From a virus: a stretch of 64,000 nucleotides of DNA. The stretch covers positions 1-64,000 of the IMG/VR virus record IMGVR_UViG_3300033150_002410, one strand, 5' to 3'. The notes under the pieces were generated by a model. That model saw nothing but the letters and a program-made list of their open reading frames with translations. It had not been told where the DNA came from and made no database searches. This document shows positions 1 to 64,000 of the stretch, in pieces. Position numbers and translations under genes: made by a program. Position 1 is the first letter of the stretch. Every line of letters starts with the position of its first letter.

Positions 1-1
1 C

Positions 2-289
2 AAGGAACTTATTTATATAGGAAGTCAATATCCTATTTGTTCTGTTATGAGAACGAGAAAATTTATAAAAAGAGGGTGGAAAATTAATGCCGGGCAGTAT
101 TTGAAGATGTTATTTCAGGTAAGTGAACTGAATCTTAAAGATATAAATGTTCTTAAAGAACAGCTAATTGGTGTAGATACTACTTATTTCATGATGTTAA
201 TAAATGCATTAGAAAAGAAGATAGAAGATGATAATGCTTTTGAAATTGACACTGAATATATTTGTAGTATTATAGATAAGATTTTTTAA
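2..289 (+). CDS. Hypothetical protein, 3' part only
   Basis: The reading frame is open from the left edge of the window, so this is the C-terminal part of a longer protein. An internal ATG at 47 has no Shine-Dalgarno sequence before it and is probably not the start. The visible part is basic at first (RTRKFIKRGWK) and then acidic and helical; I recognise no motif. It lies directly upstream of the Y-RNA-like element and the TROVE gene, but nothing in it shows a link to them. Confidence 0.55.
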   Translation, partial: KELIYIGSQYPICSVMRTRKFIKRGWKINAGQYLKMLFQVSELNLKDINVLKEQLIGVDTTYFMMLINALEKKIEDDNAFEIDTEYICSIIDKIF

Positions 290-296
290 GTTGATT

Positions 297-360
297 TCGG
301 GCCGTGATTGTAGGATTATCTTGTCATAAAGATATTCCCCTACAATGTTTATTTGCCCGA
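297..360 (+). ncRNA. Y-RNA-like hairpin upstream of the TROVE gene
   Basis: Seen: an outer stem TCGGGC (297-302) pairs with GCCCGA (355-360). An asymmetric internal loop follows (CGTG on the 5' side, GTTTATTT on the 3' side). An inner stem ATTGTAGG (307-314) pairs exactly with CCTACAAT (339-346), and a small ATCTT/AAGAT hairpin closes the top. Known: Y RNAs bind Ro60/Rsr through a basal stem that carries a short GG-CCG 5' strand and a UUG-containing 3' strand with a bulge and internal loop; this element shows the same layout and similar letters. The next gene is a TROVE protein, the Y RNA partner. Inference: this is the phage Y RNA. It has no promoter of its own that I can see. Confidence 0.55.
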
Positions 361-375
361 TATTTCAGGAAATTA

Positions 376-443
376 AGCGGGTCGGAGTTCGAGATTTATC
401 AATAGTTACCGACTTAACTATTCTCGGACAAACCTAACCCGTT
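376..443 (+). ncRNA. Possible tRNA-like fold between Y-like RNA and TROVE gene
   Basis: A 7-bp acceptor-like stem, AGCGGGT (376-382) with ACCCGTT (437-443), encloses CGAG (390-393) / CTCG (423-426). Stacked on that is a perfect 8-bp stem AATAGTTA (401-408) / TAACTATT (415-422). The six-base loop CCGACT can also pair with GTCGG at 381-385, a possible pseudoknot that would compete with the outer stem. Some bacterial Y RNAs (YrlA) carry a tRNA-mimicking module, and this may be its counterpart, although here it lies 3' of the Ro-binding stem rather than inside it. It could instead be a translational control structure, since it ends about 10 bases before the TROVE ribosome binding site. Confidence 0.35.
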
Positions 444-466
444 ATAAATTTATGGAGGAATATAAA

Positions 467-2041
467 ATGAATTACAGAGAGCATTTTAATATTAGAAAGG
501 TTTCGCAGAGTGAGCCTATACCGGGAAAGGAAATGGTTCGTAATAATGCTGGGGGTTATACTTTCAAAGTGGATGTTTGGAAGAAATTACATCGCTTCCT
601 GATTCTCGGTTCGGAGGGAGGTACTTATTATGTTTCTGAAAAGAAACTGACTGTAGATAGTGCAAAGACAGCTTTGTCTTGTATAGAAGAAGACTGGCTG
701 AGAGTAATAGATATGGTACTGGATATTAGTGAATCAGGAAAGGCTCCAAAGAATGATCCGGCTCTTTTTGTCCTGGCTATGTGTTCGTCTGCTGCAGATG
801 AAAAGGTAAGAAAGAAGGCTTTGGAAGTTCTTCCTAGGGTAGCTAGGATTGGTACTCATCTTTTCCACTTTGCAGAATATGTCGAAGGCTTCCGGGGATG
901 GGGAAGATCCCTTAGACGAGCAGTTGCAAATTGGTACTTGGATAAATCTGTAGATGACTTATCTTATCAGCTTATAAAGTATCAAAGCAGAGACGGCTGG
1001 AGCCATAAAGATTTACTGCGTCTTTCACATCCAAAGACAAAGGAAGAAGAAAAGAACAATGTTTTCCGTTGGGTGACGAAAGGAGATGTTTCTCTGACTG
1101 AGTTGCCACTGCTTACATACGCTCACGAAAAGGCAAAGAAAGCAACTACTTCAGAAGAGATTATTTCTTTGATTGAGAAATATAGTCTCCCTTGGGAAGC
1201 TATACCTACTCAATGGTTGAAGAATGCTGACGTGTGGATATCTTTGTTACCCAAACTTCCTCTTACTGCAACAATAAGAAATCTAGGAAGAATGTCTTCC
1301 TTAGGGATTTTAAATCCTTTAATGGCAGGTGAGGAACTTGTTATAAAAAAGCTTAACAAGGAATACATCCATAAGTCCAGGTTGCATCCTTTGTCAATAT
1401 TGATAGCCTTGAAGACGTATAAAAGGGGTCATGGTTTGAAAGGTAATTTGACATGGACACCTAATGGCAGAATAGTGGATGCTTTGGATGAAGCTTTTTA
1501 TTTAGCATTTGATAATGTAGAGGCTTCTGGAAAAAGGATTATGTTTGCTCTTGATGTATCAGGATCAATGAGTTGGGGTACTATTGCTGGTTTACCTATT
1601 ACTCCGAAAGAAGCATCAGCTGCAATGGCTCTTATATCTGCAAAGGTCGAACCAAATTATATGACGTTTGCCTTTAGTAATGAGTTTGTACCTGTAGATA
1701 TTTCACCTCGACAAAGGCTTGATGATGTGATAAGGAAAATGAAAGAGATAGGTTTTGGTGGCACGGATTGTGCTCTTCCTATGATATATGCATTAAAGAA
1801 TGAGATACCTGTGGATGTATTTGTAGTCTATACTGATAATGAAACATGGGTTGGAGAAACGCATCCTGTCCAAGCTTTAAATGAGTATAGACAGAAGATG
1901 AATATTCCTGCAAAGTTAATAGTTGTAGGGATGATGGCAACGGATTTTAGTATAGCAGATCCAGACGATGGGGGGATGCTTGATGTAGTGGGTTTTGATA
2001 TAGCAACCCCGCAAATAATGCATGATTTTATTCTACAATAA
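467..2041 (+). CDS. rsr: TROVE / Ro60-like RNA-binding protein (Rsr)
   Basis: A 524-aa ring protein of the Ro60/TROVE family, expected to bind Y RNA on its outer face and RNA 3' ends through its central hole. The N-terminal two thirds are alpha-helical (HEAT-like). The C-terminal third is a von Willebrand A domain with an intact metal site: DVSGSM at residues 363-368, Thr433 in FGGTD and Asp457 in YTDNE. An earlier in-frame ATG at 452 overlaps the GGAGG at 454-458, so ATG 467, eight bases after it, is taken as the start. The length fits the family. Known roles in bacteria are RNA quality control, and rRNA degradation together with PNPase. The upstream Y-RNA-like hairpin supports the call. A role for it in phage infection is not established. 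Confidence 0.9.
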   Translation: MNYREHFNIRKVSQSEPIPGKEMVRNNAGGYTFKVDVWKKLHRFLILGSEGGTYYVSEKKLTVDSAKTALSCIEEDWLRVIDMVLDISESGKAPKNDPALFVLAMCSSAADEKVRKKALEVLPRVARIGTHLFHFAEYVEGFRGWGRSLRRAVANWYLDKSVDDLSYQLIKYQSRDGWSHKDLLRLSHPKTKEEEKNNVFRWVTKGDVSLTELPLLTYAHEKAKKATTSEEIISLIEKYSLPWEAIPTQWLKNADVWISLLPKLPLTATIRNLGRMSSLGILNPLMAGEELVIKKLNKEYIHKSRLHPLSILIALKTYKRGHGLKGNLTWTPNGRIVDALDEAFYLAFDNVEASGKRIMFALDVSGSMSWGTIAGLPITPKEASAAMALISAKVEPNYMTFAFSNEFVPVDISPRQRLDDVIRKMKEIGFGGTDCALPMIYALKNEIPVDVFVVYTDNETWVGETHPVQALNEYRQKMNIPAKLIVVGMMATDFSIADPDDGGMLDVVGFDIATPQIMHDFILQ

Positions 2042-2060
2042 GATTAGAGGGCAGAATATT

Positions 2061-2462
2061 ATGACCATAGAAGAAGCTGAAAGATATCTTGGAATAAAAA
2101 TATTGGATAGGTTTAGAAATAATAATTTCTCTTTTGAACAAGCCAAAAAACTTTTAGATAATATAAAAAAAGATGTTCAGAAAATATTCAGAGAGAAAGC
2201 GAAAAAATTACATCCTGATATTTGTGGTAAACCTCATGAGGAAATGTCTCTTTTGATAGAAGCAAGGGATTGTTTATTGAGATTATGTATAGAAAGAAAA
2301 AATGTGACTGTACGTCCACCAATTGTTCGGATATGTGTGCATAAAACTCCTTTGAGGGGGTTTTTTGGTAATGCACGTCCACCAATTGTTCAGATATGTA
2401 TACACAAGACTCCTCTGAGAGATTTTTTTGATACTGCTACTAGCGATTACTATTATGTATAA
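2061..2462 (+). CDS. Small J-domain (DnaJ-like) protein with C-terminal tandem repeat
   Basis: 133 aa. The start at 2061 is chosen because AGAGGG precedes it; the frame is also open further upstream, inside the TROVE gene end. Residues of about 40-75 resemble helices II-III of a J domain, with the diagnostic HPD tripeptide in KKLHPDICG. J domains recruit and stimulate DnaK/Hsp70. No Gly/Phe linker or zinc domain follows. The C-terminus instead carries two near-identical 21-residue units beginning RPPIV and containing HKTPLR. Its place just after the TROVE gene suggests co-expression. It may redirect host DnaK to phage proteins or RNPs; the partner is unknown. Confidence 0.6.
   Translation: MTIEEAERYLGIKILDRFRNNNFSFEQAKKLLDNIKKDVQKIFREKAKKLHPDICGKPHEEMSLLIEARDCLLRLCIERKNVTVRPPIVRICVHKTPLRGFFGNARPPIVQICIHKTPLRDFFDTATSDYYYV
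2313..2438 (+). repeat. Two tandem 63-bp coding repeats in the J-domain gene
   Basis: CGTCCACCAATTGTTC occurs at 2313 and again at 2376, exactly 63 bp apart. The surrounding 63-bp units code for 21 residues each with few substitutions (RPPIVRICVHK and RPPIVQICIHK). This is an in-frame duplication that keeps the protein open. Confidence 0.85.
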
Positions 2463-2488
2463 TGAGATAAAAGTTGAGGGTGAAGAAA

Positions 2489-2623
2489 GTGAAGAATAAA
2501 GATGTAAGCTTTTTTCTTATGCCTGCAGGAAAAATGATATCAGAAGATCGATCGACGCCTAGTTTTGTGTTACTGTATAACAAGAGATTAAGAAAAAACT
2601 ATCAGAAAGGAGAAGAAGAATGA
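2489..2623 (+). CDS. Hypothetical 44-aa protein, GTG start
   Basis: A short open frame beginning with GTG and preceded by GAGGG about eight bases upstream. It ends in TGA, which overlaps the ATG of the next gene (ATGA), an arrangement typical of translational coupling. The product is basic and polar (VKNKDVSFFLMPAGK at the start, KGEEE at the end). No motif is recognised. The coupling and ribosome binding site are the only support. Confidence 0.45.
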   Translation: MKNKDVSFFLMPAGKMISEDRSTPSFVLLYNKRLRKNYQKGEEE

Positions 2624-2916
2624 AAAAATACAATATTAATTATAGTACAGTACCAGAATACATGCAACCTGGTCTTAAGCGTTATATTGAAAATGGAATA
2701 AGGCCCGGCGATTTTCTTTATGCTGTATTATGCAATGATCTTGTTGCAGCATATTTAAATGCTGATGACACAAATAGAAAGTATTTAGGTAATTATGCAT
2801 GGTGGCTCATACAAGAGTGCCCCATTGGTGCGTGGGGAGACAAAGATACGGTTGAGAAATGGATGGCTGATGGCGGTTTAGAAGGAATTGAAAAGGGAAT
2901 TAAAGGAGATCTTTAA
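2620..2916 (+). CDS. Conserved phage hypothetical protein, 98 aa
   Basis: Starts at ATG 2620 after AGGAG and overlaps the previous stop by four bases. The sequence VPEYMQPGLKRYIENGIRPG, then FLYAVLCNDL, ADDTNR and CPIGAWG, matches a pattern I recall from many unannotated phage and prophage proteins in which YM..G..RYIE.G..PG and ADD.N are constant. No function is known for these. It has no signal peptide or membrane segment and is probably cytoplasmic. The call as a real, conserved gene is firm; the function is unknown. Confidence 0.75.
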   Translation: MKKYNINYSTVPEYMQPGLKRYIENGIRPGDFLYAVLCNDLVAAYLNADDTNRKYLGNYAWWLIQECPIGAWGDKDTVEKWMADGGLEGIEKGIKGDL

Positions 2917-2934
2917 TATATTTGTAAAATAATT

Positions 2935-3029
2935 AAGGCCTGGCTCCGTTGGAGAAGGGCCTTGAACGTCTGTAGATGGGGGCTTTAGTTGGATGAGCAG
3001 CCGACCGCTCTCGAGGTCGGCACTATTTT
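2935..3029 (+). other. Structured intergenic RNA with tRNA 5'-half look and terminator-like hairpin
   Basis: Three elements follow each other. First, AAGGCC (2935-2940) pairs with GGCCTT (2958-2963) around a CTCC-GTT-GGAG hairpin. Second, GCTT-loop-GAGC (2982-2998) with TTGG in the loop looks like a tRNA D-arm. Third, a perfect 7-bp GC-rich hairpin GCCGACC/GGTCGGC (3000-3021, 8-nt loop) follows and leads into ACTATTTTTA. The third piece could be a weak rho-independent terminator, or a distorted anticodon arm. No T-arm is present, so this is not a complete tRNA. An ATG at 2993 inside it is not used as a start here. Confidence 0.4.
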
Positions 3030-3064
3030 TATGTATAGTAATAGCAAATAAAATAGGAAAATAT

Positions 3065-3340
3065 ATGAAAGAAAGAGATCAGGCAATAATGGAAAAGGTT
3101 CGTGCAAAGCAGATACGTTTGAAGGATGGAGTTTATGTAATTACTAGTTGTCGAGGGTGTGTGTTTCGTGAGAGCAAGCCAGGATTGGGATATACTTATA
3201 ATGTATGTACTTTACTAGAAAATAAACTGATTCCTATGCGTATATGTTATGTAGAAGCTTTTGGAATGTTAGAAGATTGTAGACTAGAAGATTATGATGT
3301 TTCTGGTAGGGGAGAGATAAATTTGCCAACAATATTTTAG
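3065..3340 (+). CDS. Hypothetical Cys-containing protein, 91 aa
   Basis: The frame is open from 2993, but that ATG lies inside the GC-rich hairpin. ATG 3065 follows an AGGAAA and begins a more typical sequence (MKERDQAIMEKV). The product has five cysteines (SCRGC, NVC, RIC, EDC), spaced as in small zinc-binding or redox-sensitive proteins, though the pattern is not a standard ribbon. No signal peptide is seen. It is transcribed with the methyltransferase genes downstream. Confidence 0.5.
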   Translation: MKERDQAIMEKVRAKQIRLKDGVYVITSCRGCVFRESKPGLGYTYNVCTLLENKLIPMRICYVEAFGMLEDCRLEDYDVSGRGEINLPTIF

Positions 3341-3363
3341 TATAATATTTATTGAGGTGTGTA

Positions 3364-3528
3364 ATGATAATTAATGTCGAAGTAAAAACAATTACTATGC
3401 AGTATGGACTGATAAAAGAAATAGTCCGCTATGAAGATACTCTGGAAGAAACAGGTACTCGAGTATATGTTATTCATTATGTAGAGAAACCTGCTGCACC
3501 ATATATTGTACCTAAGACGACAGGATAA
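3364..3528 (+). CDS. Hypothetical 54-aa protein
   Basis: ATG 3364 follows GAGGTG with normal spacing. The frame runs 54 codons to TAA at 3526-3528, three bases before the TTG start of the cytosine methyltransferase, so the two are probably coupled. The product (MIINVEVKTITMQYG at the start) looks like a small beta-rich protein with no known motif. Confidence 0.5.
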   Translation: MIINVEVKTITMQYGLIKEIVRYEDTLEETGTRVYVIHYVEKPAAPYIVPKTTG

Positions 3529-3531
3529 AAA

Positions 3532-4347
3532 TTGAATGTATTAGATATTTTCAGCGGAATAGGAGGAATGGGCCTCGGACTTGAGAGAGCAGGTATGAAA
3601 ATAATAGCTTTTTGTGAAAAAGGCGAAATACAAAAAGAAATACTACGGAGGCATTGGCCAGATGTTCACATCTTTGACGACGCAACAAAAACAGAGGACA
3701 TTGTTTCCAGAATTGGAACACGAACAGATGTTGTCGCTGGCGGGGACCCGTGTCCTATCCGAAGCAGAGCAAGAGGAGATAGGCCGACACAACATCCCGA
3801 CCTCTCCGGATATTTCCTTGCCTTGGTCGGCAGATTGCGGCCAAGGTGGGTGGTCCGCGAAAATGTTCTTGCATCAGATGATACGGACTTTGCGACTGCA
3901 TTGGGAGTGCTCGGATACAGAACGTGTATTATCAGAACAGATGCCGCTGCGATTACGGGTCAGAGCAGGGTGCGGGATTTCATTGTCGGATGTCTTGAAG
4001 CCTCCAGGGAAAGCTTCGGAAAATTCATACAGAAGTTCGAAAATGGTGCGGGGACTTATCCGACGAGTCTTAAAACGAAGCAGGTCATTCCGGCTCTTAC
4101 TACGCACAGAGCACGATACGATTCCCGTGATTGTTACATTTGGGAACCCGAAAACGGCTTACGAATTCTGGACTGTGATGAGCGCACAGCCTTTGCCGGC
4201 TTCCCTGCGGGATGGCTTGATGGAATATCTGAAACAGCATGTGCAAAATTATGTGGGAATGCAATAGTCCCTCAAATTTCTTTTTTGATTGGTTCAGCAA
4301 TAATAAACGCAGAAAAATATCTCAGCTCTATTAGAGAAAGGATTTGA
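3532..4347 (+). CDS. DNA (cytosine-5) methyltransferase
   Basis: 271 aa, starting at TTG 3532 after AGGA. It transfers a methyl group from S-adenosylmethionine to C5 of cytosine in DNA. Motifs in order are I (DIFSGIGGMGLGLERAG), IV with the catalytic Cys (GGDPCPIRS), VI (VRENV), VIII (GQSRVRDF), a short target-recognition region, and X (CGNAIVPQ). All catalytic motifs are present, so the enzyme should be active; its length is at the small end for the family. From about 3690 to 4250 the base composition is clearly more GC-rich than neighbours, which suggests recent acquisition. No restriction enzyme is adjacent, so it probably protects phage DNA. The target site cannot be read. Confidence 0.9.
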   Translation: MNVLDIFSGIGGMGLGLERAGMKIIAFCEKGEIQKEILRRHWPDVHIFDDATKTEDIVSRIGTRTDVVAGGDPCPIRSRARGDRPTQHPDLSGYFLALVGRLRPRWVVRENVLASDDTDFATALGVLGYRTCIIRTDAAAITGQSRVRDFIVGCLEASRESFGKFIQKFENGAGTYPTSLKTKQVIPALTTHRARYDSRDCYIWEPENGLRILDCDERTAFAGFPAGWLDGISETACAKLCGNAIVPQISFLIGSAIINAEKYLSSIRERI

Positions 4348-4436
4348 ATAGTATAAATAAAATTAAGGGCATAAATAAACAGTTGGACGCTTTTATAATT
4401 GGCAATTTTTTAAAAACTATGATAAAGGGATAATTA

Positions 4437-5258
4437 ATGAATAATAAAATACCTTTGAATTATTATGGTGGGAAGTATAGAATATCTAAGAAACTAATTG
4501 AATTATTTCCCCCACATACAACTTATTGTGAGCCTTTTTGTGGTGGGGCTTTTGTTTTTTGGTGTAAACCGAAAAGTAAAGTTGAAATATTAAACGATCA
4601 TGATGAACGTTTGATAGCCCTTTACAGGTGTATGCAAGAAAAATCCGAAGAATTTTTAAGAAGAATTGAATATACTCCTTATAGTGAAGCTGAGCATAGA
4701 AAAGCAAATCAAATTTTAAAAGATTATAAACAATATTCACAAGTAGATGTTGCTTGGGCTATTTTTGTAGGTATAAATCAAAGTTTTTCAGGTAAAATAG
4801 GAGGGGGGTGGGGGAGAAGGAAGAAAAATGAATGTGGTACGTTGAATTTTTTAAACAAGAAAAAAATGTTGCAATAATTTATTAAAAGATTGGAAAGAGT
4901 TTATATTAGTTGTTGTGATGCTATTAAATGCTTGGATTATTGGGATTCTGAGGATACGCTTTTTTATCTAGATCCGCCTTATCCAGGAGCAGAACAAGGT
5001 CATTATTCTGGATATACTGTAGAAGATTTTAATAGATTATGTGAGAGGCTGGATACAATTGAGGGATCGTTCTTATTATCTTGTTATGAAAGAAGTGCAT
5101 TTAAAATTCCTGACAGCTGGGAAAAGTATCAGATAAAAACAGTTAAATCAGCGGGGCTAAATAAATATGAAAGTATAGAAATTGTATACAGAAAAATAAG
5201 TAAGAAGATGAAAAGGCAAGTTTTTTTATATAGAAACAATAATAGACAGAGAGGATAA
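4437..5258 (+). pseudogene. Dam-type (D12) adenine methyltransferase split by in-frame TAA
   Basis: The first part (4437-4877) has the N-terminal D12-class motifs YYGGKYRISKKL and CEPFCGGAFVF. The second part resumes in the same frame and has LFYLDPPYPG, the catalytic DPPY motif. The only break is TAA at 4875-4877; translation through it reads smoothly into RLERVYISCCDAIKCL, the expected continuation. Other genes here end in TAA, so recoding of TAA is unlikely. The options are a nonsense mutation, a sequencing error, or two separately made halves; a TTG at 4890 could restart but has no clear ribosome binding site. An intact enzyme would methylate adenine N6. Confidence 0.75.
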
Positions 5259-5259
5259 A

Positions 5260-5463
5260 ATGTACAGAATAGATAAAATTAAGAAATGTAGTAACTGTGG
5301 AGCTGTAAACAGATACGAATATGTAGAGACGGCTGAAGGGGATAGATTTATAAGATGTACGGTTTGTTTTTATCAGAAGTTAGTATCAACAAATAAAGCA
5401 ACTTCATCAAAGAATATGAGTACTAGTTGGATTTATAAATGGAACGAGTGCGAAGAATTTTAA
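5260..5463 (+). CDS. Small zinc-ribbon protein, 67 aa
   Basis: ATG 5260 follows GAGG. CSNCG at residues 10-14 and CTVC near residue 33 form a two-knuckle zinc ribbon of the kind common in phage accessory regions. No other domain is seen. A role in nucleic acid or protein binding is possible but not shown. Confidence 0.55.
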   Translation: MYRIDKIKKCSNCGAVNRYEYVETAEGDRFIRCTVCFYQKLVSTNKATSSKNMSTSWIYKWNECEEF

Positions 5464-5512
5464 AACGAAGAATTTGTAGAATATTTCTAAAATCTTAATT
5501 TACTACAATCTA

Positions 5513-5541
5513 TTGATTTTTTCCTTCTTTTATTGTATTAT
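5513..5541 (+). promoter_or_regulatory. Sigma-70-like promoter of packaging/head operon
   Basis: TTGATT (5513-5518), a 17-bp spacer and TATTAT (5536-5541). It lies in a short AT-rich gap where the accessory genes end and the packaging genes begin. Transcription would start near 5548-5549, at or next to an ATG at 5549. Confidence 0.6.
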
Positions 5542-5548
5542 ATTCATA

Positions 5549-5794
5549 ATGATACATTTAATGGCTGAGATTTGGCCTTTCGGATTTGAAAAAGGAAAGA
5601 GGGTTATTATCTCTGGTAAAATATTTAATGATGGTACAGGTACGTGGAAAGAAGGTAATTATAAGGCCGTTTTTAAAGTACATACTAGAACCGGGGATAT
5701 TGAGTACAGAACCGGTTTAAAAGGATTTGACAGGTTGAATAAGTCTAGTTTGGAGCTTCTTTATGGTATATTAAAAACTATTTTTGAAAAATAG
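5549..5794 (+). CDS. Hypothetical protein, 81 aa, possibly leaderless
   Basis: Two in-frame ATGs exist, at 5549 and 5561; neither has a Shine-Dalgarno site. The promoter just upstream places the likely transcription start at the first ATG, so translation may be leaderless. The product (AEIWPFGFEKGKRVIIS near its start, ending ELLYGILKTIFEK) is a small probable beta-strand domain. It immediately precedes the terminase small subunit, where phages often carry small packaging accessory proteins or HNH nucleases; no HNH motif is present. Confidence 0.5.
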   Translation: MIHLMAEIWPFGFEKGKRVIISGKIFNDGTGTWKEGNYKAVFKVHTRTGDIEYRTGLKGFDRLNKSSLELLYGILKTIFEK

Positions 5795-5803
5795 GGGGTT
5801 GTT

Positions 5804-6481
5804 TTGCCTAAACAGCAAGTTGGTGTATTAAGAACTAATGTACTTAAGAGAATGGGACTGTCTTTAGAAGAGGCTGATGGATTATCTTTAAGAGAGTTAA
5901 GATTTATAGGCGAGCTTTGCGTTTCCGGATTGAATCATCCAGGTGATGCTTATATTAAGTCGGGATTTGTTGTAGATAGCAAGAGAGAAGCCACAGCCAA
6001 AGCAAAGGAATTGATGGCTGATTCTAAAGTCAGACGAGTCATTGAAAAGTTCATAAATAAAGTTTTGGATCCGTACAGAGAAAGGATAATTTTTCAATTG
6101 ATACAGATTATGGAAAAGAGGGCTTTATGGAATATTAAAGATTTTTTTAATGAAGATGGTTCTGTAAAACCATTAGATCAGATACCGGAAGACTCTTTGT
6201 ATGCAATAGATGGTATTAAAGAAGATTGGAAAGGCAGAGATGCTAATAGAAGAGTAGTCAGTTATACGTTAGCAGATAGAAAAGAAGCATTTGAAATGGT
6301 TCTGAAGTATCTGGAGAAGGGGGAAACAGATACAGCCAGATTAAGTGATGAAGCAAAAACAAAGTTGAACAGGATACTGGAAGTAGCTAAAGCCTCTGCT
6401 GCTTCTGCTGTTGCAGGATATAAAACCGGAATGAAGGACAGGCAGAAAAGAAGAAAACAAAATGAGAACGAGAACAAATAG
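5804..6481 (+). CDS. terS: Terminase small subunit
   Basis: 225 aa, TTG start after GGGGG. Terminase small subunits recognise phage DNA and load the large subunit. The N-terminal part carries the helix-turn-helix typical of the Terminase_2 family (ELRFIGELCVSG, then AYIKSGF and REATAKAKELM). It is followed by VIEKFINKVL and a C-terminal lysine-rich tail that could bind TerL. The position directly before the large subunit, which it overlaps by 20 bases, supports the call. Its size is somewhat longer than the usual 150-180 aa. Confidence 0.8.
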   Translation: MPKQQVGVLRTNVLKRMGLSLEEADGLSLRELRFIGELCVSGLNHPGDAYIKSGFVVDSKREATAKAKELMADSKVRRVIEKFINKVLDPYRERIIFQLIQIMEKRALWNIKDFFNEDGSVKPLDQIPEDSLYAIDGIKEDWKGRDANRRVVSYTLADRKEAFEMVLKYLEKGETDTARLSDEAKTKLNRILEVAKASAASAVAGYKTGMKDRQKRRKQNENENK

Positions 6482-7763
6482 TATATATACTTATGAAGAT
6501 ATAGAAGCATTGTTAAAAAAACCACATTATATAGGTCATTTAGCCGGAAAAGATAAGTTAATTGATGTTCATTCCGATTGGATTCACTATATGTGGAGTT
6601 CTCATCACAGGGAAAGAAGTTTGCAAGCTTTTAGAGGAAGTTATAAAACTACTAGTGTGCTGGTTATTGGTGTCCCTTTCTGGTTGCTTACTCACCCGGA
6701 TGACAGAATATTCATAATAAGAAAGAAATTTACTGATGCTTCTGAAATTGTAGAAACCATTGCTAGTATAATAGAGATTCCGGAAATAGCAGAATTATTC
6801 AAGTTTTTTTATGGTGAATATCCAAAATATGTAGTTAAAAGGAAAGAAAAGATTGTTTATAATTTCAAGAAGACCAGGACACCGGAAGGTAATATAAATG
6901 CTTTTGGCTTGGATACATCTCTGGTAGGAAAACATGGTGATGTTATTTTTCTGGATGATTTTGTAACATTAAAAGATAGAGTATCCAGGGCAGAGAGGAA
7001 CAGAACAACATATTTGATCAGAGAAATAGCTACTAATATAGTTGATCCAAACAAGAAAGTTCGATATCTAGGAACACCTTGGCACAAAGAGGATGCTTGG
7101 TCTATATGTCCTAAGCCTGTAAAGTATGATGTAAACTCTCTGGATTTATTGTCAGAAGAAGAAATAGAACATAAAAGAAAAAAGACAACGACAAGTTTAT
7201 ATGCCGCTAACTATTTATTAGAACATGTAGCCGATGATGATGCTTTGTTTAAAGATCCAGTATGGGGAAAATGGGAATATACTGGTGTTAAATTACCAAG
7301 GGCCCACTTGGATGCTGCTTTTGATGGGGAACATTATTGTGCTTTAACTATAATGGCCCAAAGGGACGATGGAAGGATACAAGCTGTAGGTTTTACATAT
7401 AACGGAAATGTGAAAGATTGGATTACACAGATAGTTAATATAATGAGAAGGTATAAGTGTAAGAAAATATATAATGAAGATAATGCAGATAAAGGATATA
7501 CAGCAGATTTATTAAAGAAAGAAGGAATGTCTGTTCATGTATATAATGAAAGGATGAATAAACACATAAAAATATCTTCCTACCTTTTTGAGACATGGTC
7601 TGATATTGTTTGGAGCGAAGAAACAGATCCTGAATATATGAATCAGATATTGGATTATTCTGAGAAACAGGAACCGGATGATGCTCCGGATTCAGCTTCC
7701 TCTTTAATAATGAATTGTTTTTCTAAAAAAGGAAGGATTAATACGGAACGCTGGAAATGGTGA
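6462..7763 (+). CDS. terL: Terminase large subunit
   Basis: 433 aa; the ATPase-nuclease motor that cuts and packages phage DNA into the prohead. ATPase: a Walker A-like FRGSYKTTS with Lys62, Walker B DVIFLDDF at 160-167 and coupling motif LGTPWH near 205. Nuclease (RNase H-like): acidic residues in HLDAAFDGEH, YNEDNADKG and DDAPDSAS. All parts expected of a complete enzyme are present. It overlaps terS, so the two are coupled. It lies directly upstream of the portal gene, the usual order. Confidence 0.93.
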   Translation: MRTRTNSIYTYEDIEALLKKPHYIGHLAGKDKLIDVHSDWIHYMWSSHHRERSLQAFRGSYKTTSVLVIGVPFWLLTHPDDRIFIIRKKFTDASEIVETIASIIEIPEIAELFKFFYGEYPKYVVKRKEKIVYNFKKTRTPEGNINAFGLDTSLVGKHGDVIFLDDFVTLKDRVSRAERNRTTYLIREIATNIVDPNKKVRYLGTPWHKEDAWSICPKPVKYDVNSLDLLSEEEIEHKRKKTTTSLYAANYLLEHVADDDALFKDPVWGKWEYTGVKLPRAHLDAAFDGEHYCALTIMAQRDDGRIQAVGFTYNGNVKDWITQIVNIMRRYKCKKIYNEDNADKGYTADLLKKEGMSVHVYNERMNKHIKISSYLFETWSDIVWSEETDPEYMNQILDYSEKQEPDDAPDSASSLIMNCFSKKGRINTERWKW

Positions 7764-7765
7764 TA

Positions 7766-7794
7766 TTGATTTTCTTGATTATTTTTGATATAAT
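7766..7794 (+). promoter_or_regulatory. Promoter for portal/head genes
   Basis: TTGATT (7766-7771), 17-bp spacer, TATAAT (7789-7794), beginning three bases after the terL stop. AAAGGAGG and a GTG start follow at once, so it would raise portal and head expression over terminase. Confidence 0.65.
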
Positions 7795-7811
7795 TCAAAA
7801 GGAGGTTCGTT

Positions 7812-9152
7812 GTGAAAGCTTTTGTTACAGATAAAATTAAAGAAAAGATGGATGGATGGTCTAATGTTCTTTCCGGAATGGGAAGAGCAATGGACAAAAG
7901 AACACACACTACTTTCTCTCAGACGACTTATTTCAGCAAAGAAGAGCTTGCAGAACTTTACGGTGGTGATGGTCTGGTTAAACGGATAATAGACACCCTT
8001 GCTGACGATATGACGAGGGAATGGATCAGTATTCCAGATGATAGAGATGGGATTATTGTTAATGAACTTGAAAGGTTGAATGCTGTATCGAAAATAAATA
8101 CGGCAATTAAATGGGCTAGACTTTTTGGAGGATCTCTTCTTTTTATAGGAGCTCTTGATAGACAATCTTTACAAAAGCCATTAAATGTCAAAAGAATCAA
8201 GAATATAGAATATTTAAAGGTTTTTGATCTCGGAGATATTAATACATACGAGTGTGTGTTTGACGATGATCCAAGAAGTAATATGTATGGTGAAATTATA
8301 GAATACGATGTTTTTGTAAGGGTTGGTAATAATATAGAGAGACAAAAAATACACTATACCAGAGTTATTCCTTTTTATGGAATAAAAGTCCCTTCTTCTA
8401 TAAAAACAGGACACAATATACTGGAGAAAAGATACTGGGGGGATTCAGTAATAAGTTCTATATGGGATTATTTAAGAGATTATGTATCTTCTTTTGCTTC
8501 CGTTTGTGATATATTGTTCGAGTTTATTATCGGAAAATACAAGTTTGCTGATCTGGATGAAATGCTGGCTCAAGGAAATGAAAATTTATTACATACAAGA
8601 ATGGAAGCTATAGAAATGACGAAGTCCATTCTACATTCCGTTTTATTGGGAACTGATGAGGACTATGTAAGAGATTCTGCTTCTCTTGCAGGAATAGCAG
8701 AAACACTGGATAGGTTCATGATGAATTTATGTGCGGTAACTGAATATCCGGTTACCAAATTATTCGGAAGATCTCCGGCCGGCTTGAATGCTACAGGTGA
8801 AAATGATCTGAAAAATTATTACGATGCTGTAAGATCAAAACAAATATCAATGTTGTCTCCGTGTGTACAATATCTTATTGATATAATTGCTGCTTGGAAA
8901 AATATAAATCCTTCTCCCAGACATGAATGGAATTCTCTTTTTCAGTTGACAGAAGCAGAAATATCAAACAAGAAGAGAATTGATGCCGAGACGTACAGAA
9001 CTCAGGCGGATGCTGATCAGAGATACATGGCCGAGGGTGTATTAACTCCTGAAGAGGTATATAAAATGAGATTTGAGGAGACTATGGGTGAAAGGGATTT
9101 TACCGAGATTCCGGAGGAAGAACCTGATGGCCCTGATTTTCCAGAGAAATAA
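7812..9152 (+). CDS. Portal protein (DUF1073-like)
   Basis: 446 aa, GTG start with a strong AAGGAGG. It forms the dodecameric ring at one capsid vertex through which DNA passes. The N-terminal region YFSKEELAELYGGDGLVKRI, then ADDMTREW, and the central YWGDSVISSIWDYLRDY and FGRSPAGLNATGENDLKNYY are characteristic of the DUF1073 type of portal. The length and the position between terminase and the head morphogenesis gene agree. The C-terminus is acidic (EEEPDGPDFPEK). Confidence 0.85.
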   Translation: MKAFVTDKIKEKMDGWSNVLSGMGRAMDKRTHTTFSQTTYFSKEELAELYGGDGLVKRIIDTLADDMTREWISIPDDRDGIIVNELERLNAVSKINTAIKWARLFGGSLLFIGALDRQSLQKPLNVKRIKNIEYLKVFDLGDINTYECVFDDDPRSNMYGEIIEYDVFVRVGNNIERQKIHYTRVIPFYGIKVPSSIKTGHNILEKRYWGDSVISSIWDYLRDYVSSFASVCDILFEFIIGKYKFADLDEMLAQGNENLLHTRMEAIEMTKSILHSVLLGTDEDYVRDSASLAGIAETLDRFMMNLCAVTEYPVTKLFGRSPAGLNATGENDLKNYYDAVRSKQISMLSPCVQYLIDIIAAWKNINPSPRHEWNSLFQLTEAEISNKKRIDAETYRTQADADQRYMAEGVLTPEEVYKMRFEETMGERDFTEIPEEEPDGPDFPEK

Positions 9153-9167
9153 GAGGAAAAATAAGGA

Positions 9168-10112
9168 ATGGTTGGTTTTATTAGATTGGTTACAGAAAAA
9201 TATGTTTCATTGAGTGATGCTAAGAAAAAAGTTCTCAGAAGGAAAATGAAAAATGTAAGGATAAAATATCCGCACGCAATTGAGCTTAAGCTTACTAAAT
9301 TATTGATAGAATATAACAAAAAACTTTCCTTATCCTTGATGAGATGGATTGAAAACAATGAAAAAAGATGGAACAGAGATTCATGGGAAAATGAAATTCT
9401 GGTACATTTGAATATATACTTTGAACAGGAACTAGAGACTATGTTAAATGATCCTAAAGTTATAGGAATAGATATTCAGAAACAGGTTGAAAAGTTATTC
9501 ATTTTGCTTTATTCGTTCAATAAGGCTCAATTCATGAAAATAATAAAAGATATTTTGGGTGAATCTTATTATGGTTCGGAGATGTGGTGGGATAATTTGA
9601 GAAAACAATGGAATAAAGTTTTTTATGAAAGAACCAAAAAAGTTGCTTATGGATTTGTAGATAAGATAAAAGATATTATCTATAAAGGGATTCAGAAAAA
9701 CAGAGAGTTTAGTGAAATACTTTCTGATATTAAAAAGGCTAATAAAACATTTACTATTAAAAAGGCTAATTTTATAGCAAGAGACCTTATCGGTTCCGCT
9801 AATAGTCTTTTTCAGAAAAATATGCACACTTCTATAGGCATAGATATGTATACATGGCAAACAATGGTAGATGAAAGAGTTAGAGGAAGGCCTGGTGGAA
9901 AATATCCTACTGCTGTACCTAGCCATTGGGCTATGGAAGGTTTAGTTTGTTCCTGGTATGATCCTATTGTATATTCCGAGGATGGAATGGTATGGAAACA
10001 TAGAACAAGTTTGATGCCAAAAGCTCAGGTTGGTGAGGAATATGCTTGCAGGTGTTTACCGGTGCCTTATTTTGCAACAATACTTAATCAAATAGATAGG
10101 GGGTTAATATGA
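9168..10112 (+). CDS. Head morphogenesis protein (Mu gpF / SPP1 gp7-like)
   Basis: 314 aa, ATG after AAGGA. The N-terminal 200 residues are helical. The C-terminal domain has the family's features: KKANFIARDLIGSANS, then YTWQTMVDERVRGR, and a closing AQVGEEYACRCLPVPYF with the conserved CRC. These minor head proteins are built into the prohead with the portal and assist early assembly or DNA ejection. It overlaps the next gene by four bases. Confidence 0.8.
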   Translation: MVGFIRLVTEKYVSLSDAKKKVLRRKMKNVRIKYPHAIELKLTKLLIEYNKKLSLSLMRWIENNEKRWNRDSWENEILVHLNIYFEQELETMLNDPKVIGIDIQKQVEKLFILLYSFNKAQFMKIIKDILGESYYGSEMWWDNLRKQWNKVFYERTKKVAYGFVDKIKDIIYKGIQKNREFSEILSDIKKANKTFTIKKANFIARDLIGSANSLFQKNMHTSIGIDMYTWQTMVDERVRGRPGGKYPTAVPSHWAMEGLVCSWYDPIVYSEDGMVWKHRTSLMPKAQVGEEYACRCLPVPYFATILNQIDRGLI

Positions 10113-10303
10113 GTAAATTACCAAGAGAAGTTATAGACTTGATAGAGGAAAAAGCTAAAGAAATACCGTATGGAAATATACACATTGAACTGAATGAAAG
10201 TGGTAATTTTGTAGATGTTATTATTTCACAGAGAATAAGAGTTATGAAGAATGTCAAGCCCAGACCTGGAATGGTATATTCTAATGTTCAGCGCATGGGG
10301 TAG
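10109..10303 (+). CDS. Small DUF2292/YezD-like protein, 64 aa
   Basis: The core IEEKAKEIPYGNIHIEL followed by NFVDVIISQRIR matches the small DUF2292 pattern (a helix, then YGS/N-V/I-x-I, then a strand ending in IEK/RIR). Members are common near head genes in phages, with unknown function. It is coupled to the preceding gene through ATGA. Confidence 0.55.
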   Translation: MSKLPREVIDLIEEKAKEIPYGNIHIELNESGNFVDVIISQRIRVMKNVKPRPGMVYSNVQRMG

Positions 10304-10315
10304 AATTGGAGATAC

Positions 10316-10345
10316 TTGACTTTTTGTAAATTTTTTATTATTATT
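10316..10345 (+). promoter_or_regulatory. Promoter upstream of protease-scaffold gene
   Basis: TTGACT (10316-10321), 18-bp spacer, TATTAT (10340-10345). The start point would be near 10352, so the transcript includes the hairpin at 10365-10396 before reaching the next gene. Confidence 0.5.
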
Positions 10346-10364
10346 AGCTTACCACCGATATACA

Positions 10365-10396
10365 GGGGTTTCATGACAAAATGAAACCCCTTTTTT
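10365..10396 (+). terminator. Rho-independent terminator or attenuator
   Basis: A perfect 10-bp stem GGGGTTTCAT / ATGAAACCCC with a 6-nt loop is followed by six T. It lies after a promoter and about 12 bases before the start of the protease gene, so it can end upstream transcripts and may also attenuate transcripts from the nearby promoter. Confidence 0.8.
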
Positions 10397-10408
10397 ATAG
10401 GAGAGGAA

Positions 10409-11605
10409 ATGAAACAATATAGAGTAGATAAATATTCTCCTGCAGAGTGGATGACATCCAAGTTTGAAAAGACAGAGGAAGGGTATCTCAAAGGAAGAGC
10501 TGTTGTTACAAATACTGGTGTTTTTGTATATTCTGATGGTAATGGTGGAGAAAGAAGGGAATTAAGACTTCCGGAGGAGGTTTTTTCTCCAGAAGCTCTG
10601 GATTCGCTTAAGATGAAACCAATTACCTATAATCATCCACCGGAATTGGTTGATGTTAATAATATAAAGGAATATCAGATAGGATATTCTGGAGAGAATC
10701 CATCTTCTGCTTTAGGTTTTGATACAGATGGGTATCATGTAGCTATAGATTTAATAATTACCGATAAGGATGTTATTGATGAAGTTACTTCTAAAGGTTC
10801 TCTGGATTATCCGATAAAAGGACAAAATGGTAAGAAAACGGCCCTTTCTTGTGGCTACACTTGTGATTTAGAAGATTCTGCTGGTGTTTGGTGTGGACAA
10901 CCGTATGATTATATACAGCGGAACATAAGGTATAATCACATAGCTCTTGTGGATTATGGAAGAGCTGGTGATGCTGCAAGATTGAGGTTGGATTCAAAAA
11001 ATAATTTACTTATTTCTTATAGCAAGGAGGAATTTATGGATGCTTTAAAGTCTGTTAATCTCGATGGTGTTGATTATAAAGCAGAAGCTAAGGTAATAGA
11101 AACATTAAATCAGCACAAAAAGGAGATAGAAAATTTAAAGAGTAAAATGGATTCTCTTCAGAAAGAGAAATCCAAGATAGAAGGGGAAAGAGACAATCTT
11201 AAGGAACAGGTCAATGATCTATCTGAGAAGGTAAAGTCTCTGGAAGAAGACAGTATGGATGTGGAGAAGATTAACGAGTATGTAAAGAAGAGGGCTAAGA
11301 TTCTTTCTGTTGCGGATAAACTTGGGATTGAGGTTGATGATGAAGCGGATTCTGTTGATATCATGAAGAAAGTAGTTCTTCATAAGTATCCGAAGACAAA
11401 TCTGGATGATAAGGATGTTGTTTACATAGAGGCCCGCTTTGATGGTATTGTAGAAAGTTTAGAAGAGGAGGAGGAAGAAGAGAATGATGCTACAGTACGC
11501 AAGATGAAAGGAAGTACTGACAAACATACTGATTCTGATGTTGAGAGCAAAAGGAAAGAAATGATTGAATATTATAAGAAACTTTCTAGGGGAGAAGTAA
11601 AATAA
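10409..11605 (+). CDS. Prohead protease-scaffold fusion (DUF2213-like)
   Basis: 398 aa. Residues 1-205 form a prohead serine protease of the DUF2213 type, with the probable catalytic His in TYNHPPELVD and Ser in KTALSCGYTCDLE, and the closing YNHIALVDYGRAG. Residues 210-295 are a long coiled coil rich in Glu and Lys, typical of scaffolding proteins. The acidic tail runs through a Glu cluster (EEEEEEE) to SRGEVK. The scaffold guides shell assembly and is then cut by the protease domain. A second in-frame start with a strong ribosome binding site lies at residue 210. Confidence 0.82.
   Translation: MKQYRVDKYSPAEWMTSKFEKTEEGYLKGRAVVTNTGVFVYSDGNGGERRELRLPEEVFSPEALDSLKMKPITYNHPPELVDVNNIKEYQIGYSGENPSSALGFDTDGYHVAIDLIITDKDVIDEVTSKGSLDYPIKGQNGKKTALSCGYTCDLEDSAGVWCGQPYDYIQRNIRYNHIALVDYGRAGDAARLRLDSKNNLLISYSKEEFMDALKSVNLDGVDYKAEAKVIETLNQHKKEIENLKSKMDSLQKEKSKIEGERDNLKEQVNDLSEKVKSLEEDSMDVEKINEYVKKRAKILSVADKLGIEVDDEADSVDIMKKVVLHKYPKTNLDDKDVVYIEARFDGIVESLEEEEEEENDATVRKMKGSTDKHTDSDVESKRKEMIEYYKKLSRGEVK
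11036..11605 (+). CDS. Nested scaffold protein, internal start
   Basis: Inside the protease-scaffold gene, AAGGAGG (11024-11030) stands five bases before ATG 11036, in the same frame. It would give a 189-aa protein starting MDALKSVNLDG that contains only the coiled-coil scaffold. This is the arrangement of lambda C and Nu3, where the nested product is the main scaffold. The site falls at the predicted domain boundary, which argues against chance. Confidence 0.65.
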   Translation: MDALKSVNLDGVDYKAEAKVIETLNQHKKEIENLKSKMDSLQKEKSKIEGERDNLKEQVNDLSEKVKSLEEDSMDVEKINEYVKKRAKILSVADKLGIEVDDEADSVDIMKKVVLHKYPKTNLDDKDVVYIEARFDGIVESLEEEEEEENDATVRKMKGSTDKHTDSDVESKRKEMIEYYKKLSRGEVK

Positions 11606-11616
11606 GGAGGTAAAAA

Positions 11617-12084
11617 ATGAGTGCATACGGTTCTATAGATCAGGCCAAAGCGGGTTTCGTTTATGGTCTGGATCACAACATAGAGACAAGGGTAGTTCCT
11701 TCGGGTACAACCTTTGCCTTTGGGGATCCTGTATTTGTAGATGAAGGAGATGAAGCAAAAGCCTATAAGGCTGACAGTAATGATGCCTCTCTCAAGTTCC
11801 TCGGAGTAGCAATTGTTTCGCAGAGAAGTTTTAACGATAGCCAGGGTGAATATGTTGCCTATGATACTATGAACGTGCTTACAAGAGGTGAAGTATATGT
11901 TACTGTTCCTTCTGGTCTTTCTTCGATTGCAAACAAGAGTGCTTATGTGATTGATGACCAGAGCAATGATGACTATGAAAAATTCACTACTACAGCAGCC
12001 GGCAATTATGATTGTGGTTGTTATTTCAAATCAAACCCCAACAGCGATAACTTGGTAAGAATAGAAGTTAGAGGAATGAAATAA
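11617..12084 (+). CDS. Head decoration / cement protein
   Basis: 155 aa, strong AAGGAGG. The sequence has the look of DUF2190-type structural cement proteins: FGDPVFVDEGDEAKAYKAD, LGVAIVSQRS and MNVLTRGEVYVTVPSG, all in a beta-rich, acidic, Gly/Ser-containing small protein. It lies between the scaffold and major capsid genes, the usual place for a shell-stabilising protein. It ends in the ATG of the next gene (TAATG). Confidence 0.75.
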   Translation: MSAYGSIDQAKAGFVYGLDHNIETRVVPSGTTFAFGDPVFVDEGDEAKAYKADSNDASLKFLGVAIVSQRSFNDSQGEYVAYDTMNVLTRGEVYVTVPSGLSSIANKSAYVIDDQSNDDYEKFTTTAAGNYDCGCYFKSNPNSDNLVRIEVRGMK

Positions 12085-13385
12085 TGAGTGTAGGAACATA
12101 TTCCTCTTCTGTTAAACTAGTGGATGAGGTTTGGGATAAAAGTTCTAGTGAAAGAAGATGGAGAAAACATGCTGGTGTAGAGTCAAAGGATGATTTACCT
12201 AACAGAACATATACGAAGAGGTTCTGTTGGTATGATAGTTCGGATATGAAGAATTTCGGAAGCTACAAACTGCCTATATGGGATTATAAAGGAGGTGAGT
12301 TTGTAAATATAAGGGCTGTACGAAATGCTAAAGCCAGATTATCGCAAACTGCGGATATTCCTAGTGGAGAGAGGAAAAAAATTGAAAATATGTTAGATAA
12401 GTATTTAAACCGTTGGAATAAAGAAACCAATGATGGATATAATAAGGAGGATAAAAATATGAGAGTAAAGGATAAGATGCGGTTAGATGATAATGAAACT
12501 GTATTCTTTAAAAGACAGCTAGAGTATATCAAGGCCAGAACTTATGACACAAAATATAAGGATCTTAAGGCTTTCTCTCTAATTCCCATCAGTGCAGAAG
12601 CACCTTCTGGTGCTACTGAAATAACTTGGAGATCCTTTTCCAAGTATGGTTTAGCCAAAATTATAGCTGACTATGCCTATGATTTTCCAAGAGTAGATGT
12701 GTTTGGGGAAGAGAATACTGTAAAGATAAAGGATATTGGTGTGTCTTATGGGTATTCAATAAAAGAAATCCGTAGAGCTATGTTGGCTGGATTTGATCTT
12801 GAAGCAAGAAGGGCTTCTGTTGCAAGACGGGCTGTAGAGGAGAAAATGAACGCCTTGGCTTGGAGTGGAGATGATTCACACAACATACAGGGATTTCTTG
12901 ATTATCCTGGTATAACAGAATACGCAGTTCCGGCAACAGGAACCGGCAGTTCAAAGGAATGGGCAGACAAGACTGCAGATCAAATACTAACAGATCTTAA
13001 TGGTATTGTTTCTGCTATAACAGAAGGAACAAGTGGAAAAGAGAGACCTAACATGATCCTGATGCCTTTGGGACAGTATAATTTGATAAGAAATACTCGG
13101 GTTGGCTCTTATAGTGATAAAACTATTTTTCAGTTCTTCACGGAAAATAATCCTGACATTACAGTCGATTGGCTTACAGAATTGGATGAAGCTGGAGCTG
13201 GAGGAACTGATAGGTTCATGGCTTATACCAGAGATGAGGAACATTTGACTCTTGAAATTCCCTTGATGTTCGAGCAGTTTGAACCTCAGCAGAAAGGAAT
13301 GGAGTATGAAGTTCCTTGCTATGGTGAGTTTGCTGGTGTTATTGTGTATTATCCCCTCTCTGTTGCCTATGGGGATGGTATTTAA
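12084..13385 (+). CDS. Long form of major capsid protein with N-terminal extension
   Basis: 433 aa. Residues 1-125 form a domain that I recognise from prohead-protease fusions of other phages: VWDKSSSERRW, FCWYDSSDMKNFGSYKLPI, then AVRNAKARLSQTADIPSGER. Residues 126-433 are a DUF2184-type HK97-fold capsid protein (see the nested start). The extension could act as a delta-domain-like assembly aid, cut off later by the protease, or be made only rarely. The frame has no stop between the two parts. Confidence 0.6.
   Translation: MSVGTYSSSVKLVDEVWDKSSSERRWRKHAGVESKDDLPNRTYTKRFCWYDSSDMKNFGSYKLPIWDYKGGEFVNIRAVRNAKARLSQTADIPSGERKKIENMLDKYLNRWNKETNDGYNKEDKNMRVKDKMRLDDNETVFFKRQLEYIKARTYDTKYKDLKAFSLIPISAEAPSGATEITWRSFSKYGLAKIIADYAYDFPRVDVFGEENTVKIKDIGVSYGYSIKEIRRAMLAGFDLEARRASVARRAVEEKMNALAWSGDDSHNIQGFLDYPGITEYAVPATGTGSSKEWADKTADQILTDLNGIVSAITEGTSGKERPNMILMPLGQYNLIRNTRVGSYSDKTIFQFFTENNPDITVDWLTELDEAGAGGTDRFMAYTRDEEHLTLEIPLMFEQFEPQQKGMEYEVPCYGEFAGVIVYYPLSVAYGDGI
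12459..13385 (+). CDS. Major capsid protein (DUF2184-like)
   Basis: 308 aa from an internal ATG 12459, eight bases after AAGGAGG (12444-12450). The start MRVKDKMRLDDNETVFFKRQ is where DUF2184 capsid proteins normally begin. Later segments fit the family: EITWRSFSKYGLAKIIADYA, IGVSYGYSIKEIRRA, RRAVEEKMNALAWSGD and GIVVYYPL-type C-terminal strands (here GVIVYYPLSVAY). It forms the icosahedral shell with the HK97 fold. The strong internal site suggests that this short form is the main product. Confidence 0.82.
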   Translation: MRVKDKMRLDDNETVFFKRQLEYIKARTYDTKYKDLKAFSLIPISAEAPSGATEITWRSFSKYGLAKIIADYAYDFPRVDVFGEENTVKIKDIGVSYGYSIKEIRRAMLAGFDLEARRASVARRAVEEKMNALAWSGDDSHNIQGFLDYPGITEYAVPATGTGSSKEWADKTADQILTDLNGIVSAITEGTSGKERPNMILMPLGQYNLIRNTRVGSYSDKTIFQFFTENNPDITVDWLTELDEAGAGGTDRFMAYTRDEEHLTLEIPLMFEQFEPQQKGMEYEVPCYGEFAGVIVYYPLSVAYGDGI

Positions 13386-13395
13386 ATATGCTCCC

Positions 13396-13430
13396 CCTCC
13401 CCGTGAGGTGCTTTGCACCGATCGGGGAGG
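13396..13430 (+). other. Strong hairpin after the capsid gene
   Basis: CCTCCCCG (13396-13403) pairs with CGGGGAGG (13423-13430); inside, GGTGC/GCACC closes on TTT. No T-run follows, so it is not a typical terminator. It may protect capsid mRNA from 3' decay or be an RNase III processing site. The 3' arm contains GGGAGG, a potential ribosome binding site that the hairpin would hide. Confidence 0.6.
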
Positions 13431-13474
13431 TATTATAAACATGGAAATCAAAATATTATTTAAGGGGGAAAATT

Positions 13475-13951
13475 ATGATTATAAACTACAAAGGTAAAGG
13501 CTTGTTAATGGTTCCTATAACTCATAAAGAGGATGGATCTTCTATAAAAATAGGTGGAAGATCTATGGTGCGGATCATACCGGGATATAACGAAATATTG
13601 GATAATGAATATCTTCTTGTACGTCCTCATTTGCTGGAACATATCAGTGAAGGAATCATTGAAGAATACGGTCGAAAGGAAAAAAGGGTAGATAGAGAAA
13701 CCGGTGAGGAACATGAATTCTACGTAGGAACTTCTATCAGGAGGCAGACACCGGCCAAGGCTGCAGAAATGGCTAAAAACTGCTACAGTCTTGATACAAT
13801 AAACATTTGGTTAAATGGTGTAGAAGATGGTTCTTACGAACCAGAGGCCAGAGAAGATATACGGTTGATTCTCAGAGAACAGGAAAGAAAGATTAAAACA
13901 GGTGGAAAACCACCGGAAGAATTAGCAAAAATGAATATTACAGTTCCATAA
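13475..13951 (+). CDS. Hypothetical head-associated protein, 158 aa
   Basis: ATG after AAGGGGG. The N-terminal half is beta-rich (MIINYKGKGLLMVPI, then VRIIPGYNEIL) and reads like a short capsid-lumen or connector protein. The C-terminal half is helical and polar, with SIRRQTPAKAAEMAKNC. The family is not recognised. By position between capsid and the DUF4054 connector it is most likely a virion or assembly protein. Confidence 0.5.
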   Translation: MIINYKGKGLLMVPITHKEDGSSIKIGGRSMVRIIPGYNEILDNEYLLVRPHLLEHISEGIIEEYGRKEKRVDRETGEEHEFYVGTSIRRQTPAKAAEMAKNCYSLDTINIWLNGVEDGSYEPEAREDIRLILREQERKIKTGGKPPEELAKMNITVP

Positions 13952-13964
13952 AGGGAGGTTATAA

Positions 13965-14354
13965 GTGGCTCCGGCAGAATATATAGAAATGATGAACCCT
14001 ACTCTCTATAGTCAAACGTCAACGATGAACTTCTATATAGATGTTGCCGAAGGACTTATCAACAGAGCGTATTTCGGGGATTTGGCCGATTATGCTGTAG
14101 CTTTGAGAGCTATGCATAATTATATAATAGATTCTGAAAGGCCTAAGGGAGAGGCCGGATTAATTACGGCGAAATCCGAAGGACAAGCTTCTTTGCGTTA
14201 CTGGAACAAGGTAGAGAAGGGAAGATATTCTGATTTACAAATGACACATTATGGACAGAGACTTCTGGCAATTATAAAAGCTAGAGGGCCCGCTATATCC
14301 GTAACGGGAGATGAAAGTAATCTATTGTCTGGTGGTACTGTAAATGTGGTATAA
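13965..14354 (+). CDS. Head-tail connector (DUF4054-like)
   Basis: 129 aa, GTG start after GGGAGG. A helical adaptor: MNFYIDVAEGLINRAYF, ALRAMHNYII, an AGLITAKSEGQASLRY segment and a C-terminal THYGQRLLAII. This follows the DUF4054 pattern, in which the middle (..T.ES.G..S.SY) and YGQ.Y/LL are constant. Such proteins dock beneath the portal as the first ring of the neck. It overlaps the next gene by 11 bases. Confidence 0.7.
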   Translation: MAPAEYIEMMNPTLYSQTSTMNFYIDVAEGLINRAYFGDLADYAVALRAMHNYIIDSERPKGEAGLITAKSEGQASLRYWNKVEKGRYSDLQMTHYGQRLLAIIKARGPAISVTGDESNLLSGGTVNVV

Positions 14355-14667
14355 TCTGAAAGAGATTAGTATATGGAGACCTTCGGATGTAACGGGATTT
14401 AATGATTCCGTATATTCGCAGGTGGCAACAATTAGTGGAACTAAGATTCCAATAAGTGGATCCAGTGCTATAAGGAACAACCAGGCTTTTTCAGAAGTAA
14501 GAGATATATTGATTTGTGATCTTTCATATAAAGATTCCATAGAAGAGAAGGATGAAGTAGAAGTGGATAACGAGTGGTTTAACGTTATGTATATTCAAAA
14601 ATATACAAATGTTTTACCACACTTGGAAATTTATTTGAGAAACAGCCAATGGAGGAGAAACAACTAG
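14344..14667 (+). CDS. Head-closure / stopper-like protein
   Basis: 107 aa. It is small and beta-rich: WRPSDVTGFNDSVYSQVA, then RDILICDLSYKDSIEEKDEV and WFNVMYIQKYTNVLPHLEIY. This order (a segment stating the measured quantity, then an EVxxxWFxV strand pair) is like phage head-closure proteins of the SPP1 gp16 type. It lies between the connector and the tail completion protein, as expected. The family assignment is by look and position. Confidence 0.55.
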   Translation: MWYNLKEISIWRPSDVTGFNDSVYSQVATISGTKIPISGSSAIRNNQAFSEVRDILICDLSYKDSIEEKDEVEVDNEWFNVMYIQKYTNVLPHLEIYLRNSQWRRNN

Positions 14668-15279
14668 GTGGCTTTTAAATCTAAATTTATGGACAGAGTG
14701 GGTAAGGCCCTTGAAGAGGGGGTAACTGCAGGACTTAATACTATAGGAATGAATGCAACCAGAGAGCTTAAAGAAGCTACTACTGTTGATTTGGGCAGGT
14801 TAAAAGGTTCTCATACGTATGCTTTGATGGGAATACAGATGCCCAAGTATTTACCATCTATAAAAACGAATCCGGGCAATCCTAATATGGGACTGGTTTC
14901 TGACATAAAAAGTGATGATGATGTTATTTCTCCTGTCAGGCAAAGATTTTACCTTAAAGTAGGAACTGCTGTTCCTTATGCTGTATATGTTGATAAGGGA
15001 ACTGGGGCCCACAGAACGAGTGAAGATTCAGAGGGTTTTATTCAGAGAATAACCGATTGGGGGAAAAGGAAGGGATTTACTAGAGACCAGATAGCCGGCC
15101 TTATAAAAGTTATTCGGCACTCTGGAACACACCCCCATCCGTTTATGACTGCTGCTGAGGCTTATATCAGGTTTGCAGCAGGAAGAATATTAAAAAGAAG
15201 TGTGGGAACAGTATTGAAGGTTATTCCTCCGGTTAAATACGAAATAAAAGGAGGGAGGGTTAGTAAAAAAGGTGATTGA
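14668..15279 (+). CDS. HK97 gp10-like tail completion protein
   Basis: 203 aa, GTG start directly after the previous stop. The middle section YLKVGTAVPYAVYVDKGTGA followed by a C-terminal HPHPFMTAA is the hallmark of the gp10/neck protein family (VG....YA.YVE.GT....PFL.PA). These join the tail terminator ring to the neck. It overlaps the next gene by eight bases. Confidence 0.8.
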   Translation: MAFKSKFMDRVGKALEEGVTAGLNTIGMNATRELKEATTVDLGRLKGSHTYALMGIQMPKYLPSIKTNPGNPNMGLVSDIKSDDDVISPVRQRFYLKVGTAVPYAVYVDKGTGAHRTSEDSEGFIQRITDWGKRKGFTRDQIAGLIKVIRHSGTHPHPFMTAAEAYIRFAAGRILKRSVGTVLKVIPPVKYEIKGGRVSKKGD

Positions 15280-15679
15280 AAAGAGTTTATTACAACATTT
15301 ATTGGATGATACAGAACTTACAACTCTTTTAGGAGGGAATAAAATTTATTTTCAGAGAGTCCCTACAGGAACAGAAATGCCTTGGGTAGTTTTTTCTGTA
15401 GCACCTGGAGGGGTAAGGGAAAGGATAAGTTTGAAATACATTGATGCTCAAGATATTATTTCTTTTGAAATAGAGCATCCACAAATGGTTGCAGGAAGGG
15501 AAATAGCTGAAAAAGTTTTACGCAGAGTAGAAAACTATAGAGGAGATTTATCTGATGATTCAGATATACATATAACTTGTTCAACAATAAGAAGTTTAGA
15601 TGGAGCTTTTGCTTCCTATCGTTACTTGTTTAATGCTTATGTGAGATATAAGGAGGTAATACAGTTTCCATCTAGTTAA
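15272..15679 (+). CDS. Tail terminator / tail completion protein (DUF3168-like)
   Basis: 135 aa, GTG start. N-terminal LLQHLLDDTELTTLLGG and IYFQRVPTGTEMPWVVFSVA match the gp11-like family (short helix, then P...PYVV), followed by a typical AGREIAEKVLRRVE helix. It would cap the tail tube and set the join to the head. Order after gp10-like and before the tube protein agrees. Confidence 0.7.
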   Translation: MIEKSLLQHLLDDTELTTLLGGNKIYFQRVPTGTEMPWVVFSVAPGGVRERISLKYIDAQDIISFEIEHPQMVAGREIAEKVLRRVENYRGDLSDDSDIHITCSTIRSLDGAFASYRYLFNAYVRYKEVIQFPSS

Positions 15680-15706
15680 ATCTAAATTAATTAAAAGGAG
15701 TGAAGT

Positions 15707-16354
15707 ATGGCTGAAGAAAGAAGACTAATAGGTGATGATGGTAAATTAGTAAGAGGCTCGCTTGGAGCAGTAGAGACTACTACATTTTCTGCTGATACGT
15801 GGTATAAGATAAAAGCAAAAGCTGCAAGTAATTCTGTGTTCGGGGATCTCGAGATCAATGATTTTGTACGTTTTCCTATTGATGTTTCCGCTGCTTCTGG
15901 AGACGAAGCTTATTCGCTTACAGAAACCGACCTGGTAGACCTTTCCGGATGGTCATTAAGCTTAAGTGGAGATGAAGTGGAAGTTACAGTATTAGCTGAT
16001 AAGTTCAAGAAGTACAGGAAAGGTAAACTTGATGCAAATGGCACTGCTTCTTTTGTATTTATTAAAGGAGAAACGGATCAGGCCAACAGTCTTTCCAATT
16101 ACTTTTTCGACAATGTAGAGATTGCTGCTGATGGTACAGTAACCAAGACGGATAAACTGGAAAGTGCTTTATATCTGGTAGGATATCTTGATGATACTAC
16201 AACGAGCGGTGAAGTTATGCTTGCTACGGTTATGGAAGTAGAGTTTTTCAACTTCGAGCTTCCTATGAACTCGTCTGAGGCTGTGAATATGGAAGTTCCG
16301 TTCAGGTTGATTGGAGACACTGATCCTATTCTTTACAGAATACATAATGTGTAA
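15707..16354 (+). CDS. Major tail (tube) protein
   Basis: 215 aa with AAAGGAG before ATG. A Ser/Thr/Gly-rich beta-sandwich: GAVETTTFSADTWYKIKAKA, LVDLSGWSLSLSGDEVEVTV, KYRKGKLDANGTASFVF and a C-terminal MEVPFRLIGDTDPI. This matches tail tube proteins of siphoviruses and lies immediately before the tail chaperone pair. There is no sheath protein in the window, so the virion probably has a non-contractile tail. Confidence 0.75.
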   Translation: MAEERRLIGDDGKLVRGSLGAVETTTFSADTWYKIKAKAASNSVFGDLEINDFVRFPIDVSAASGDEAYSLTETDLVDLSGWSLSLSGDEVEVTVLADKFKKYRKGKLDANGTASFVFIKGETDQANSLSNYFFDNVEIAADGTVTKTDKLESALYLVGYLDDTTTSGEVMLATVMEVEFFNFELPMNSSEAVNMEVPFRLIGDTDPILYRIHNV

Positions 16355-16383
16355 TAAACAAAAAATTTAATAAGGGGTAAAAT

Positions 16384-16770
16384 ATGAACATTTCTATTTC
16401 TTTACAAAGAGAGTTTGTGCCGGAATGGAACAATAACAAGGAATCGGAAGACCCAATTGTTGTTGTCTATAAGGCTCCTACTATGAACTTACGACAGCAA
16501 CTTATTCCTAATCCCAAGATTGTGTTGAAAATATCTCCTGATGGTAAAGCAGAAGGAGGAGAAACTACAATTGAAGTTGACAATCGAAAAATAATCTATG
16601 GGATGCTGGAAGAAATAAAGAATCTAACATTAACAGTTGATGGGAAAGAAAAAGAAATAAGAACAGCTAATGACCTTTATAGCGGGCCCGCTTTTCTGGG
16701 TGGTTTGGTTGATGAAATAGGAGCTTTTTTTCAGAAGGAATTGAGTAAAAGTGTAGACGTAAAAAACTAG
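16384..16770 (+). CDS. Tail assembly chaperone, short form (gpG-like)
   Basis: 128 aa. It has N-terminal beta strands, acidic helices and the C-terminus LSKSVDVKN. Tail assembly chaperones bind the tape measure during tube polymerisation. Position between tube and tape measure genes and the slippery A AAA AAC at its last codons identify it as the upstream partner of a lambda G/GT-type pair. The sequence itself is poorly conserved, as is usual. Confidence 0.75.
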   Translation: MNISISLQREFVPEWNNNKESEDPIVVVYKAPTMNLRQQLIPNPKIVLKISPDGKAEGGETTIEVDNRKIIYGMLEEIKNLTLTVDGKEKEIRTANDLYSGPAFLGGLVDEIGAFFQKELSKSVDVKN

Positions 16771-17135
16771 CGATTGCTTACCGCTTATATTATAGCGGTA
16801 AGCATAACTATAAACCTAAGAAAGGAAGAGAGGAAGTTCCTCAATTAGCATGGAGAGGCATTGTAGTAAGAGCTAGGGATATTCCCAAGTATTGTAATGA
16901 TGATTTCTATACTGTTTTGTTCTACTGGCACACTTCTAAAATATATGGGTTGCCTAATGGTAATATCGGATGGGCTAATGAACCCATCGATCTTGTTCTT
17001 TCCCTGATGATTCTGGAATCGGAACACAATAATATTGTTAATGAAGAGATAGAAAAGAAAAAAAGAGATTGGCAGAAAAATAATTATCAAGGAAAGAGAG
17101 CAAAAAATATCAGTAGATTCAGGAGAAAACTATAG
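16384..17135 (+). CDS. Tail assembly chaperone, -1 frameshift fusion (gpGT-like)
   Basis: The ribosome would slip back one base at A AAA AAC (16761-16767). It then reads CTA GCG ATT and on, through an open frame to TAG at 17133-17135, adding 122 residues for a 250-aa product. The added part begins LAIAYRLYYSGKHNYKPKKG and includes LAWRGIVVRARD and VLFYWHTSKIYGLPNG, then a basic C-terminus. It has no start codon of its own with a ribosome binding site at its head, so frameshifting is its expected route. This is the T part, which recruits the tail tube protein. Confidence 0.8.
16761..16803 (+). promoter_or_regulatory. Programmed -1 frameshift signal
   Basis: The slippery heptamer A AAA AAC (16761-16767) sits in the right phase, immediately before the TAG stop. 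Eight bases later comes a perfect 10-bp hairpin, GCTTACCGCT (16776-16785) with AGCGGTAAGC (16794-16803) and an 8-nt loop. Heptamer, spacing and structure all fit classical tail-chaperone frameshifting. Confidence 0.88.
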
Positions 17136-20100
17136 ATGCCTGCTGGAATATCTGAAGAATATGTAGTTACATTAAAAGCTCAAGTTTCTAATGCCATAAA
17201 ATCTTTGCGTTTATTTGAAAAGGAATTAGATAAATCTGTAGATAAATCCGGTAAGGGAACCGGGGATATTGAAAAACAAACAAAAAAGATGTCTTCCAAT
17301 GTAGTCCGCTATATTGGAAGCATAGCTCAGGCCTACGTAGGCATGAGAACCTTAATTGAAGGTATTGATTTCAATGTGTTTATTGAAAAAAATAGAGTTG
17401 CTTTTGGTGTAATGTTGAGAGACATTGATTATGCCAATCAAAAGATACGTGAGTTGAGAGATTTTGCTTTAACGATTCCTTTTACATTTAAAGAAGTAGT
17501 AGCCGGCGCCAGACAGTTATTAGCCTATGGTTTCGCTGCTGAGGATCTTACGAAGAACTTAAGAATGTTGGGACAAGTTTCTTATGCTCTATCCATTCCT
17601 CTTGGTGATTTGATATACATATATGGTACATTAAGAAGCCAGAACCAGGCTTATGCCAGAGATTTAATGCAATTTGGTATGAGAGGTATTCCAATATACA
17701 AATCTCTTGCAGAAATTCTTAATGTCAATGAGAAACAGATAAAAAAGATGGTAGAACAAGCAAAGGTTGGTTTCAAAGATGTTGAAAAAGCTTTTATGTA
17801 TATGACAGGTAAAGGCGGACAGTTTGAGGGTATGTTGCAGAAAGCTATGGAAACTTTCATGGGAATGAGCAACATATTGAAAGGTGTTCTACAAATATGG
17901 CTTGGTGCTCTTACTGAAGGAATATTTGAATCGTTGAAAGAGGCTATTGCTAATCTTATTACTATTTTTAAGACCAGTGAGCAGTCTGCCAGAAAGTTTG
18001 GTAATGTCATAGGAACTATTTTCAATAATGTAATAAACACTTTTCTAGGATTACTTACTGTTCTCAGTAAAATACCTCCATCTATATATATAATAGTCAC
18101 TGCAATGATAGGAGGCTACGGATTAACGAAGGCTATAGCTGCTATTGCTTCTTCTCTGCATTTGTTAAAAGGAGCATTTACATTATTCTCTCCTCAAGGA
18201 ATGATAATTGCCGGGCTTAGTGCTGCTTTGGTATTGATTACAAGTATTATAGGAAGGATAAGACAAGCAAAAATAGAAGCTCAAAGAGTAGCTGAAGATC
18301 TCGGAAAAGAGTTGAAAAAAAGCTTGTTAATGGAAGGACAATATGGAGCTGTAGCCGGTGTTTCAAAAAAGATATATGAATGGGGAAAAAGAACAGGAGA
18401 ATGGGATAGGGTATTAGAAACGGCAGAAAAGATAGCCAAGATAGAGGAGCGAATAGTTGAAATAGAGGAGATTCGTCAAAGAACGGGTCTTTTTGCCGGG
18501 CCGAAAAAGAGGGCCCTTGAAAATATATCTGCTTTTATCAAGGCGGTAACTGATTATCAAGATAAACTCAGAGAAACAGTAAATTTACATAAAGCTGCAG
18601 GAAAGAGTGTTGAAGATTTCGGTTATGTATTACGTCTAGCCCTGCAAAATATAGGGAAAGATGCCAGTCGTGTGAAAAAAACATATTATGAGGTGTTCAA
18701 AGCAGCAGAGAAAATAATTCCGGAAGAAGAAATGAATCAAATCAATGAGTTGAGTGATAGATTAAGCTTACTCACTCAGAGATATGATCTACTTTCTGAA
18801 AGGATGAAAGAAGGTACCAAGGAAAGTAGAGTTGTTATAGAAAGGGAACTAGGAGCCACGAAGGATAATATAGAGGATACTTTGGGGGCTATTTTTGAAT
18901 TGTTCAGGAAATATGGCGCTGATACTTCTTATTTATATGAGGAAATAAGGAAACTGGAAGAAGCATTAGTTGGTGTTGTAGAAGGAAAAGCTTTTCCGGA
19001 GTGGGCTAAGTGGGTAGAAGATACTTTAAAAGTGCCAATTGAGGAGTTTCGCAGGACTTTGGATTCTGGAGAAGTTCGTTATTTAGGAGCCTTAGCAGGA
19101 AAGATATTTGTTACACCATTGGAAGATAGTGTAGAAGCATCAAAGAAATTATCTGGTGTTCTGGGTGAAAATACGGTATATGTTGAAACGATGCAAAAAG
19201 CCGTAAGCCTGGTAAGAGATATGCTCCTTCAAATGGTTTCTGCAACTGATTCTTTAGGCAGAAAAATGTTCAGTTTTGAAAAGGTTTTTGATAAGGAAGG
19301 GAATCTGGTAAGATATGGAGATAGAATTGTAGATGTACTGGTCAGATTTTACTTGAAATATAAACAGGTACTTGATACCTTGCAGGGGGATAATGAAGAG
19401 GCAGCGGAAAAATGGTTGGATGATTGGACAAAATCATTCGATAAATTCTGTGATAATTATAAACAATATGTAGCAGAACGTACCGGTACAGAAATTCTAT
19501 TAGAAAGAGGAAAACAAGCTGTTCTTGCCAGAGAAATATCGGAGATGACAAAAGCTCAATTTGAATTGGCAAAGAAATATATCATGGAAAAGTATGGTAT
19601 AGAAGTTCAGAACGCGGAAGATTTACACAGATTACTTATGGATATGTTGAGAGAAGAATATGATTACAGGGAAAGGATGATCAGGTTGGAAAGGGAACAA
19701 GCTGCAGGTGATATACTTGAAGCAATAGGAAAGAGAAACAGGTATGAACAAGCATATATAGATTTATTGAGAGAAAGATTACAGTATTTAGTAGAGTCTA
19801 ATATTTTATCACAAAAGGAACTGGATAATTACGTTGCCATTATGGCCAGGCAAAGAGATATAGATGAGGAAGTCAAAGCTCAGCAGATAATTTTCAATAT
19901 AACTAAAGATAGAGAGAAACTTACCAGAGCTGAATTGGAAATAGAAAGATCAAGGTTACAGTATCTTGTAAGTGAAAACAGATTAACACAAGAACAATTG
20001 GATATGTATATAGAAATACTCAATGTTGAAAAACAGAGAGAGGAAATAAGAGCCAAAGCTTCACGATATGAAGAAATGAAGGGTGGGGATCCTCTGTATT

Positions 20101-21359
20101 GGGAAAACATGAAAGCTTCCTTTGTTGATGCCGTAAATGAAGGAGGAGCTGATCTGGTTGATTATGCTAAAGCTGCAAGTGCAGAAGCTTTAGCTAATAC
20201 TGAATTAGGAGCTCTCATAGCCGGAGCTGATCCCATTTTACAATTGATTTCAGCCTTTACAGAAGCTGCTATGGAAATTGAAGAGTTTAGTGAAGTAATG
20301 AACTGGGCTACTACAATAGCACAGAAGGCAAAAGAATTTTTTGGAAAGCCTCTTGCTAAAGCATTAGAACCCGTAGTCAGATTACTAGAGGCTGTGGGAG
20401 AAGTTCTTGGGGGAGTATTGTCTCCTATTATTGAAATATTAGGTATCAGGATAAAAATATTTGCTGATATTTTGTATACAGTTATCAAATTCATTTACAA
20501 TGTAATAATAGTAAATGTTTTCAATTTGATAATAACCGTAATAAATGCTTTTATAACAGTAATCAATACTGTTCTGGAAGCTATTGGTATGGAAACCATT
20601 CCTTTGATTAATAAACTTCAAAAAATAATAGAAGAAACAGTGAGTGATCAACAAGACTTGGCTGATCAGATAAATCATGTAAAAGATATTCTTAATTATT
20701 TGTATAGAGAACTAGAGAAAATATACAGGAAAGAAATAGAATCTCTTAGAGATTTATACGAAGTTGGTGTTATAAGTGCTTCTCAGTATGAAGAGGCAGT
20801 AAAAGACCTCAATGAGAAATATGGAGATATTATAGATAAAGTACCGGAGGAAGTCAAAAACATAGATAAAAATGTTGATGCTATTCTGGCAGAGATAGAT
20901 AAATGGGAAAAAATTCTAGCTATTCTGGAAGGTAAAGACAGAGAAGAAGGAAAAGAAGAACCGCCTCCTCCAATATCAAAAGAAGTGTTTGATGCTATAA
21001 AAAAAGAAAAACCACAAGAAAAGAGTATTAAAGAAGAAGAAGAAAAGACATTTCTTGATAGAATTTTTTCACCTATTGTTTCTCTCTTTAAAAATATAGG
21101 AAAGAAACAAACAGGCTCTTTCAATATCCCTAGAAATGAGCTGGATTATCTGCATAAAGGAGAGATGGTTATTCCTAAGGATTTTGCTGATGCAATAAGA
21201 AGTGGAAAATTATCTCTAACCAGTGGGGAAAATGTACAAAGTCCCATAAATAATTATTATATTAATATAGAGGGTACAGTTATAGAAGAAAGAAATCTGG
21301 TAAGAGCTATAGCGGAAGCCACAGAAAAACAGAAGAGAAGAGGGTATATCAGTGTCTAA
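17136..21359 (+). CDS. Tail tape measure protein
   Basis: 1407 aa, starting the base after the chaperone stop with AGGAG upstream. The N-terminus has the TMP domain (FIEKNRVAFGVMLRDIDYAN, ELRDFALTIPFTFKEVVAGA, ARDLMQFGMRGIP). Hydrophobic segments follow near residues 310-375 and 1110-1160, likely membrane-inserting, with long coiled coils between (about 400-620 and 820-970). The C-terminus has a motif common in tape measures, SFNIPRNELDYLHKGEMVI. At about 1.5 angstrom per residue the tail would be roughly 200 nm. It also may form the channel for DNA entry. Confidence 0.9.
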   Translation: MPAGISEEYVVTLKAQVSNAIKSLRLFEKELDKSVDKSGKGTGDIEKQTKKMSSNVVRYIGSIAQAYVGMRTLIEGIDFNVFIEKNRVAFGVMLRDIDYANQKIRELRDFALTIPFTFKEVVAGARQLLAYGFAAEDLTKNLRMLGQVSYALSIPLGDLIYIYGTLRSQNQAYARDLMQFGMRGIPIYKSLAEILNVNEKQIKKMVEQAKVGFKDVEKAFMYMTGKGGQFEGMLQKAMETFMGMSNILKGVLQIWLGALTEGIFESLKEAIANLITIFKTSEQSARKFGNVIGTIFNNVINTFLGLLTVLSKIPPSIYIIVTAMIGGYGLTKAIAAIASSLHLLKGAFTLFSPQGMIIAGLSAALVLITSIIGRIRQAKIEAQRVAEDLGKELKKSLLMEGQYGAVAGVSKKIYEWGKRTGEWDRVLETAEKIAKIEERIVEIEEIRQRTGLFAGPKKRALENISAFIKAVTDYQDKLRETVNLHKAAGKSVEDFGYVLRLALQNIGKDASRVKKTYYEVFKAAEKIIPEEEMNQINELSDRLSLLTQRYDLLSERMKEGTKESRVVIERELGATKDNIEDTLGAIFELFRKYGADTSYLYEEIRKLEEALVGVVEGKAFPEWAKWVEDTLKVPIEEFRRTLDSGEVRYLGALAGKIFVTPLEDSVEASKKLSGVLGENTVYVETMQKAVSLVRDMLLQMVSATDSLGRKMFSFEKVFDKEGNLVRYGDRIVDVLVRFYLKYKQVLDTLQGDNEEAAEKWLDDWTKSFDKFCDNYKQYVAERTGTEILLERGKQAVLAREISEMTKAQFELAKKYIMEKYGIEVQNAEDLHRLLMDMLREEYDYRERMIRLEREQAAGDILEAIGKRNRYEQAYIDLLRERLQYLVESNILSQKELDNYVAIMARQRDIDEEVKAQQIIFNITKDREKLTRAELEIERSRLQYLVSENRLTQEQLDMYIEILNVEKQREEIRAKASRYEEMKGGDPLYWENMKASFVDAVNEGGADLVDYAKAASAEALANTELGALIAGADPILQLISAFTEAAMEIEEFSEVMNWATTIAQKAKEFFGKPLAKALEPVVRLLEAVGEVLGGVLSPIIEILGIRIKIFADILYTVIKFIYNVIIVNVFNLIITVINAFITVINTVLEAIGMETIPLINKLQKIIEETVSDQQDLADQINHVKDILNYLYRELEKIYRKEIESLRDLYEVGVISASQYEEAVKDLNEKYGDIIDKVPEEVKNIDKNVDAILAEIDKWEKILAILEGKDREEGKEEPPPPISKEVFDAIKKEKPQEKSIKEEEEKTFLDRIFSPIVSLFKNIGKKQTGSFNIPRNELDYLHKGEMVIPKDFADAIRSGKLSLTSGENVQSPINNYYINIEGTVIEERNLVRAIAEATEKQKRRGYISV

Positions 21360-24300
21360 AACTGTATATTTCAATTTTCAAGATGGAAATGGTTGGCAAG
21401 ACTACTCTCATCTTGTAAGAGATGATTTAGTTATAATAAGAAGAGCTTTTTCTGATGATTTTCGTTTTGCCAACAACGCTGTCAGTTTTACTGTAAATTA
21501 TGATCCTACTTTATTCGCTTATCTCTTGGCTCCAACTAAGGATGTTCTGGTACGAGTTAAAGACGGAGCTACCTATCTTTTTACCGGTTATATTCCTCCT
21601 ACAATGGAAAGGGTATATGATGGTTATTATAAAACAATGCAATTGAAAATAGAAGCTATTGACTATACTGATTTTCTAAAGGAAGCCGTAGGTGATATTT
21701 CCTACGAAGATAAGAAGATAATGGATCCATCTGATACTGCTAATTCTTTAGTGCATTTGATATTTGGTCTTATTGATCTTGACTCTTCCTATGGAGAGTT
21801 TATAGATAGAGGAAACTGTGAATCGTCAGTACCTCCTATGGTCAGGGATGAGGTAAGTCCTATAACTGATAATTGCACTTGGGAAAGATCAGATGAACAG
21901 GCTTATGAAGGTAGTTATAGTTGGAAAATGACTGTAACTACTGGTGGCACACGAGCAGTTGCAGATTTTGTTGATGGAAATAATCCTGCCGATTTGCATG
22001 GGCTGTTGCCGGGTAAAAAATACAAAATATCTTGTAGAGTATATATCCCATCTTCAGGAGGACCTAGTAATCCGAATGAAGTAGCATTAAGAATCTATGA
22101 ATATTATTCAGGGGGTTGGCATATAAATCAAGTTATAGCATCAATTCAAGATTCTTGGGAGTTACTGGATTTAGGAGAAATTACAATAAATTCAAATGCT
22201 ACGGGAGTTGTACTAAGAATTTGGATATATTCCACAGTTTCTTCTGGTGAATATATTTATGTTGATGATGTACATTGTCAGTTTGAAGAAGAAAATATAG
22301 ATAACAGTAAAAGCATAACAACAACAGTGGAAGCTGTTACTTCTCTCTCCGAGAACGAGACAGCATTAACTATTCTTAGCGATCTTCTTTATGAACATGG
22401 TTATGCAGTCAATTGGAATGAAGAGGGGAAATTCTCTCCCTTACAATGGAACAAAAGCGCCGGCTCTTCTCCTACTCATACATTCGATGATAATAATATT
22501 GTAGAAAAAATAAAAAAAGAGGATAAGGATAACAGGCTTTATTTTGGTGTAAACATAAAGTGGTATGAAATAGGAGAAAAGGATAATGTTCTTCTTTATA
22601 GAGCAGATACTCCTTATGATGAGGACACCAATTTGTTTCTTGGTTATACCATATTAAACGGTTATTATTATCCTGTAGAGGCCAATGTAGATGATCCGAT
22701 TACCGGACAGAAGCAAGTTGTCTATCAGGAATATACAGACAGAGGGATAAAATATCTAACTAATCCAGTAATAGAAGGAGAGCTGGATTTTAATCCCGAA
22801 GCTTTTGAAAGTGATTTCAGTGAAATACTGATAACCAAAAACCATTCACTTGACATCAATTATGATGGTTACCCTGGTACAGATATTATAACAGTAGAAG
22901 AGTATTACAATAAAAAAGCAAGGATCCTGCTGTATAATGATACAGGCTCGAACATAGATTTATATTACTTGAATATTTACGGAACTGTAGTATACAAAAC
23001 AAGTGAAAGAGAATCTAAAATAAGATTAAGTTCTGTTGCCAGAAGAGGAGTAAATACTGAAAATCTTCTTAAATATACAGCCAGGTTCTTATTTACCAGT
23101 TCTAAGGCAGAATCTCTGGCAAAAGGACTAGCCAAGAATATAGAAAAAGGAAACAGATATTATTTTTTTAGTAGTGAAGATGAAGTTGCTGTTGGTGATC
23201 TTGTTACTATAGATACTGAGTATGAGGATGATACTGCTATTATCATTGAAAGAATCTATGATGAACAGACCGAGGTTTATTCTTATTATGCCAAGAGGTA
23301 TGATGTTTCCTATTCTAGTTTATCGGAACTAAGACAAAGATTGTTACACTCACTTCCTCCTGATCCAATAAAGATGGTACAAATAGTCCCTCCTTATGAG
23401 AATATACAAACGGCTATTGATATTCTAGCTTCAAATTCCAATGGTGGTACTATATATTTGACCGCCGGGGATTATTACCTGACTAATACATTAATACAGA
23501 AATCTAATGTTGTAATAAAAGGAAGGGGAGACAGAACAATAATTCATGGGCAGACAGGAAGTGATGATGTTATAAGAATGGAAGACAGTAATGTAACGGG
23601 GGCTTCTATTGAAGATGTTAAAATAGTAAACGATGAAGCAGAAGAATATATAAAATATCTTGTTAATTTTAATGGTGCTGTTTCTTGCCGATTAAAGAGT
23701 TGTTCATTGGATTTCACTAAATGCCTAGGCGTCCGATTAAATGGTGATTCCGGAGGGGTAATTAATAATAAGTTGTTAGGTGGTAAGATTAAAGATATAT
23801 GGCAGAAAGGGGCTAAAGCAACTTTTAATCCAGTAACTACTAGTTATATATCCATTACAGCTCTCTCCTCTACAAAAATAGCTATTGTTTATAGAGACCC
23901 TGGTAATTCCAATTACGGAACAGCAATTATAGGAGATATATCAGGAACAACAATTACTTTTGGTTCTGAATATGTATTCAATTCAGCGCATACAGAACAT
24001 ATATCAATTACGGCACTTTCTTCTACTAAAATAGCAATTGCTTATAGAGATTATGGCAATTCTAGTTATGGAACCGCTATTATAGGAGATGTTTCAGGAA
24101 CTACAATTACTTTCGGATCTGAATATGTGTTTAATGCTGGAATAGCACAAGAAATATACATAACTGCTTTATCTTCAACTAAAATAGCAATAGCTTATCA
24201 AGATTATAGCAATTCTAATTACGGAACCGCTATTATAGGAGATGTTTCAGGAACTACAATTACTTTCGGATCTGAATATGTGTTTAATGCTGCTGGGACA

Positions 24301-25719
24301 ACTACTCCTGCTATAACAGCTCTTTCATCTACTAAAATAGCAATAGCTTATAGAGATTCTGGTAATTCTTATTACGGAACCGCTATTATAGGAGATGTTT
24401 CAGGAACTACAATTACTTTCGGATCTGAATATGTGTTTAATACCGGAGAAACATATAGTATAGCAATTATATCTTTATCAAGCACAAAAACAGCAATATG
24501 TTATACTGATAGGGGCAATTCTGATTATGGAACTGCTATTATAGGAGATGTTTCAGGAACAGTAATTACTTTTGGCTCGGAATATGTGTTTAATGCTGGA
24601 GCAACATCTTATGTTTCAATAACAGTCCTGTCTTCAACTAAAATAGCAATAGCTTATCAAGATGTTAATAGTTCTAATTATGGTACTATTAAATATGGTT
24701 ATCTTATAGATGAAACAACTTTAATCTTTTCGGAAAAATATATTTTTAACGAGGCATCAACAAGTCATTTAGATATAACATTTCTGGAACAAAATAACGT
24801 TATATTGGCTTATGGTTCTGGGATGGCAGGCAAGGCTCAAGTAGTAACAGGCGGAGAAGAATCTGTCCCTGTCCTTATAGACGGTGATGATAATATTTTC
24901 CACGGAAACCAGATACTAGCTATTGATGACTACTTATATACTCAGCTAGTATCAGTCCTTGTACAAGGCAAAAGAAACTCGATAGTAAATAACGTTATAA
25001 ACGGCCTCGATGAACAGCAGAAAAAAATCAAATACGGCATAATTACTACTGACACATCCAAAGATAACTTAATAGCCAACAATTCTGTCTCTAATGTAGA
25101 GAAGTGTGCAATTATGAACAGCGGAGACCGGAACACCATTGGGGGCAACAAGTGTGTAGATAATGGAGAGTTCATAGACAGATGGGATTGTGAAGAAGAA
25201 GTTGCTCCCATGGTCAGGGATGAGGTGAGTCCTTTTACTCAAAACTGCACTTGGGAAAGATCGGATGAACAGGCTTATGAAGGAAGTTATAGTTGGAAAT
25301 TAATGATTACAACAGGTGGAACAAGAGCATTCGCAGATTTTGCTGATAATAATGAGACAACTGATATGCATGGCCTTTTGGTAGGTAAAAAATATAAAAT
25401 GTCCTGTAGAGTTTATGTTCCTTCTACTGGAGGGCCTAGTGCAAGTGAAGTAACTTTGATATTTTATCAATATTATTCAGGAGGATGGAAACGTACGGAA
25501 ATAATACCAACTACTCAGGATGCTTGGGAATTATTGGATCTAGGGGAAATAACAATAAATCCCGATACTACGGCAATTACAATAAGAATTGATATTGACT
25601 CTACAGCCTCCTCCGGCGAATTTATTTACGTTGATGATATACACTGTCAAATTATAGGAGAACATAATGAATATGAGCACCAGTTTCAAGATTACGGTAC
25701 TAATACTCAGCTTGGCTAG
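21352..25719 (+). CDS. Large tail-tip / fibre protein with beta-helix, propeller repeats and two carbohydrate-binding modules
   Basis: 1455 aa, GTG start, overlapping the tape measure by eight bases. Residues 1-140 look like a baseplate or hub domain. A carbohydrate-binding-module-like domain (EFIDRGNCE ... YVDDVHCQF) spans about 146-320 and returns near 1265-1435 (EFIDRWDCE ... YVDDIHCQI). Residues 320-670 are a tail-hub beta domain. From about 685 a right-handed beta-helix begins (YENIQTAIDILASN, GGTIYLTAGDYYLTN). It is interrupted at 830-1136 by six 51-residue propeller-like repeats, then resumes (NSIVNNVINGL, NLIANNSVSNV, NTIGGNKCVDN). The whole suggests host glycan binding and perhaps cleavage. 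Confidence 0.8.
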   Translation: MSKTVYFNFQDGNGWQDYSHLVRDDLVIIRRAFSDDFRFANNAVSFTVNYDPTLFAYLLAPTKDVLVRVKDGATYLFTGYIPPTMERVYDGYYKTMQLKIEAIDYTDFLKEAVGDISYEDKKIMDPSDTANSLVHLIFGLIDLDSSYGEFIDRGNCESSVPPMVRDEVSPITDNCTWERSDEQAYEGSYSWKMTVTTGGTRAVADFVDGNNPADLHGLLPGKKYKISCRVYIPSSGGPSNPNEVALRIYEYYSGGWHINQVIASIQDSWELLDLGEITINSNATGVVLRIWIYSTVSSGEYIYVDDVHCQFEEENIDNSKSITTTVEAVTSLSENETALTILSDLLYEHGYAVNWNEEGKFSPLQWNKSAGSSPTHTFDDNNIVEKIKKEDKDNRLYFGVNIKWYEIGEKDNVLLYRADTPYDEDTNLFLGYTILNGYYYPVEANVDDPITGQKQVVYQEYTDRGIKYLTNPVIEGELDFNPEAFESDFSEILITKNHSLDINYDGYPGTDIITVEEYYNKKARILLYNDTGSNIDLYYLNIYGTVVYKTSERESKIRLSSVARRGVNTENLLKYTARFLFTSSKAESLAKGLAKNIEKGNRYYFFSSEDEVAVGDLVTIDTEYEDDTAIIIERIYDEQTEVYSYYAKRYDVSYSSLSELRQRLLHSLPPDPIKMVQIVPPYENIQTAIDILASNSNGGTIYLTAGDYYLTNTLIQKSNVVIKGRGDRTIIHGQTGSDDVIRMEDSNVTGASIEDVKIVNDEAEEYIKYLVNFNGAVSCRLKSCSLDFTKCLGVRLNGDSGGVINNKLLGGKIKDIWQKGAKATFNPVTTSYISITALSSTKIAIVYRDPGNSNYGTAIIGDISGTTITFGSEYVFNSAHTEHISITALSSTKIAIAYRDYGNSSYGTAIIGDVSGTTITFGSEYVFNAGIAQEIYITALSSTKIAIAYQDYSNSNYGTAIIGDVSGTTITFGSEYVFNAAGTTTPAITALSSTKIAIAYRDSGNSYYGTAIIGDVSGTTITFGSEYVFNTGETYSIAIISLSSTKTAICYTDRGNSDYGTAIIGDVSGTVITFGSEYVFNAGATSYVSITVLSSTKIAIAYQDVNSSNYGTIKYGYLIDETTLIFSEKYIFNEASTSHLDITFLEQNNVILAYGSGMAGKAQVVTGGEESVPVLIDGDDNIFHGNQILAIDDYLYTQLVSVLVQGKRNSIVNNVINGLDEQQKKIKYGIITTDTSKDNLIANNSVSNVEKCAIMNSGDRNTIGGNKCVDNGEFIDRWDCEEEVAPMVRDEVSPFTQNCTWERSDEQAYEGSYSWKLMITTGGTRAFADFADNNETTDMHGLLVGKKYKMSCRVYVPSTGGPSASEVTLIFYQYYSGGWKRTEIIPTTQDAWELLDLGEITINPDTTAITIRIDIDSTASSGEFIYVDDIHCQIIGEHNEYEHQFQDYGTNTQLG
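23842..24759 (+). repeat. Six 153-bp coding repeats (51 aa) in tail protein
   Basis: The marker (A/T)ATTAYGGAAC recurs at 23911, 24064, 24217, 24370, 24523 and 24676 (the last one diverged), always exactly 153 bp apart. Units 2-4 share long identical stretches such as GGAGATGTTTCAGGAACTAC. Protein units read ITALSSTKIAIAYRD, then YGTAIIGDVSGTTITFGSEY, the pattern of beta-propeller blades. Near-identity suggests recent expansion and scope for unit gain or loss. Confidence 0.9.
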
Positions 25720-26131
25720 TTGCTCAATGCAGGGGCTGTCAGAGTATAGTTTCCTGCATGAAGAGGAGTTCAATAACATTGAAGAAATTTCATTCTGGAT
25801 GCTTGTTAACATGACATACTATAAGGATGAAACAGATTGCTGGCAACTACCGGAGGAAACATACAATCGGAAAGGAGGAGATTGTGAAGACACATCCCTG
25901 CTCATGGCCTATTTTGCTCATGAGATAGGTCTTGAAGCAGATATACTTATTGTAGATAATGAAGAAATGAGAGAAATCGGGATTAAACATGCTATAGTAC
26001 AAGTAGACAATCGTTGGTTCGATGCCGGCTTATATGAGATATATAATATCAGGTACAGGGTCATAGAAGTACTGGACTATTATGATGCATTATGGAGGGC
26101 AAAAAGAGATGAACAGTTGGCAAACAGGTAA
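25667..26131 (+). CDS. Lipoprotein-like transglutaminase/papain-fold protein
   Basis: 154 aa, ATG after AGGAG, overlapping the tail protein gene by 53 bases. The N-terminus is a signal peptide with a lipobox-like end (ITVLILSLASC). The mature part has the transglutaminase-like triad: Cys in RKGGDCEDTSLLMAYF, His in IKHAIVQV and Asp in RWFDAG. Such BTLCP proteins are thiol proteases or related enzymes. Placed between fibre and lysis genes, it may act on the host envelope or alter the surface against superinfection. The fold call is good; the role is inferred. Confidence 0.65.
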   Translation: MNMSTSFKITVLILSLASCSMQGLSEYSFLHEEEFNNIEEISFWMLVNMTYYKDETDCWQLPEETYNRKGGDCEDTSLLMAYFAHEIGLEADILIVDNEEMREIGIKHAIVQVDNRWFDAGLYEIYNIRYRVIEVLDYYDALWRAKRDEQLANR

Positions 26132-26546
26132 AGAAGAAAGCCATATAAATATAGGTGAGTTTGTTATGATTCCGCCTGATGATCGAGGTGCTGGTTATGA
26201 TATTGGTGATTCAACTGTTACTGATACATGGGAATTGGCTGATTTGTCAGATATAGTACCAAAAGGAACGAAAGCCGTTTATGTATATATTGGAATTACT
26301 ACTTCTTCAACAAATGATAGATCAATTTTATTAACCAAAAACTACAATTCAATAGAAATTGGAACAGATGCAGGGTTGCCAGGTACATATACATCAATTA
26401 TATATGCTGAATTAGGAGCATACAATTTATATTTAGGAATAAGAAATATCATTATGGCGGAAAATGGAAAATTTTATTACCGGCGGTATGCTAGTACTCA
26501 TCCTATAGATTATTTATATTTCAAATTATTAGGGTATTTTATATGA
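26109..26546 (+). CDS. Hypothetical tail-fibre-associated protein, 145 aa
   Basis: The frame is open from 26082, but GGAGGG at 26094-26099 points to ATG 26109. The product is beta-rich (WELADLSDIVPKGTKAVYVY, SIEIGTDAGLPGTYTSIIY, YNLYLGIRNIIMAENGKFYY), like a small receptor-binding or fibre-tip domain. It overlaps the preceding gene by 23 bases and the next one by four. The family is not recognised. Confidence 0.5.
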   Translation: MNSWQTGKEESHINIGEFVMIPPDDRGAGYDIGDSTVTDTWELADLSDIVPKGTKAVYVYIGITTSSTNDRSILLTKNYNSIEIGTDAGLPGTYTSIIYAELGAYNLYLGIRNIIMAENGKFYYRRYASTHPIDYLYFKLLGYFI

Positions 26547-26953
26547 AAAAACTAAAGATACAAAAACAAACAAGTTATATAGTAGGATATGGCTATTTTG
26601 GCAATACCGAAACAGATGAACATCTCTATATTCCATGGCCAGAAGGGCTTCCTGCAGATGAAGAAGGGATTATCCCATTCAGGGATGAGTTTGGCAATTT
26701 TCAATACAAATGGACAGGTTCAGAAATAAAACTAGAACCACAAATGCCTACTGCTGAACAGATACAGGCACGCAAAGAGCGATATATCATAGAGAAGAAA
26801 AGGAAGCTATATTCAAAAGAAAAGGAAGAGATTATAAGAACAAAAGCTTTCAATGCTTTTCTTGATAATGCTTCTATTCCCGAAGAATATTTAAAAATGA
26901 AGGAAGAAATAAAACAAATAGAAAAAGAAGCGGAGGAACGTTATGGCAAATAA
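26543..26953 (+). CDS. Hypothetical protein, possible fibre assembly factor, 136 aa
   Basis: Coupled to the previous gene by ATGA. The N-terminal half has YGYFGNTETDEHLYIPWPEG and a short proline-rich loop. The C-terminal half (QIQARKERYIIEKKRKLYSK, then EEIKQIEKEAEERYGK) is a charged coiled coil. The layout of a small beta domain plus helical tail resembles tail fibre assembly proteins, but no motif confirms it. Confidence 0.45.
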   Translation: MKKLKIQKQTSYIVGYGYFGNTETDEHLYIPWPEGLPADEEGIIPFRDEFGNFQYKWTGSEIKLEPQMPTAEQIQARKERYIIEKKRKLYSKEKEEIIRTKAFNAFLDNASIPEEYLKMKEEIKQIEKEAEERYGK

Positions 26954-27320
26954 AATATTTCTAATATTTGTACTTCTTGCAATAGTTTTTGTTTCTTTAC
27001 CTGCCCAGACAGGAAAAGTTGATTACAGCACTTACTGGAGCTATAACAGCTCGGTAAAAGACGGCCATTACTGGTTATCATTGTCTTACGAGGAGAAAGC
27101 TTCCTATCTGGAAGGATACATGATGGGCTCTTTTATTATTGCTTATACCGTGGAGAAAGCTATAGGTATCCCGATGGGACAGTTTCTCCTTTCTGCAAGA
27201 TATATAGAAGATGTCATAGGAATGATAGATTCTATATATGAAGAAGATGAAACTAAATTAAATGTAAGTATAGGGGTAATAATATTTGATAACATAATAA
27301 ACAATATCGAAAGAGAGTAA
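26943..27320 (+). CDS. Exported hypothetical protein, 125 aa
   Basis: It has an N-terminal signal peptide (KIFLIFVLLAIVFVSLPAQ) with a likely cleavage after PAQ, so the mature part (DYSTYWSYNSSVKDGHYWLS and on) is outside the cytoplasm. The mature part is helical with an amphipathic middle (EKASYLEGYMMGSFIIAYTV). It lies just before the holin-like gene and may belong to the lysis group. Family not recognised. Confidence 0.5.
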   Translation: MANKIFLIFVLLAIVFVSLPAQTGKVDYSTYWSYNSSVKDGHYWLSLSYEEKASYLEGYMMGSFIIAYTVEKAIGIPMGQFLLSARYIEDVIGMIDSIYEEDETKLNVSIGVIIFDNIINNIERE

Positions 27321-27334
27321 AGAAGGAGTAGCTT

Positions 27335-27556
27335 ATGGATACTTGGCATCAGGATGTTATCGAAAGACTAACCAGATTAGAAACAAAGATAGACAACGGA
27401 CTCACTGAACAGGTAAAGGAAATAAGGAAAGAAGTACAGAAAATAAAAGAAAATGCTATCAAGAACAAGCGTTATGTAATTACTACGTCTATAAGTGTTT
27501 TTGCAACAATAGGAATGTGGCTGACTCTTATTACCAAATTGATGGGGATATGGTAA
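27335..27556 (+). CDS. Holin-like membrane protein (XhlA-type)
   Basis: 73 aa, AAGGAG before ATG. The N-terminal amphipathic helix DVIERLTRLETKIDNGLTEQ and coil are followed by a single C-terminal membrane span (YVITTSISVFATIGMWLTLI). This one-span layout with a leading coiled coil matches haemolysin XhlA-like phage proteins, which work with a holin and endolysin in lysis. Lysis context downstream agrees. Confidence 0.6.
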   Translation: MDTWHQDVIERLTRLETKIDNGLTEQVKEIRKEVQKIKENAIKNKRYVITTSISVFATIGMWLTLITKLMGIW

Positions 27557-27792
27557 TGGAAGCAGAGATTAAATTTGATTTAAGTAATGAGGAAGACAGA
27601 AGAAACTATACACTAATAAATCAGGCTGAAAAACTCTACTTTGCCCTTTGGGATATAGATAATAAGTTAAGAGAGATGGTTAAGTATGATAGTGGGAAGT
27701 ACAGCAAGGAGCAAATAGATGTTATAGAGGAGATTAGAGATATTATATTTGGTATATTAGAGGAGTATAATATTGATTTAATGGAGTGTTGA
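27556..27792 (+). CDS. Hypothetical acidic helical protein, 78 aa
   Basis: The ATG at 27556 shares a base with the previous stop (TAATG) and follows GGGG. The frame is open further upstream but that part lies inside the previous gene. The product is helical and acidic with a Tyr/Trp-rich centre (AEKLYFALWDIDNKLREMVK), and shows no motif. It sits between two lysis genes. Confidence 0.5.
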   Translation: MEAEIKFDLSNEEDRRNYTLINQAEKLYFALWDIDNKLREMVKYDSGKYSKEQIDVIEEIRDIIFGILEEYNIDLMEC

Positions 27793-27795
27793 TTA

Positions 27796-28392
27796 ATGCA
27801 GAAAGTAATAAATCTAGACCCCATTGATTATTATACTCAAAGAAATAATAAAATAAATCCCGTTTCTGCCTGTATGCCTACAGCCAGGGCTATGTTCTAC
27901 AGAGGTAATAATATTAAATTTGTAAACGATAGTGATCTGCAAGATGATGATTTCTTCTACAAGTGGCTTATAAGTGATGATGCCTGGGAGTTTGCCGAAA
28001 AAAAGTATCCGGTTCTTATATCTCGAGGTTATCCACCGAACGAGATTCACGGAATGTATCATTCCTTCTTGGATCCCAGAGTAGCAGGTAGAAGAACTTC
28101 TGATTTTGTATTAACTCTTACTTTCGATGATATTGTAGATAAGCTTAAAAACGGGCAGGTTATAATGACATCAGGCATATTTGCAGAAGCCGGAATCTTC
28201 GGACATGCTTTCTGCTTTATCGGTTATGAGAAGCAGGAGTCGGGCGTAAGGTTAATTATAGCTGATCCATGGGGAGATTATCGAACAGATTATGATAGTG
28301 ATAAAGGATACGGAGTTCAAATGTCAAAAGAAGATTTCTACAAACATGTAAAACCGGAAGGTGATAAAAAATGGGGGCATATACTGATATGA
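27796..28392 (+). CDS. C39-like cysteine peptidase, candidate endolysin
   Basis: 198 aa. A papain-like fold is suggested by the ordered triad: Cys in NPVSACMPTARAMFY, His in FGHAFCFIGYE and Asp in LIIADPWGDYRTDY. This is the layout of Peptidase_C39_2 proteins, several of which are phage endolysins that cut peptidoglycan cross-links. There is no signal peptide, so export would depend on a holin. Small membrane proteins on both sides support a lysis role. Confidence 0.65.
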   Translation: MQKVINLDPIDYYTQRNNKINPVSACMPTARAMFYRGNNIKFVNDSDLQDDDFFYKWLISDDAWEFAEKKYPVLISRGYPPNEIHGMYHSFLDPRVAGRRTSDFVLTLTFDDIVDKLKNGQVIMTSGIFAEAGIFGHAFCFIGYEKQESGVRLIIADPWGDYRTDYDSDKGYGVQMSKEDFYKHVKPEGDKKWGHILI

Positions 28393-28574
28393 GTGTAAAA
28401 AAGACTTTAGGAACTATTGGTGCTTTAGTTTTTTTCGGAATCTCCGGATATGCAGTTTTCCGGGAACCCACACAAGTTGGGAATGTTCTCTGGCCATTGG
28501 GAATCATGATATCAGCCCTGTTTGGAATCAAAACTTTCGGTGGAATCATGATGAAGAATAACAAAAAGGAGTAG
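28371..28574 (+). CDS. Two-span membrane protein, holin candidate
   Basis: 67 aa. ATG 28371 follows GGAAGGTG and overlaps the peptidase by 22 bases; a second in-frame ATG at 28389 would give a shorter form. Two hydrophobic spans, TLGTIGALVFFGISGYAVF and NVLWPLGIMISALFGIKTF, are joined by a short loop, with a charged end KNNKKE. Size and two-span design fit class II holins. Two starts six codons apart recall holin/antiholin pairs. Confidence 0.6.
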   Translation: MGAYTDMSVKKTLGTIGALVFFGISGYAVFREPTQVGNVLWPLGIMISALFGIKTFGGIMMKNNKKE

Positions 28575-28599
28575 TATTCCACAATAATAGGGAGGAAGA

Positions 28600-29481
28600 A
28601 TGAGAAAAATAGCAATAGAGTTTAATTTTTCTTTAGATCCACTCACCATCTTTTGTGTAAGTGATCTGCATATAGACTCACCTGATTTTGATAAAGAGAA
28701 ATTTCTTTTAGATATGGAAAAGGCAAAAAAGAGTAATGCAGTAATATTTATAGGAGGAGATATCTGGAGTGCTATATTTCCTTCTGATCGTAAAAGATAC
28801 AGTGGAGCCAGACAAATAGCTCAAGTAGATACATTGATTGACTATGCTGTAAATGTAGCCTTTGAAACACTCAAGCCTTATGCCGACAATATCTATTTAC
28901 TGACTACTGGTAACCATGAGGCTTCTGTTATAAAATACCACTATACTGATCCAACAAACATACTAAGACAGAAACTGCAGGAAGTACGATCTAAAAAGCT
29001 ACCACATATACGTCATGGTGGTTTCTGTGGCTTTTTACTGCTGAAATTTTCACCGGAAGATAAAAAGGCTAAACATACTACCAGTGAAATATGGTTCTAT
29101 CATCATGGTAAAGGAACTAATGCTCCGGTAACCAAGGGGGCCATAGATTTATATAGAATCAGGGTCGGAAACATAGCACATGTATACTGGCTACAACATA
29201 AACACACAAGCATCAATGACATACCGGTAGTCAGATATGTGGATAGCAGAGGCAATGTAAGAAGAAGAGAGATACTATCTTTTTTTACTGCCGGATATGA
29301 AGGAGGAATAAATTATAACAGAGATTATGAAAAAGAAGGATACCAGACAGATTACAATTCCGAGAATTTCTATGAACAGAGCAGCACAGGTGGAGTTACA
29401 ATCAATTACAGGTTTGTAGACAAGGATGGAATTATTAATATCAGAAAAACAATAAAACATGAAGTTAATAATGGTTTATAA
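28600..29481 (+). CDS. Calcineurin-like metallophosphoesterase
   Basis: 293 aa, GGGAGG before ATG. The metal-binding motifs are in order: VSDLHID, FIGGDIW, TTGNHEAS, then single His in YHHGKG and the closing LQHKHTS. It is therefore a two-metal phosphoesterase or nuclease. It lacks the extra capping domain of SbcD, and a separate SbcD lies on the other strand. Its substrate is unknown. It lies at the end of the rightward late operon. Confidence 0.8.
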   Translation: MRKIAIEFNFSLDPLTIFCVSDLHIDSPDFDKEKFLLDMEKAKKSNAVIFIGGDIWSAIFPSDRKRYSGARQIAQVDTLIDYAVNVAFETLKPYADNIYLLTTGNHEASVIKYHYTDPTNILRQKLQEVRSKKLPHIRHGGFCGFLLLKFSPEDKKAKHTTSEIWFYHHGKGTNAPVTKGAIDLYRIRVGNIAHVYWLQHKHTSINDIPVVRYVDSRGNVRRREILSFFTAGYEGGINYNRDYEKEGYQTDYNSENFYEQSSTGGVTINYRFVDKDGIINIRKTIKHEVNNGL

Positions 29482-29514
29482 TAATAAAATCTTTGAATAT
29501 TTAAGGGGGAAAAT

Positions 29515-29820
29515 ATGAAATGTAACTACAATTTTTTCATAATTAACAAATGTACTTGCGGGCGAAAAGAAAGAGACATTAAAGATTTAGCCTGTATATT
29601 AGAATATCACAAAAAAAATAAGCTTTCGATGGGCAACAACAGTTCACTTTATTCTGACGTTGTTTGTCTCAGAACAGGTTGTCTTGGCAGATGGAGAACA
29701 GACAGAAAATATATAGATAAAATACCGCTAATAACTCTTAACGAGTGGCAAAAGCTTAAAAAAGAAAACAGAGATTTTTATACACTGATTCCTAATCCAG
29801 CAATAAAAAAGAAACGATAA
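29515..29820 (+). CDS. Hypothetical Cys-rich protein, 101 aa
   Basis: ATG follows AAGGGGG. KCTCGRKERD near residue 13 and a later VVCLRTGCLGRW give two Cys pairs that could hold zinc. The C-terminus is basic (AIKKKR). It is the last gene of the rightward block and its 3' end overlaps the end of the leftward coiled-coil gene by 29 bases. No clear terminator lies between the two converging units. Confidence 0.5.
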   Translation: MKCNYNFFIINKCTCGRKERDIKDLACILEYHKKNKLSMGNNSSLYSDVVCLRTGCLGRWRTDRKYIDKIPLITLNEWQKLKKENRDFYTLIPNPAIKKKR

Positions 29821-30292
29821 CTCCTGCAACAAAAGAAACCGGTATTCCTACCAGAGAAATATACAATAAGATCGTGCTTTTATTTTTCATTGCCTTCAAG
29901 GAGTTTAATGCTCTTGTCAATGATTTCTGTGCCTTTTCTAATTCTGCTGTGGATGCTTTCAACTGTCTCTCTACTTTCTGTATTTGATTTGATAAGCTTT
30001 CTATTGAGTTCTCTTTCTCTGCTATAAGAAATTTGTAATTGCTTATAGACCTCTTCAAGTTCAGAATAATTTTGTCTTTCTCTGTCAACGATACTTCCAA
30101 GCTTTGCAATCGTTTCTTTTGTGTTCTTAAGTTCTCTCTCAATGAAATTAGCTCCTTCTCTGATTGCAACAAGATTCTTTTTAGTTCTATCAAGTTCATC
30201 AATAATTTTTCCTTGGTTTCTTGTTCCAATCCCCAGACCCAGGAGAAAACCAGCAACGAACAGAACAATAAGCAAAACAATCTTTTTAACAT
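29792..30292 (-). CDS. Coiled-coil membrane protein A of an overlapping pair (spanin-like)
   Basis: 166 aa, ATG after GAGGTG. An N-terminal signal-like segment (RLFCLLFCSLLVFSWVWG) is followed by an unbroken coiled coil of about 110 residues (ELKRILLQSEKELISLRENL and on) and a C-terminal membrane span (ILLYISLVGIPVSFVAGVIV). It shares almost its whole length with protein B in another frame. The pair recalls Rz/Rz1 spanins, which join inner and outer membranes in lysis, but no lipobox is visible here. One of the two frames could be a shadow of the other, because coiled-coil codons often stay open when shifted. Confidence 0.45.
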   Translation of the reverse strand: MLKRLFCLLFCSLLVFSWVWGLEQETKEKLLMNLIELKRILLQSEKELISLRENLRTQKKRLQSLEVSLTEKDKIILNLKRSISNYKFLIAEKENSIESLSNQIQKVERQLKASTAELEKAQKSLTRALNSLKAMKNKSTILLYISLVGIPVSFVAGVIVSFLLLD

Positions 30293-30302
30293 TATTATTC
30301 AC
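29880..30302 (-). CDS. Coiled-coil membrane protein B of an overlapping pair (i-spanin-like)
   Basis: 140 aa from GTG 30302, with GGAGGAGAG directly upstream. It has an N-terminal membrane anchor (VKKIVLLIVLFVAGFLLGLG), then a charged coiled coil (NTKETIAKLGSIVDRERQNY, LEEVYKQLQISYSRERELNR) ending GNEK. This N-in, coil-out form is that of Rz-type inner-membrane spanins. The start overlaps the preceding gene's stop region. It is overlapped by protein A in another frame. It is the better-looking of the two, with the stronger ribosome binding site. Confidence 0.55.
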   Translation of the reverse strand: MNNNVKKIVLLIVLFVAGFLLGLGIGTRNQGKIIDELDRTKKNLVAIREGANFIERELKNTKETIAKLGSIVDRERQNYSELEEVYKQLQISYSRERELNRKLIKSNTESRETVESIHSRIRKGTEIIDKSIKLLEGNEK

Positions 30303-30900
30303 CTCTCTCCTCCACAAGACTTATCCCTCTTTTATTTATAGAAATAGTAAATACCTTATTGGCAGATAAAAGTTCGTGGTAATCATGTGTTATCATTATA
30401 AATTGTAAACCCAATCTTTTTTCCAACTCTTTTAGTAAGTCAATAATGATTGGTTGATAATTTTTACTCACGAAGCGTAATGGTTCATCCAAGATCATCA
30501 CTTTTCTGTTTCCACTAATGGATAATAATGTAATCCTGAGGGAAAGAGATATAATATCAACTATACCTCCACCACTGGAATCCATCGGATTAATCTTATT
30601 ATCCTGCTTGTTAATCGAAAACTCAGCTTCTGTCTTACCTTTACGAGACACGAAATCAATACTGAATTTATAAGTATCAGGAAAGATGGAATCAAGAGCA
30701 CTTTGCCCGACTCTCTCTATGTGAAACTTTACATTTTCTTGTGTCTTTTTGGCTATCTCCTGAAAAAATGAACGAACAAATAAAATGATATTAAGCTTAT
30801 CTTCATATTCCTGCACTCTATTCTCTAACTCTTCAAGTTGTTCAATATAAGCCTTTCTCTGTCCTTCTGCCTCTATTATCTTATCACGGTACTTATTCAT
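30295..30900 (-). CDS. Rad50/SbcC C-terminal half
   Basis: 201 aa. Residues 1-45 are coiled coil. Then come the ABC signature region (DSSGGGIVDIISLSLRITLL), Walker B (VMILDEPLRFVS) and the switch His (IMITHDYHELL). These are exactly the C-terminal parts of an SbcC/Rad50 ATPase; no Walker A is present. Its missing N-terminal half is encoded separately at 32274-33362. The two should join to form the ATP site that drives the SbcD nuclease in DNA end processing and recombination. Confidence 0.85.
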   Translation of the reverse strand: MNKYRDKIIEAEGQRKAYIEQLEELENRVQEYEDKLNIILFVRSFFQEIAKKTQENVKFHIERVGQSALDSIFPDTYKFSIDFVSRKGKTEAEFSINKQDNKINPMDSSGGGIVDIISLSLRITLLSISGNRKVMILDEPLRFVSKNYQPIIIDLLKELEKRLGLQFIMITHDYHELLSANKVFTISINKRGISLVEERGE

Positions 30901-31126
30901 TGAAAATACTCTCCAATTGTCCTGTCAGTTTTTCTATTTTTTCTTCATCTTTGGCAATTTCCTCTTCCAACTTCAACAGATAGGACTCAGCTTCTTCCAG
31001 AGAATTGATATTATAATTCTCCTTCCATTTCTGTATGATGTCTTTAACTCTGTTTTCTGCTATAGCTTTTTCTGTTTTGCACTGATCTACCTTGTCTTTT
31101 ATCCTTTTAAATTCCTCTACTGTCAT
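30893..31126 (-). CDS. Small coiled-coil protein, possible Rad50 coil fragment
   Basis: 77 aa from ATG 31126 after AAGGAG (the frame is open two codons further). It is wholly helical and heptad-like (TVEEFKRIKDKVDQCKTEKA, EAESYLLKLEEEIAKDEEKI). It overlaps the C-terminal Rad50 half by eight bases and follows SbcD. Inference: it may supply part of the returning coiled coil of the split Rad50; alternatively it is a small partner protein. Confidence 0.55.
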   Translation of the reverse strand: MTVEEFKRIKDKVDQCKTEKAIAENRVKDIIQKWKENYNINSLEEAESYLLKLEEEIAKDEEKIEKLTGQLESIFNE

Positions 31127-32012
31127 AATCAACTCCTTTCTTCAAATAATAAATTATTTCTTTTTTCATTTTTACATCCATGTTTGCTTCATTTTCCAGG
31201 GCTTGTTTAACATTATCCTCGAATGATAAATTGAATTTATTTTCACTTTTTAATATAACTATAAAAGAAGAAAACTTATCATTTTCTTTATCTCCTATAT
31301 GTTCATCTATAATATTTTCTGCTTTATTATATACTAAATGTCTTATTGTTTCCTTACTAGAAGAATCATATAAAACAACAGATGGTTTATAATCCTTGAA
31401 ATCACTAGATTGAACCGTAAGACAACCAGGAACTATTAATTTTCTTCCGTTCTTTTCATATATAAAACCTCTGTGATTATCTCCAGAAATAATGATCGAA
31501 TACGGATACCGCTTCAATATCTCTTCTGCAGAATGAGGATCCTTGGGAAGAAAACTATCCGAATAGATTAACCTGTGCATGATAAGCATATCCGAATCCT
31601 TCTTACCCACAACTTCTTCTCCACCGTAGGGTAAATATGCAAAATAATCTTTAGCCAATCTGATGTTCGTTCTTTTATCCTTAGCTAAGAGCTCCAAAGT
31701 ACCATAAGAGGAATACTTGGTAAGCTCCTTTTCATTATGACCCCATAGATCGTGTTGGCCTGGTATTATATAAAATATTATCTCTGAACACAACATTTTA
31801 TCCAGTAACATATTTAATACATAACTAGGCACTTTGTATGTATGAAAAATGTCTCCGGCTATTATAATATCAGCTCCATTTTTTTCAGCTATATTTATTA
31901 CATCAGAAACAACTCTTTCCATAAAAACAAGCCATTCATCCTGTTTTTCAGACCTGCAAATAGGAACAGACGCTCTTAAATGCCAATCAGCTGTAAATAT
32001 AAATTTCTGCAT
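31107..32012 (-). CDS. SbcD/Mre11-like nuclease
   Basis: 301 aa. Metallophosphoesterase motifs are all present in order: FTADWHLRA, IIAGDIFHTYK, IIPGQHDLWG, IMHRLI and IISGDNHRGF. The extra His and capping segment follow Mre11/SbcD (T4 gp47) nucleases rather than simple phosphatases. It acts with SbcC/Rad50 on DNA ends. It lies between the two Rad50 halves in the same operon. The C-terminal 80 residues are a charged helical tail that would contact the Rad50 coil. Confidence 0.88.
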   Translation of the reverse strand: MQKFIFTADWHLRASVPICRSEKQDEWLVFMERVVSDVINIAEKNGADIIIAGDIFHTYKVPSYVLNMLLDKMLCSEIIFYIIPGQHDLWGHNEKELTKYSSYGTLELLAKDKRTNIRLAKDYFAYLPYGGEEVVGKKDSDMLIMHRLIYSDSFLPKDPHSAEEILKRYPYSIIISGDNHRGFIYEKNGRKLIVPGCLTVQSSDFKDYKPSVVLYDSSSKETIRHLVYNKAENIIDEHIGDKENDKFSSFIVILKSENKFNLSFEDNVKQALENEANMDVKMKKEIIYYLKKGVDYDSRGI

Positions 32013-32023
32013 CGTTTAACTCC

Positions 32024-32287
32024 TTATTCTTCTCCCTCTTCCATTTTTCTCTGTATATCATCCAATATCTGTTGTATTCCCCCATCAGCCACGCCATCGG
32101 GAATATCTTTTCCTACATATTCATATATAAATACACGAATCCCGAATACACGCACTGTCAATAAAGTAACATCTATATCATTTACATAATAGGTTGTTTT
32201 CTGTATAGATACAGGAATAAGAATAGTAGGAAAATCAATCAAAGTTCTAAAAAACAATTTTCTTCTAATTCTATTATTCTGCAACAC
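32024..32287 (-). CDS. Hypothetical protein, 87 aa
   Basis: It overlaps the N-terminal Rad50 half by 14 bases and ends 11 bases before sbcD. It is beta-rich (FPTILIPVSIQKTTYYVNDI, VTLLTVRVFGIRVFIYEYV) with a helical acidic tail (ILDDIQRKMEEGEE). No motif is known. By position it may be an accessory of the SbcCD complex. Confidence 0.5.
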   Translation of the reverse strand: MLQNNRIRRKLFFRTLIDFPTILIPVSIQKTTYYVNDIDVTLLTVRVFGIRVFIYEYVGKDIPDGVADGGIQQILDDIQRKMEEGEE

Positions 32288-33362
32288 TTAAACCTCCAGT
32301 CATTTTATTGCCACATAATGGACATATTTCAGGCATTCTCTTTTTTAAAGAAATTAGATTTTCTTTGTTTCTTTTTATTGTTATTATGCACCCTTTCAAG
32401 AAACAAACATCACCTGATAATTCCTTTTGTATTTTTGTTTTTCTTTTACATTCCTCCCTTAAAAGACATAATTTATTATATTTATTCTCAATTGTTTCTA
32501 TATCTATTCTGCTTATTAACTGTTTATATCTTTTAAAATCATCTACATATTCTTTTAACAAGACCAATTTTTCTTTATTATTCTCTATACCTTCAATTAA
32601 CTTCTCTACTCTTTTTACAATGGATTCTGCTTTTTCTATTTTTAATGATACTGATTTCAAATTTTTATCATTTTCTTTATAGGCATAAATATCTTCTTCT
32701 ATATCAGAATAAATATTCAGGTTTTCATTTCTTCTTTTTTCAACCAAATCCAGCCTATCTGATAGTCTCCTGGCTCTTTCCACCCAAGAAAGATCCTCTA
32801 TTCTTTTTACTTTCTCTTCTATCTCTTCCTTTATATATTTAATTTCCTTTGATAACTGTCTCTTATCACTTTCGATCTCTGAAAATATAGTATCTATCAC
32901 ATCTAATCTTATGATCTTATTCAAATATTTTGATACTTCGGCAGAACTCTGTGATAATAAAAAAGGAGGAGTGTGTTGTTTATTAACATTTATATCAGAA
33001 ATATTCAATATTTCTAATATCTTCTCTGGAACATCATATCCGAAATTACTGAACTTTATTTCCTTACCATTGTCTACTAAAACATATTCATTAATATCTT
33101 TACCTTTCCTTCTGATGATTTCCTTGTTGTCATCTAAAATTAGATGGACAGAACATTCTTTTTGTATAGAATTATCGTCCCGGGCCCAGAAAGAGACAAA
33201 ATTCGTGCCCAAAGGTCTGTTTGTTAATACCCAATCTATAGCTCTGATAATAGCACTTTTACCAACATCCGTGGATCCTACAATAAGATTTATTCCGTTA
33301 GAAAAAGAAAGTTTTGTATACTTATGACTCTGAAAATTCTTGATTATTATTTCTTTTATCAT
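32274..33362 (-). CDS. Rad50/SbcC N-terminal half with zinc hook
   Basis: 362 aa. It starts with an AAA/ABC ATPase N-lobe (IKNFQSHKYTKLSFSNGINL), Walker A GSTDVGKSA and a Q-loop region (HTPPFLLSQSSAEVSKYL). About 170 residues of coiled coil follow. The protein ends with a CPLC zinc hook (EICPLCGNKMT). It stops just past the hook, where a full Rad50 would turn and run back. The signature and Walker B parts are in a separate gene 1.4 kb downstream. Two copies should pair through the hook. Confidence 0.88.
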   Translation of the reverse strand: MIKEIIIKNFQSHKYTKLSFSNGINLIVGSTDVGKSAIIRAIDWVLTNRPLGTNFVSFWARDDNSIQKECSVHLILDDNKEIIRRKGKDINEYVLVDNGKEIKFSNFGYDVPEKILEILNISDINVNKQHTPPFLLSQSSAEVSKYLNKIIRLDVIDTIFSEIESDKRQLSKEIKYIKEEIEEKVKRIEDLSWVERARRLSDRLDLVEKRRNENLNIYSDIEEDIYAYKENDKNLKSVSLKIEKAESIVKRVEKLIEGIENNKEKLVLLKEYVDDFKRYKQLISRIDIETIENKYNKLCLLREECKRKTKIQKELSGDVCFLKGCIITIKRNKENLISLKKRMPEICPLCGNKMTGGLSVAE

Positions 33363-33676
33363 TTTTGCATCTCCCGAACGATGTTTTTTTCATCTACTTC
33401 AAACACCCAGTCCTCCAGATTATTATTCTTTAACGGAGCATAGAAATACCAGATAAACACGTTCACTTTCATCTTCAAGAACCAAGCTCTAGTCTCTTCA
33501 TTACAACATATTTTTGTAATATCATAGACACAATCGTTTGGTAAAGAAGGACAAGCTTCCTTACAAATATCCAGAAGCAATTTTATAAACTCTCCCGTAT
33601 TATATATCATAACATTATATACATCTCCCCTTTCTTTGAACTTGTAATTATTAATATCTATTTTTATCCGCATCAT
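33359..33676 (-). CDS. Hypothetical protein, 105 aa
   Basis: ATG after GGGAG; its stop overlaps the Rad50 start as ATGA. It is a mixed alpha/beta protein with four cysteines (DICKEACPSLPNDC, KICC). No motif is recognised. Being coupled to the Rad50 half, it is probably part of the recombination unit. Confidence 0.5.
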   Translation of the reverse strand: MMRIKIDINNYKFKERGDVYNVMIYNTGEFIKLLLDICKEACPSLPNDCVYDITKICCNEETRAWFLKMKVNVFIWYFYAPLKNNNLEDWVFEVDEKNIVREMQK

Positions 33677-33686
33677 ATTCTCCCGT

Positions 33687-34637
33687 TTATTTCTCTCTTT
33701 TCAGGAAGAAACAAACAGCTAAACCAACAGGTGCTATTATATCTATGAACAAAGCCGGGAAAATAGATAACCAGAACTGAATAATATCTTTTGATGTTTT
33801 TAGAATGTTGGCTAACCAGAAATAAAAATCTTTTATCTCTTTCTTTTCCTCTTCTATAAACATCTCTGGTGATTCTATTATCCTTTTCTTCATTTCTTCC
33901 CTTACTTTTGTTAATTGTTCACTGAGATTATTCAAATCTCTATTTACCCTGGTCATCCTCCACTGAAGATCATTATAATAAGGCCTATTTTGTCTCTGTA
34001 TTTCTATATCTTTATATTCTTCCAGCAATGATAATGTTGAGTCTTTTACCTTGTTTTTTTCTTCTATTTGTTTTAAAAGTGTTTCTTCCTCCTTTTTTAG
34101 CACTTCAATTACCAGTAGATCAGATTTATAACTCTTCTCCTTTTCTATACTCTCTTTTTCCAATATCATTCTTTTATTGTATTGTCCTGCTATTGTACTT
34201 CCCATTGAAAAAACAGCAACAATAATCCATAGTATTATAAATATTGAAATTAAGGTTATTCGATTATCTTCCCAGAACAAAATAATTAATTGAAATGATA
34301 AAACAGAAAACATTATCATGAGTAAGGAAAGAAAAACAGATAAAAACCTCGGAAGAAATTCAAATAACCATACACTTGTATAATAGCAGGACATAATGGA
34401 GGCTCCTATTCCTATAATGCCCATCATCATCTTTATTATTATTATAGAAATAGTAGAAATGTCAAAATTGTACAATTTCTTTTTTTTCTTTTTTATCTCT
34501 TTTTCAAGAGATTTCATTATTATCTTAGTTTCATTCACCGGTAAAGATAAAGCCTCAGCTACAAGTTCTATAGGTGGTGTTTCATTGTAATATTTTTTCA
34601 GATCCATTATAACATTTTTTACTTCCTGTTTAGTCAA
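33687..34637 (-). CDS. Membrane protein with coiled coil, 316 aa
   Basis: A TTG start at 34637 is chosen because GGAGG lies five bases before it; the frame is open for 13 codons further inside the methyltransferase gene. A helical N-terminus (TKQEVKNVIMDLKKYYNETP) is followed by three or four membrane spans (ISIIIIKMMMGIIGIGASIM, FLSVFLSLLMIMFSVLSFQL, ISIFIILWIIVAVFSM), then a coiled coil of about 120 residues and a C-terminal span (FWLSIFPALFIDIIAPVGLA). A membrane protein of this kind in a replication block is unusual. It might anchor the replisome or exclude other phages; nothing shows which. Confidence 0.6.
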   Translation of the reverse strand: MTKQEVKNVIMDLKKYYNETPPIELVAEALSLPVNETKIIMKSLEKEIKKKKKKLYNFDISTISIIIIKMMMGIIGIGASIMSCYYTSVWLFEFLPRFLSVFLSLLMIMFSVLSFQLIILFWEDNRITLISIFIILWIIVAVFSMGSTIAGQYNKRMILEKESIEKEKSYKSDLLVIEVLKKEEETLLKQIEEKNKVKDSTLSLLEEYKDIEIQRQNRPYYNDLQWRMTRVNRDLNNLSEQLTKVREEMKKRIIESPEMFIEEEKKEIKDFYFWLANILKTSKDIIQFWLSIFPALFIDIIAPVGLAVCFFLKREK

Positions 34638-35785
34638 AAAAACCTCCAATAACTCTATTAACTCTTTTTTCAGCAATTCTTACATATTCTTCACTAATAT
34701 CAATACCTATATAATGTCTATTTAACATCTTTGCAGCAACGATAGTTGTTCCAGAACCAACAAAAGGATCCAAAACAACTCCTCCTGCAGGACTTCCTGC
34801 TAGAATACAAGGAGTTACAAGTTCTGGACAGAAAGCTGCAAAATGATCATGCTTAATAGCCCTCGGCCTTACAAACCATACAGACCTCCTGTTACTCTTA
34901 TCTCTGAAATTATACATATAAGAAGTAATACCATAATTGAATATTTGCCCCTTGCTATTCCTACCAAAAGTAGGATATTTACTTCTTTCTTTAGAGGAAT
35001 CTGCTGATTTCTCGGTTACAGAATCCATATCAAAATAATAATTCTCAGACTTACTTAGCAAAAAGATGTATTCATGAGATTTGGTAAATCTGTCTTTGAC
35101 CGATTCAGGCTTCACATTTCTCCATCGGATATCACCACTACATCCTTTTACCCAGATTATATCCTGCCGGAGGAACCAGCCATCTCTTCTTAAAGAAAAC
35201 GCAAGTTCCCAAGGAATACCTATTATATCCTTTCTCTTAAGACCTGCTTCCCTGTTTACTTTTATCGGTAAGGATTTTCTGCCCTTCTTTTCTTTCTTTC
35301 CGAACTGCTCATGCTTTTTAAAATGATCTTTCATTGGATTACCGGCTCCCCCACTTGCCGGCATAAGAATCACCAATATTTAACCATAAAGTACCGGCGG
35401 GTTTTAGAACTCTTTTTACTTCCCTGAAAATATCAACAAGATGTTTAATGTACAAATAAGGTGAGGGCTCTTTTCCCAAATCTCCCAACCATGCATAACA
35501 TTTACTACAAAAATAAGATACAATTTTATCCCCTCGTATATCCATTTTACTAGCTTGCTTATCTGCTCCCGTATTAGCATTATATCCTTTTCCTCCTCTT
35601 GGGGGATCCTCATTCAAAGACCAATCGTGTACACAATTTTCATCACCACCCCACACGATTGGTTTCGTTAGATAACTTCTGAGCATATAATAAGGAGGAG
35701 AAGTTATACAAACATCTATAGAATTTTCCTCTAATTTCTTCAAAATGTCCAAAGCATTTCCCAGATATATTTTATCTAATTCCAT
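34630..35785 (-). pseudogene. Beta-class DNA methyltransferase with frameshift
   Basis: Two frames together make one enzyme. The first (35785 to 35339) has IYLGNALDILKKLEENSIDV and the catalytic TSPPYYML, ending in GTLWLNIGDSYAG. The second (to 34630) continues AGNPMKDHFKKHEQFGKKEK with VLDPFVGSGTT (AdoMet motif) and YIGIDISEEYV. The catalytic-before-AdoMet order marks a beta-class N4-cytosine or N6-adenine methyltransferase. The frames part near a run of five G (C on the plus strand, 35347-35351); removal of one G joins them. This may be a sequencing error, a slippage-based switch or true decay. Confidence 0.8.
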
Positions 35786-36246
35786 TTATATATCCTTTCA
35801 AAAACAGACCAGTACATAATGACAACCGGTTCCTTTATCGATTTTCTTTTATAAACAATCAACCAATCGGTGTCCTTCTTTTTATTTCTCTCTGCCTGCT
35901 CAATCGTCGGGAGAAAATCCAGTTTTTCGGATGATTTACATTCTATACTAAATGGAAATCTTTTCAAGGCTTCTCCTCTTAAAACAATATCAACTCCTTT
36001 CTGCCCCATTTCTCTTGAATGAATCAAGCAATTATCATCCTGTTGATCATATTTAATATTTAACAGAAAAGCCAGTCTGGTACAAATCCATTTTTGTAGA
36101 TTTCTTCCTTTGGACTTGGCCGAACTGATCTTTATCCTTTTCTCTGAATTAATCAATTTCTTGATTATCTTACTGGATATATTAGTTGAAGATAAAATAT
36201 CTCTCAATTCTCTCACTTCTTTTATAGAAAAATTAATCCATCCCAT
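35776..36246 (-). CDS. PD-(D/E)XK nuclease-like protein
   Basis: 156 aa from ATG 36246 after AGGAGG (the frame is open eight codons further). The core GVDIVLRGEALKRFPFSIEC followed by KSSEKLD gives D...ExK, the metal site of PD-(D/E)XK nucleases, with a following helix (TIEQAERNKKKDTDWLIVY). An N-terminal helical region precedes it. Many phages place such a nuclease near recA as a Holliday-junction or flap endonuclease. That role fits the neighbours but is not proven. Confidence 0.65.
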   Translation of the reverse strand: MGWINFSIKEVRELRDILSSTNISSKIIKKLINSEKRIKISSAKSKGRNLQKWICTRLAFLLNIKYDQQDDNCLIHSREMGQKGVDIVLRGEALKRFPFSIECKSSEKLDFLPTIEQAERNKKKDTDWLIVYKRKSIKEPVVIMYWSVFERIYKWN

Positions 36247-37270
36247 ATTTTCGTTTCCTCCTGACAACAATACTTTCCTCTATTTTCTCCCATTTCTCCA
36301 TAACTTTCTTTGTCAGCTCTTTTACCCTTTCCTCACAAGCTTCTATGTACTCTATAAGACTGTTCCTGTCAAATTGTTTACCTTCATATTCTATGTTGTT
36401 ACTAGCTTTAAGTAAATCTCCTCTTTTCCCTCTCAAATCATAAAGGAAATCAATATTACTTCCTATATTATCAATACCATAGTCAAAAAGCAAAGAAAGA
36501 ACACATTCCCTGTACGGTTTAGGAGCTTTCAGCTTTGTTGTTTTTGCTTTTATTACCGTTCCTATAGCATTTCCTCTCACATCGATAGTGGAAAGTTTAG
36601 CCAACCACAAAACTGCATAAGCATAAAAATCTAAAGCTTTCCCTCCAGCTCTGGTATATTTCTCAAATGATAAAACATCTATATTATATCTTATCTGAGA
36701 AATTATAATTAATAAAACATTTTTATCCTCAAAATCATCAGCTAATGTCCTGAAAAACTCCTGAGACAGAAATTTAGCTGTCTCCATTTTATAACTGCCT
36801 TTCTCAAGCTTTTTTCCTTGCTTATAAGCCCTGTATCTTTTATCAGCTAACTCTTCTATCTCTTCGGAGGAAAGACCATCCAGAGAATCTACTACATATA
36901 TACCGATTTCATTCTTCTTGAGAGAATCAAGGAAAGCTCTTATATTACAAAACAAATCTTGTATAGTATTGCTCTTATATCTCTTGCTTTCATCTATTGG
37001 AATAATTTCTATGCCATACAATCTTTTAGTGTCAAATGAAAAACCACTCTCACAATCATCATATACCCATTTCAGTTTTTCTTTGTGTTTGTAATAACTA
37101 GAAGCTATTATTTCACATGCAATCCATGTCTTGGCTGTGGCTTTATCTCCTACAATGTTTATTATCTTCCCAGAGGGAAAACCTGAACCTTTCCCACCAC
37201 CAACTACTAAATCCAATAAATCACTTCCAGTACTAAACCATTCTTTCTTCTTCATTCTATTCCCCATCAT
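36233..37270 (-). CDS. RecA/UvsX-like recombinase
   Basis: 345 aa. It has the RecA core: GSDLLDLVVGGGKGSGFPSG, a variant Walker A (VGDKATAKTW, with Lys-Thr retained), Walker B-like GIYVVDSLDGL, and IIISQIRYNI followed by the DNA-binding loop region KYTRAGGKALDFYAYAVLWL. It forms filaments on single-stranded DNA for strand exchange. The C-terminus is helical and charged. It lies directly downstream of the SSB gene. The unusual AKT in place of GKT is a feature of some phage RecA-like proteins. Confidence 0.85.
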   Translation of the reverse strand: MMGNRMKKKEWFSTGSDLLDLVVGGGKGSGFPSGKIINIVGDKATAKTWIACEIIASSYYKHKEKLKWVYDDCESGFSFDTKRLYGIEIIPIDESKRYKSNTIQDLFCNIRAFLDSLKKNEIGIYVVDSLDGLSSEEIEELADKRYRAYKQGKKLEKGSYKMETAKFLSQEFFRTLADDFEDKNVLLIIISQIRYNIDVLSFEKYTRAGGKALDFYAYAVLWLAKLSTIDVRGNAIGTVIKAKTTKLKAPKPYRECVLSLLFDYGIDNIGSNIDFLYDLRGKRGDLLKASNNIEYEGKQFDRNSLIEYIEACEERVKELTKKVMEKWEKIEESIVVRRKRKYGMD

Positions 37271-37285
37271 TTATTTATGCCCCCA

Positions 37286-38338
37286 TTAGAAAGGGGGCAC
37301 ATAATCTCTTCCAAAAGCTCTACATTGTTTCCAGACTTTGCAATCATCACATACATCATACTCATCACAATCTCGTCCAAATACAAGACCATAAGGACAT
37401 TCTTCCACATTTGTTTCTTTACTCTTTCTTGTTTTTCTCTGCGGAACAGGCTTTCTGTCACTTACTTCTTCTTCTCTCTTCTCTTCTACTTTGTCATCAA
37501 CTTTATCTTCCTCTATATCTCTTCTTACTCTTCTTCTTGTAAAAATTCTTCCTTCTTCTTCATTCTCTTCTTTCATCTCTTTTTCTTCATTTTCAATAGG
37601 GAGATCATTACCGGTAAGGATACCCATAAGCTCATTGTAGTCCCTGAGTATAATGTACTTATCAAAAGATATGGCCTTTCTCATCAGCTCTTCAGTAATC
37701 TGAAAGTTTTCTCTCTTATTGAATACAAAATCTTTGTATCTTAGTGCTTCCCTTCCTTCATAGGAAACTACAGAAGTTCTAAATTCAATTGTGTATCCTT
37801 TTTCGGGATCTGCAAAATCGAGATAAGGACCTATTCCTCTCCTGTTCCCCTCATATTTAGCCTTTTCTATCAATTCTTTTTCAAAAAGAAAATGGCTTAC
37901 TTCAAACACTAGAATTTCTACCTTTTCTTTCATCGCATCAACGACATTATAAACAACCCTTCTTTTTGCTTTCATTTGAAGATATTCTTTATCTTCTCTT
38001 CCGAACTGTTTTACCCTTTCAGTTGCATATTCACACAAAGGACACGGTTTCGAGTAATTTTTGGCTAAACATACACAATCAATCCCTACAGCTCCAACAT
38101 TCCTGTGCACCCAGATATCCAGCGTGTAATCATAAGAACCAATTTTGGCCTTGTTCTTCGCTACCAAAGGATGTTTCTCAGATAAAATTTCATACGGAAC
38201 AATATCTATAGCTCCATATTCTTCCTTTGGCGGTTTGTAAATTTTTAAATTCCCAATCTGAGACAAATCCAAGTAAGTTATGTAATCCCTACTTTGATGA
38301 TCTCCATACCTTTCATTTAATAATCCCATCTTTTTCAC
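37286..38338 (-). CDS. Single-stranded DNA-binding protein (gp32-like) with acidic linker
   Basis: 350 aa. The N-terminal 230 residues are an OB-fold domain with an inserted zinc site (CVCLAKNYSKPCPLC) and aromatic segments, like T4 gp32. A flexible, highly charged linker of about 60 residues follows (acidic, then Arg/Lys-rich). A short C-terminal Cys module (CPYGLVFGRDCDEYDVCDDC) ends the protein. SSBs of this type coat single strands and gather the replisome. Adjacent recA and clamp loader agree. The extra C-terminal Cys module is not usual for gp32. Confidence 0.75.
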   Translation of the reverse strand: MKKMGLLNERYGDHQSRDYITYLDLSQIGNLKIYKPPKEEYGAIDIVPYEILSEKHPLVAKNKAKIGSYDYTLDIWVHRNVGAVGIDCVCLAKNYSKPCPLCEYATERVKQFGREDKEYLQMKAKRRVVYNVVDAMKEKVEILVFEVSHFLFEKELIEKAKYEGNRRGIGPYLDFADPEKGYTIEFRTSVVSYEGREALRYKDFVFNKRENFQITEELMRKAISFDKYIILRDYNELMGILTGNDLPIENEEKEMKEENEEEGRIFTRRRVRRDIEEDKVDDKVEEKREEEVSDRKPVPQRKTRKSKETNVEECPYGLVFGRDCDEYDVCDDCKVWKQCRAFGRDYVPPF

Positions 38339-38808
38339 TCCTTGTTGTTAAGATTTTTTCTTATTTCTTCACTTACTGACATATTATTTATACCGTTTTC
38401 ATTGTAATAACCTCCTATCCATAATTTTACTAAATTCTGTACTTCATATTTTCTGCTTTCTAGTACAGACATGAATGCTTCCAGCATATAATATTTTTCT
38501 CTTACATCCAATAATTCTTTTTTCTTTTTAACTACAGCTCTATCAGTTTCTACCAAAGAAGAAATTACAGATTCCGTAACTTTCAGGTCTTTCAGGTCTC
38601 TTGGGGGAAATCTTCTAAAAAACAGATCCTTTTCTGCCATCAGTTTCTTAAGCTCATTCTCTTTCTTATCTCTTTCCGCTTTTGTTTGAGCATATATTTC
38701 TGCAACATAATCATGAAAACTGACATTTTTAACACATTCTTCTTCTAACTTGAATCTATTGATCTTTAAATCTTCCCTGTTAATATCAATAATATCATTC
38801 ATTTCCAT
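38335..38808 (-). CDS. Hypothetical replication-associated protein, 157 aa
   Basis: ATG after AGGAGAG; its stop overlaps the SSB start as ATGA. It is almost wholly helical, with KAERDKKENELKKLMAEKDL and RDLKDLKVTESVISSLVETD. A protein of this helical kind with an RDLKDLKVTES-like centre is often found beside phage ssDNA-binding genes; I recall no function. It is probably cytoplasmic and co-translated with the SSB. Confidence 0.5.
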   Translation of the reverse strand: MEMNDIIDINREDLKINRFKLEEECVKNVSFHDYVAEIYAQTKAERDKKENELKKLMAEKDLFFRRFPPRDLKDLKVTESVISSLVETDRAVVKKKKELLDVREKYYMLEAFMSVLESRKYEVQNLVKLWIGGYYNENGINNMSVSEEIRKNLNNKE

Positions 38809-38822
38809 AATCCACTCTCCTG

Positions 38823-39758
38823 TTATTTATATTTATTTATATTACAGGCTTTCATGCAATAATACACTAAGCCAGGAAATCCTGAATAAAACAATGGTTC
38901 TTTAAATATTTCAATTTTTTTAAATGTGTTAAAATCTTTTTTACCCATAACGGTTTTTGCCAGATAACCTAAAATAGCCCTTCTTATTTTTTCCACATCT
39001 TCTTTCTTATTTTCTAAAATCCTTAAATCATGCGATACTTTGCTCCAATCAGTTCCATTATAAATATCTCTACATAAGTTAATAACTTCAATAGAATCTT
39101 CAGTTGAAACAATATCTTTTATATACTGTATTTGATCTTTCTTATCCTTTATCCCGGAAACTGTTTCCAGAATAACAAGAGCTGTTCTAGGCACACCTTC
39201 ACTTTTGCTGGTAATTAAATCAAGAACCTCTCCAGATACATTATAATTTTCCTGTTTTTTTATCTTTCTGAGCATCATATATAATTCTTCATGATTCAAG
39301 GGATAAAAAGTGAAATGAGCACATCTGGTATGTATACCTTTTATAAGCTTGTTCGGTTCAGTAGTGCATAGTATAAAATATACATAAGATGGTGTTTCTT
39401 CTAATGTTTTAAGAAGAGCTTGCTGAGCATCGTTGGTTAAACCATGTGCTTCATCTATTATAAAAAGAATGTTTCTACCATCCATCGGTTTATATTCAAC
39501 TTGTTCGACTATTTCTCTTATAGTATCAATTCCTCTTGTATTGGAAGTATTATATTCCCTGAGAGAAAAACCATCAGCACCGATTCTCTTTGCAATAATC
39601 CTGGCCATTGTTGTCTTTCCACAACCATAAGGGCCTGAAAAAATATAAGAATGCGGTCTTTCCTCTTTATCGAATAGTGATTTCAAAGTAGTAACACATT
39701 CTTTGTTCCCAACAAACTCATCGAAGTCTTCAGGTCTTACTCTCTGATATAAACTCAT
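38823..39758 (-). CDS. Clamp-loader ATPase (DnaX/RFC-like)
   Basis: 311 aa from ATG 39758 after GAGGGGTG (the frame is open 17 codons further). AAA+ motifs: YQRVRPEDFDEFVGNKECVT, Walker A GPYGCGKTTMARIIA, Walker B ILFIIDEAHGL, sensor 1 FILCTTEPNKL and the arginine-finger region KGIHTRCAHFTF (SRC-like). It opens and loads the sliding clamp. No second subunit is apparent nearby, so it may be a homomeric pentamer or work with host subunits. Confidence 0.85.
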   Translation of the reverse strand: MSLYQRVRPEDFDEFVGNKECVTTLKSLFDKEERPHSYIFSGPYGCGKTTMARIIAKRIGADGFSLREYNTSNTRGIDTIREIVEQVEYKPMDGRNILFIIDEAHGLTNDAQQALLKTLEETPSYVYFILCTTEPNKLIKGIHTRCAHFTFYPLNHEELYMMLRKIKKQENYNVSGEVLDLITSKSEGVPRTALVILETVSGIKDKKDQIQYIKDIVSTEDSIEVINLCRDIYNGTDWSKVSHDLRILENKKEDVEKIRRAILGYLAKTVMGKKDFNTFKKIEIFKEPLFYSGFPGLVYYCMKACNINKYK

Positions 39759-39759
39759 C

Positions 39760-39948
39760 TTACACCCCTCTGTTCTTCTTATTACACTCATTACAAACAT
39801 AATAAGCATCTTTATCTATTTCATCATTTTTTATTTCTTCAATTGTGAAACCAAACTGTTCCATTTTGTAATCTAGTTCTTCAATATTATCAGCATCTAT
39901 TTCAATCACTTTGCCACAAAATACACAAGAAATTGCGTAATACATCAT
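39760..39948 (-). CDS. Small zinc-ribbon-like protein, 62 aa
   Basis: It has CVFCGKVIEI near residue 8 and YVCNECNKKN near residue 52, a two-knuckle zinc ribbon enclosing an acidic helix. The start overlaps the polymerase stop (ATGA). Its position between polymerase and clamp loader suggests a small replisome accessory, but no function is known. Confidence 0.55.
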   Translation of the reverse strand: MMYYAISCVFCGKVIEIDADNIEELDYKMEQFGFTIEEIKNDEIDKDAYYVCNECNKKNRGV

Positions 39949-42515
39949 TCTTCACCTATAAAACCATATTCTTCTATACTAGCTAAAGATCCATTTATCT
40001 TTGTTTTCGACTTTTTCATTTTTAAAGGAACCACAATCCAGGGCCAATCCTTTTTTATCTTTTGTGTTCCATAAAAATGAACAAGTTCATCTATTTCATT
40101 TTCTTCTTCTGGTAATGCATCAAACATTATTTCATCATGAATCTGTCCAATTATCTTAGACTTCATACGTCTCTTTTCAATTACTCTCTGGACATCAATC
40201 AAAAGCTTCAATAAACAATGAAAAGCTGATCCCTGAAATGGATAATTAAATATTTCATTCTTCCCCAGTGGAAATCTGTATTTGAAATTAGTCAATGATT
40301 TTATATAACCATCCCTCTCATATTCCTTGATCTTCTCTCTTTTATATTTATAATAGCCCCTGAAATCTTCTAACCAGAATTCCTTTTCAATCCTTTCAAT
40401 ATGAATCATGAAATCATAAATATTTATTATCTCTTTACTCTTCAAATGTTCTTTAATTTCTTTACTTATACCATTCCAGATATTGACAGATATATTTTTC
40501 CAATAATCACCATAAAATTCCGGAAATACAAATTGATTCTTAGCCATATATCGAATTTCTGCTGTTATTTTTTCTTTCGGTAATAAAAATATTTTTTCTG
40601 CCTGATCTCTGTGCATATCTTTATTATCATCAAAAAGATAATCAATAAGCTTTTCATCCTTCGAGTAACAAGCAGCCATGGCTACTTCTATTCCAGAATA
40701 ATCATAAGCTAAAATTATATTACCTTTTGATGGAATTATAATATCTCTTATTCTCTTTCCTATTTCCTTTTCCTTTTTCGGTATATTCTGAATGTTCGGG
40801 CTATTGGAAGAAGAACGATATGTCTTAACATTAAATAAACTAAAAAATGGATATATCTTTCCCCCAATTATTTCTCTTTTGTATTGTTCAATGTAGGTAT
40901 TTTTCGCTTTTTCCCATTCCCTATAATTCAACAAATCTTTTGCAAAAGGATGTTTTATTTCCTGTAATACTTCTTTATCTATACTTTCTTTCCCCTTTGC
41001 TGTGTATTTGATTGGTTTTATTTCTAAAATGTCAAAAAACACCTTTTTCAAATGTATAGGTGAGTTTATATCAAATTTCTTCCCCTCCCAGTTTGCTATA
41101 AAATCATAAGAAAATATTTTTTCATGATATTCATTGATTTTATCTGAAATCTCGTTTGCCACTTTATTCATCTTATCATCATCAATACAAATCCCGTTAT
41201 ACTGAACCTTAGCCAAAGCATTAGCTCCTTCTGTCAGGAAAAATAATCCTTTTTTCAGATCATCATCAATTAATTCTTCATATTTCTCTTTCAATTTATA
41301 TGTAAAATAAGAATCAAGAGCACAATAATATAATAAATCTTTTATTGGAGCAGAATCCAGTCTATTAAAGGCATTAGCGCCATACCTTTCCTCCTCTTCT
41401 CTAGTTGCTGTCATATATTTATCAATAACACTATCATAATTCAGCTCACCAAATTTAACATATACAAGATATTTTAAATTATTTGGTTTCCTGTTATTAT
41501 AACAATGCGCCATCAGGATAGTATCATATTTCAGATTATTTATCCAAATACCTAATCTTGCTTTAGTCCATACCTGTTCAAATGAAATATTATGAGCTAT
41601 TTTCTCTGAATTATTACTCAACAAAGATTTTAATTTTTCCTTGAACTCAATACCATCAAAAAATGGAAAAGCATAAGATTTCTCACCATTTGAAAAAGAA
41701 AGACAAAGAATCTCCTGTCCTCCCCTTTGTGGTTTTCTGCCAGTAGTCTCATAATCCAAAGCAAATAAATTCCAAGTACCGATTTCATCTAACCAGACAA
41801 CAGCCTTGTTTTCGTCTGTTGTTGTTTCTATCTTATCCAAGTAATCAACAACAGGAAAATCTCTATTTAAATAAGTCAAACCCTCCTCTATATTCTTTTT
41901 CCACATATTCATTATAATTGATCCATCCGCATCTTCCAAACTTCTCAAAATGGAGGATGGATGATATATAGGGACAATCCAACAACCGAGTTCCTGATCG
42001 GGAATAAAAGAACCAGTCCAATTTCCGAATCTATCCTTCTTACCCGTAACATTTGCTCTTCCTTTTAATCTATAACCTATAACAGCATCAAAAGCTATAC
42101 TTCCTATCAGGAATATTAATTTTGGCTGTAAGTCTCTTATTTCTTTCTTTAAATATTTTCTGCAAGCATTTATCTGAACTTTGGTAGGTGTCTTATTTCC
42201 GGGAGGACGACACTTCACGGCATTTGTAACAAAACAATCTCTATCGAATATTATATTAAACTCTTCAAAAACCTCTCTCAAAAACTTACCGGTCTTTCCA
42301 ACAAACTGTATTCCTTTTTTATCCTCCTGTTCTCCGGGAGCCTCTCCTACAATCATTATTCCTTTTCTGCCATAACCGGAAAATTTCATTTTTGGAAAAG
42401 TACAAGATTTATAAAGGCCACAATCCTGACAAGTAGAAGCCTTATCATGTTTTCTACTATCGTTATTTGATATTTTAAGAGAAAAGTCCATGGCTTTAAA
42501 AAAAGACTTGTTCAT
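39945..42515 (-). CDS. Family A DNA polymerase fused to family 4 uracil-DNA glycosylase
   Basis: 856 aa in three domains. Residues 25-215 are a family 4 UDG: Fe-S/zinc Cys (CQDCGLYKSC), GEAPGEQED and IYHPSSILR. Residues 230-425 are a DEDD exonuclease: FALDYETTG, IAHNISFEQ and YYCALDSYFTYK. Residues 430-856 are the polymerase: motif A ILAYDYSGIEVAM, motif B region EIRYMAKNQFVFPEFYGD and motif C IGQIHDEIMFDA. It is the phage replicative polymerase. SPO1 polymerase has the same UDG-type extension. The UDG may excise uracil at the fork or read a modified base; whether it is active is unknown. Confidence 0.9.
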   Translation of the reverse strand: MNKSFFKAMDFSLKISNNDSRKHDKASTCQDCGLYKSCTFPKMKFSGYGRKGIMIVGEAPGEQEDKKGIQFVGKTGKFLREVFEEFNIIFDRDCFVTNAVKCRPPGNKTPTKVQINACRKYLKKEIRDLQPKLIFLIGSIAFDAVIGYRLKGRANVTGKKDRFGNWTGSFIPDQELGCWIVPIYHPSSILRSLEDADGSIIMNMWKKNIEEGLTYLNRDFPVVDYLDKIETTTDENKAVVWLDEIGTWNLFALDYETTGRKPQRGGQEILCLSFSNGEKSYAFPFFDGIEFKEKLKSLLSNNSEKIAHNISFEQVWTKARLGIWINNLKYDTILMAHCYNNRKPNNLKYLVYVKFGELNYDSVIDKYMTATREEEERYGANAFNRLDSAPIKDLLYYCALDSYFTYKLKEKYEELIDDDLKKGLFFLTEGANALAKVQYNGICIDDDKMNKVANEISDKINEYHEKIFSYDFIANWEGKKFDINSPIHLKKVFFDILEIKPIKYTAKGKESIDKEVLQEIKHPFAKDLLNYREWEKAKNTYIEQYKREIIGGKIYPFFSLFNVKTYRSSSNSPNIQNIPKKEKEIGKRIRDIIIPSKGNIILAYDYSGIEVAMAACYSKDEKLIDYLFDDNKDMHRDQAEKIFLLPKEKITAEIRYMAKNQFVFPEFYGDYWKNISVNIWNGISKEIKEHLKSKEIINIYDFMIHIERIEKEFWLEDFRGYYKYKREKIKEYERDGYIKSLTNFKYRFPLGKNEIFNYPFQGSAFHCLLKLLIDVQRVIEKRRMKSKIIGQIHDEIMFDALPEEENEIDELVHFYGTQKIKKDWPWIVVPLKMKKSKTKINGSLASIEEYGFIGEE

Positions 42516-43591
42516 TTTTCTTCCACCATAAAAGAGAAAAGAGAATTATCAGAAACAAAAATAATATATTCTACTTTATTATCTACCCCTTTTGAACATG
42601 AAAATGTAATATTTTCATAAATTAAAACACCATGTTTGAAGAATAATAAAGGAATCAAAATAACTTTCTTGTCTTTTATAATTTCTTCCTTTAAATCTAT
42701 CACATCAAAAATTCCTCCCTTTTCATTCTCGGAGAAAAAAGATACCTCCTTTCCTTCTACTTTCAAGTTGAAGAAAGCCCTTCCGGATTCTTCCATCTTA
42801 AAGAGAGCTATTCTATCTATAGCACTTTTAATTCTATCCTTTTCTTCTAATTTTATTTTAAATATTTCTTTCGTCCCCATTATTTCCTTATAAACATCAT
42901 CAACTTTTTCAGAGGGAAAAGAATCAACATCCAAAGATCTACAACCAAAAATTGAATTTCCTCCCTTGAAAAACAACCAATCAGCTTTCTTGGTATATTC
43001 GGACAGGAATTTATTTTTACTCAGAAAAGAAACAACATTTTTATTCAACCAAAAAGGATTTTCTATAAATGGCTCTTTCATATCTAGTACCGATATGAAA
43101 AAACCATCACATGCTTTTAAGACATTTTTATCTATGAAAACACCAGGCAACCTGGGAAATTTATAACCATCAATGTGTGAATGTAATAAACCATCGAAAA
43201 ACAATTCAGGAACATTTTTCCAACTAAGTTTATCAATATTATCGAAGTTTGCTTCTATAAGTGTATAAATTTGTGTATCTATCAATGGAATATAGCTTTT
43301 TATCTTTTCTGCATTAATATATAATCTTTCTTTTTTAGGACTTATTTCTAGAATAGAATTTTGTGGATATTTCGATATAACTCTATGCATATCTTGTATT
43401 CTCACACAAAAGAAATCGCAAGAATCAGATAATGTGCGAATAACTATTTCTCTGTCATTATAAGAATACATCTTATTTCCATTGATAACTACAGTATCAG
43501 TTCCTTCAATAAATGAAGCAGAACGATCTACTGCATGTAAGCAAAAATCAATAGCTTCTAACATTTCTTCTCTACTGATCTTCATCTTCAT
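42512..43591 (-). CDS. Putative sliding clamp (DnaN-like)
   Basis: 359 aa, the length of a bacterial beta clamp. Start after AAGGAGAT; overlaps the polymerase start as ATGA. Segments such as LPGVFIDKNVLKACDGFFIS, DRIKSAIDRIALFKMEESGR and KKVILIPLLFFKHGVLIYEN follow the repeated helix-strand layout of clamp domains. Similarity is faint and I cannot see a firm signature. The neighbours (polymerase, clamp loader) make a clamp very likely. The same gene could otherwise be an unrelated polymerase accessory. Confidence 0.6.
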   Translation of the reverse strand: MKMKISREEMLEAIDFCLHAVDRSASFIEGTDTVVINGNKMYSYNDREIVIRTLSDSCDFFCVRIQDMHRVISKYPQNSILEISPKKERLYINAEKIKSYIPLIDTQIYTLIEANFDNIDKLSWKNVPELFFDGLLHSHIDGYKFPRLPGVFIDKNVLKACDGFFISVLDMKEPFIENPFWLNKNVVSFLSKNKFLSEYTKKADWLFFKGGNSIFGCRSLDVDSFPSEKVDDVYKEIMGTKEIFKIKLEEKDRIKSAIDRIALFKMEESGRAFFNLKVEGKEVSFFSENEKGGIFDVIDLKEEIIKDKKVILIPLLFFKHGVLIYENITFSCSKGVDNKVEYIIFVSDNSLFSFMVEEK

Positions 43592-43775
43592 TATCTCCTT
43601 TAGCTAATGATAATATTCTTGTTTCACAATACTCAAATGTTTTTGAAAATAAACACTTACATTTAGGACATATATATTCTTTTATCAATTCCATTCCATC
43701 AGAAGAAAAATACGTCCTTGTATTAAGAAAACCATTTTCCTCTTTGTTACAGTTCGGACAACTAAGCATCTTCAT
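43572..43775 (-). CDS. Small zinc-ribbon protein, 67 aa
   Basis: CPNCNKEENG at residue 6 and CPKCKCLFSKTFEYC near 36 form a zinc ribbon like that of transcription-factor or polymerase accessory proteins. Overlaps the clamp gene start by 20 bases and the upstream gene by 14. No more can be said of its role. Confidence 0.55.
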   Translation of the reverse strand: MKMLSCPNCNKEENGFLNTRTYFSSDGMELIKEYICPKCKCLFSKTFEYCETRILSLAKGDNEDEDQ

Positions 43776-43944
43776 TTACCTTCGTCATATAAACATTATC
43801 CTTCAACTTCTTCTCAATATTAAAAATTAACGATAAAAGAATATTTTGATTAAGCTCTCCATAAACTATTTGAGCTTTCATTTTATTTATTGCTTCCATT
43901 ACATCAACAAAACCTTTTTCTGTTATTATAGGATCGTCATACAT
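43762..43944 (-). CDS. Hypothetical protein, 60 aa
   Basis: A short helical protein (GFVDVMEAINKMKAQIVYGE and NQNILLSLIFNIEKKLKDN) overlapping genes on both sides, which argues that it is translated as part of the chain. No motif is recognised. Confidence 0.45.
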   Translation of the reverse strand: MYDDPIITEKGFVDVMEAINKMKAQIVYGELNQNILLSLIFNIEKKLKDNVYMTKVNEDA

Positions 43945-45185
43945 GCTTTTATTCTCCTTATATATTCAAGTTTAGCTTCTGCTTTATTCATTACTTTTTT
44001 CCAATCCTTGTATTTATTAGCCCACGTTTGATTTTTTACCCACTTGTATGCCCTTTCGACCTTTTTTAAATCTTTTTCCTCGTTTTTATATACATGCTCC
44101 ATGACTTTAGCAAAATCCTCAGCCCTTACCAATCTTCTTATAGTTCCATTGTCAATGGAACCATAACAGATATACTGCCCCTCTGGTGTAACAAGATTAC
44201 CCATCTTTCCACCAGCTAATATCTCATTTAAACTGCTGTTTCGAGGAAAGATTATATGTCTTTTACAAGCCATAGCCTCTAAAACGCTTAAACCAAATCC
44301 CTCTCCCAAAGTAGTGGAAATAACTACATTAGCAGTATTATAAATTTTGTTCACAACCTCTTCCGTATATCCAAAAGAAGCAGAATAATTAACTGGAGCA
44401 AACCAATCTTTTCCATATTCAAGATCAAAAAACTCAGCCATTTTTATAAGGTTTCCTCCCTGATCTTCTATAGCAGCAAGCAGAAACAGCAAAGCATTAT
44501 TACATATATATTTTTTGAAAAGATTAAAAGCCTCAAAAGTTCTTAACAAATCTTTTCTTGTTTGATTTCTATTCACATTCAAGATAATATACCTGTTCTC
44601 TAATGAAACAGGACCTATAAAACATTCTTTCTTAAATCTTTCTATCTCCTCTTTTTCCAACGGTTTGAAAATATCCGTATCCACACCATGATAAATTACA
44701 TCGATTTGTTCCAGACTTTTTTTATATTTCATACATTGTGATTTGCCATAATAAGTATAAGCCACAGGGAAATCAACTTTACTTATGGTTTCTACCCATT
44801 CTTTTCTCATAGAACAGTCTACAGGAAAGTAGTAAACAGAAACAAATTTCTTAGAACTTTCTAATTTCTCATTACACTCTTTTACTTTATCTATAATTGT
44901 TTCTAACGTAAATGGATCATGCATAATCCACAGGAAATCATATTTGCCCGTGGATAACATATCCAATAATTTCTGCCTGCCGAGAAGATCATTATATCTT
45001 TTATTGAGATTTCCTTTGGCTGGATAAATATTTACTTTTTTAAAATTATGTGGATCTCCATTATAATTAATCCCTAAGACGTCTATTTCGTATTCCTCAC
45101 GAAAAAATCTAAGGAGGCTTCTGGCCACCATTGAAAAACCGGTAAATCCGGTAGGTGTATCTGACCACCACAAAATCTTTTTCAT
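43926..45185 (-). CDS. GT-B glycosyltransferase (GT4-like)
   Basis: 419 aa. The N-terminal lobe has SDTPTGFTGFSMVARSLLRF, the acceptor site loop. The C-terminal lobe has ILNVNRNQTRKDLLRTFEAF and the nucleotide-sugar site TLGEGFGLSVLEAMACKR (E-x7-E). It would transfer a sugar from a nucleotide donor. It has its own promoter (45207-45235) and stands apart from the other sugar genes by the helicase-primase block. Targets could be modified phage DNA bases, virion proteins or the host surface. Confidence 0.8.
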   Translation of the reverse strand: MKKILWWSDTPTGFTGFSMVARSLLRFFREEYEIDVLGINYNGDPHNFKKVNIYPAKGNLNKRYNDLLGRQKLLDMLSTGKYDFLWIMHDPFTLETIIDKVKECNEKLESSKKFVSVYYFPVDCSMRKEWVETISKVDFPVAYTYYGKSQCMKYKKSLEQIDVIYHGVDTDIFKPLEKEEIERFKKECFIGPVSLENRYIILNVNRNQTRKDLLRTFEAFNLFKKYICNNALLFLLAAIEDQGGNLIKMAEFFDLEYGKDWFAPVNYSASFGYTEEVVNKIYNTANVVISTTLGEGFGLSVLEAMACKRHIIFPRNSSLNEILAGGKMGNLVTPEGQYICYGSIDNGTIRRLVRAEDFAKVMEHVYKNEEKDLKKVERAYKWVKNQTWANKYKDWKKVMNKAEAKLEYIRRIKACMTIL

Positions 45186-45206
45186 AATACTTCCCCCTCT
45201 TGTTTT

Positions 45207-45235
45207 ATAATAACAATATTAAAGAAATAAATCAA
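45207..45235 (-). promoter_or_regulatory. Leftward promoter inside the replication block
   Basis: On the minus strand, TTGATT (45235-45230), 17-bp spacer, TATTAT (45212-45207), followed by GAGGGGG and the ATG at 45185. It would feed the glycosyltransferase, clamp, polymerase and later genes separately from the main promoter. Confidence 0.65.
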
Positions 45236-45242
45236 TACTTTT

Positions 45243-46676
45243 TTATAAAAATGAACCATTTTTTTTATCTCTTTTCTCTTTTGCCTCATCTTTTTTATCA
45301 TATAAAACTTTATCTATTGGTAAAGCATCTATATAAAATTTTCCAATATCAAGACAGGATAAACATAATAACTCCTTATTAACACCTTCTCCTTCCCTCT
45401 CAGATAACACTTCCATTCTGAAAACTGAATTTCTTCTGTCAACTCTGCTCTGATTAATACCTATCATTCTGGTAACATGAGCCAACTTTCTTATATCCTC
45501 TGCCACATTCTCCTCAGACACATCACTATTTATACTGCCCCTGTTTGATTGCGATACAGTAAATATACATATATTTCTCTCTAGAGCCAACCTTCTTAAA
45601 TTTTTCCATACATAATCAATTTGATGCCTGTATTCCATGTTTTTATCAACAACAATTAAATCAGCATAATCAATAAAAATGACATCAGGAATAAAAGAAT
45701 AGTAATATTCCAGAATATCGAAATGAGCCTCTAAATCCTCAACAGAACAACTATTGGCAGGCAAGTTGAGCAACTTTGCTTTCCCTTCTCTTAGATATTT
45801 CTTTATTCTTTTCTGTTCTCTTTCTATTCCATTCCTATCTAGTGGAAAACCTTCTCTATGCTCCAGAGAATACTGTATTTCAAAATAACCATCATCCACT
45901 TCTTCAAAATATGGTATTCTTACATCCATACTCTTCTTAGGTCTTCCAGTAAAAGACTGCCAGATTCTTCTTAGAACTTGTTCTCTTGTCATTTCCATGG
46001 AAATAAAAAGAACATTGTTTCCATAGGTAAGAGCACATTCCATAGAAAAAAGCAAAGCCCATGTTTTCCCTCTTTTAGTAAAAGCTAAGAAAGATATAAA
46101 ATCTCCTCTATTACAAAAACCAAAAATATCTCTCATTTCTCCAGGAAAACAAAAAAGACTATCTTTCTCTTCATTAAACGCCTTAATAATTGCATCTGTA
46201 TCTTCAATTATATCTACATCTTCTATCGTATTACTAGTTACCCTTTTATATTTTGTAATATTCTGTTCAGCCTTAAGAAGATTATTACTTTGAATGTTTG
46301 TCTGTACATCTTCAACAAGAACTTCTAATGATCTCTTTTTCAAATATTCTATAGCCGTATCAAGCAGGTATTTTGTGTTAGTAGTTGTATATTCATCTGA
46401 AAGATTAGCAATAAGAGAGCCTATTAGCTTTGCATCATCTTCGTCCTTAATAGCATTCTTTTTGTTGAAAAAGATGTCTTCTATAACATTTTTTGGTGAT
46501 TCCTTATACCTCTCATAATATTCTATAATCCATTTAGCCAGAATTCTTGAATATCTGGATTTGAAATAATTTATCTTTAATACCGGCAAAATACCACAAA
46601 GAAATTCTGAAGATACAATCATATTTATGAGTATTTTTTTCTCGTGATCGATATGCACAGGACTACGTTTAAACAT
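45243..46676 (-). CDS. dnaB: DnaB-like replicative helicase
   Basis: 477 aa. A helical N-terminal domain of about 170 residues (HIDHEKKILINMIVSSEFLC) is followed by a RecA-fold motor. Walker A is FLAFTKRGKTWALLFSMECA, Walker B VIFIDYADLIVVD, and the glutamine sensor is IFTVSQSNRGS. FISMEMTREQVLRRIWQ is the typical DnaB segment after Walker A. The Walker A reads TKRGKT, where G-x4-GK is usual; this is slightly unusual. It is encoded next to primase and SNF2 helicase genes. It unwinds DNA 5' to 3' as a hexamer. Confidence 0.85.
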   Translation of the reverse strand: MFKRSPVHIDHEKKILINMIVSSEFLCGILPVLKINYFKSRYSRILAKWIIEYYERYKESPKNVIEDIFFNKKNAIKDEDDAKLIGSLIANLSDEYTTTNTKYLLDTAIEYLKKRSLEVLVEDVQTNIQSNNLLKAEQNITKYKRVTSNTIEDVDIIEDTDAIIKAFNEEKDSLFCFPGEMRDIFGFCNRGDFISFLAFTKRGKTWALLFSMECALTYGNNVLFISMEMTREQVLRRIWQSFTGRPKKSMDVRIPYFEEVDDGYFEIQYSLEHREGFPLDRNGIEREQKRIKKYLREGKAKLLNLPANSCSVEDLEAHFDILEYYYSFIPDVIFIDYADLIVVDKNMEYRHQIDYVWKNLRRLALERNICIFTVSQSNRGSINSDVSEENVAEDIRKLAHVTRMIGINQSRVDRRNSVFRMEVLSEREGEGVNKELLCLSCLDIGKFYIDALPIDKVLYDKKDEAKEKRDKKNGSFL

Positions 46677-48273
46677 TTTTCAGCCTTTTCTTTATCAGTA
46701 AATCAAGAATGTCTTCTTCACCAAAGAAACTGATATCTTCCTCCTTATCGAGTATTCTCTTTACAAGCTTGAACTTCTCTGTCAAAGCCAAAGCCATTTC
46801 ATCCTCTACCGTTCCTGGAGCTATCAAATAATAAATCTGTACATTGTCTTTCGTTCCTATTCTATGACACCTATCTGTTGCCTGTTCCATATCAGCTGGA
46901 ACCCACCAAAGCTCGGAAAAAAGAACCGTGGAAGAAATAGTTAAATCTATTCCCAAACCAGTTGCCAGAATTTGACCTAGAAAAATCTTAATATTGCTAT
47001 CATTATTATAAATCCTTAAAAGATATTCCCTCTGTTTCATAGGAACAGAACCATCTACAACAACCGTAACATTACGAAAGTAAGAAAAAATGTCTTTTAT
47101 TACATGCCTATGATATGCAAAAATTACTATTTTATCTCTTTGCTTTATCAAAGAGTCTATATACTCTAACATACTTTTTCTCTTTGCCATATAGGCAATT
47201 TCTTTCAAATGCTCAAATTTATTCTTTATCTCCATTTTCTTTATTTTCTTTTCCGACTTGATTATTTCTCCTATCTTTTCATTCTCATAAGCATATTCTG
47301 AAATATATTTATCATCAAGATCCAAAGGTATTATAAACTTTTGTTTCTCTGGTATCTCCGATAAAACATCCTCTTTTTTCCTTCTTAAAATATATGGTTC
47401 TACTAAATCAACTAATTCATCAATGTTAGAAGCACCATCAAATTTCCAACCCCATCTAGTCAGGACAGGGTTACAATATCTCTGTAAAAAGTGCCATCTA
47501 TTAAAAAATATCTTTGGTGCAATGAGAGATAATACATTATATAATTCTCTAGGTCTGTTCCTTAGTGGTGTTCCAGATAAGAAAACTTTATACTTAATCT
47601 TTCTTGCCAAGGAAATAAAAGCTTTCGTTCTTTTGGCTTTATGATTAGAAATATATTGAACTTCATCCCCTATTATACAATCAAAACCCTCATCCAGTAA
47701 TTCCTGTAAATGTTTGTATAAAATATCGTAACTTATTATTATAACATTGCTTTGTGGTTTATACTTGTAAAATATTGCAGATGATATATCTCCCCATTCT
47801 AAAAGTTCTCTCTGCCATTTTATTCTTATAAACGAGGGACAAACAATTATGACTTTCTTGACATCTTTCCTTATCCTAAGCCAGGAAACAGCTTGAGCTG
47901 TTTTCCCTACACCCATATCATCCGCTATAATGCAGTTACCATCAGTTCCCTCGATAAACTCTATTCCCTTTATCTGATAATTAAATAATCTACTGTCAAC
48001 TGCTTTCCTGTCTATTTTCTTGAAAATTTTTCCTTTCTTGTTTTTCTTTCCTTCATCAACAGAAAAATCACCTTGTTTTGCAAATCCTAACGAAAGAAGC
48101 CTTTCTACATTTTCTCTTGAATTTCTAGCAAACCATGTTTTAGTACTGGATACGAAATATCTGTTATCCAATCTTTTGATTCCTAAAAGAGTTCTTTGAA
48201 AATCATCTCTATCGAGATTGTTAAATTTAATCTTCAATAGACCACTATACTTATCTAATTGAAATACTTTCAT
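46669..48273 (-). CDS. SNF2-family helicase/translocase (SMARCAL1-like)
   Basis: 534 aa. An N-terminal 90-residue domain (FNNLDRDDFQRTLLGIKRL, then STKTWFARNS) looks like the HARP-type region of annealing helicases. The SF2 core follows: Walker A IIADDMGVGKTAQAV, motif II GDEVQYISN (DEVQ in place of DEAH), motif III FLSGTPLRNRP, motif V GLGIDLTISSTVLFSELWW and motif VI QATDRCHRIG. It would rewind or remodel replication forks. Overlaps dnaB by eight bases and primase by four. Confidence 0.85.
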   Translation of the reverse strand: MKVFQLDKYSGLLKIKFNNLDRDDFQRTLLGIKRLDNRYFVSSTKTWFARNSRENVERLLSLGFAKQGDFSVDEGKKNKKGKIFKKIDRKAVDSRLFNYQIKGIEFIEGTDGNCIIADDMGVGKTAQAVSWLRIRKDVKKVIIVCPSFIRIKWQRELLEWGDISSAIFYKYKPQSNVIIISYDILYKHLQELLDEGFDCIIGDEVQYISNHKAKRTKAFISLARKIKYKVFLSGTPLRNRPRELYNVLSLIAPKIFFNRWHFLQRYCNPVLTRWGWKFDGASNIDELVDLVEPYILRRKKEDVLSEIPEKQKFIIPLDLDDKYISEYAYENEKIGEIIKSEKKIKKMEIKNKFEHLKEIAYMAKRKSMLEYIDSLIKQRDKIVIFAYHRHVIKDIFSYFRNVTVVVDGSVPMKQREYLLRIYNNDSNIKIFLGQILATGLGIDLTISSTVLFSELWWVPADMEQATDRCHRIGTKDNVQIYYLIAPGTVEDEMALALTEKFKLVKRILDKEEDISFFGEEDILDLLIKKRLKNV

Positions 48274-49142
48274 AAAAGTTTCCTTTTCAATAATCTAGCT
48301 TCAATATTAGACATATCAGCTACATCCTTGTATTCATTAAGTCTGATTATTTCTACCTCTTTTACCCCAACCAAGGACAGTTCTTCACCATATCTATTTG
48401 CTCTTTTCTGAGCCTCTTCTTCATTGTCAAATAAAATAAAAACAGAATCAAATTGAGACAGAAGACATAACTGTTTTTTCGTCATATACATTCCACAAGA
48501 AGCCACACAATTATTTCCCAATTTAAAGACATCAAAAACCCCCTCCACAAGTATAACTTTATACCCATCTACTTTATCTATATTGAAAAGGAAATCTTTT
48601 ATATCAACCAGTGAATCTTCAGGTCTAGCTGATAAGTATTTAGGTTCCTGTTGTTTATAAATAGCCCTCCCTTGAAAAGTTACTATTCTCCCTCCGTAAT
48701 AAAAGGGAATTATAATTCTATACTTATATATTCCCGTATAACCACCACTTCTAAGATCAAATTCTTCAACAAGTTCTTTCCAATCAAAACCCCTGTTACT
48801 TAAATACTTTTTCTCATTTTCATTCAGGGGCAAATCAGGAATGTTAATATTCCTCTTGATTTCCTCAGTTGTTTCTCCATACTCAACGCTATCAGAAAAT
48901 AATTTATATATCCTATAAGCTTCTTCCTTGGTAACAGAAAGCAAACCCATTATTGAATTGACTATCGAAACATGACCACAAACCCAACAAAAAAAATAAC
49001 CTTTAATCAGGTTGAAACCAAGATGGTTGCTGACGTCATCATGGAAAGGACACTTCATTCCTATCCATTCTCTGCCTACATTTTTTCCCTTTTCCGTATA
49101 AGGTATTTTATACTCCTTCAAGAAAGAAACACAATCAAACAT
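48270..49142 (-). CDS. DnaG-type primase
   Basis: 290 aa. A zinc-binding domain (CPFHDDVSNH ... FFCWVCGH) is followed by a linker and a Toprim domain (YKVILVEGVFDVFKLG and FILFDNEEEAQKRANRY). It is shorter than host DnaG because it lacks the C-terminal helicase-binding domain. It makes RNA primers for lagging-strand synthesis, working with the nearby DnaB-like helicase. Confidence 0.85.
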   Translation of the reverse strand: MFDCVSFLKEYKIPYTEKGKNVGREWIGMKCPFHDDVSNHLGFNLIKGYFFCWVCGHVSIVNSIMGLLSVTKEEAYRIYKLFSDSVEYGETTEEIKRNINIPDLPLNENEKKYLSNRGFDWKELVEEFDLRSGGYTGIYKYRIIIPFYYGGRIVTFQGRAIYKQQEPKYLSARPEDSLVDIKDFLFNIDKVDGYKVILVEGVFDVFKLGNNCVASCGMYMTKKQLCLLSQFDSVFILFDNEEEAQKRANRYGEELSLVGVKEVEIIRLNEYKDVADMSNIEARLLKRKLL

Positions 49143-50019
49143 CCAATCTTTCCAGCAAGGCTGTTACATCTAAAGCTAGTTTTGTTGTAAATGATTTATT
49201 ATTTGTTAGAATATATGTATAAAAATGATCTATAGCATACTTCAAGTTGTTACTCTCATCATCATGGAATTTTCTTTCCATCAGGATGAGTTCTTTTCCT
49301 GTTTTATTAAATGGATGATCATATATAACAACTTTTCCCGAATAATCTTTATTGTGTGGAGAAAAAATATAAGCATGCGTTGTACCATAGAAATTGACGG
49401 ATAATTCTTTACCAGGATAATCCAAACTGGTAAATATCTTTATAACCAATTTCTCTTTTTTATGTTCTAAGTGAAGAATACCTGTAGTAACAACACCTCC
49501 CCAATATTTAAGATCCTCTTTTATTACTCTGAAATTCGATAAGGGCCCGTATAAATAATCAATAATGGGCAGAAAATGAGAAGACAGCAACCAGTAAACA
49601 CTATATCCATTATATTTTCCCAAGTGTTTAGATTGCATCTCTATATAATTAATTTCCTTTTTTCTGAAAAAAGCTATGATTTTAGCAAGTGTTCTTGAGA
49701 ATAGAAGAACATAATCAACAACCAACACAAGGTTTCTTTCTTCTGCTATTCTGATAAGTGATTCAGCTTCTCTTGCCTTTCTGCTTATAGGTTTCTCCAG
49801 AAAGACATTCTTGCCGGATAGTAATGCCTTCTTGGCTATTCTATAATGAGTATCAATAGGTGTAGCTATAAATACATGCTTTACCTCTGGATCCTTCCAG
49901 ATCTTTTTCAAAGGAAATTTTGAATCAGCTATATATTTCATGTCAAAAAAATATGGAATATACTTTTTAAGCTTACTTCCCCAATAACCGTTACCAATTA
50001 ACGCTACTTTGTCTTTCAT
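49135..50019 (-). CDS. Gfo/Idh/MocA-family sugar oxidoreductase
   Basis: 294 aa. Rossmann motif VALIGNGYWGSKLKKYIP, the segment VFIATPIDTHYRIAKKAL, and the catalytic-lysine signature GKNVFLEKPISRKAREAESL place it in this NAD(P)-dependent family. It oxidises or reduces a sugar or sugar nucleotide, for example at C3. Adjacent glycosyltransferases and UDP-galactopyranose mutase suggest it makes an unusual sugar donor. It overlaps the primase start by eight bases. Confidence 0.82.
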   Translation of the reverse strand: MKDKVALIGNGYWGSKLKKYIPYFFDMKYIADSKFPLKKIWKDPEVKHVFIATPIDTHYRIAKKALLSGKNVFLEKPISRKAREAESLIRIAEERNLVLVVDYVLLFSRTLAKIIAFFRKKEINYIEMQSKHLGKYNGYSVYWLLSSHFLPIIDYLYGPLSNFRVIKEDLKYWGGVVTTGILHLEHKKEKLVIKIFTSLDYPGKELSVNFYGTTHAYIFSPHNKDYSGKVVIYDHPFNKTGKELILMERKFHDDESNNLKYAIDHFYTYILTNNKSFTTKLALDVTALLERLDV

Positions 50020-51303
50020 TTATGTCTCCCTGTTATTCTTCTGTATTCCTTCGTTATATAAATCAATCTTCTTGGAAATAATACCTCTCCATATTTTCCA
50101 GTCTTCTCTGCTTATCTCAGGAGTAAAATAATTGAACCCACTTTGATGCGAATACAAAGATAACATCTCCTTGTCTTTTGATAAATCCTCTACTAAACCT
50201 TTCTTTCTACAATCTTCATACAATTCAGTGCCTGGATAAGGAGTAAAAATACTTAATGTTATTTTTGAAGGGCAAAGATCCTCCATTACAAATGAAACAG
50301 TTTCCAGAATATCATCAATTGTTTCTTCCGGAAAACCGATTATTACGTAAGCCTTCCATTTCATGTTATATTTTTTAAAAATCTCAGCAACCTGTACATA
50401 ATCCTCTATCTTTTCTCCTTTACCTATATAAGAAAGTATTTTATTCTTTGCGCTTTCAACACCCACATTTATTTCTATACAACCAGAATCAGCCATAACC
50501 TTAACCATTTCTTCATTCAAAACATTAGCCCTGCTTTCACAAATCCATTCAGCATCTATAGTATATTTGGTACAAAAATCAAATAATCTCTTTTTGTTAA
50601 GAGTAAAGACATCATCCCATATAGTAAAAACATTGTTATTAAATAACGACTTTATATAAGACATTTCCTTGATGATATAATCAGCACTCTTATAGCAAAC
50701 ACTTCTACCTCCGATAAGACGGGTAGAGCAGAACTTACACTTGAATGGGCATCCTCTAGACGTAATAATATGTCCATAAGAATTTCTATATTTATAAGTA
50801 TCAACTAACATATCATAATCGGGCAAAGGAAGAGAGTCTAAACAGTATTTTCCCGACGGAAGATCCTCAAAATAACCTCTATGTACCTTTACATTATCAA
50901 ACTTGTCATAATGGGATGGAAAATATGTAGGATGCAAACCACCAACTATTACCGGGATATCATACCTTAATGCTATTTTTATTATTTTTATAGCAGAAGC
51001 ATACATAGCATTTTTTACAGTAATTCCTATTTGATCCGGCTTTTCTTTTTTTATATATTCTTCTACCTCATCCCATATTTCACTCTTTACATTATCTACA
51101 TATCTTTCATATCTGAAAATCCTTTCAGAGTAACCCTTATAGGCGCATCTCCTTCTATCTATCTCAAAGTTCTTAATAGTTACTTTTACAGAACCATCCA
51201 TACATTTAAGCCAAGATCCTACAGCAAGAAGAGACAAGGGAACATATTCCTGTTCAAGTTCATAAAATCTTGAAAACGGGGGATTAATTAATAAAATGTG
51301 CAT
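50020..51303 (-). CDS. B12-binding-type radical SAM protein
   Basis: 427 aa. The N-terminal domain has the cobalamin-binding fold pattern (HILLINPPFSRFYELEQEYV, VPVIVGGLHPTYFPSHYDKF without a clear DxHxxG). The radical SAM core carries CPFKCKFC for a 4Fe-4S cluster, and later GVESAKNKILSYIGKG and YVIIGFPEETIDDI. Family members methylate or rearrange unactivated carbon atoms. In this sugar cluster it might alter a sugar, lipid or nucleotide. Flanked by the oxidoreductase and the mutase. Confidence 0.82.
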   Translation of the reverse strand: MHILLINPPFSRFYELEQEYVPLSLLAVGSWLKCMDGSVKVTIKNFEIDRRRCAYKGYSERIFRYERYVDNVKSEIWDEVEEYIKKEKPDQIGITVKNAMYASAIKIIKIALRYDIPVIVGGLHPTYFPSHYDKFDNVKVHRGYFEDLPSGKYCLDSLPLPDYDMLVDTYKYRNSYGHIITSRGCPFKCKFCSTRLIGGRSVCYKSADYIIKEMSYIKSLFNNNVFTIWDDVFTLNKKRLFDFCTKYTIDAEWICESRANVLNEEMVKVMADSGCIEINVGVESAKNKILSYIGKGEKIEDYVQVAEIFKKYNMKWKAYVIIGFPEETIDDILETVSFVMEDLCPSKITLSIFTPYPGTELYEDCRKKGLVEDLSKDKEMLSLYSHQSGFNYFTPEISREDWKIWRGIISKKIDLYNEGIQKNNRET

Positions 51304-51312
51304 TACATACCT

Positions 51313-52356
51313 CTATATTTTTTCAGATAGATCAATAGCCCTTTTTACGGCTTCGTCCATATTAATATAATCATACATGGCCAATCTTCCAAGCAAAATA
51401 ACATTTTGTGGGATCATTTTTTTATATTCCGAGTATAAAAGGAGATTTTCTCTATCCTGAAAAGGATAAAATCTCATATTCCAATTAATTATCCCCTCAT
51501 CAACAAATGATGTTGTATATAAAGTTGGTTTTTTATAATTATATTTGTCAGAATATTCAGTAGAGATGACAGTTCCATCTTTTTTCTTTGCTGTAGAGGA
51601 TGAAAAATATGCATGATCTATTTTCCGTATATGCTTTTCGTGATATAAGCAACTATTAATAGCCCCACAAAGTAATCTTACTTTTTTATAATTATATTCA
51701 ATGTTTAACGATCTATAATAAAGAGGCCCGCGCACACAACGGAACATCTCATCTATACTTCCAGTATATATGTATAAATCAGCCTTCTGTCCCTTCCACT
51801 CGTTTTTGTCTACACCTAGATGACAAGGAATCTTGCTTATCATCCGTTCAAACATATTACTGTACCCATCTGTTGGAACACCTTGATACTTATCAAAGAA
51901 AAAATTATTACCACTATCATCTGAAATTAAAGGAACTCTATTCTTTATCATATCAGGTAAATTATTAAAGTCCTTCTCCCATTGTTTATAACTGTATGGC
52001 TTCATTACATAATTTATTATTATTCTTCTCAATTTCTCATCATTTTCCCAGATTGTAAAATTACTGGCTCTAGCTGGAAGATACAAGGAACCAATTTCCG
52101 TTACAGCCATTACGGAATGTTTATATTCATACATATCAGTAAACTGCCTTACAAAATCCCAAACTTCCTTTCTTTCTGTGTGTAAAATATGTCCTCCATA
52201 TCTATGAATCTTTATCCCGTCATGAGAAACAGAATCAGAACATAACCCTCCGAAAAACGGATTACATTCAAATATTTCAACAGAATGTCCCTTCTTCTTC
52301 AAAAGATAAGCTATTGAACATCCCGAAAGACCAGCCCCCACCACCACTACTTTCAT
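51313..52356 (-). CDS. glf: UDP-galactopyranose mutase
   Basis: 347 aa. FAD-binding VVVVGAGLSGCSIAYLLKKK, then FFGGLCSD, the substrate loop YGGHILHTERKEVWDF, YSYKQWEKD and PTDGYSNMFERM; all are characteristic of UGM. It converts UDP-galactopyranose to UDP-galactofuranose. Length is close to bacterial Glf (about 370). Coupled to the next glycosyltransferase by ATGA, which hints that this transferase uses galactofuranose. Phage-encoded UGM is uncommon. Confidence 0.85.
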   Translation of the reverse strand: MKVVVVGAGLSGCSIAYLLKKKGHSVEIFECNPFFGGLCSDSVSHDGIKIHRYGGHILHTERKEVWDFVRQFTDMYEYKHSVMAVTEIGSLYLPARASNFTIWENDEKLRRIIINYVMKPYSYKQWEKDFNNLPDMIKNRVPLISDDSGNNFFFDKYQGVPTDGYSNMFERMISKIPCHLGVDKNEWKGQKADLYIYTGSIDEMFRCVRGPLYYRSLNIEYNYKKVRLLCGAINSCLYHEKHIRKIDHAYFSSSTAKKKDGTVISTEYSDKYNYKKPTLYTTSFVDEGIINWNMRFYPFQDRENLLLYSEYKKMIPQNVILLGRLAMYDYINMDEAVKRAIDLSEKI

Positions 52357-53615
52357 ACAACCACTCCCTTGTTCTCAAGTATTCCTCTTATATCACTTAT
52401 CCTTTTTTCCAAGGTAAAATTACTCATTACAAATGCTCTGCCATTTTTTATTATGCTATAAGCAAGATCCTTATTATTTAATAAATCCCTGGCTTTTGCC
52501 TCAAAATTATGACAATCAACCCTCACATAGTTTACTCCATCTTCAAATCCCAGGTCTGCCATTTCTGAACACCAATCGGACATTAATACCGTTCCCGATG
52601 CCATGATCTCAAATAATTTACAAACAACATATTCCTGCACTGTAATGTCCGTTAATGAAAAAAGATAACTATTTATAAGTTCAGCATAATTATCCCCAAC
52701 ATAAATATCTTTCTTTTTGCTTATGTTATGATAACCTGGATGTGGAATAACATCAAATAAAGGACTCTTGCTTGCTGCTCTTCTCAATGGATAAAAATCA
52801 GAGATATAACCAGTTATAAGTCCTTTGTCTTTCTTTTCCTTTATTTCCAGCGATAAATATCTGGATGTTGGAGCAATAAAGGCAGGAACATATTCCGTCT
52901 TATGCATATATTCCGGAAAGGACATATAAAAAACATCTCTGTATGTTATCAGAATCAGATCTGATCTATCCAATGCTGCTTTCAAACGTTTATTTACAAA
53001 CTCCTCTCCTCCATGTATATCCTGAATATATGCAACATAATAAACAGAATCAGGAAGAGACTCTATATTTATCAATACATCAGGAAAAGCATGTTGTGGT
53101 GATTTTATAGTGAACAAAATATCTCCCTCTATATCTTTTACATTAAGCTGTGGAGAACATATCAACTTCCAATTAAACTCATCACTCAATGCTTCTGCAA
53201 AAAAACTAAGCATGTCTGCAGGATGATTATCTCTCCACAAGCAGGAAGGAATATATACAGTTCCGGAATATGGAGAATCATTAACATATTTAAAAACAGA
53301 ACCATCTCTACAAGAAACTGTTCGTTTACTAAGACTGTCAGCTACAGTATAATATTTCATTCCAGAACCCTCCGATGCCTCTCTTATCGTTTTATACCTT
53401 CCCAGTTCTACATTATCCTTGTAATGAATAATAATATCTTTTTTTCTTTTCCATATTTTTCTTTTTTTATTTGTATTTCCCTTCGTCTTATCCTTTGCTG
53501 GTATCGTCTCAGGTAAAGCACCATCATTGAATATATTATCTCCACACCAATCCGATATTCTTACATGTTTAGGAACATCTGGATATTCTCTGCTATGCGG
53601 AATAAGATATTCCAT
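52353..53615 (-). CDS. Glycosyltransferase with N-terminal NUMOD-like module
   Basis: 420 aa. The C-terminal 280 residues form a GT-B type transferase: LWRDNHPADMLSFFAEALSD, YIQDIHGGEEFVNKRL, PHPGYHNISKKKDIYVG and VCKLFEIMASGTVLMSDWC. Near residues 65-115 is a repeat like NUMOD1 of homing endonucleases (GRYKTIREASEGSGMKYYTV, then DGSVFKYV), a DNA-binding helix-turn-helix. Fusion of such a module to a glycosyltransferase could bring it to DNA. No nuclease motif is present. UGM lies directly downstream. Confidence 0.75.
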   Translation of the reverse strand: MEYLIPHSREYPDVPKHVRISDWCGDNIFNDGALPETIPAKDKTKGNTNKKRKIWKRKKDIIIHYKDNVELGRYKTIREASEGSGMKYYTVADSLSKRTVSCRDGSVFKYVNDSPYSGTVYIPSCLWRDNHPADMLSFFAEALSDEFNWKLICSPQLNVKDIEGDILFTIKSPQHAFPDVLINIESLPDSVYYVAYIQDIHGGEEFVNKRLKAALDRSDLILITYRDVFYMSFPEYMHKTEYVPAFIAPTSRYLSLEIKEKKDKGLITGYISDFYPLRRAASKSPLFDVIPHPGYHNISKKKDIYVGDNYAELINSYLFSLTDITVQEYVVCKLFEIMASGTVLMSDWCSEMADLGFEDGVNYVRVDCHNFEAKARDLLNNKDLAYSIIKNGRAFVMSNFTLEKRISDIRGILENKGVVV

Positions 53616-53619
53616 TTTC

Positions 53620-54357
53620 TCAATTCTCTATTATTTTCAAAGATTCTCCAAAATACTTATCAAATGACTGGTTCTTTCTGAATCCATGCGATTCACTAAG
53701 TATTGAATCTTCTCCTATATGTTGTACATAACATGGACAGGAAGCATATATCTTGCGTGTAGGAAAACATTTTTTAAGCCACCTTGCTAATAGAATATCT
53801 CCACCACAAGTCTCCTCTCTCCTGTCCGCTCTTTTCAATTCACAAGCATATCCCCAGGCATGTTGGGCCCTTAGAGCATGACAAACAGAACCATAATATT
53901 TTTCATGAGGATAAATCCATTTATCCTCACCTCTCTCGGCACAATGAAGGACTTCAACATAAGAAGCATAAAAAGCCCACATGATTGCTTCCGGATATCT
54001 AGTAATAAATGAATTTACATGAGTTAAAAAATCAGGTCTTACAACAACATCATCCTGCATATATATTACAAACTCAGCTCCTGTATGCACACAGTGCTTT
54101 AAGAGCTTGGCCCTGTTAGCATTGGCACTTATTTTTTCCTTGCTATAAAGAATTTCTAACATATCCCAGAACATATAATATTCTTTAGTATAATCACAAA
54201 CATGAAGCAAACCGTTCTGAGATCCGGAATCCGAAACTACTACGCGTACATCGCTTCGATCAAAAACTCCGGAAAGATATAAACTTTTCAGTGTTGTTTT
54301 CAAGTAATTTCTTTTCGGATACCTGTTAACTGTAGTAATCCCTATAATATACTTCAT
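53620..54357 (-). CDS. GT-A-like glycosyltransferase
   Basis: 245 aa from ATG 54357, eight bases after TTGAGG. N-terminal KYIIGITTVNRYPKRNYLKT and VVVSDSGSQNG give the nucleotide-binding region, and FVIYMQDDVVVRPDFL contains the metal-binding DD motif. The C-terminal half has GGDILLARWLKKCFP and YVQHIGEDS. It is a short family 2-type transferase. Overlap-free spacing to the neighbours is under 12 bases. Confidence 0.78.
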   Translation of the reverse strand: MKYIIGITTVNRYPKRNYLKTTLKSLYLSGVFDRSDVRVVVSDSGSQNGLLHVCDYTKEYYMFWDMLEILYSKEKISANANRAKLLKHCVHTGAEFVIYMQDDVVVRPDFLTHVNSFITRYPEAIMWAFYASYVEVLHCAERGEDKWIYPHEKYYGSVCHALRAQHAWGYACELKRADRREETCGGDILLARWLKKCFPTRKIYASCPCYVQHIGEDSILSESHGFRKNQSFDKYFGESLKIIEN

Positions 54358-54365
54358 TGATGGCC

Positions 54366-55523
54366 TCAAGTTTCGTTTTTTAATAAGGAATAAATAGTAT
54401 TACATTCTAGCCCCATTCGATTACATCTTAATCCCTTATTAAAACACATCGATCGTGGATCAAATTCCGGATTTCTGGCTTTTTTCACTATTTCAAAGAA
54501 ATCATCAATTTCAGAAGAAATTAACCCCAGGCGAAGATGAGAGGCCGTTGGTGTTGCAACTGTAGAACATGGATAATAATAACCATCAGCTCCTAGAGTT
54601 ATCTGGAAATAAGAATAAATACACTGATTAAATGTAAATCTGTCTATATCTGTAAACCAAGGATAATTCCAGAATATATAAGGTTTCTCTTCTTTACTTT
54701 TTGAAACTAATGGCTCTAACCATTTTTCATATATCTTTTCCTGCGGTATTTCTACTTTATTTTTATATTCTCTTACCTTGCTGAAAGATTGATTATAATG
54801 GGCAAAGGGAATTGAAAAACGCAGAGAATCAACACCTATTTCTTTAGCTAAATTACTGATTATTGCAAACTGTTCTGGTGATGCTGTCTCTTCCTCTATC
54901 AAATAACCTAATCTTATTGAATGCCCCTTCCCTCCTCTTCTCTCCCTTATTTCAACAGCTTCTTTTAATGAATCTATTATTTCCCAGAAAACATGCTTTT
55001 TATTAGTTCTCTTCACTTTAGCCCAGCTCCAAGATACGCCGGCATCCAATGAAACTTGTAAATAAGATTTCCTGTCATTATCAGCCAGAGTATTTATTTC
55101 ATTTAAAAACTTCGTGGTTGCTTGTAATTCTTTGAGAAAAAATCCACTTGTATGTATTCCAAAGCTGTTTCCATATTCTCTTGTTTTGGCAATAAAGGTA
55201 GTCAGATAAGGATTGGTTATTGGCTCAGTATAGGCTCCACCATATATGTGCTGTGGAACCCTGCCACCAATAGCATCTAACAAATGAAGTGCTTTCATTT
55301 CCCATCTGCCTAATGGCTTCTCATACAGGGCCCCAGCACAATAACTGCAACGTAAAGGACAAGGGTTGAGATGATCCGATGGTAAGTGTATTTCTAATTG
55401 TTTTGGAAAAATAAATTCTTTTTCATTGAAAATAACGTCTACATCATGATTCAAATGCTCCATAAGTTGTTTGAAATATTTATATTCATCAATCCGAGGA
55501 TCTTCTCTCTCTGTATCACTCAT
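54366..55523 (-). CDS. Radical SAM protein with C-terminal Cys cluster
   Basis: 385 aa. The core motif is CPLRCSYC (residues of about 55-62), followed by HIYGGAYTEPITNPYL, SLDAGVSWSWAKVK and DSLRFSIPF. The C-terminus holds several cysteines (QCIYSYFQITLGADGYYYPC, CFNKGLRCNRMGLEC), as in SPASM-type enzymes with auxiliary clusters. Such enzymes modify peptides, nucleosides or sugars. It is the first sugar-cluster gene after the initiator-like gene. Confidence 0.8.
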   Translation of the reverse strand: MSDTEREDPRIDEYKYFKQLMEHLNHDVDVIFNEKEFIFPKQLEIHLPSDHLNPCPLRCSYCAGALYEKPLGRWEMKALHLLDAIGGRVPQHIYGGAYTEPITNPYLTTFIAKTREYGNSFGIHTSGFFLKELQATTKFLNEINTLADNDRKSYLQVSLDAGVSWSWAKVKRTNKKHVFWEIIDSLKEAVEIRERRGGKGHSIRLGYLIEEETASPEQFAIISNLAKEIGVDSLRFSIPFAHYNQSFSKVREYKNKVEIPQEKIYEKWLEPLVSKSKEEKPYIFWNYPWFTDIDRFTFNQCIYSYFQITLGADGYYYPCSTVATPTASHLRLGLISSEIDDFFEIVKKARNPEFDPRSMCFNKGLRCNRMGLECNTIYSLLKNET

Positions 55524-55530
55524 AAACCTG

Positions 55531-56817
55531 TTATGCTCCTATTTTTTGATGTTTAGAGATTTCATTTACAATTTCTAATCTCCGATTGGAAAAGGATTTA
55601 AGTGCTTCCTCTCCGGGATCCAGATCAATTTCCAACTTACGATAACACTGCTCAACAAATTTTTTCCACGTCAAGCTCCTGTATCCTGCATTTCCATTAA
55701 CTCCACATTTAGATAAGAAGTTTAAATATTTCTCAAATAGAGCTGAAACATCCTTGAACTTCCAGTCAACCCCATACCTGTAATTATAATCAATAATCGC
55801 AAACCAGTTATTCTTTATGTATTTGTATACAGAATATAAAGCCAACCACATTGAACCATTATTTATGTCTTTCATTTTCTTTTTACATATCTTAATACTC
55901 TTTTCATCCATCAATTTTTTTGCATTTTCAACCGAAAACATATTACTTTCACTAATAGCTTGCGTATAACACATAAGAAATAATGATTTTTTACTTCTCG
56001 GATTATATAACCATGTCTTCATATCTCTTGTAAAACTTCCATTCCTATTTTGCCATTTTGCATAAACGTCCATTGCTATCAATAATGCTTCTTTCAATTC
56101 ATTCCAATCATTTTTTATAACATCTAATATTCCTCTATCAATTCCTTTTCTCATCATCCATTCATCATCTAATTTATTTTTCTTTTCAAATGTTCCACTC
56201 ACTAAATCAAAAATAATTCTCTCAATTTCTAATAATGTTTTACTTGCTATCGTTCCTTCAGGATTAAGTCTGTGTTTAAAAATTCCTTTTGATAATATAT
56301 CATTTAATATTTCTCTAGTTTTTTCACTTATGTCTTTAGTCGCATTTATCACCCCCCTCATTTTATTATTCTCTTTAGTTTTAGCATTTTTTTGTTTCAT
56401 ACGTTCTGTCAAAGTATTTTTATAATTAATTTCCCTTGCAGGTTTATATTCAAGTTTTTTTATAGCATCCGTAAGAGCAAAAAGAGATTTACGTCCTTCC
56501 GGGGAATAAATAAACATTTTTTTCAAAGGATAAACCTTATCTGTTATCTTGACTCTTTTACCATCAACTCTGAATACTCCACATAATTTATTCAAGCGAA
56601 GTGATATGTTCTGTACATCCATCTGGAGTATTTTATTCTCTTCGAGTATTTTGCTTCTGTCTATCCAATAGTATTTTTGTTTGTCCTGTGGGTTTTTAAT
56701 GAAAGGTGTTACATTAGACCTGATAAAGTTTACAACCCACCGAAGAAGATAAGCATCAAGAAGATCCAATTTTAACTCAATTAGTTTGTCTACCAAAAAA
56801 TTGAATATTGTTTTCAA
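55531..56817 (-). CDS. Putative replication initiator / DNA-binding protein
   Basis: 428 aa, TTG start after GAGGGGG, first gene after the strong leftward promoter and next to the AT-rich repeat region. The N-terminus has a winged-helix look (LLDAYLLRWVVNFIRSNVTP, SKILEENKILQMDVQNISLR, GVFRVDGKRVKITD), like replisome organisers. A basic linker follows, then a helical C-terminal part. No ATPase motif. Position and fold suggest origin binding; it could instead be a transcription regulator. Confidence 0.5.
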   Translation of the reverse strand: MKTIFNFLVDKLIELKLDLLDAYLLRWVVNFIRSNVTPFIKNPQDKQKYYWIDRSKILEENKILQMDVQNISLRLNKLCGVFRVDGKRVKITDKVYPLKKMFIYSPEGRKSLFALTDAIKKLEYKPAREINYKNTLTERMKQKNAKTKENNKMRGVINATKDISEKTREILNDILSKGIFKHRLNPEGTIASKTLLEIERIIFDLVSGTFEKKNKLDDEWMMRKGIDRGILDVIKNDWNELKEALLIAMDVYAKWQNRNGSFTRDMKTWLYNPRSKKSLFLMCYTQAISESNMFSVENAKKLMDEKSIKICKKKMKDINNGSMWLALYSVYKYIKNNWFAIIDYNYRYGVDWKFKDVSALFEKYLNFLSKCGVNGNAGYRSLTWKKFVEQCYRKLEIDLDPGEEALKSFSNRRLEIVNEISKHQKIGA

Positions 56818-56846
56818 ATATTCCCCCTCTTTTAAATTCCGGACTT

Positions 56847-56875
56847 AATATAACATTTTTATTTTTGTATGTCAA
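56847..56875 (-). promoter_or_regulatory. Strong leftward promoter of the replication block
   Basis: On the minus strand, a perfect TTGACA (56875-56870), 17-bp spacer and TATATT (56852-56847). The start point would be about 56840, some 25 bases before the first gene. It is the best match to consensus in the window. Confidence 0.8.
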
Positions 56876-56954
56876 CCCTTCAAATCAAATCAAATTTTTT
56901 TGAAGCTATGAATACCATAAAAAACAAAAATAAAAAAGTCAAGTCCTTTACAAA

Positions 56955-56976
56955 CCTGTATACCTAGGTAGACAGG
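56955..56976. repeat. 22-bp near-perfect palindrome
   Basis: CCTGT-A-TACCTAGGTA-G-ACAGG; only the single A/G pair breaks symmetry. Typical size for a dimeric repressor or initiator site. It lies about 80 bases upstream of the leftward promoter. Confidence 0.65.
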
Positions 56977-57095
56977 GCGTTGATAACCTGTTTGTTCTTC
57001 TCCCCTCTTCAAAAGGGGAAAAGCTACCTTTTTTGTAATGTATTTTTTTAATAAAAAATGACATTTTTTTGGGGCAAAATGGTTTAATTTTTTTA

Positions 57096-57125
57096 TATTT
57101 CTAATTTCTTCTAGAATTAGAAATA
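57096..57125. repeat. 11-bp-arm inverted repeat
   Basis: TATTTCTAATT (57096-57106) and AATTAGAAATA (57115-57125) are exact reverse complements around TCTTCTAG. Not followed by a clear T-run on the plus strand. Possible protein site or cruciform in the origin candidate. Confidence 0.65.
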
Positions 57126-57371
57126 TGAAAAAATTAATGATCTTCTAGTTATATCATTTTTACTAATATATTTCAAGAATCTAGTATTATATATTTCAGG
57201 ATATAATTAATATTTCTTATAAATAAATATATCATTATTAATTAATATATCTTATATATATTAATATTATATCATTATTTTTATATCTAAGTAAAAAAAT
57301 TCATTTAATTATTTACAAAATAATGAAATAATTAAAAAAATGGAAAAATAGCCAACTGTAAAAATATATCG

Positions 57372-57415
57372 TTGGCATTCAGATACTTTTGTATTATTGT
57401 TACCTGAAGGTAACA
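57372..57415 (+). promoter_or_regulatory. Possible rightward promoter with overlapping hairpin operator
   Basis: TTGGCA (57372-57377), 17-bp spacer, TATTGT (57395-57400). TGTTACC-TGAA-GGTAACA (57398-57415) covers the start point as a perfect 7-bp inverted repeat and could be an operator. The match to consensus is moderate. Confidence 0.35.
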
Positions 57416-57470
57416 CTTTTATTGTGTTCTAAAATGTCTAATTTGTCCATTATCTAAACACCTTTTTTGA

Positions 57471-57887
57471 ATGAAAAAAAAAATAAAAAATTTCACAAAA
57501 TTATTGACTGTGACAGCCTTTTTTGGTATCTTAAGTTTGGGGTTAGTTCAGATGAAAAACAAAAAAATTATTTTAAAAAATGATATCCTGGTAATGAGGA
57601 CTCGGATAATTGGAACAGATATTTATGTCTTCACTGCCTGGTCTCCGATAAAAGATATTCCTTCCAGGGGGGGGTATTCTACGATAACCTTTACTGATTC
57701 CAAATGGTATGGTAGAATAGGGACGGAAACCTTTGAAGAAAAAGAATATTCCTTGGCTTATAATTATATCACTTCTTGTTTCTATTTGCCTGCTGAACAT
57801 TGCAGAATGTCAATGGGAGAAATAGAAATAATATCTCCTAGAGGCAGATTGGGAAGAAAGAAAAGGGGAGAAGGAGTATCGATATGA
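57471..57887 (+). CDS. Membrane-anchored or exported hypothetical protein, 138 aa
   Basis: N-terminal basic stretch and one hydrophobic span (TKLLTVTAFFGILSLGLVQM), either an anchor or a signal peptide. The rest is beta-rich (DILVMRTRIIGTDIYVFTAW, YSTITFTDSKWYGRIGTETF) with two Cys near the end. The start lacks a good Shine-Dalgarno site. First gene rightward from the origin candidate. Family not recognised. Confidence 0.5.
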   Translation: MKKKIKNFTKLLTVTAFFGILSLGLVQMKNKKIILKNDILVMRTRIIGTDIYVFTAWSPIKDIPSRGGYSTITFTDSKWYGRIGTETFEEKEYSLAYNYITSCFYLPAEHCRMSMGEIEIISPRGRLGRKKRGEGVSI

Positions 57888-58303
57888 AGGATGAAAAGAT
57901 CGTAATTGTATATAAAGTATGCAGAATAGAAGGTGAAAAAATAAAAAGTATGGTAATGGAAGAGACCACATCAATAAAAGATACTGCAAGTATTACTTAT
58001 GTTGTAGATAAATGGATAGAAGCTCCTCAATGGTTAAGAGACAATGGATATCATATTACTGCTTTTGATAGTCTTCCATCGGCGGAGAAATTTATTACTT
58101 CTCTCTATTCTGTTGTTCCCAGCCAATATAAAATATATGAATGTTATGCCTTGGGTTATATTGGTAAGGAGAGTCTTCCAAAATATTGCTATCCTTACAG
58201 TGTAATGCAAGGAAAACTGAAAGTATCTCCTGCTGTACATTGGCCTCAAGGGACGGTTATGGTTAAGAAAATAAAACTTGTTAAGGAGGTGTTATCTACA
58301 TGA
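57884..58303 (+). CDS. Hypothetical protein, 139 aa
   Basis: Coupled to the previous gene through ATGA and preceded by AAGGAG. It is a mixed alpha/beta protein (KIVIVYKVCRIEGEKIKSMV, EAPQWLRDNGYHITAFDSLP, CYALGYIGKESLPKYCYPYS), with the flavour of small phage proteins that bind nucleotides or proteins. No motif is diagnostic. Confidence 0.5.
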   Translation: MKDEKIVIVYKVCRIEGEKIKSMVMEETTSIKDTASITYVVDKWIEAPQWLRDNGYHITAFDSLPSAEKFITSLYSVVPSQYKIYECYALGYIGKESLPKYCYPYSVMQGKLKVSPAVHWPQGTVMVKKIKLVKEVLST

Positions 58304-58395
58304 TAATATTAGTAATAATTCCTGTCTTTCTTGTTGTAATTCTTGGTATTGGTACAATTTACTATGTTTTATCCGAAGAAAATGAAAAGAAATAA
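58300..58395 (+). CDS. 31-aa single-span membrane peptide
   Basis: ATG 58300 overlaps the previous stop (ATGA) and has AAGGAGG about ten bases upstream. The product is one membrane span (ILVIIPVFLVVILGIGTIYY) and a short charged tail SEENEKK. Similar tiny membrane proteins are common in phage early regions. It overlaps the next gene by 14 bases. Confidence 0.5.
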   Translation: MIILVIIPVFLVVILGIGTIYYVLSEENEKK

Positions 58396-58666
58396 AGTTA
58401 TAGTGTTTTTCATTATTCTGATATTTATACTCATTTATATTTTGATTGTAAAAGGAATTGTAAAAGAGTATAAAGATCAGATCAGGTATTATCAACAGAA
58501 ACTGGAGTCTAAGATTATTTTTCCTCCGGACAGGTTTATTATAACAACATATAAACGAGCCGGAGAGAACAATTACCAGTACGTGTTGTCTTTGGATTAT
58601 TCTTTTGACTCCATGGAAGAAGCTAAGGAAATGGAATATATTATTAAGAAAGCCATAGCTGAATGA
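58382..58666 (+). CDS. Single-span membrane protein, 94 aa
   Basis: ATG 58382 is chosen because it gives a compact anchor (VIVFFIILIFILIYILIV) right after KRNK; the frame is open 13 codons further inside the preceding gene. The rest (YKDQIRYYQQKLESKIIFPP, EEAKEMEYIIKKAIAE) would face outward and is partly coiled. Function unknown; may be an inner-membrane early protein. Confidence 0.5.
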   Translation: MKRNKVIVFFIILIFILIYILIVKGIVKEYKDQIRYYQQKLESKIIFPPDRFIITTYKRAGENNYQYVLSLDYSFDSMEEAKEMEYIIKKAIAE

Positions 58667-58696
58667 TGAGTAAAAGGGTTATTACTTTTTATGGCT

Positions 58697-58747
58697 GACG
58701 TTTTGAAAAAAGGTCATTACTTTGAGTGAGGGACGTTTTGAAAAAAG
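58697..58747 (+). repeat. Two direct repeats 35 bp apart at a promoter
   Basis: GACGTTTTGAAAAAAG occurs at 58697-58712 and 58732-58747; the flanks (ATTACTTT upstream of each) also match. The second copy covers the -35 region of the promoter listed next, so the repeats are candidate regulator sites. Confidence 0.65.
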
Positions 58748-58765
58748 CGGTTTTTGTTGTATATT
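58738..58765 (+). promoter_or_regulatory. Rightward promoter within direct repeat
   Basis: TTGAAA (58738-58743), 16-bp spacer, TATATT (58760-58765). Start near 58772, about 65 bases before the next gene. Confidence 0.45.
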
Positions 58766-58835
58766 ATTTTTTGGAATTAATTCTTGTTGTTCGCTTGGAA
58801 TTTCATGGAAAAGCTGGAGGTTTTAATAGTATTTT

Positions 58836-59117
58836 ATGAAACAGGATAATCTGGTTAATGATAATTTTTGGTGGCTTAACAGCAAAGGTGAGTATAAATT
58901 AGTGCCTGCTCAGTGTGGAGATTTGATTCCAGTACTTTTTATACTGACCAATGATCTTAAAAAATGGCACATAATAGAGAAAGATGAGGAACTGAAATAT
59001 GTTAATTGGGCGGATGTTTTTGTCAATGCCTATTATATGATCGGACAAAGAAAATATAAATTAGCTTTTGATGATGATGGAAATCTGGTTGCTTATGCTT
59101 GTGATATCTTTAATTAA
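58836..59117 (+). CDS. Hypothetical protein, 93 aa
   Basis: GGAGG lies about 15 bases before ATG, farther than usual. The product (DNFWWLNSKGEYKLVPAQCG, ELKYVNWADVFVNAYYMIGQ) is acidic and aromatic with no motif. It is the last gene before an 870-base gap. Confidence 0.45.
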   Translation: MKQDNLVNDNFWWLNSKGEYKLVPAQCGDLIPVLFILTNDLKKWHIIEKDEELKYVNWADVFVNAYYMIGQRKYKLAFDDDGNLVAYACDIFN

Positions 59118-59496
59118 TGTTCTTTCTTTTGTTTTTTATAATATATTTATTCTGATTTTTTGACTGATTCTATCTTGTTATATTATTATCTTTTTCTGTT
59201 TATTTATAAAAAAACTCGTCTTTTATTTTTTATGTTACCATGTTTTTTTTTCATGATTTCTTATCTTTTTTTCTTCATTTCATTTTATTTTTTTGTATAT
59301 TATTCATATTTTAAATCCTGTCTTTTTTGGATCCTGTCAAAAAATAAAAATTTTGAAACTGTAATTGTTTTTTGCGCTGAAAAAGAGGATTGCATCTGAA
59401 TTTTTTTCTAAAGTTGTGCCGCTGCGTTTCCGTATTTTTCAGAACTTGCGCTGCCATGGTGTGGGGGGCTCTTAGCTTGGGAGTTTCTTGGTTTTG

Positions 59497-59592
59497 TTTC
59501 ACATAGCGAAATTGGAATATGCTTAGTATCATATAATGAAATAGAAATATTCTTGTTTCATTATATGTAATAAGCTGTTTCTCTATGTGAAA
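59497..59592. ncRNA. Long imperfect hairpin, possible small RNA or regulator site
   Basis: The arms pair in blocks: TTTCACATAG with CTATGTGAAA, GCTTA with TAAGC, and CATATAATGAAA with TTTCATTATATG, separated by small internal loops and a 14-nt top loop. Four blocks in register over 96 bases are unlikely by chance even in AT-rich DNA. No promoter or T-run is clearly attached, so strand and product are open. Confidence 0.45.
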
Positions 59593-59901
59593 AGAAATTT
59601 TTCACTATATTTTTTGTCAAATAACAATAACCAGAGAAAAATATTTTTTTCTCCTATATATAGAATATAATATATTTTTCTGGAAAAGTATAGCATTTTT
59701 TAAATATAAGAATTTTTCTATATATAATTTTTCTTTTTTTTCTTCTGTTGTGTATGTGGAAAGAGAGAAAATATTTCAGAAAAGAGAAATAGATAAGAAA
59801 AGAGATAATATATTTCTGAAAAAGATAAAAAGGATATTGGCAATTTCTTCTATTGTATAGATATATGTAAACAAAAATTTTTATTTTTTTTGGAAAAGTA
59901 C

Positions 59902-59929
59902 TTGACTATTTCTGTATCTATGTTATACT
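59902..59929 (+). promoter_or_regulatory. Rightward promoter of the amidoligase region
   Basis: TTGACT (59902-59907), 16-bp spacer, TATACT (59924-59929). Start near 59936, inside the adjacent inverted repeat. Confidence 0.6.
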
Positions 59930-59936
59930 ATTATAT

Positions 59937-59956
59937 AGCCTATCGTATAATAGGCT
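59937..59956 (+). promoter_or_regulatory. Operator-like inverted repeat at the start point
   Basis: AGCCTAT-CGTATA-ATAGGCT: perfect 7-bp arms, placed exactly at the predicted +1. Could block transcription when bound, or form a 5' hairpin on the mRNA. Confidence 0.5.
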
Positions 59957-59985
59957 AAAACAAATTATTTTTTAAGGAGTAAAAG

Positions 59986-60489
59986 ATGGCTAGAAAGAAA
60001 TTGGTAATTGAGTGTAAGGAGTTTAGAAATTGGGAACTGCTTGGCAAGCAGTTCAGGTCTGTCTCTTGGGAGAAGTTTGTTGACTTCTTAAAAAAAGAAG
60101 GAGAGAATGAAGTTTGGAATTATGAAACATTGAAATTGGCTTGTCAAGTAGGAAACTTAGCAAGAGAGATTGAGAATTATAAATGTAAGAAACAAGGTTT
60201 TCCTGCTATGGCTTCTGGATTCTTCGATTACAGAGTTGTTGATACAAAAAATGCCGTGTTATATTGGTCGGGATCGGGAACATTGCATATAGTGTCTGTT
60301 TCCAATAGGCCGTTCACTCTTTTAAGAGCTTTTCGCTATCCCACAAGAAATAGTAGATGTATACAATTCTTCCCGAGGCTTGAGAAAGAGGATACTTTGT
60401 ATGATATAGGAAAAGCTTATTTTGAAGCTTTTCTTAGAGAAGAGGATCAGTATAGAGTGTTAACAGAAACTGTTTGCTTTTCTACATAA
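59986..60489 (+). CDS. Hypothetical protein of the amidoligase region, 167 aa
   Basis: ATG after AAGGAG. The product is mixed alpha/beta (VIECKEFRNWELLGKQFRSV, VWNYETLKLACQVGNLAREI, FFDYRVVDTKNAVLYWSGSG). No family is recognised. An early perfect inverted repeat in its coding DNA (GAACTGCTT/AAGCAGTTC, 60029-60049) could form an mRNA hairpin. Ends at the stem element and terminator that follow. Confidence 0.55.
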   Translation: MARKKLVIECKEFRNWELLGKQFRSVSWEKFVDFLKKEGENEVWNYETLKLACQVGNLAREIENYKCKKQGFPAMASGFFDYRVVDTKNAVLYWSGSGTLHIVSVSNRPFTLLRAFRYPTRNSRCIQFFPRLEKEDTLYDIGKAYFEAFLREEDQYRVLTETVCFST

Positions 60490-60549
60490 ATAGTTTTTAT
60501 CATTCCACATACGCGGGTGAGTTTTGGTAGTTCTCACTAAAAAAACTAT
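60490..60549 (+). other. Stem-in-stem RNA element after stop codon
   Basis: Begins right after the TAA of the preceding gene. ATAGTTTTT (60490-60498) pairs with AAAAACTAT (60541-60549); inside, GTGAG (60517-60521) / CTCAC (60533-60537) closes a loop TTTTGGTAGTT. The layout (closing stem, unpaired 5' side, 3'-side hairpin) recalls the two tRNA-like elements downstream, without a T-loop. Confidence 0.4.
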
Positions 60550-60554
60550 CGCTA

Positions 60555-60598
60555 AAAGCTTGTAAGGATTATTCAGTTAATCCTTGCAAGCTTTTTTT
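60555..60598 (+). terminator. Rho-independent terminator
   Basis: AAAGCTTGTAAGGATTA (60555-60571) pairs along 17 positions (one G-U) with TAATCCTTGCAAGCTTT (60578-60594), 6-nt loop, then a run of seven T. The strongest terminator in the window. Its outer arm AGCTTG/CAAGCT is shared with other hairpins of this region. Confidence 0.9.
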
Positions 60599-60630
60599 GT
60601 ATCTATTACAAAAAGAATAATATGTAAAAA

Positions 60631-60668
60631 TAGCTTGCTGTTGGTAAGTTAGAAATAAAAATAATAAA
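60631..60668 (+). repeat. 38-bp leader repeat, copy 1
   Basis: Hairpin GCTTGC-TGTTG-GTAAGT followed by TAGAAATAAAAATAATAA. Nearly identical to 63962-63999 (two changes in the hairpin, plus the last base). Lies 20-55 bases before the amidoligase start. Relative to copy 2 the stem uses G-U pairs, so pairing is kept. Confidence 0.75.
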
Positions 60669-60686
60669 ACAACAAGGAGAAAGAAT

Positions 60687-62363
60687 ATGGAAAAAAAGAA
60701 ATGTATTATTTGTGGGGAAGAAAAAGAAAATGTATGGTCAACAGATTCAGGTAATGTTTGTTCTAATTGCCTAGTGTATCGGCTAGATTTGGACGTTGAT
60801 TCTGCTGGTAGATTTATAAAGTGTGAACTATGCAAAAGTATTGTCGTTTCTAAAAAGGATCATTTCTATAAAGAAATATCCGTATGCAAAAGAAGAGGTA
60901 GAAATATAACAATATCAAGTGAGAAAGTGGTTCTTTGCCAATCTTGTTATGAGAAAAAAACTGCAGAGTGTAGGCACTGCAAAAGAAGATTTTTCATAGA
61001 TAGGGACTTGTTTGCTGTTGCAGGGGAAGATTGTTATATCTGTTTGCGCTGTTTCGATATACACAAATACTTCATTTGCATGATATGCAATGGGGTATAT
61101 TCAAAGAGACACATGCAGGATATTGATAATAGAGTACAAAATGTATGCAAAGAGTGCTTTTCGGAAAACTACAAAAAATGTAGTCAATGTGGACGTTATT
61201 ATGTGGAAGAGTATATGTATTACGTGAGCAACAGATACCAAACAGAAGAGAGGATCTTCTGTAACGATTGCTTTTCACGTCTCTGCTTCACATGTGAACA
61301 TTGTAATCATAATTACATGATCGAGAACCGGATATTAACAGTGCGTGGGGCTCCAATATGCGCGTGCTGTTATGAAGAAGATTATTTCACGTGCGAAGGG
61401 TGCAACAATGTATACAGACGTGAAGAAGTAGCTGGCGATCACCAGAGTGGCAGTATCTTATGTGTCAATTGTTACGATGATCGCGTACAAGAGATACATG
61501 AATATTCATATTTCCCCCGAGTCGGCGTAATTTTCCACCAAACAAACAGTGAAAAAGAAAAAGAAAATCTTCTCTATCTCGGTGTAGAACTTGAAATAGA
61601 TGACGGAGATAGAGAAGACGTAATAGGAGAGCTTCTCTATTATGCAGATGATGAAAAGTTTTTCTATATGAAACACGATGGCTCTCTCTCGGTTGATGGA
61701 ATTGAGCTATGTTTCCAACCGCGTTCTTTGCAATCATGGTTTGAATGTAGAGAAAAAATAGAAATGTTATTCTCATATCTAACAGCATCAGGATACAGGT
61801 CTCATAATTCTTGGTGTGGTCTACATATTCACGTGAACCGTAACTTTTTCAGTACTGCTTCAAAAAGAAGAAATAGAGCTTATGTATATAGACTAATGTA
61901 TATATTTGAACGGCACTGGAAAGACCTTGTCAAGTTTTCACGGAGAAGTGATGAAGCTATCTCTTCTTATTGCGGTAGATATCTCTATGATAGTGAGAGT
62001 GAGATAAAAAACAATACACATTATGAAACTGTAAAAAAATTATTGAGTGCAAGTAAGGGTAAATACTTTGCCGTGAATGATCTACATAGAGATACTGTTG
62101 AGTTTAGGCTGTGGAGAGGATCATTGAATGTAGAAACATTCTATGCGACGTTAGAGCTAACTTCTAATATTTGTGAAGTAGCAAAAAATTTAAAGACCAG
62201 TGAAATTTCTAGTCTGGAATTTTTGGACTTACTTCTTCTTCATTCTGAATACGAGGATCTAAAAAGCTATTGCAGAAGAAGAGATATATTTTTTCGTGAA
62301 AAGAATTACAATAAGAAAAGAAATAAGAAGAATAATAATAATAAACAAGGGGAGAAGAAATGA
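60687..62363 (+). CDS. Amidoligase with N-terminal zinc knuckles
   Basis: 558 aa, AAGGAG before ATG. Residues 1-265 hold many CxxC pairs (CIICGEE, CSNC, CELC, CQSC, CRHC, CLRC, CMIC, CSQCGRYY, CEHC, CEGC), a string of zinc ribbons. Residues 290-520 are an Amidoligase_2 domain of the glutamine-synthetase-like fold: LYLGVELEIDDGD, MKHDGSLSVDGIELCFQPRS, NSWCGLHIHVNRNFFS and YFAVNDLHRDTVEFRLWRGS. It is predicted to join a carboxylate and an amine using ATP. A class II glutamine amidotransferase lies 0.6 kb downstream, a known pairing. Basic C-terminus. The zinc array may hold protein or nucleic acid substrate. Confidence 0.82.
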   Translation: MEKKKCIICGEEKENVWSTDSGNVCSNCLVYRLDLDVDSAGRFIKCELCKSIVVSKKDHFYKEISVCKRRGRNITISSEKVVLCQSCYEKKTAECRHCKRRFFIDRDLFAVAGEDCYICLRCFDIHKYFICMICNGVYSKRHMQDIDNRVQNVCKECFSENYKKCSQCGRYYVEEYMYYVSNRYQTEERIFCNDCFSRLCFTCEHCNHNYMIENRILTVRGAPICACCYEEDYFTCEGCNNVYRREEVAGDHQSGSILCVNCYDDRVQEIHEYSYFPRVGVIFHQTNSEKEKENLLYLGVELEIDDGDREDVIGELLYYADDEKFFYMKHDGSLSVDGIELCFQPRSLQSWFECREKIEMLFSYLTASGYRSHNSWCGLHIHVNRNFFSTASKRRNRAYVYRLMYIFERHWKDLVKFSRRSDEAISSYCGRYLYDSESEIKNNTHYETVKKLLSASKGKYFAVNDLHRDTVEFRLWRGSLNVETFYATLELTSNICEVAKNLKTSEISSLEFLDLLLLHSEYEDLKSYCRRRDIFFREKNYNKKRNKKNNNNKQGEKK

Positions 62364-62590
62364 CAAGAGAAGAAGAATTAGAAAAGGTTCTGGAAGAAGC
62401 AGAGTCTTGTCCATATTGTGGACAAGAAAACTGTATGGGAGTTCTTGAATATCCGGAGGATGCCGAGGGTGTCTGGCACGTCTGGTGGGGTCAAGGACGC
62501 GGTGGTGAGTTTTGCGATAAGCATTTACACATGCTTGCTCAGACAGGAGCTTATATTTATAGCTGCTGTTGGGAACGGTTTGAGGATTAG
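62360..62590 (+). CDS. Small Cys-rich protein, 76 aa
   Basis: Coupled to the amidoligase stop by ATGA and preceded by GGGGAGAAG. It has EEELEKVLEEAESCPYCGQE, then GEFCDKHL and YSCCWERF; probably binds zinc. It resembles the 74-aa protein at 62678 in order and spacing (acidic helix, CPY, later FCDK or YCDR), so the two may be duplicates. Its TAG stop is also the first bases of the tRNA-like element that follows. Confidence 0.6.
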   Translation: MTREEELEKVLEEAESCPYCGQENCMGVLEYPEDAEGVWHVWWGQGRGGEFCDKHLHMLAQTGAYIYSCCWERFED

Positions 62591-62633
62591 CCATGGCCGG
62601 TGTCTGCTCCGGTTCAACTCCGGAGCATGGCTA
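62588..62633 (+). ncRNA. tRNA-like minihelix A (acceptor stem + T-arm)
   Basis: TAGCCATG (62588-62595) pairs perfectly with CATGGCTA (62626-62633). A bulge GCCGGTGTCT follows on the 5' side. The 7-bp stem GCTCCGG/CCGGAGC (62606-62612, 62620-62626; one G-C base is shared between stems) carries the 7-nt loop TTCAACT, a perfect T-loop (TTCRANY). GGT in the bulge could mimic the D-loop G18-G19 that contacts the T-loop. There is no anticodon arm and no CCA. The first three bases are the TAG stop of the gene before. This is the shape of a minimal RNase P substrate. Confidence 0.6.
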
Positions 62634-62635
62634 TA

Positions 62636-62651
62636 GCTTGTGTATGCAAGC
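62636..62651 (+). repeat. GCTTGT/GCAAGC hairpin after element A
   Basis: GCTTGT-GTAT-GCAAGC: a 6-bp stem with one G-U pair and a tetraloop, two bases after the tRNA-like element. A matching hairpin follows element B. No T-run, so not a terminator. Confidence 0.65.
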
Positions 62652-62677
62652 AGAAAATCTGATGACGGAGGGAAATA

Positions 62678-62902
62678 ATGGACGAAGAACTATTGAACGA
62701 AGAATTATCTAAAATTAAATCGGGCAATTGCCCGTACTATGACCATGTTTGGAAGTCTTCCGGTTTGTCATGTTCGCCGTTCAGCGGTGGATGTAACTCG
62801 GGAGTAGACGAAAACGGCAACGTCTATTGTGATAGACTTATTGCCAAATCTCTCAACAACAAGGAGAAATATAAAAACAAAGTAGAAATTCAGCAAAAGT
62901 AG
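62678..62902 (+). CDS. Small Cys-rich protein, 74 aa
   Basis: GGAGGG before ATG. MDEELLNEELSKIKSGNCPY, then LSCSPFSGGCNSG and VYCDRLIAKS; likely metal-binding or disulfide-bonded. Possible paralogue of the 76-aa protein just upstream. As there, its TAG stop is the start of a tRNA-like element. Basic tail KNKVEIQQK. Confidence 0.6.
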   Translation: MDEELLNEELSKIKSGNCPYYDHVWKSSGLSCSPFSGGCNSGVDENGNVYCDRLIAKSLNNKEKYKNKVEIQQK

Positions 62903-62948
62903 CCGTCTTGGTAGCTTAAGGCCCAAGTTCGATTCTTGGGCACGGCTA
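62900..62948 (+). ncRNA. tRNA-like minihelix B (acceptor stem + T-arm)
   Basis: TAGCCGT (62900-62906) pairs with ACGGCTA (62942-62948). The bulge CTTGGTAGCTTAAG contains TTGGTA, as in tRNA D-loops. A 7-bp stem GCCCAAG (62921-62927) / CTTGGGC (62935-62941) carries TTCGATT, a textbook T-loop. The two stems abut on the 3' side, as acceptor and T stems do in tRNA. Stem sequences differ from element A by paired changes, so structure is conserved rather than sequence. TAG is again the stop of the preceding gene. Confidence 0.65.
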
Positions 62949-62951
62949 TAC

Positions 62952-62967
62952 GCTTGTGTACGCAAGC
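62952..62967 (+). repeat. GCTTGT/GCAAGC hairpin after element B
   Basis: GCTTGT-GTAC-GCAAGC, differing from the hairpin after element A by one loop base, and at the same distance (three bases instead of two) from its tRNA-like element. Confidence 0.65.
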
Positions 62968-62997
62968 TAAATTTTTATGGATTAGGGAGAAAAAAAC

Positions 62998-63723
62998 ATG
63001 TGCATAATTGTAGCAAAAAAGAAAGGTATTGAATTGCCAAGTGAAAATGTATTAGAGAATTGTTTTGAAAACAATTTTCATGGTGCAGGAATTGCGATTG
63101 CTGTTGGAACGAACGTTCATGTTTTCAAGGGTCTGATGACGTGGGAAAGGTTCCGAAGAACGCTTAATCTCATAAAAAAGAAAATCAATTTGAAGGATCA
63201 TGCTGTTGCAATGCACTTCCGGATTGCTACTCACGGAAGTGTTATCGAGCAGAACACTCAACCGTTTCCTGTCTCTGATGACATGGAATATCTTACGAAA
63301 GTGAGATATACGGCGAAAAATGTATTACTTCACAATGGTTTTTTCTCTTCTTTGTTCTCTTATATTAATTGCAAGGAATATGACGTCTCTGATACTTTAT
63401 TATTCACAAAGAGTATAATATATCCGTTATCAGTGTTGGATCCTACTCTGGAGAGAAAAGAGACTGTAGAAATTATCAGATCAACAATAGGAAGCTCCAA
63501 GATTGCAATTCTTAAATACACTGGAGATTTTCTACTGTTTGGAGATTTTATAGAAGATGAAGGGATCTATTACAGTAACACGTCGTATATGGAAACTTTG
63601 AATTATTATGATGATAATTTCAAGCTTTATAAAAAGTATAATGAGAAGAAAAGTAGGAGAAGAAAATATAGAGATTATTACAGTAATAGTGTAACGAAAG
63701 ATTATTATGATTATGATGATTGA
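62998..63723 (+). CDS. Class II glutamine amidotransferase-like protein
   Basis: 241 aa, GGGAG before ATG. After Met1 is removed the nucleophile is Cys2 (MCIIVAKKKGIELP), as in Ntn-type glutaminases. NNFHGAGIAIAVG and KDHAVAMHFRIATHGSVIEQ with NTQPFPV, then NVLLHNGFFSSLF, follow the YafJ/GAT-II core (N and G of the oxyanion site). The later part carries TIGSSKIAILKYTGDFLLFG. It would release ammonia from glutamine or cut a gamma-glutamyl amide, partnering the amidoligase. Acidic/basic tail of low complexity. Confidence 0.8.
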   Translation: MCIIVAKKKGIELPSENVLENCFENNFHGAGIAIAVGTNVHVFKGLMTWERFRRTLNLIKKKINLKDHAVAMHFRIATHGSVIEQNTQPFPVSDDMEYLTKVRYTAKNVLLHNGFFSSLFSYINCKEYDVSDTLLFTKSIIYPLSVLDPTLERKETVEIIRSTIGSSKIAILKYTGDFLLFGDFIEDEGIYYSNTSYMETLNYYDDNFKLYKKYNEKKSRRRKYRDYYSNSVTKDYYDYDD

Positions 63724-63753
63724 ATATTAAAATTAATTAACAAGGAGTAAAAT

Positions 63754-63975
63754 ATGGAGAAAACAAAGTTAAAAGTAAAAAAGAAATTATATGTGAATGT
63801 ATCTTATCAGAGAAGAAGGTATAGAGTATATGTTACTGTATGTAGCAATAGTTATATAATTTCCAGCTACTCTATATCTTTTAGTAGAGAAAGACAAGTG
63901 AGAAGGTTTCTTGTTTCTCTTAGAAGAATACAAGAAGATAAAAGCAGAACAGCTAGGAATATAGCTTGCTGTTAG
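63754..63975 (+). CDS. Small basic protein, 73 aa
   Basis: AAGGAG before ATG. It is very rich in Arg, Lys, Tyr and Ser (KLKVKKKLYVNVSYQRRRYR, FSRERQVRRFLVSLRRIQED), a likely nucleic-acid binder. The last codons and the TAG stop lie inside the hairpin of leader repeat copy 2. The next gene would begin beyond the window. Confidence 0.5.
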   Translation: MEKTKLKVKKKLYVNVSYQRRRYRVYVTVCSNSYIISSYSISFSRERQVRRFLVSLRRIQEDKSRTARNIACC

Positions 63976-64000
63976 CAAGTTAGAAATAAAAATAATAATA
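63962..64000 (+). repeat. 38-bp leader repeat, copy 2
   Basis: Hairpin GCTTGC-TGTTA-GCAAGT and the tail TAGAAATAAAAATAATAA, matching copy 1 at 60631. Reaches the right edge of the window; by analogy a further gene of this cluster should start about 20 bases past it. Confidence 0.7.

What the first reader, a model, noticed from the sequence alone, without database searches (positions are those of the whole stretch)
297..2041. TROVE protein with an adjacent Y-RNA-like hairpin
A full-length Ro60-like gene with an intact metal site is preceded by a nested hairpin that has Y RNA layout (GGGCCG 5' strand, UUUG 3' strand, internal loop, upper stem). Rsr and Y RNA genes are known in some bacteria and mycobacteriophages. 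A phage Ro RNP could guide degradation of host rRNA or protect phage RNA.
Basis: partly seen in the sequence, partly recalled or inferred. Interest (0 to 1): 0.72.

Follow-up and report, generated by a model that had tools for sequence, protein, structure and literature searches.

The report
Phage Ro protein with Y RNAs
This bacterial virus carries its own copy of the ring-shaped Ro60 RNA-handling protein together with three small partner RNAs, a protein-RNA particle known from animals and some bacteria, and the partner RNAs lack the tRNA-like part that defines the known bacterial type.

Summary
The ORF at 467-2041 is a full-length Ro60/Rsr (TROVE plus vWA; AlphaFold model TM 0.94 to Xenopus Ro) with an intact metal site and the Ro Y-RNA-binding residues. 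The hairpin at 296-361 is a Y RNA. The two strongest sigma-70 sites on the + strand lie directly upstream of these two loci. In 80 related rsr loci the model gives 102 hits, all on the rsr strand, none inside rsr; 26 related terminase loci without rsr give none. So this is a phage Ro RNP. It differs from YrlA/RYPER systems: none of its Y RNAs has the tRNA-like module, and the phage encodes no PNPase, RtcB or RNA ligase. In relatives, many Y RNAs are capped by an anticodon-like arm or fused into a tRNA; the third Y RNA here has that cap. Identity is well supported; function is inferred.

The parts
246..273 (+). Sigma-70-type promoter TTGACA-16-TATTAT (11/12), predicted to start the Y-A/Y-B/rsr transcript about 15-20 nt before Y-A
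   Evidence: one of only two sites with 11 or more of 12 matches on the + strand of the 69,865-nt genome; the other is 6 nt upstream of the third Y RNA
296..361 (+). Y RNA A: lower stem (6 of 7 pairs), bulged C303, upper stem, UUAUC at the 5' side of the loop
   Evidence: R1 37.0 bits, E 1.2e-5; RF01656 26.5 bits, E 0.0012; fold z -5.26
376..443 (+). Y RNA B: lower stem 7/7 (one G-U), bulged C383, upper stem, UUAUC, extended apical hairpin; ends 9 nt before the rsr Shine-Dalgarno sequence
   Evidence: R1 26.3 bits, E 0.0023; fold z -4.05
453..457 (+). Shine-Dalgarno GGAGG of rsr
   Evidence: read directly
467..2041 (+). rsr: Ro60 orthologue, TROVE ring plus vWA domain, 524 aa
2061..2462 (+). 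ORF 19 nt after rsr with a weak J-domain match and an HPD motif; possible operon partner
   Evidence: PF00226 E 0.0066, below the curated cut-off

Best explanation
The phage encodes a Ro ribonucleoprotein. One sigma-70 promoter (246-273) makes an RNA with two short Y RNAs (A and B) followed by rsr; a second, stand-alone promoter makes Y RNA C (G000:66603-66664). Each Y RNA binds the outer face of the Rsr ring through its lower stem with the bulged C, as in animal and bacterial Ro RNPs, and so stabilises Rsr and gates which RNAs can enter or touch the ring. During infection the RNP handles structured or broken RNA (host rRNA, tRNA fragments), with degradation done by host exonucleases because the phage has no PNPase of its own. 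Shown here by sequence: the protein, its metal and RNA-contact residues, the three Y RNAs, their linkage to rsr across phages, and the promoter-like sites. Inferred: transcription, binding, gating, and the RNA-turnover role. The confidence given is for the Ro RNP with three Y RNAs; for the RNA-turnover role alone I would say about 0.45.
For: Rsr identity and fold. Residues aligned with Ro K170, R174 and H187 are K171, R175 and H188, invariant in 32 viral Rsr. R1, trained without this genome, gives exactly 3 hits in it. In 80 rsr loci: 102 hits in 62 loci, all on the rsr strand, 89 upstream and 13 downstream, none inside rsr. In two whole bacterial genomes of 7.0 and 6.3 Mb the only hit is the one at rsr, and all 3 further bacterial rsr loci from a phylum-wide search have hits on the rsr strand. 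No hits in 26 related terminase loci without rsr. Lower and upper stems covary: score 0.738 against 0.235 shuffled and at most 0.156 slid. The only two + strand promoter-like sites with 11/12 matches sit just upstream of the two Y loci.
Against: No expression or binding data. Y-B scores weakly (26 bits). No hit to any Rfam family at the curated cut-off. No YrlA-type effector module and no phage PNPase, so the best-studied bacterial Ro mechanism (PNPase tethering) lacks its known adaptor here. The host is unknown.
Confidence: 0.8

Rival explanations
1. Leader autoregulation: Y-A and Y-B are not released but act as Rsr binding sites in the 5' leader of rsr mRNA. Rsr bound to Y-B, 9 nt before the Shine-Dalgarno sequence, shuts off its own translation; only Y-C is a true free Y RNA.
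For: Y-B ends at 443 and the SD is 453-457. In relatives the nearest hairpin often lies 19-42 nt before rsr. A and B score lower than C and keep the Ro-binding stem but not the canonical apical loop.
Against: 13 of 102 hits in relatives lie downstream of rsr and Y-C has its own promoter-like site, so the RNAs are not only leaders. This does not exclude a dual role.
Confidence: 0.2
2. YrlA/RYPER-type machine: Y RNA tethers Rsr to host PNPase through a tRNA-like module to degrade structured RNA.
For: Rsr plus Y RNA is the same core; several related phages do carry YrlA-like RNAs (L001, L007, L009).
Against: In this genome there is no YrlA match up to E 10 and none of the three Y RNAs contains D or T arms. 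A separate degenerate tRNA-like sequence lies 75 nt upstream of Y-C, not within it.
Confidence: 0.15
3. tRNA-mimic decoy: phage Y RNAs present anticodon-arm-like loops on an Rsr scaffold to absorb host anticodon nucleases or tRNA-binding factors.
For: Y-C is capped by UUAUC-CUGCUAA-GAUAA, a stem with a 7-nt YUNNNRA loop. 13 of 73 related simple Y RNAs show this against 1.1 +/- 1.0 in shuffles. tRNA-fused Y RNAs contain a covarying anticodon stem and T arm.
Against: Y-A and Y-B lack the loop; most simple relatives do too. The similarity may only reflect descent from tRNA. The motif was noticed after seeing the data. No nuclease was tested.
Confidence: 0.15
4. Chance or unrelated hairpins next to a horizontally acquired rsr.
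For: The genome is AT-rich and hairpins are common; no Rfam family matches at its cut-off.
Confidence: 0.02

Closest known systems
Bacterial Rsr-YrlA Ro RNP / RYPER (Deinococcus radiodurans, Salmonella; PMC8394870, PMC4726728)
   Same: Rsr ring protein encoded next to Y RNA whose terminal stem is the Ro-binding site
   Different: Here three short hairpins, none with the tRNA-like effector module; no PNPase in the phage; separate promoter-like site for the third RNA
Mycobacteriophage Rsr and Y RNAs (Chen et al. 2014, as cited in PMC12282133) and 356 phage records with Rsr homologues
   Same: Phage-borne rsr with Y RNA genes upstream; Dandelion (L009) has a YrlA-like RNA and a plain Y hairpin
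   Different: Different phage lineage (AT-rich, Rsr at most 49% identical, no DNA match); no YrlA-like RNA
Nematode stem-bulge RNAs / animal Y RNAs (RF01656; PMC4450293, PMC4726728)
   Same: Seven-pair lower stem, bulged C, upper stem, UUAUC at the 5' side of the loop; several related phage Y RNAs score 29-38 bits with RF01656
   Different: Shorter loop, phage context, no sign of the poly-U tail
Listeria phage CKA15 putative Y RNAs (PMC12282133)
   Same: Abundant phage ncRNAs near an Rsr-like gene
   Different: There proposed from expression and gene proximity, here from structure and covariation

Membership tests
Ro60/Rsr protein family | TROVE ring plus vWA domain over full length | tested here: met
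   (TM 0.92-0.94 to Xenopus Ro structures)
Ro60/Rsr protein family | MIDAS DxSxS...T...D | tested here: met
   D363 S365 S367 T433 D457, invariant in 32 viral proteins
Ro60/Rsr protein family | Residues at Ro K170, R174, H187 needed for Y RNA binding (H187S in PMC11277228; K170/R174 from memory) | tested here: met
   K171, R175, H188
Ro60/Rsr protein family | Binds Y RNA and 3' ends of misfolded RNA | not testable with these tools
   needs a binding assay
Y RNA (Ro-binding RNA) | About 7-pair lower stem formed by the ends, single bulged C, bulge on the opposite strand (PMC4726728) | tested here: met
   Y-A 6/7 pairs, Y-B 7/7, Y-C 7/7, bulged C in all three
Y RNA (Ro-binding RNA) | Conserved structure supported by covariation and linkage to rsr | tested here: met
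Y RNA (Ro-binding RNA) | Bound and stabilised by Rsr in cells | not testable with these tools
   needs RNA-seq or pull-down
YrlA (RF02553) / RYPER | tRNA-like effector module (D, T, acceptor arms) within the Y RNA | tested here: not met
   No RF02553 match up to E 10 in the genome; no T-arm after UUAUC in any of the three Y RNAs
YrlA (RF02553) / RYPER | Partner PNPase | tested here: inconclusive
   Phage has none; the host enzyme is possible
rsr-yrl-rtcBA RNA repair operon | rtcB/rtcA linked to rsr | tested here: not met
   No RtcB or RNA ligase family match in the genome; rtcA not searched

The most novel reading that the evidence does not exclude
Phage Y RNAs are built on tRNA. In the fused forms seen in relatives, the Ro-binding stem is inserted between the D arm and the anticodon arm of an otherwise complete tRNA, with either an open acceptor stem (a circular permutation of YrlA) or a closed one. 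The short Y RNAs, including Y-C of this phage, would be the Ro stem capped by the remaining anticodon arm. The phage Ro RNP would then act by presenting tRNA parts, for example to blunt anticodon-nuclease defences or to route tRNA fragments.
Probability: 0.3. Interest if true: 0.82.

Novelty: new variant of a known kind. Interest (0 to 1): 0.58.

Why it matters
Rsr genes are annotated in hundreds of phage genomes, but their RNA partners mostly are not. The model built here finds short, tRNA-less Y RNAs in most related phage rsr loci and in bacterial rsr loci, which makes the open question of what phage Ro RNPs do directly testable. The short phage Y RNAs match nematode stem-bulge RNAs better than bacterial YrlA, sharing the UUAUC loop motif, although a review (PMC4726728) describes bacterial Y RNAs as not homologous with the vertebrate clades. 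The tRNA-fused forms in relatives suggest where bacterial Y RNAs may come from.

Tried and rejected
Rfam at gathering thresholds: nothing in the window. YrlA in the genome: none. Megablast of the first 25 kb against phages: no match. Terminase relatives to find sister phages with rsr: 26 loci, none had rsr within reach; used as negative control. Exact pattern of the small tRNA-like elements in viral contigs: none. PADLOC for Rsr and two downstream ORFs: none. I first read the tRNA-Y fusions in relatives as tRNAs whose anticodon arm is replaced by a Y stem; the loop test showed that the anticodon arm is kept in many and the Y stem is inserted before it. Key papers on bacterial Y RNAs (Chen 2013 and 2014, Sim and Wolin 2018, Sim 2020, Wang 2018) are not held, so whether the open-acceptor fusions are already described could not be checked.

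Full report
What is there. The window is bases 1-64000 of a 69,946-base virus record. The first and last 81 bases are identical, so the map is circular, 69,865 bases. Gene content is that of a tailed phage: small terminase, portal, major capsid, tape measure, family A DNA polymerase. The ORF from ATG 467 to 2041 is a Ro60/Rsr protein: Pfam TROVE and vWA_Ro60, PHROG 850, D. radiodurans Rsr E 8e-135 and human RO60 E 5e-132 over the full length. An AlphaFold model (pLDDT 92.7, pTM 0.90) matches Xenopus Ro and recent Ro60-RNA structures at TM 0.92-0.94. The metal-site residues D363, S365, S367, T433, D457 and the residues aligned with Ro K170, R174, H187 (K171, R175, H188) are invariant in 32 viral Rsr proteins. 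That H187S loses Y RNA binding is from PMC11277228; the role of K170/R174 is from memory.

The hairpins. Bases 290-451 fold into two separate hairpins, z -4.84. The second, 376-443, has the same parts: a lower stem, a bulged C, an upper stem and UUAUC at the 5' side of the loop. Rfam has no match at its cut-offs, but below cut-off 293-363 matches RF01656, nematode stem-bulge RNAs, at E 0.0012; these are described as Y RNA homologues (PMC4726728) with a conserved UUAUC loop motif (PMC4450293).

Independent test. I fetched 80 virus loci encoding relatives of Rsr, picked hairpins near them, and built covariance model R1 from 19 of them, with no sequence from this genome. In the whole phage genome, both strands, R1 has exactly three hits: G000:66603-66664 (64.2 bits, E 1.9e-11), 296-361 (37.0, 1.2e-5) and 376-443 (26.3, 0.0023). 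Calibration of R1 was short, so E-values are rough. Over a set of 80 rsr loci (viral, named phages and two bacterial MAGs) R1 has 102 hits at E up to 0.01: all on the rsr strand, in 62 loci, 89 upstream, 13 downstream, none inside rsr; 30 loci have two or more. In two whole bacterial genomes of 7.0 and 6.3 Mb the single hit in each is the one at rsr. Three further bacterial rsr loci from a 299-genome search all have hits on the rsr strand. In 26 loci with related terminases and no rsr there is no hit in 206 kb. Covariation on the 102 hits: 88% of cells paired against 61% shuffled, covariation score 0.738 against 0.235 shuffled and at most 0.156 when slid. That alignment is fitted to the model and the training hairpins were chosen by folding, so the absolute numbers lean upward; the location statistics do not share that bias.

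Transcription. On the + strand of the genome only two sites match the sigma-70 consensus at 11 of 12 or better: TTGACA-16-TATTAT at 246-273, 22 nt before Y-A, and TTGACT-17-TATAAT at 66568-66596, 6 nt before Y-C. Weaker sites are no more common than in shuffled sequence, so only these two are used. This suggests two transcription units: Y-A, Y-B, rsr, then an ORF with a weak J-domain match; and Y-C alone or with the genes after it. Y-B ends 9 nt before the rsr Shine-Dalgarno sequence, so Rsr binding there could also control rsr translation.

How it most likely works. By established knowledge of Ro RNPs, Y RNA binds the outer face of the ring through the lower stem and controls access of other RNAs (PMC4726728). 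This phage has the ring and three such RNAs, but no tRNA-like module in any of them, no YrlA match and no PNPase, RtcB or RNA ligase. I therefore favour a Ro RNP in which short Y RNAs stabilise and gate Rsr while host enzymes do any cutting. A PNPase tether of the YrlA type is not supported in this genome. Transcription, binding and function are all inferred.

Relatives and the tRNA link. Related loci hold three forms. (i) Short hairpins as here. (ii) YrlA-like RNAs with a closed acceptor (L001, L007, L009; RF02553 below cut-off). (iii) Open tRNA cloverleafs with a Y stem inserted (ARAGORN with introns; in L002, L037 and L044 they score 45-55 bits as tRNA in Rfam). In many of (ii) and (iii) the segment after UUAUC is an anticodon arm with a 7-base YUNNNAA loop, a variable loop and a T arm; anticodon-stem and T-stem pairs covary. 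Among short hairpins, 13 of 73 have an anticodon-like apical loop against 1.1 +/- 1.0 in shuffles; Y-C of this phage (UUAUC-CUGCUAA-GAUAA) is of this type. This was noticed after the fact and applies to a subset; Y-A and Y-B lack it. Several short phage Y RNAs and one bacterial one score 29-38 bits with the nematode family, one above its cut-off of 38.

Known or new. Phage Rsr is widely annotated (356 phage records), a structure of a distant Ro60 from Thermus phage phiLo is deposited (9l5y), and Y RNAs in mycobacteriophages are cited to Chen et al. 2014 (PMC12282133). So the kind is known. What differs here is the set of three short Y RNAs without tRNA-like module, with a strong promoter-like site before each of the two Y loci, in a lineage with no close DNA match. 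I call it a new variant of a known kind.

Noticed in passing
G000:66603-66664 (L095:6603-6664), outside the window: Third and best-scoring Y RNA (64.2 bits), 6 nt after a near-perfect sigma-70 promoter, 75 nt after a degenerate tRNA-Ile-like sequence (66451-66528, 28.2 bits, just under the tRNA cut-off).
   Followed up: yes
L002:2752-2875, L013:1743-1890, L034:2078-2206, L037:2071-2194, L044:1979-2103 and 2109-2239, L049:3671-3808, L055:2254-2377, L079:269-391 and 399-529, L083:2361-2487, L087 (four copies), L090:684-808 and others: tRNA cloverleafs with intact acceptor, D and T arms and a Y RNA stem inserted before the anticodon arm, in the order 3' strand, short loop, 5' strand: a circular permutation of YrlA. 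Several per locus, different acceptor stems; L083 encodes CCA.
   Followed up: partly
window 62588-62660 and 62899-62972; G000:67599-67672 and 68041-68112: Four related intergenic elements of about 73 nt: small tRNA-like fold with acceptor-like stem and T arm (TTCGA/TTCAA loop) but no anticodon arm, followed by a GCTTG..CAAGC hairpin. No copies found elsewhere by exact pattern.
   Followed up: partly
window 2061-2462: ORF right after rsr with an HPD J-domain-like motif and a tandem repeat of about 22 residues (RPPIVRICVHKTPLR-FF); Pfam DnaJ below cut-off.
   Followed up: no
window 39945-42515 (- strand): Uracil-DNA glycosylase domain fused to the N-terminus of a family A DNA polymerase.
   Followed up: no
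record ends 1-81 and 69866-69946: The record has identical 81-base ends, so it is a circular or circularly permuted map.
   Followed up: yes
L045:2214-2287, L072:1824-1892, L013:2203-2269, L131:3109-3177: Phage and bacterial short Y RNAs match the nematode stem-bulge RNA family RF01656 at 32-38 bits, suggesting a link between animal and prokaryotic Y RNAs through the lower stem and UUAUC.
   Followed up: partly
L062:1412-1469: Type-P1 twister ribozyme-like match (45.6 bits, below cut-off) upstream of a phage rsr locus.
   Followed up: no
window 43926-55523 (- strand): Run of glycosyltransferase-, radical-SAM- and oxidoreductase-like genes, an unusual sugar or surface-modification cluster in a phage; read from the translations only.
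   Followed up: no

What the first reader, a model, noticed from the sequence alone, without database searches (positions are those of the whole stretch)
62588..62967. Two stop-codon-linked tRNA-like minihelices between small Cys-rich genes
Elements A (62588-62633) and B (62900-62948) share a design: a closing stem starting TAGCC, a 10-14 nt bulge with GGT, a 7-bp stem with a perfect T-loop, direct stacking on the 3' side, then a GCTTGT/GCAAGC hairpin. Their stems differ by paired changes, so the fold is kept. In both, TAG is the stop codon of the gene before. Coaxial acceptor/T-arm helices with a bulge are the classical minimal RNase P substrate. Inference: host RNase P (or RNase Z) cuts the polycistronic mRNA here, or terminating ribosomes control folding. 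A wilder idea is that they are carriers for the nearby amidoligase.
Basis: partly seen in the sequence, partly recalled or inferred. Interest (0 to 1): 0.88.

Follow-up and report, generated by a model that had tools for sequence, protein, structure and literature searches.

The report
tRNA-like linkers between phage genes
Several small phage genes are joined by a short RNA that folds like the elbow of a tRNA, kept by evolution in at least three phage genomes from two unrelated lineages, probably as a signal for cutting, protecting or handling the shared messenger RNA.

Summary
A (62588-62633) and B (62900-62948) are 7+7-bp coaxial minihelices with a perfect tRNA T-loop, a one-sided bulge holding GGT, and a following hairpin. 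They belong to a family of 13 copies. The window's phage (69,946 b, ends repeated) has four, two of them beyond the window. A 140-kb phage of another lineage has five. A related 64-kb phage has four, two of which lost the outer helix. All copies follow an ORF, run in the genes' direction, and lead to the next ribosome-binding site. Covariation is strong: 8 of 14 pairs change on both sides (0/500 shuffles reach the covariation score). All 13 loops fit TTYRAYT.

Three claims weaken. TAG is the stop codon in only 5 of 13 copies. Elements occur in phages with no detectable amidoligase. RNase P cleavage is possible but unproven: the helix is 14 bp, not 12, and no CCA follows.

Best reading: a tRNA-elbow-mimicking intercistronic RNA linker, most likely a processing or handling site for host tRNA-maturation enzymes. 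The fold is well supported; the mechanism is inferred.

In passing: the phage encodes Ro60 with Y-RNA-like RNAs about 2.3 kb past the array. The sister phage lost Ro60 but kept Y RNAs and elements.

The parts
62588..62633 (+). Element A: tRNA-elbow-like minihelix; stop codon TAG of the 76-aa gene is its first three bases
   Evidence: R1 56 bits
62636..62651 (+). 3' hairpin of A, GCTTGT-GTAT-GCAAGC
   Evidence: paired changes across copies
62900..62948 (+). Element B: tRNA-elbow-like minihelix; TAG stop of the 74-aa gene is its first three bases
   Evidence: R1 66.6 bits
62952..62967 (+). 3' hairpin of B, GCTTGT-GTAC-GCAAGC, followed by TAAATTTTT
62360..62590 (+). 76-aa Cys-rich protein, 73% identical orthologue in G003 also followed by an element (E)
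62678..62902 (+). 74-aa Cys-rich protein; orthologue in G003 (76%) is NOT followed by an element
62998..63723 (+). class-II glutamine-amidotransferase-like protein (weak match), downstream of B
   Evidence: Pfam GATase_4 E 7e-4, below cut-off
60687..62363 (+). amidoligase-like protein upstream of A (not linked to the elements in other phages)
   Evidence: Pfam Amidoligase_2 6e-7; no hit in G003/G004
63964..63980 (+). hairpin-only copy GCTTGC-TGTTA-GCAAGT, overlapping the stop of the 73-aa gene, no minihelix
60633..60649 (+). hairpin-only copy GCTTGC-TGTTG-GTAAGT, no minihelix; weak

Best explanation
A and B belong to a family of intercistronic RNA linkers that mimic the elbow of a tRNA (coaxial acceptor/T-arm helix, T-loop, D-loop-like GGT bulge) and usually carry a second hairpin just upstream of the next ribosome-binding site. 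Shown: the anatomy, the covariation, the constant orientation and place between genes, and the spread to three genomes of two phage lineages. Inferred: they act as RNA in the polycistronic message, and host tRNA-maturation enzymes (RNase P, possibly RNase Z) recognise the elbow and cut there. The upstream message would then keep a structured 3' end, and the downstream message would begin close to a protective 5' hairpin: a phage version of tRNA punctuation. Ribosomes that terminate at or just before the element would compete with its folding.
For: Eleven full-length copies align to one structure with 8 of 14 pairs changed on both sides, 17 such cells, and 0/500 shuffles reaching the covariation score or the percentage paired; sliding the partner by one column drops pairing from 89% to about 40-44% (which includes one weak extra row). 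Copy J in G004 was found independently with a model built from the other phages (30.8 bits, E 5e-6). All 13 loops are TT[CT][AG]A[CT]T although the stems vary freely; GGT or GG is kept in the bulge of nearly all. All 13 are co-oriented with the flanking genes, in at least four separate clusters, with 71-116 nt from element start to the next start codon in the 12 measured. Stacked acceptor and T stems with a T-loop are what bacterial RNase P contacts (PMC11221534); phage RNAs, intergenic RNAs and mRNAs are known RNase P substrates (PMC11143913).
Against: No RNA data exist. The distance from T-loop to helix end is 14 bp, not the 12 bp measured by RNase P, and the 3' flank is TATA, TGTA or TGTATT, not RCCA. 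Copies M and N in G004 have lost the outer 3' strand; C, D, H and I carry mismatches. G004 puts a leader motif without a minihelix at most junctions, so the minihelix is not needed at every junction. Orthologous genes differ in having an element or not.
Confidence: 0.38

Rival explanations
1. The elements are structured intercistronic RNA linkers that are not cut by RNase P/Z: they stabilise the 3' end of the upstream cistron, insulate translation of neighbouring genes, or are RNase III sites as in phage T7 early mRNA.
For: A 14-bp stacked helix with a one-sided bulge plus a second hairpin between genes; hairpin-only junctions in G000 and minihelix-free leader motifs in G004; placement from stop codon to Shine-Dalgarno.
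Against: Does not explain why the loop is TTYRAYT in all 13 copies and why GGT is kept in the bulge.
Confidence: 0.27
2. They are DNA-level repeats: recombination or mobile linkers by which small genes are shuffled between phages; the RNA fold is a leftover of a tRNA fragment.
For: An operon with elements is shared (73-88% aa) by two phages with no detectable common capsid, portal or terminase genes; synteny breakpoints coincide with element edges, gene order is swapped, and tandem duplications occur; repeats run a few bases into the coding end (CAGCAAAAG before B and C).
Against: Always co-oriented with the genes and never inside or antisense to them; paired changes keep the RNA fold; mosaic breakpoints usually fall between genes anyway. 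Outer ends show no integron-type core sites (sequence inspection).
Confidence: 0.2
3. The elements are Y-RNA-like (YrlA) modules that bring the phage's Ro60 protein or PNPase to the message.
For: The phage encodes Ro60 with Y-RNA-like RNAs about 2.3 kb beyond the array; bacterial YrlA carries a tRNA-like domain (PMC8394870).
Against: No Ro60-binding stem in the elements; no Rfam YrlA match even at lax thresholds; G003 has lost Ro60 but keeps intact elements E and F; no elements found in two other Ro60 phage contigs.
Confidence: 0.07
4. They are chance folds or decaying tRNA pseudogenes without function.
For: Copies C, D, H, I, M and N have mismatches or deletions.
Against: Paired changes, 0 of 300 shuffles, retention in diverged phages.
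Confidence: 0.06

Closest known systems
Minihelix substrates of bacterial RNase P and natural RNase P sites in phage and operon mRNA (M3 RNA, C4 RNA, T4 gene 32, intergenic RNAs)
   Same: Stacked acceptor/T helix with T-loop and no anticodon arm; lies in phage or intercistronic RNA
   Different: 14 bp not 12; no RCCA; repeated as a family of linkers in one phage group; cleavage not shown
tRNA punctuation in mitochondrial polycistronic RNA
   Same: tRNA-like units between genes, stop codon at or next to the unit
   Different: No anticodon arm, no decoding; phage; processing not shown
YrlA bacterial Y RNAs
   Same: tRNA-like T-loop/D-loop module; a Ro60 gene in the same phage
   Different: No Ro60-binding stem; sits inside mRNA; kept where Ro60 is lost
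RNase III sites of phage T7 early mRNA
   Same: Intercistronic hairpins with a one-sided bulge
   Different: T-loop consensus and GGT bulge are kept here, which RNase III does not need

Membership tests
tRNA | Anticodon arm and cloverleaf that decodes a codon | tested here: not met
   ARAGORN finds no tRNA in window or L037; its one call over copy F is a 93-nt tRNA-??? that takes in upstream coding sequence; no anticodon arm in any copy
tRNA | T-loop consensus TTYRANY closed by a stem | tested here: met
   All 13 copies TT[CT][AG]A[CT]T
Bacterial RNase P substrate (minihelix type) | Coaxial acceptor and T stems with T-loop | tested here: met
   7+7 bp direct 3' stacking in A, B, F; covariation
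Bacterial RNase P substrate (minihelix type) | 12 bp from T-loop to the cut and G+1-C72 | tested here: inconclusive
   Helix runs 14 bp; the 12th pair is G-C in A, B, E, F and G-U in C, but not a G-C pair in D or G (sequence inspection)
Bacterial RNase P substrate (minihelix type) | 3' RCCA | tested here: not met
   3' flank TATA/TGTA/TGTATT in the full-length copies
Bacterial RNase P substrate (minihelix type) | Actual cleavage | not testable with these tools
   No RNA data
YrlA / Y RNA | Basal Ro60-binding stem | tested here: not met
   Absent in elements by inspection; no Rfam Y RNA match at the elements
YrlA / Y RNA | Goes with a Ro60 gene | tested here: not met
   G003 keeps five elements but only the last ~22 codons of Ro60
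Intrinsic terminator | G+C-rich hairpin followed by a U run | tested here: not met
   Only B is followed by ATTTTT; the others are followed by AGAA or similar
Integron attC cassette site | RYYYAAC / GTTRRRY core sites at the outer ends | tested here: not met
   Outer ends are TAGCC/GGCTA or TAGTCA/TGGCTG (sequence inspection)
Rfam family | Match above the gathering score | tested here: not met
   None in window; lax scans give only T-arm fragments of tmRNA

The most novel reading that the evidence does not exclude
A new family of phage RNA elements: anticodon-less tRNA-elbow mimics that serve as standard linkers between small accessory genes, recruit host tRNA-processing machinery to cut phage messages, and travel with gene modules between unrelated phages that also carry Ro60/Y-RNA loci.
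Probability: 0.3. Interest if true: 0.78.

Novelty: new variant of a known kind. Interest (0 to 1): 0.6.

Why it matters
If the elements are cut, a virus of bacteria uses tRNA mimicry as punctuation in its own messages, which would give a natural, testable case of mRNA processing by tRNA enzymes in bacteria. Even without cutting, a covarying tRNA-elbow motif kept as a gene linker and exchanged between unrelated phages is a structured RNA family that Rfam lacks, close to a phage Ro60/Y-RNA locus. The finding makes concrete predictions: mapped RNA ends at the outer stem, and pseudouridine-55 or m5U-54 in phage mRNA.

Tried and rejected
Amidoligase relatives by peptide patterns in viral contigs: none found. 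Hairpin-only pattern in viral contigs: 35 hits, chance palindromes with no T-arm family. The element's 3'-half pattern in 84,980 bacterial/archaeal genomes: none. Elements in 42 other capsid relatives: no full-length R1 match. A structural descriptor on five of them gave one perfect but differently placed helix in G011. Relatives of the 76-aa protein and of the MKYSF family: only the same 140-kb phages. Host by prophage search: no relative found. DNA similarity of element A or its operon in named phages: none of note. Amidoligase carrier: rejected, because elements occur without amidoligase. TAG-stop as a rule: rejected, 5 of 13. Ro60 dependence: rejected by G003.

Full report
OBSERVATION. The sequence is as described. 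A and B each fold into a 7-bp outer stem, a one-sided bulge (11 and 14 nt) holding GGT, a 7-bp inner stem and a T-loop (TTCAACT, TTCGATT), with direct stacking on the 3' side, followed by a 6-bp hairpin. They differ from each other by four paired changes. Fold z-scores are -3.3 and -3.4. A strict descriptor finds A and B only, and nothing in 300 shuffles. ARAGORN and Rfam call nothing. A has an alternative outer pairing of similar energy, and the bulge of B can itself pair.

THE GENOME. The window is bases 1-64000 of a 69,946-b virus record. Its ends share an 81-b direct repeat, so it is probably a circularly complete genome although it is classed as linear. The phage has terminase, portal, capsid and a family-A polymerase. 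Its closest named relatives by capsid are about 36-38% identical, and the host is unknown.

MORE COPIES. Beyond the window lie C (G000 67600) and D (68043). A pattern of the 3' half hit only three near-identical 135-140-kb contigs in 2.9 million viral contigs. A covariance model from seven copies finds five in each of them. A capsid relative (G004, 64 kb, 74-b end repeat) carries J, found independently at E 5e-6, plus K, M and N. That gives 13 distinct copies. No full-length match was found in 42 other capsid relatives or, by pattern, in bacterial genomes.

CONSERVATION. On the 12-row model alignment (11 full-length copies and one weak extra row), 8 of 14 pairs change on both sides, 88.9% of cells pair, and 0/500 shuffles reach the covariation score; sliding by one column gives 40-44%. 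That alignment is fitted to the model, so the figure leans towards the structure; before fitting, seven copies gave 4 pairs changed on both sides, with 3/500 shuffles reaching the score. The hairpin also shows paired changes at two positions, with weaker statistics. The loop is TT[CT][AG]A[CT]T in all 13. GGT or GG remains in the bulge of nearly all. M and N have lost the outer 3' strand.

PLACE AND ORIENTATION. Every copy follows an ORF in the same direction and precedes the next start by 71-116 nt (12 measured). TAG is the stop in A, B, C, J and M. The stop lies inside the element in K and H, and 5-23 nt upstream in D, E, F, G, I and N. E, the orthologue of A after the orthologous 76-aa gene, has its stop 8 nt upstream. 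The TAG link is therefore what a stem that begins TAG would give by chance, not a rule.

MODULE EXCHANGE. G003 shares five genes of the operon (73-88% aa) with the window's phage but has no capsid, terminase or portal match. Gene order differs, and the joins fall at element edges. Elements come and go at orthologous junctions: after the 74-aa gene G000 has B and G003 none; after the 77-aa gene G003 has F and G000 none; after the 189/194-aa gene only G003 has a copy. G004 also uses a leader motif CCCAGGGTTAAGGG..AAGGAG at about ten junctions, four of them with a T-arm. The minihelix is thus one part of a linker that runs from stop codon to ribosome-binding site.

MECHANISM. The loop and GGT bulge are the parts of a tRNA that form the elbow, and they are the best-kept parts here. 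Proteins that read the elbow without an anticodon include RNase P, RNase Z and T-loop modifying enzymes (established knowledge). RNase P contacts stacked acceptor and T stems, and the rest of the tRNA is dispensable for binding (PMC11221534); it measures 12 bp from the T-loop and accepts phage and intergenic RNAs (PMC11143913). Here the helix is 14 bp with a G-C pair at position 12 in A, B, E and F (G-U in C), and there is no CCA. Cutting is therefore plausible and unproven. If cut at the stem, the downstream message would start close to the hairpin, which could protect its 5' end. Non-cutting linkers, RNase III sites and DNA-level shuffling remain open.

Ro60. The phage encodes Ro60 (452-2041). 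Just upstream lie two Y-RNA-like folds: 293-363 matches, below its cut-off, a nematode sRNA family (that these are stem-bulge RNAs, relatives of Y RNAs, is my own knowledge; fold z -4.7), and about 377-443 (z -3.9). A third, at G000 about 66604, follows a TTGACT-17-TATAAT promoter-like site. Because the genome closes on itself, Ro60 lies about 2.3 kb past element D. G003 keeps the two upstream RNAs but only the last ~22 codons of Ro60, with elements E and F intact. So the elements do not need Ro60.

VERDICT. The element family is real and its fold is under selection (high confidence). The processing mechanism is the leading but unproven reading (0.38). The stop-codon rule and the amidoligase idea fall.

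Noticed in passing
window 452-2041 (+): Ro60 (TROVE + vWA) gene; related 'Ro-like' proteins are annotated in many actinophages.
   Followed up: partly
window 293-363 and about 377-443 (+); G000 about 66604-66665 (L037 4604-4665): Three Y-RNA-like folds; the first two lie just upstream of Ro60, the third forms the 5' leader of the operon with elements C and D behind a strong sigma-70-like promoter.
   Followed up: partly
L052 15180-15265 (G003 135180-135265): Ro60 gene deleted except its last ~22 codons, while both upstream Y-like RNAs are kept with sequence changes.
   Followed up: partly
window 1-81 and L037 7866-7946: 81-b direct terminal repeat: the record is probably a complete circular genome though classed as linear; the same holds for G003 (66 b) and G004 (74 b).
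   Followed up: yes
L037 4451-4528 (G000 66451-66528): Degenerate full-length tRNA-like gene, 28.2 bits against a cut-off of 29.
   Followed up: no
L060 (G004 46001-64357, minus strand) and G004 about 28.1 and 29.1 kb: Motif CCCAGGGTTAAGGG before the ribosome-binding site at about ten gene junctions, with or without the T-arm.
   Followed up: partly
L111 about 18130-18560 (minus strand; G011 38.1-38.6 kb): Non-coding cluster with an odd class-II tRNA-like gene and a perfect T-loop minihelix; no Rfam match.
   Followed up: partly
L057 2500-3000, L058 2500-3000: Upstream of other phage Ro60 genes, halves of tRNA-like sequences seem to flank Y-like stems.
   Followed up: no
L045 about 9980-10250 (minus strand; G001): Promoter-like site followed by a structured tRNA-like leader RNA upstream of an operon.
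   Followed up: no
window 39945-42515 (-): DNA polymerase A fused to an N-terminal uracil-DNA-glycosylase-like domain.
   Followed up: no
window about 2935-3025 (+): Non-coding stretch with GC-rich inverted repeats between small genes, possibly another structured RNA.
   Followed up: no
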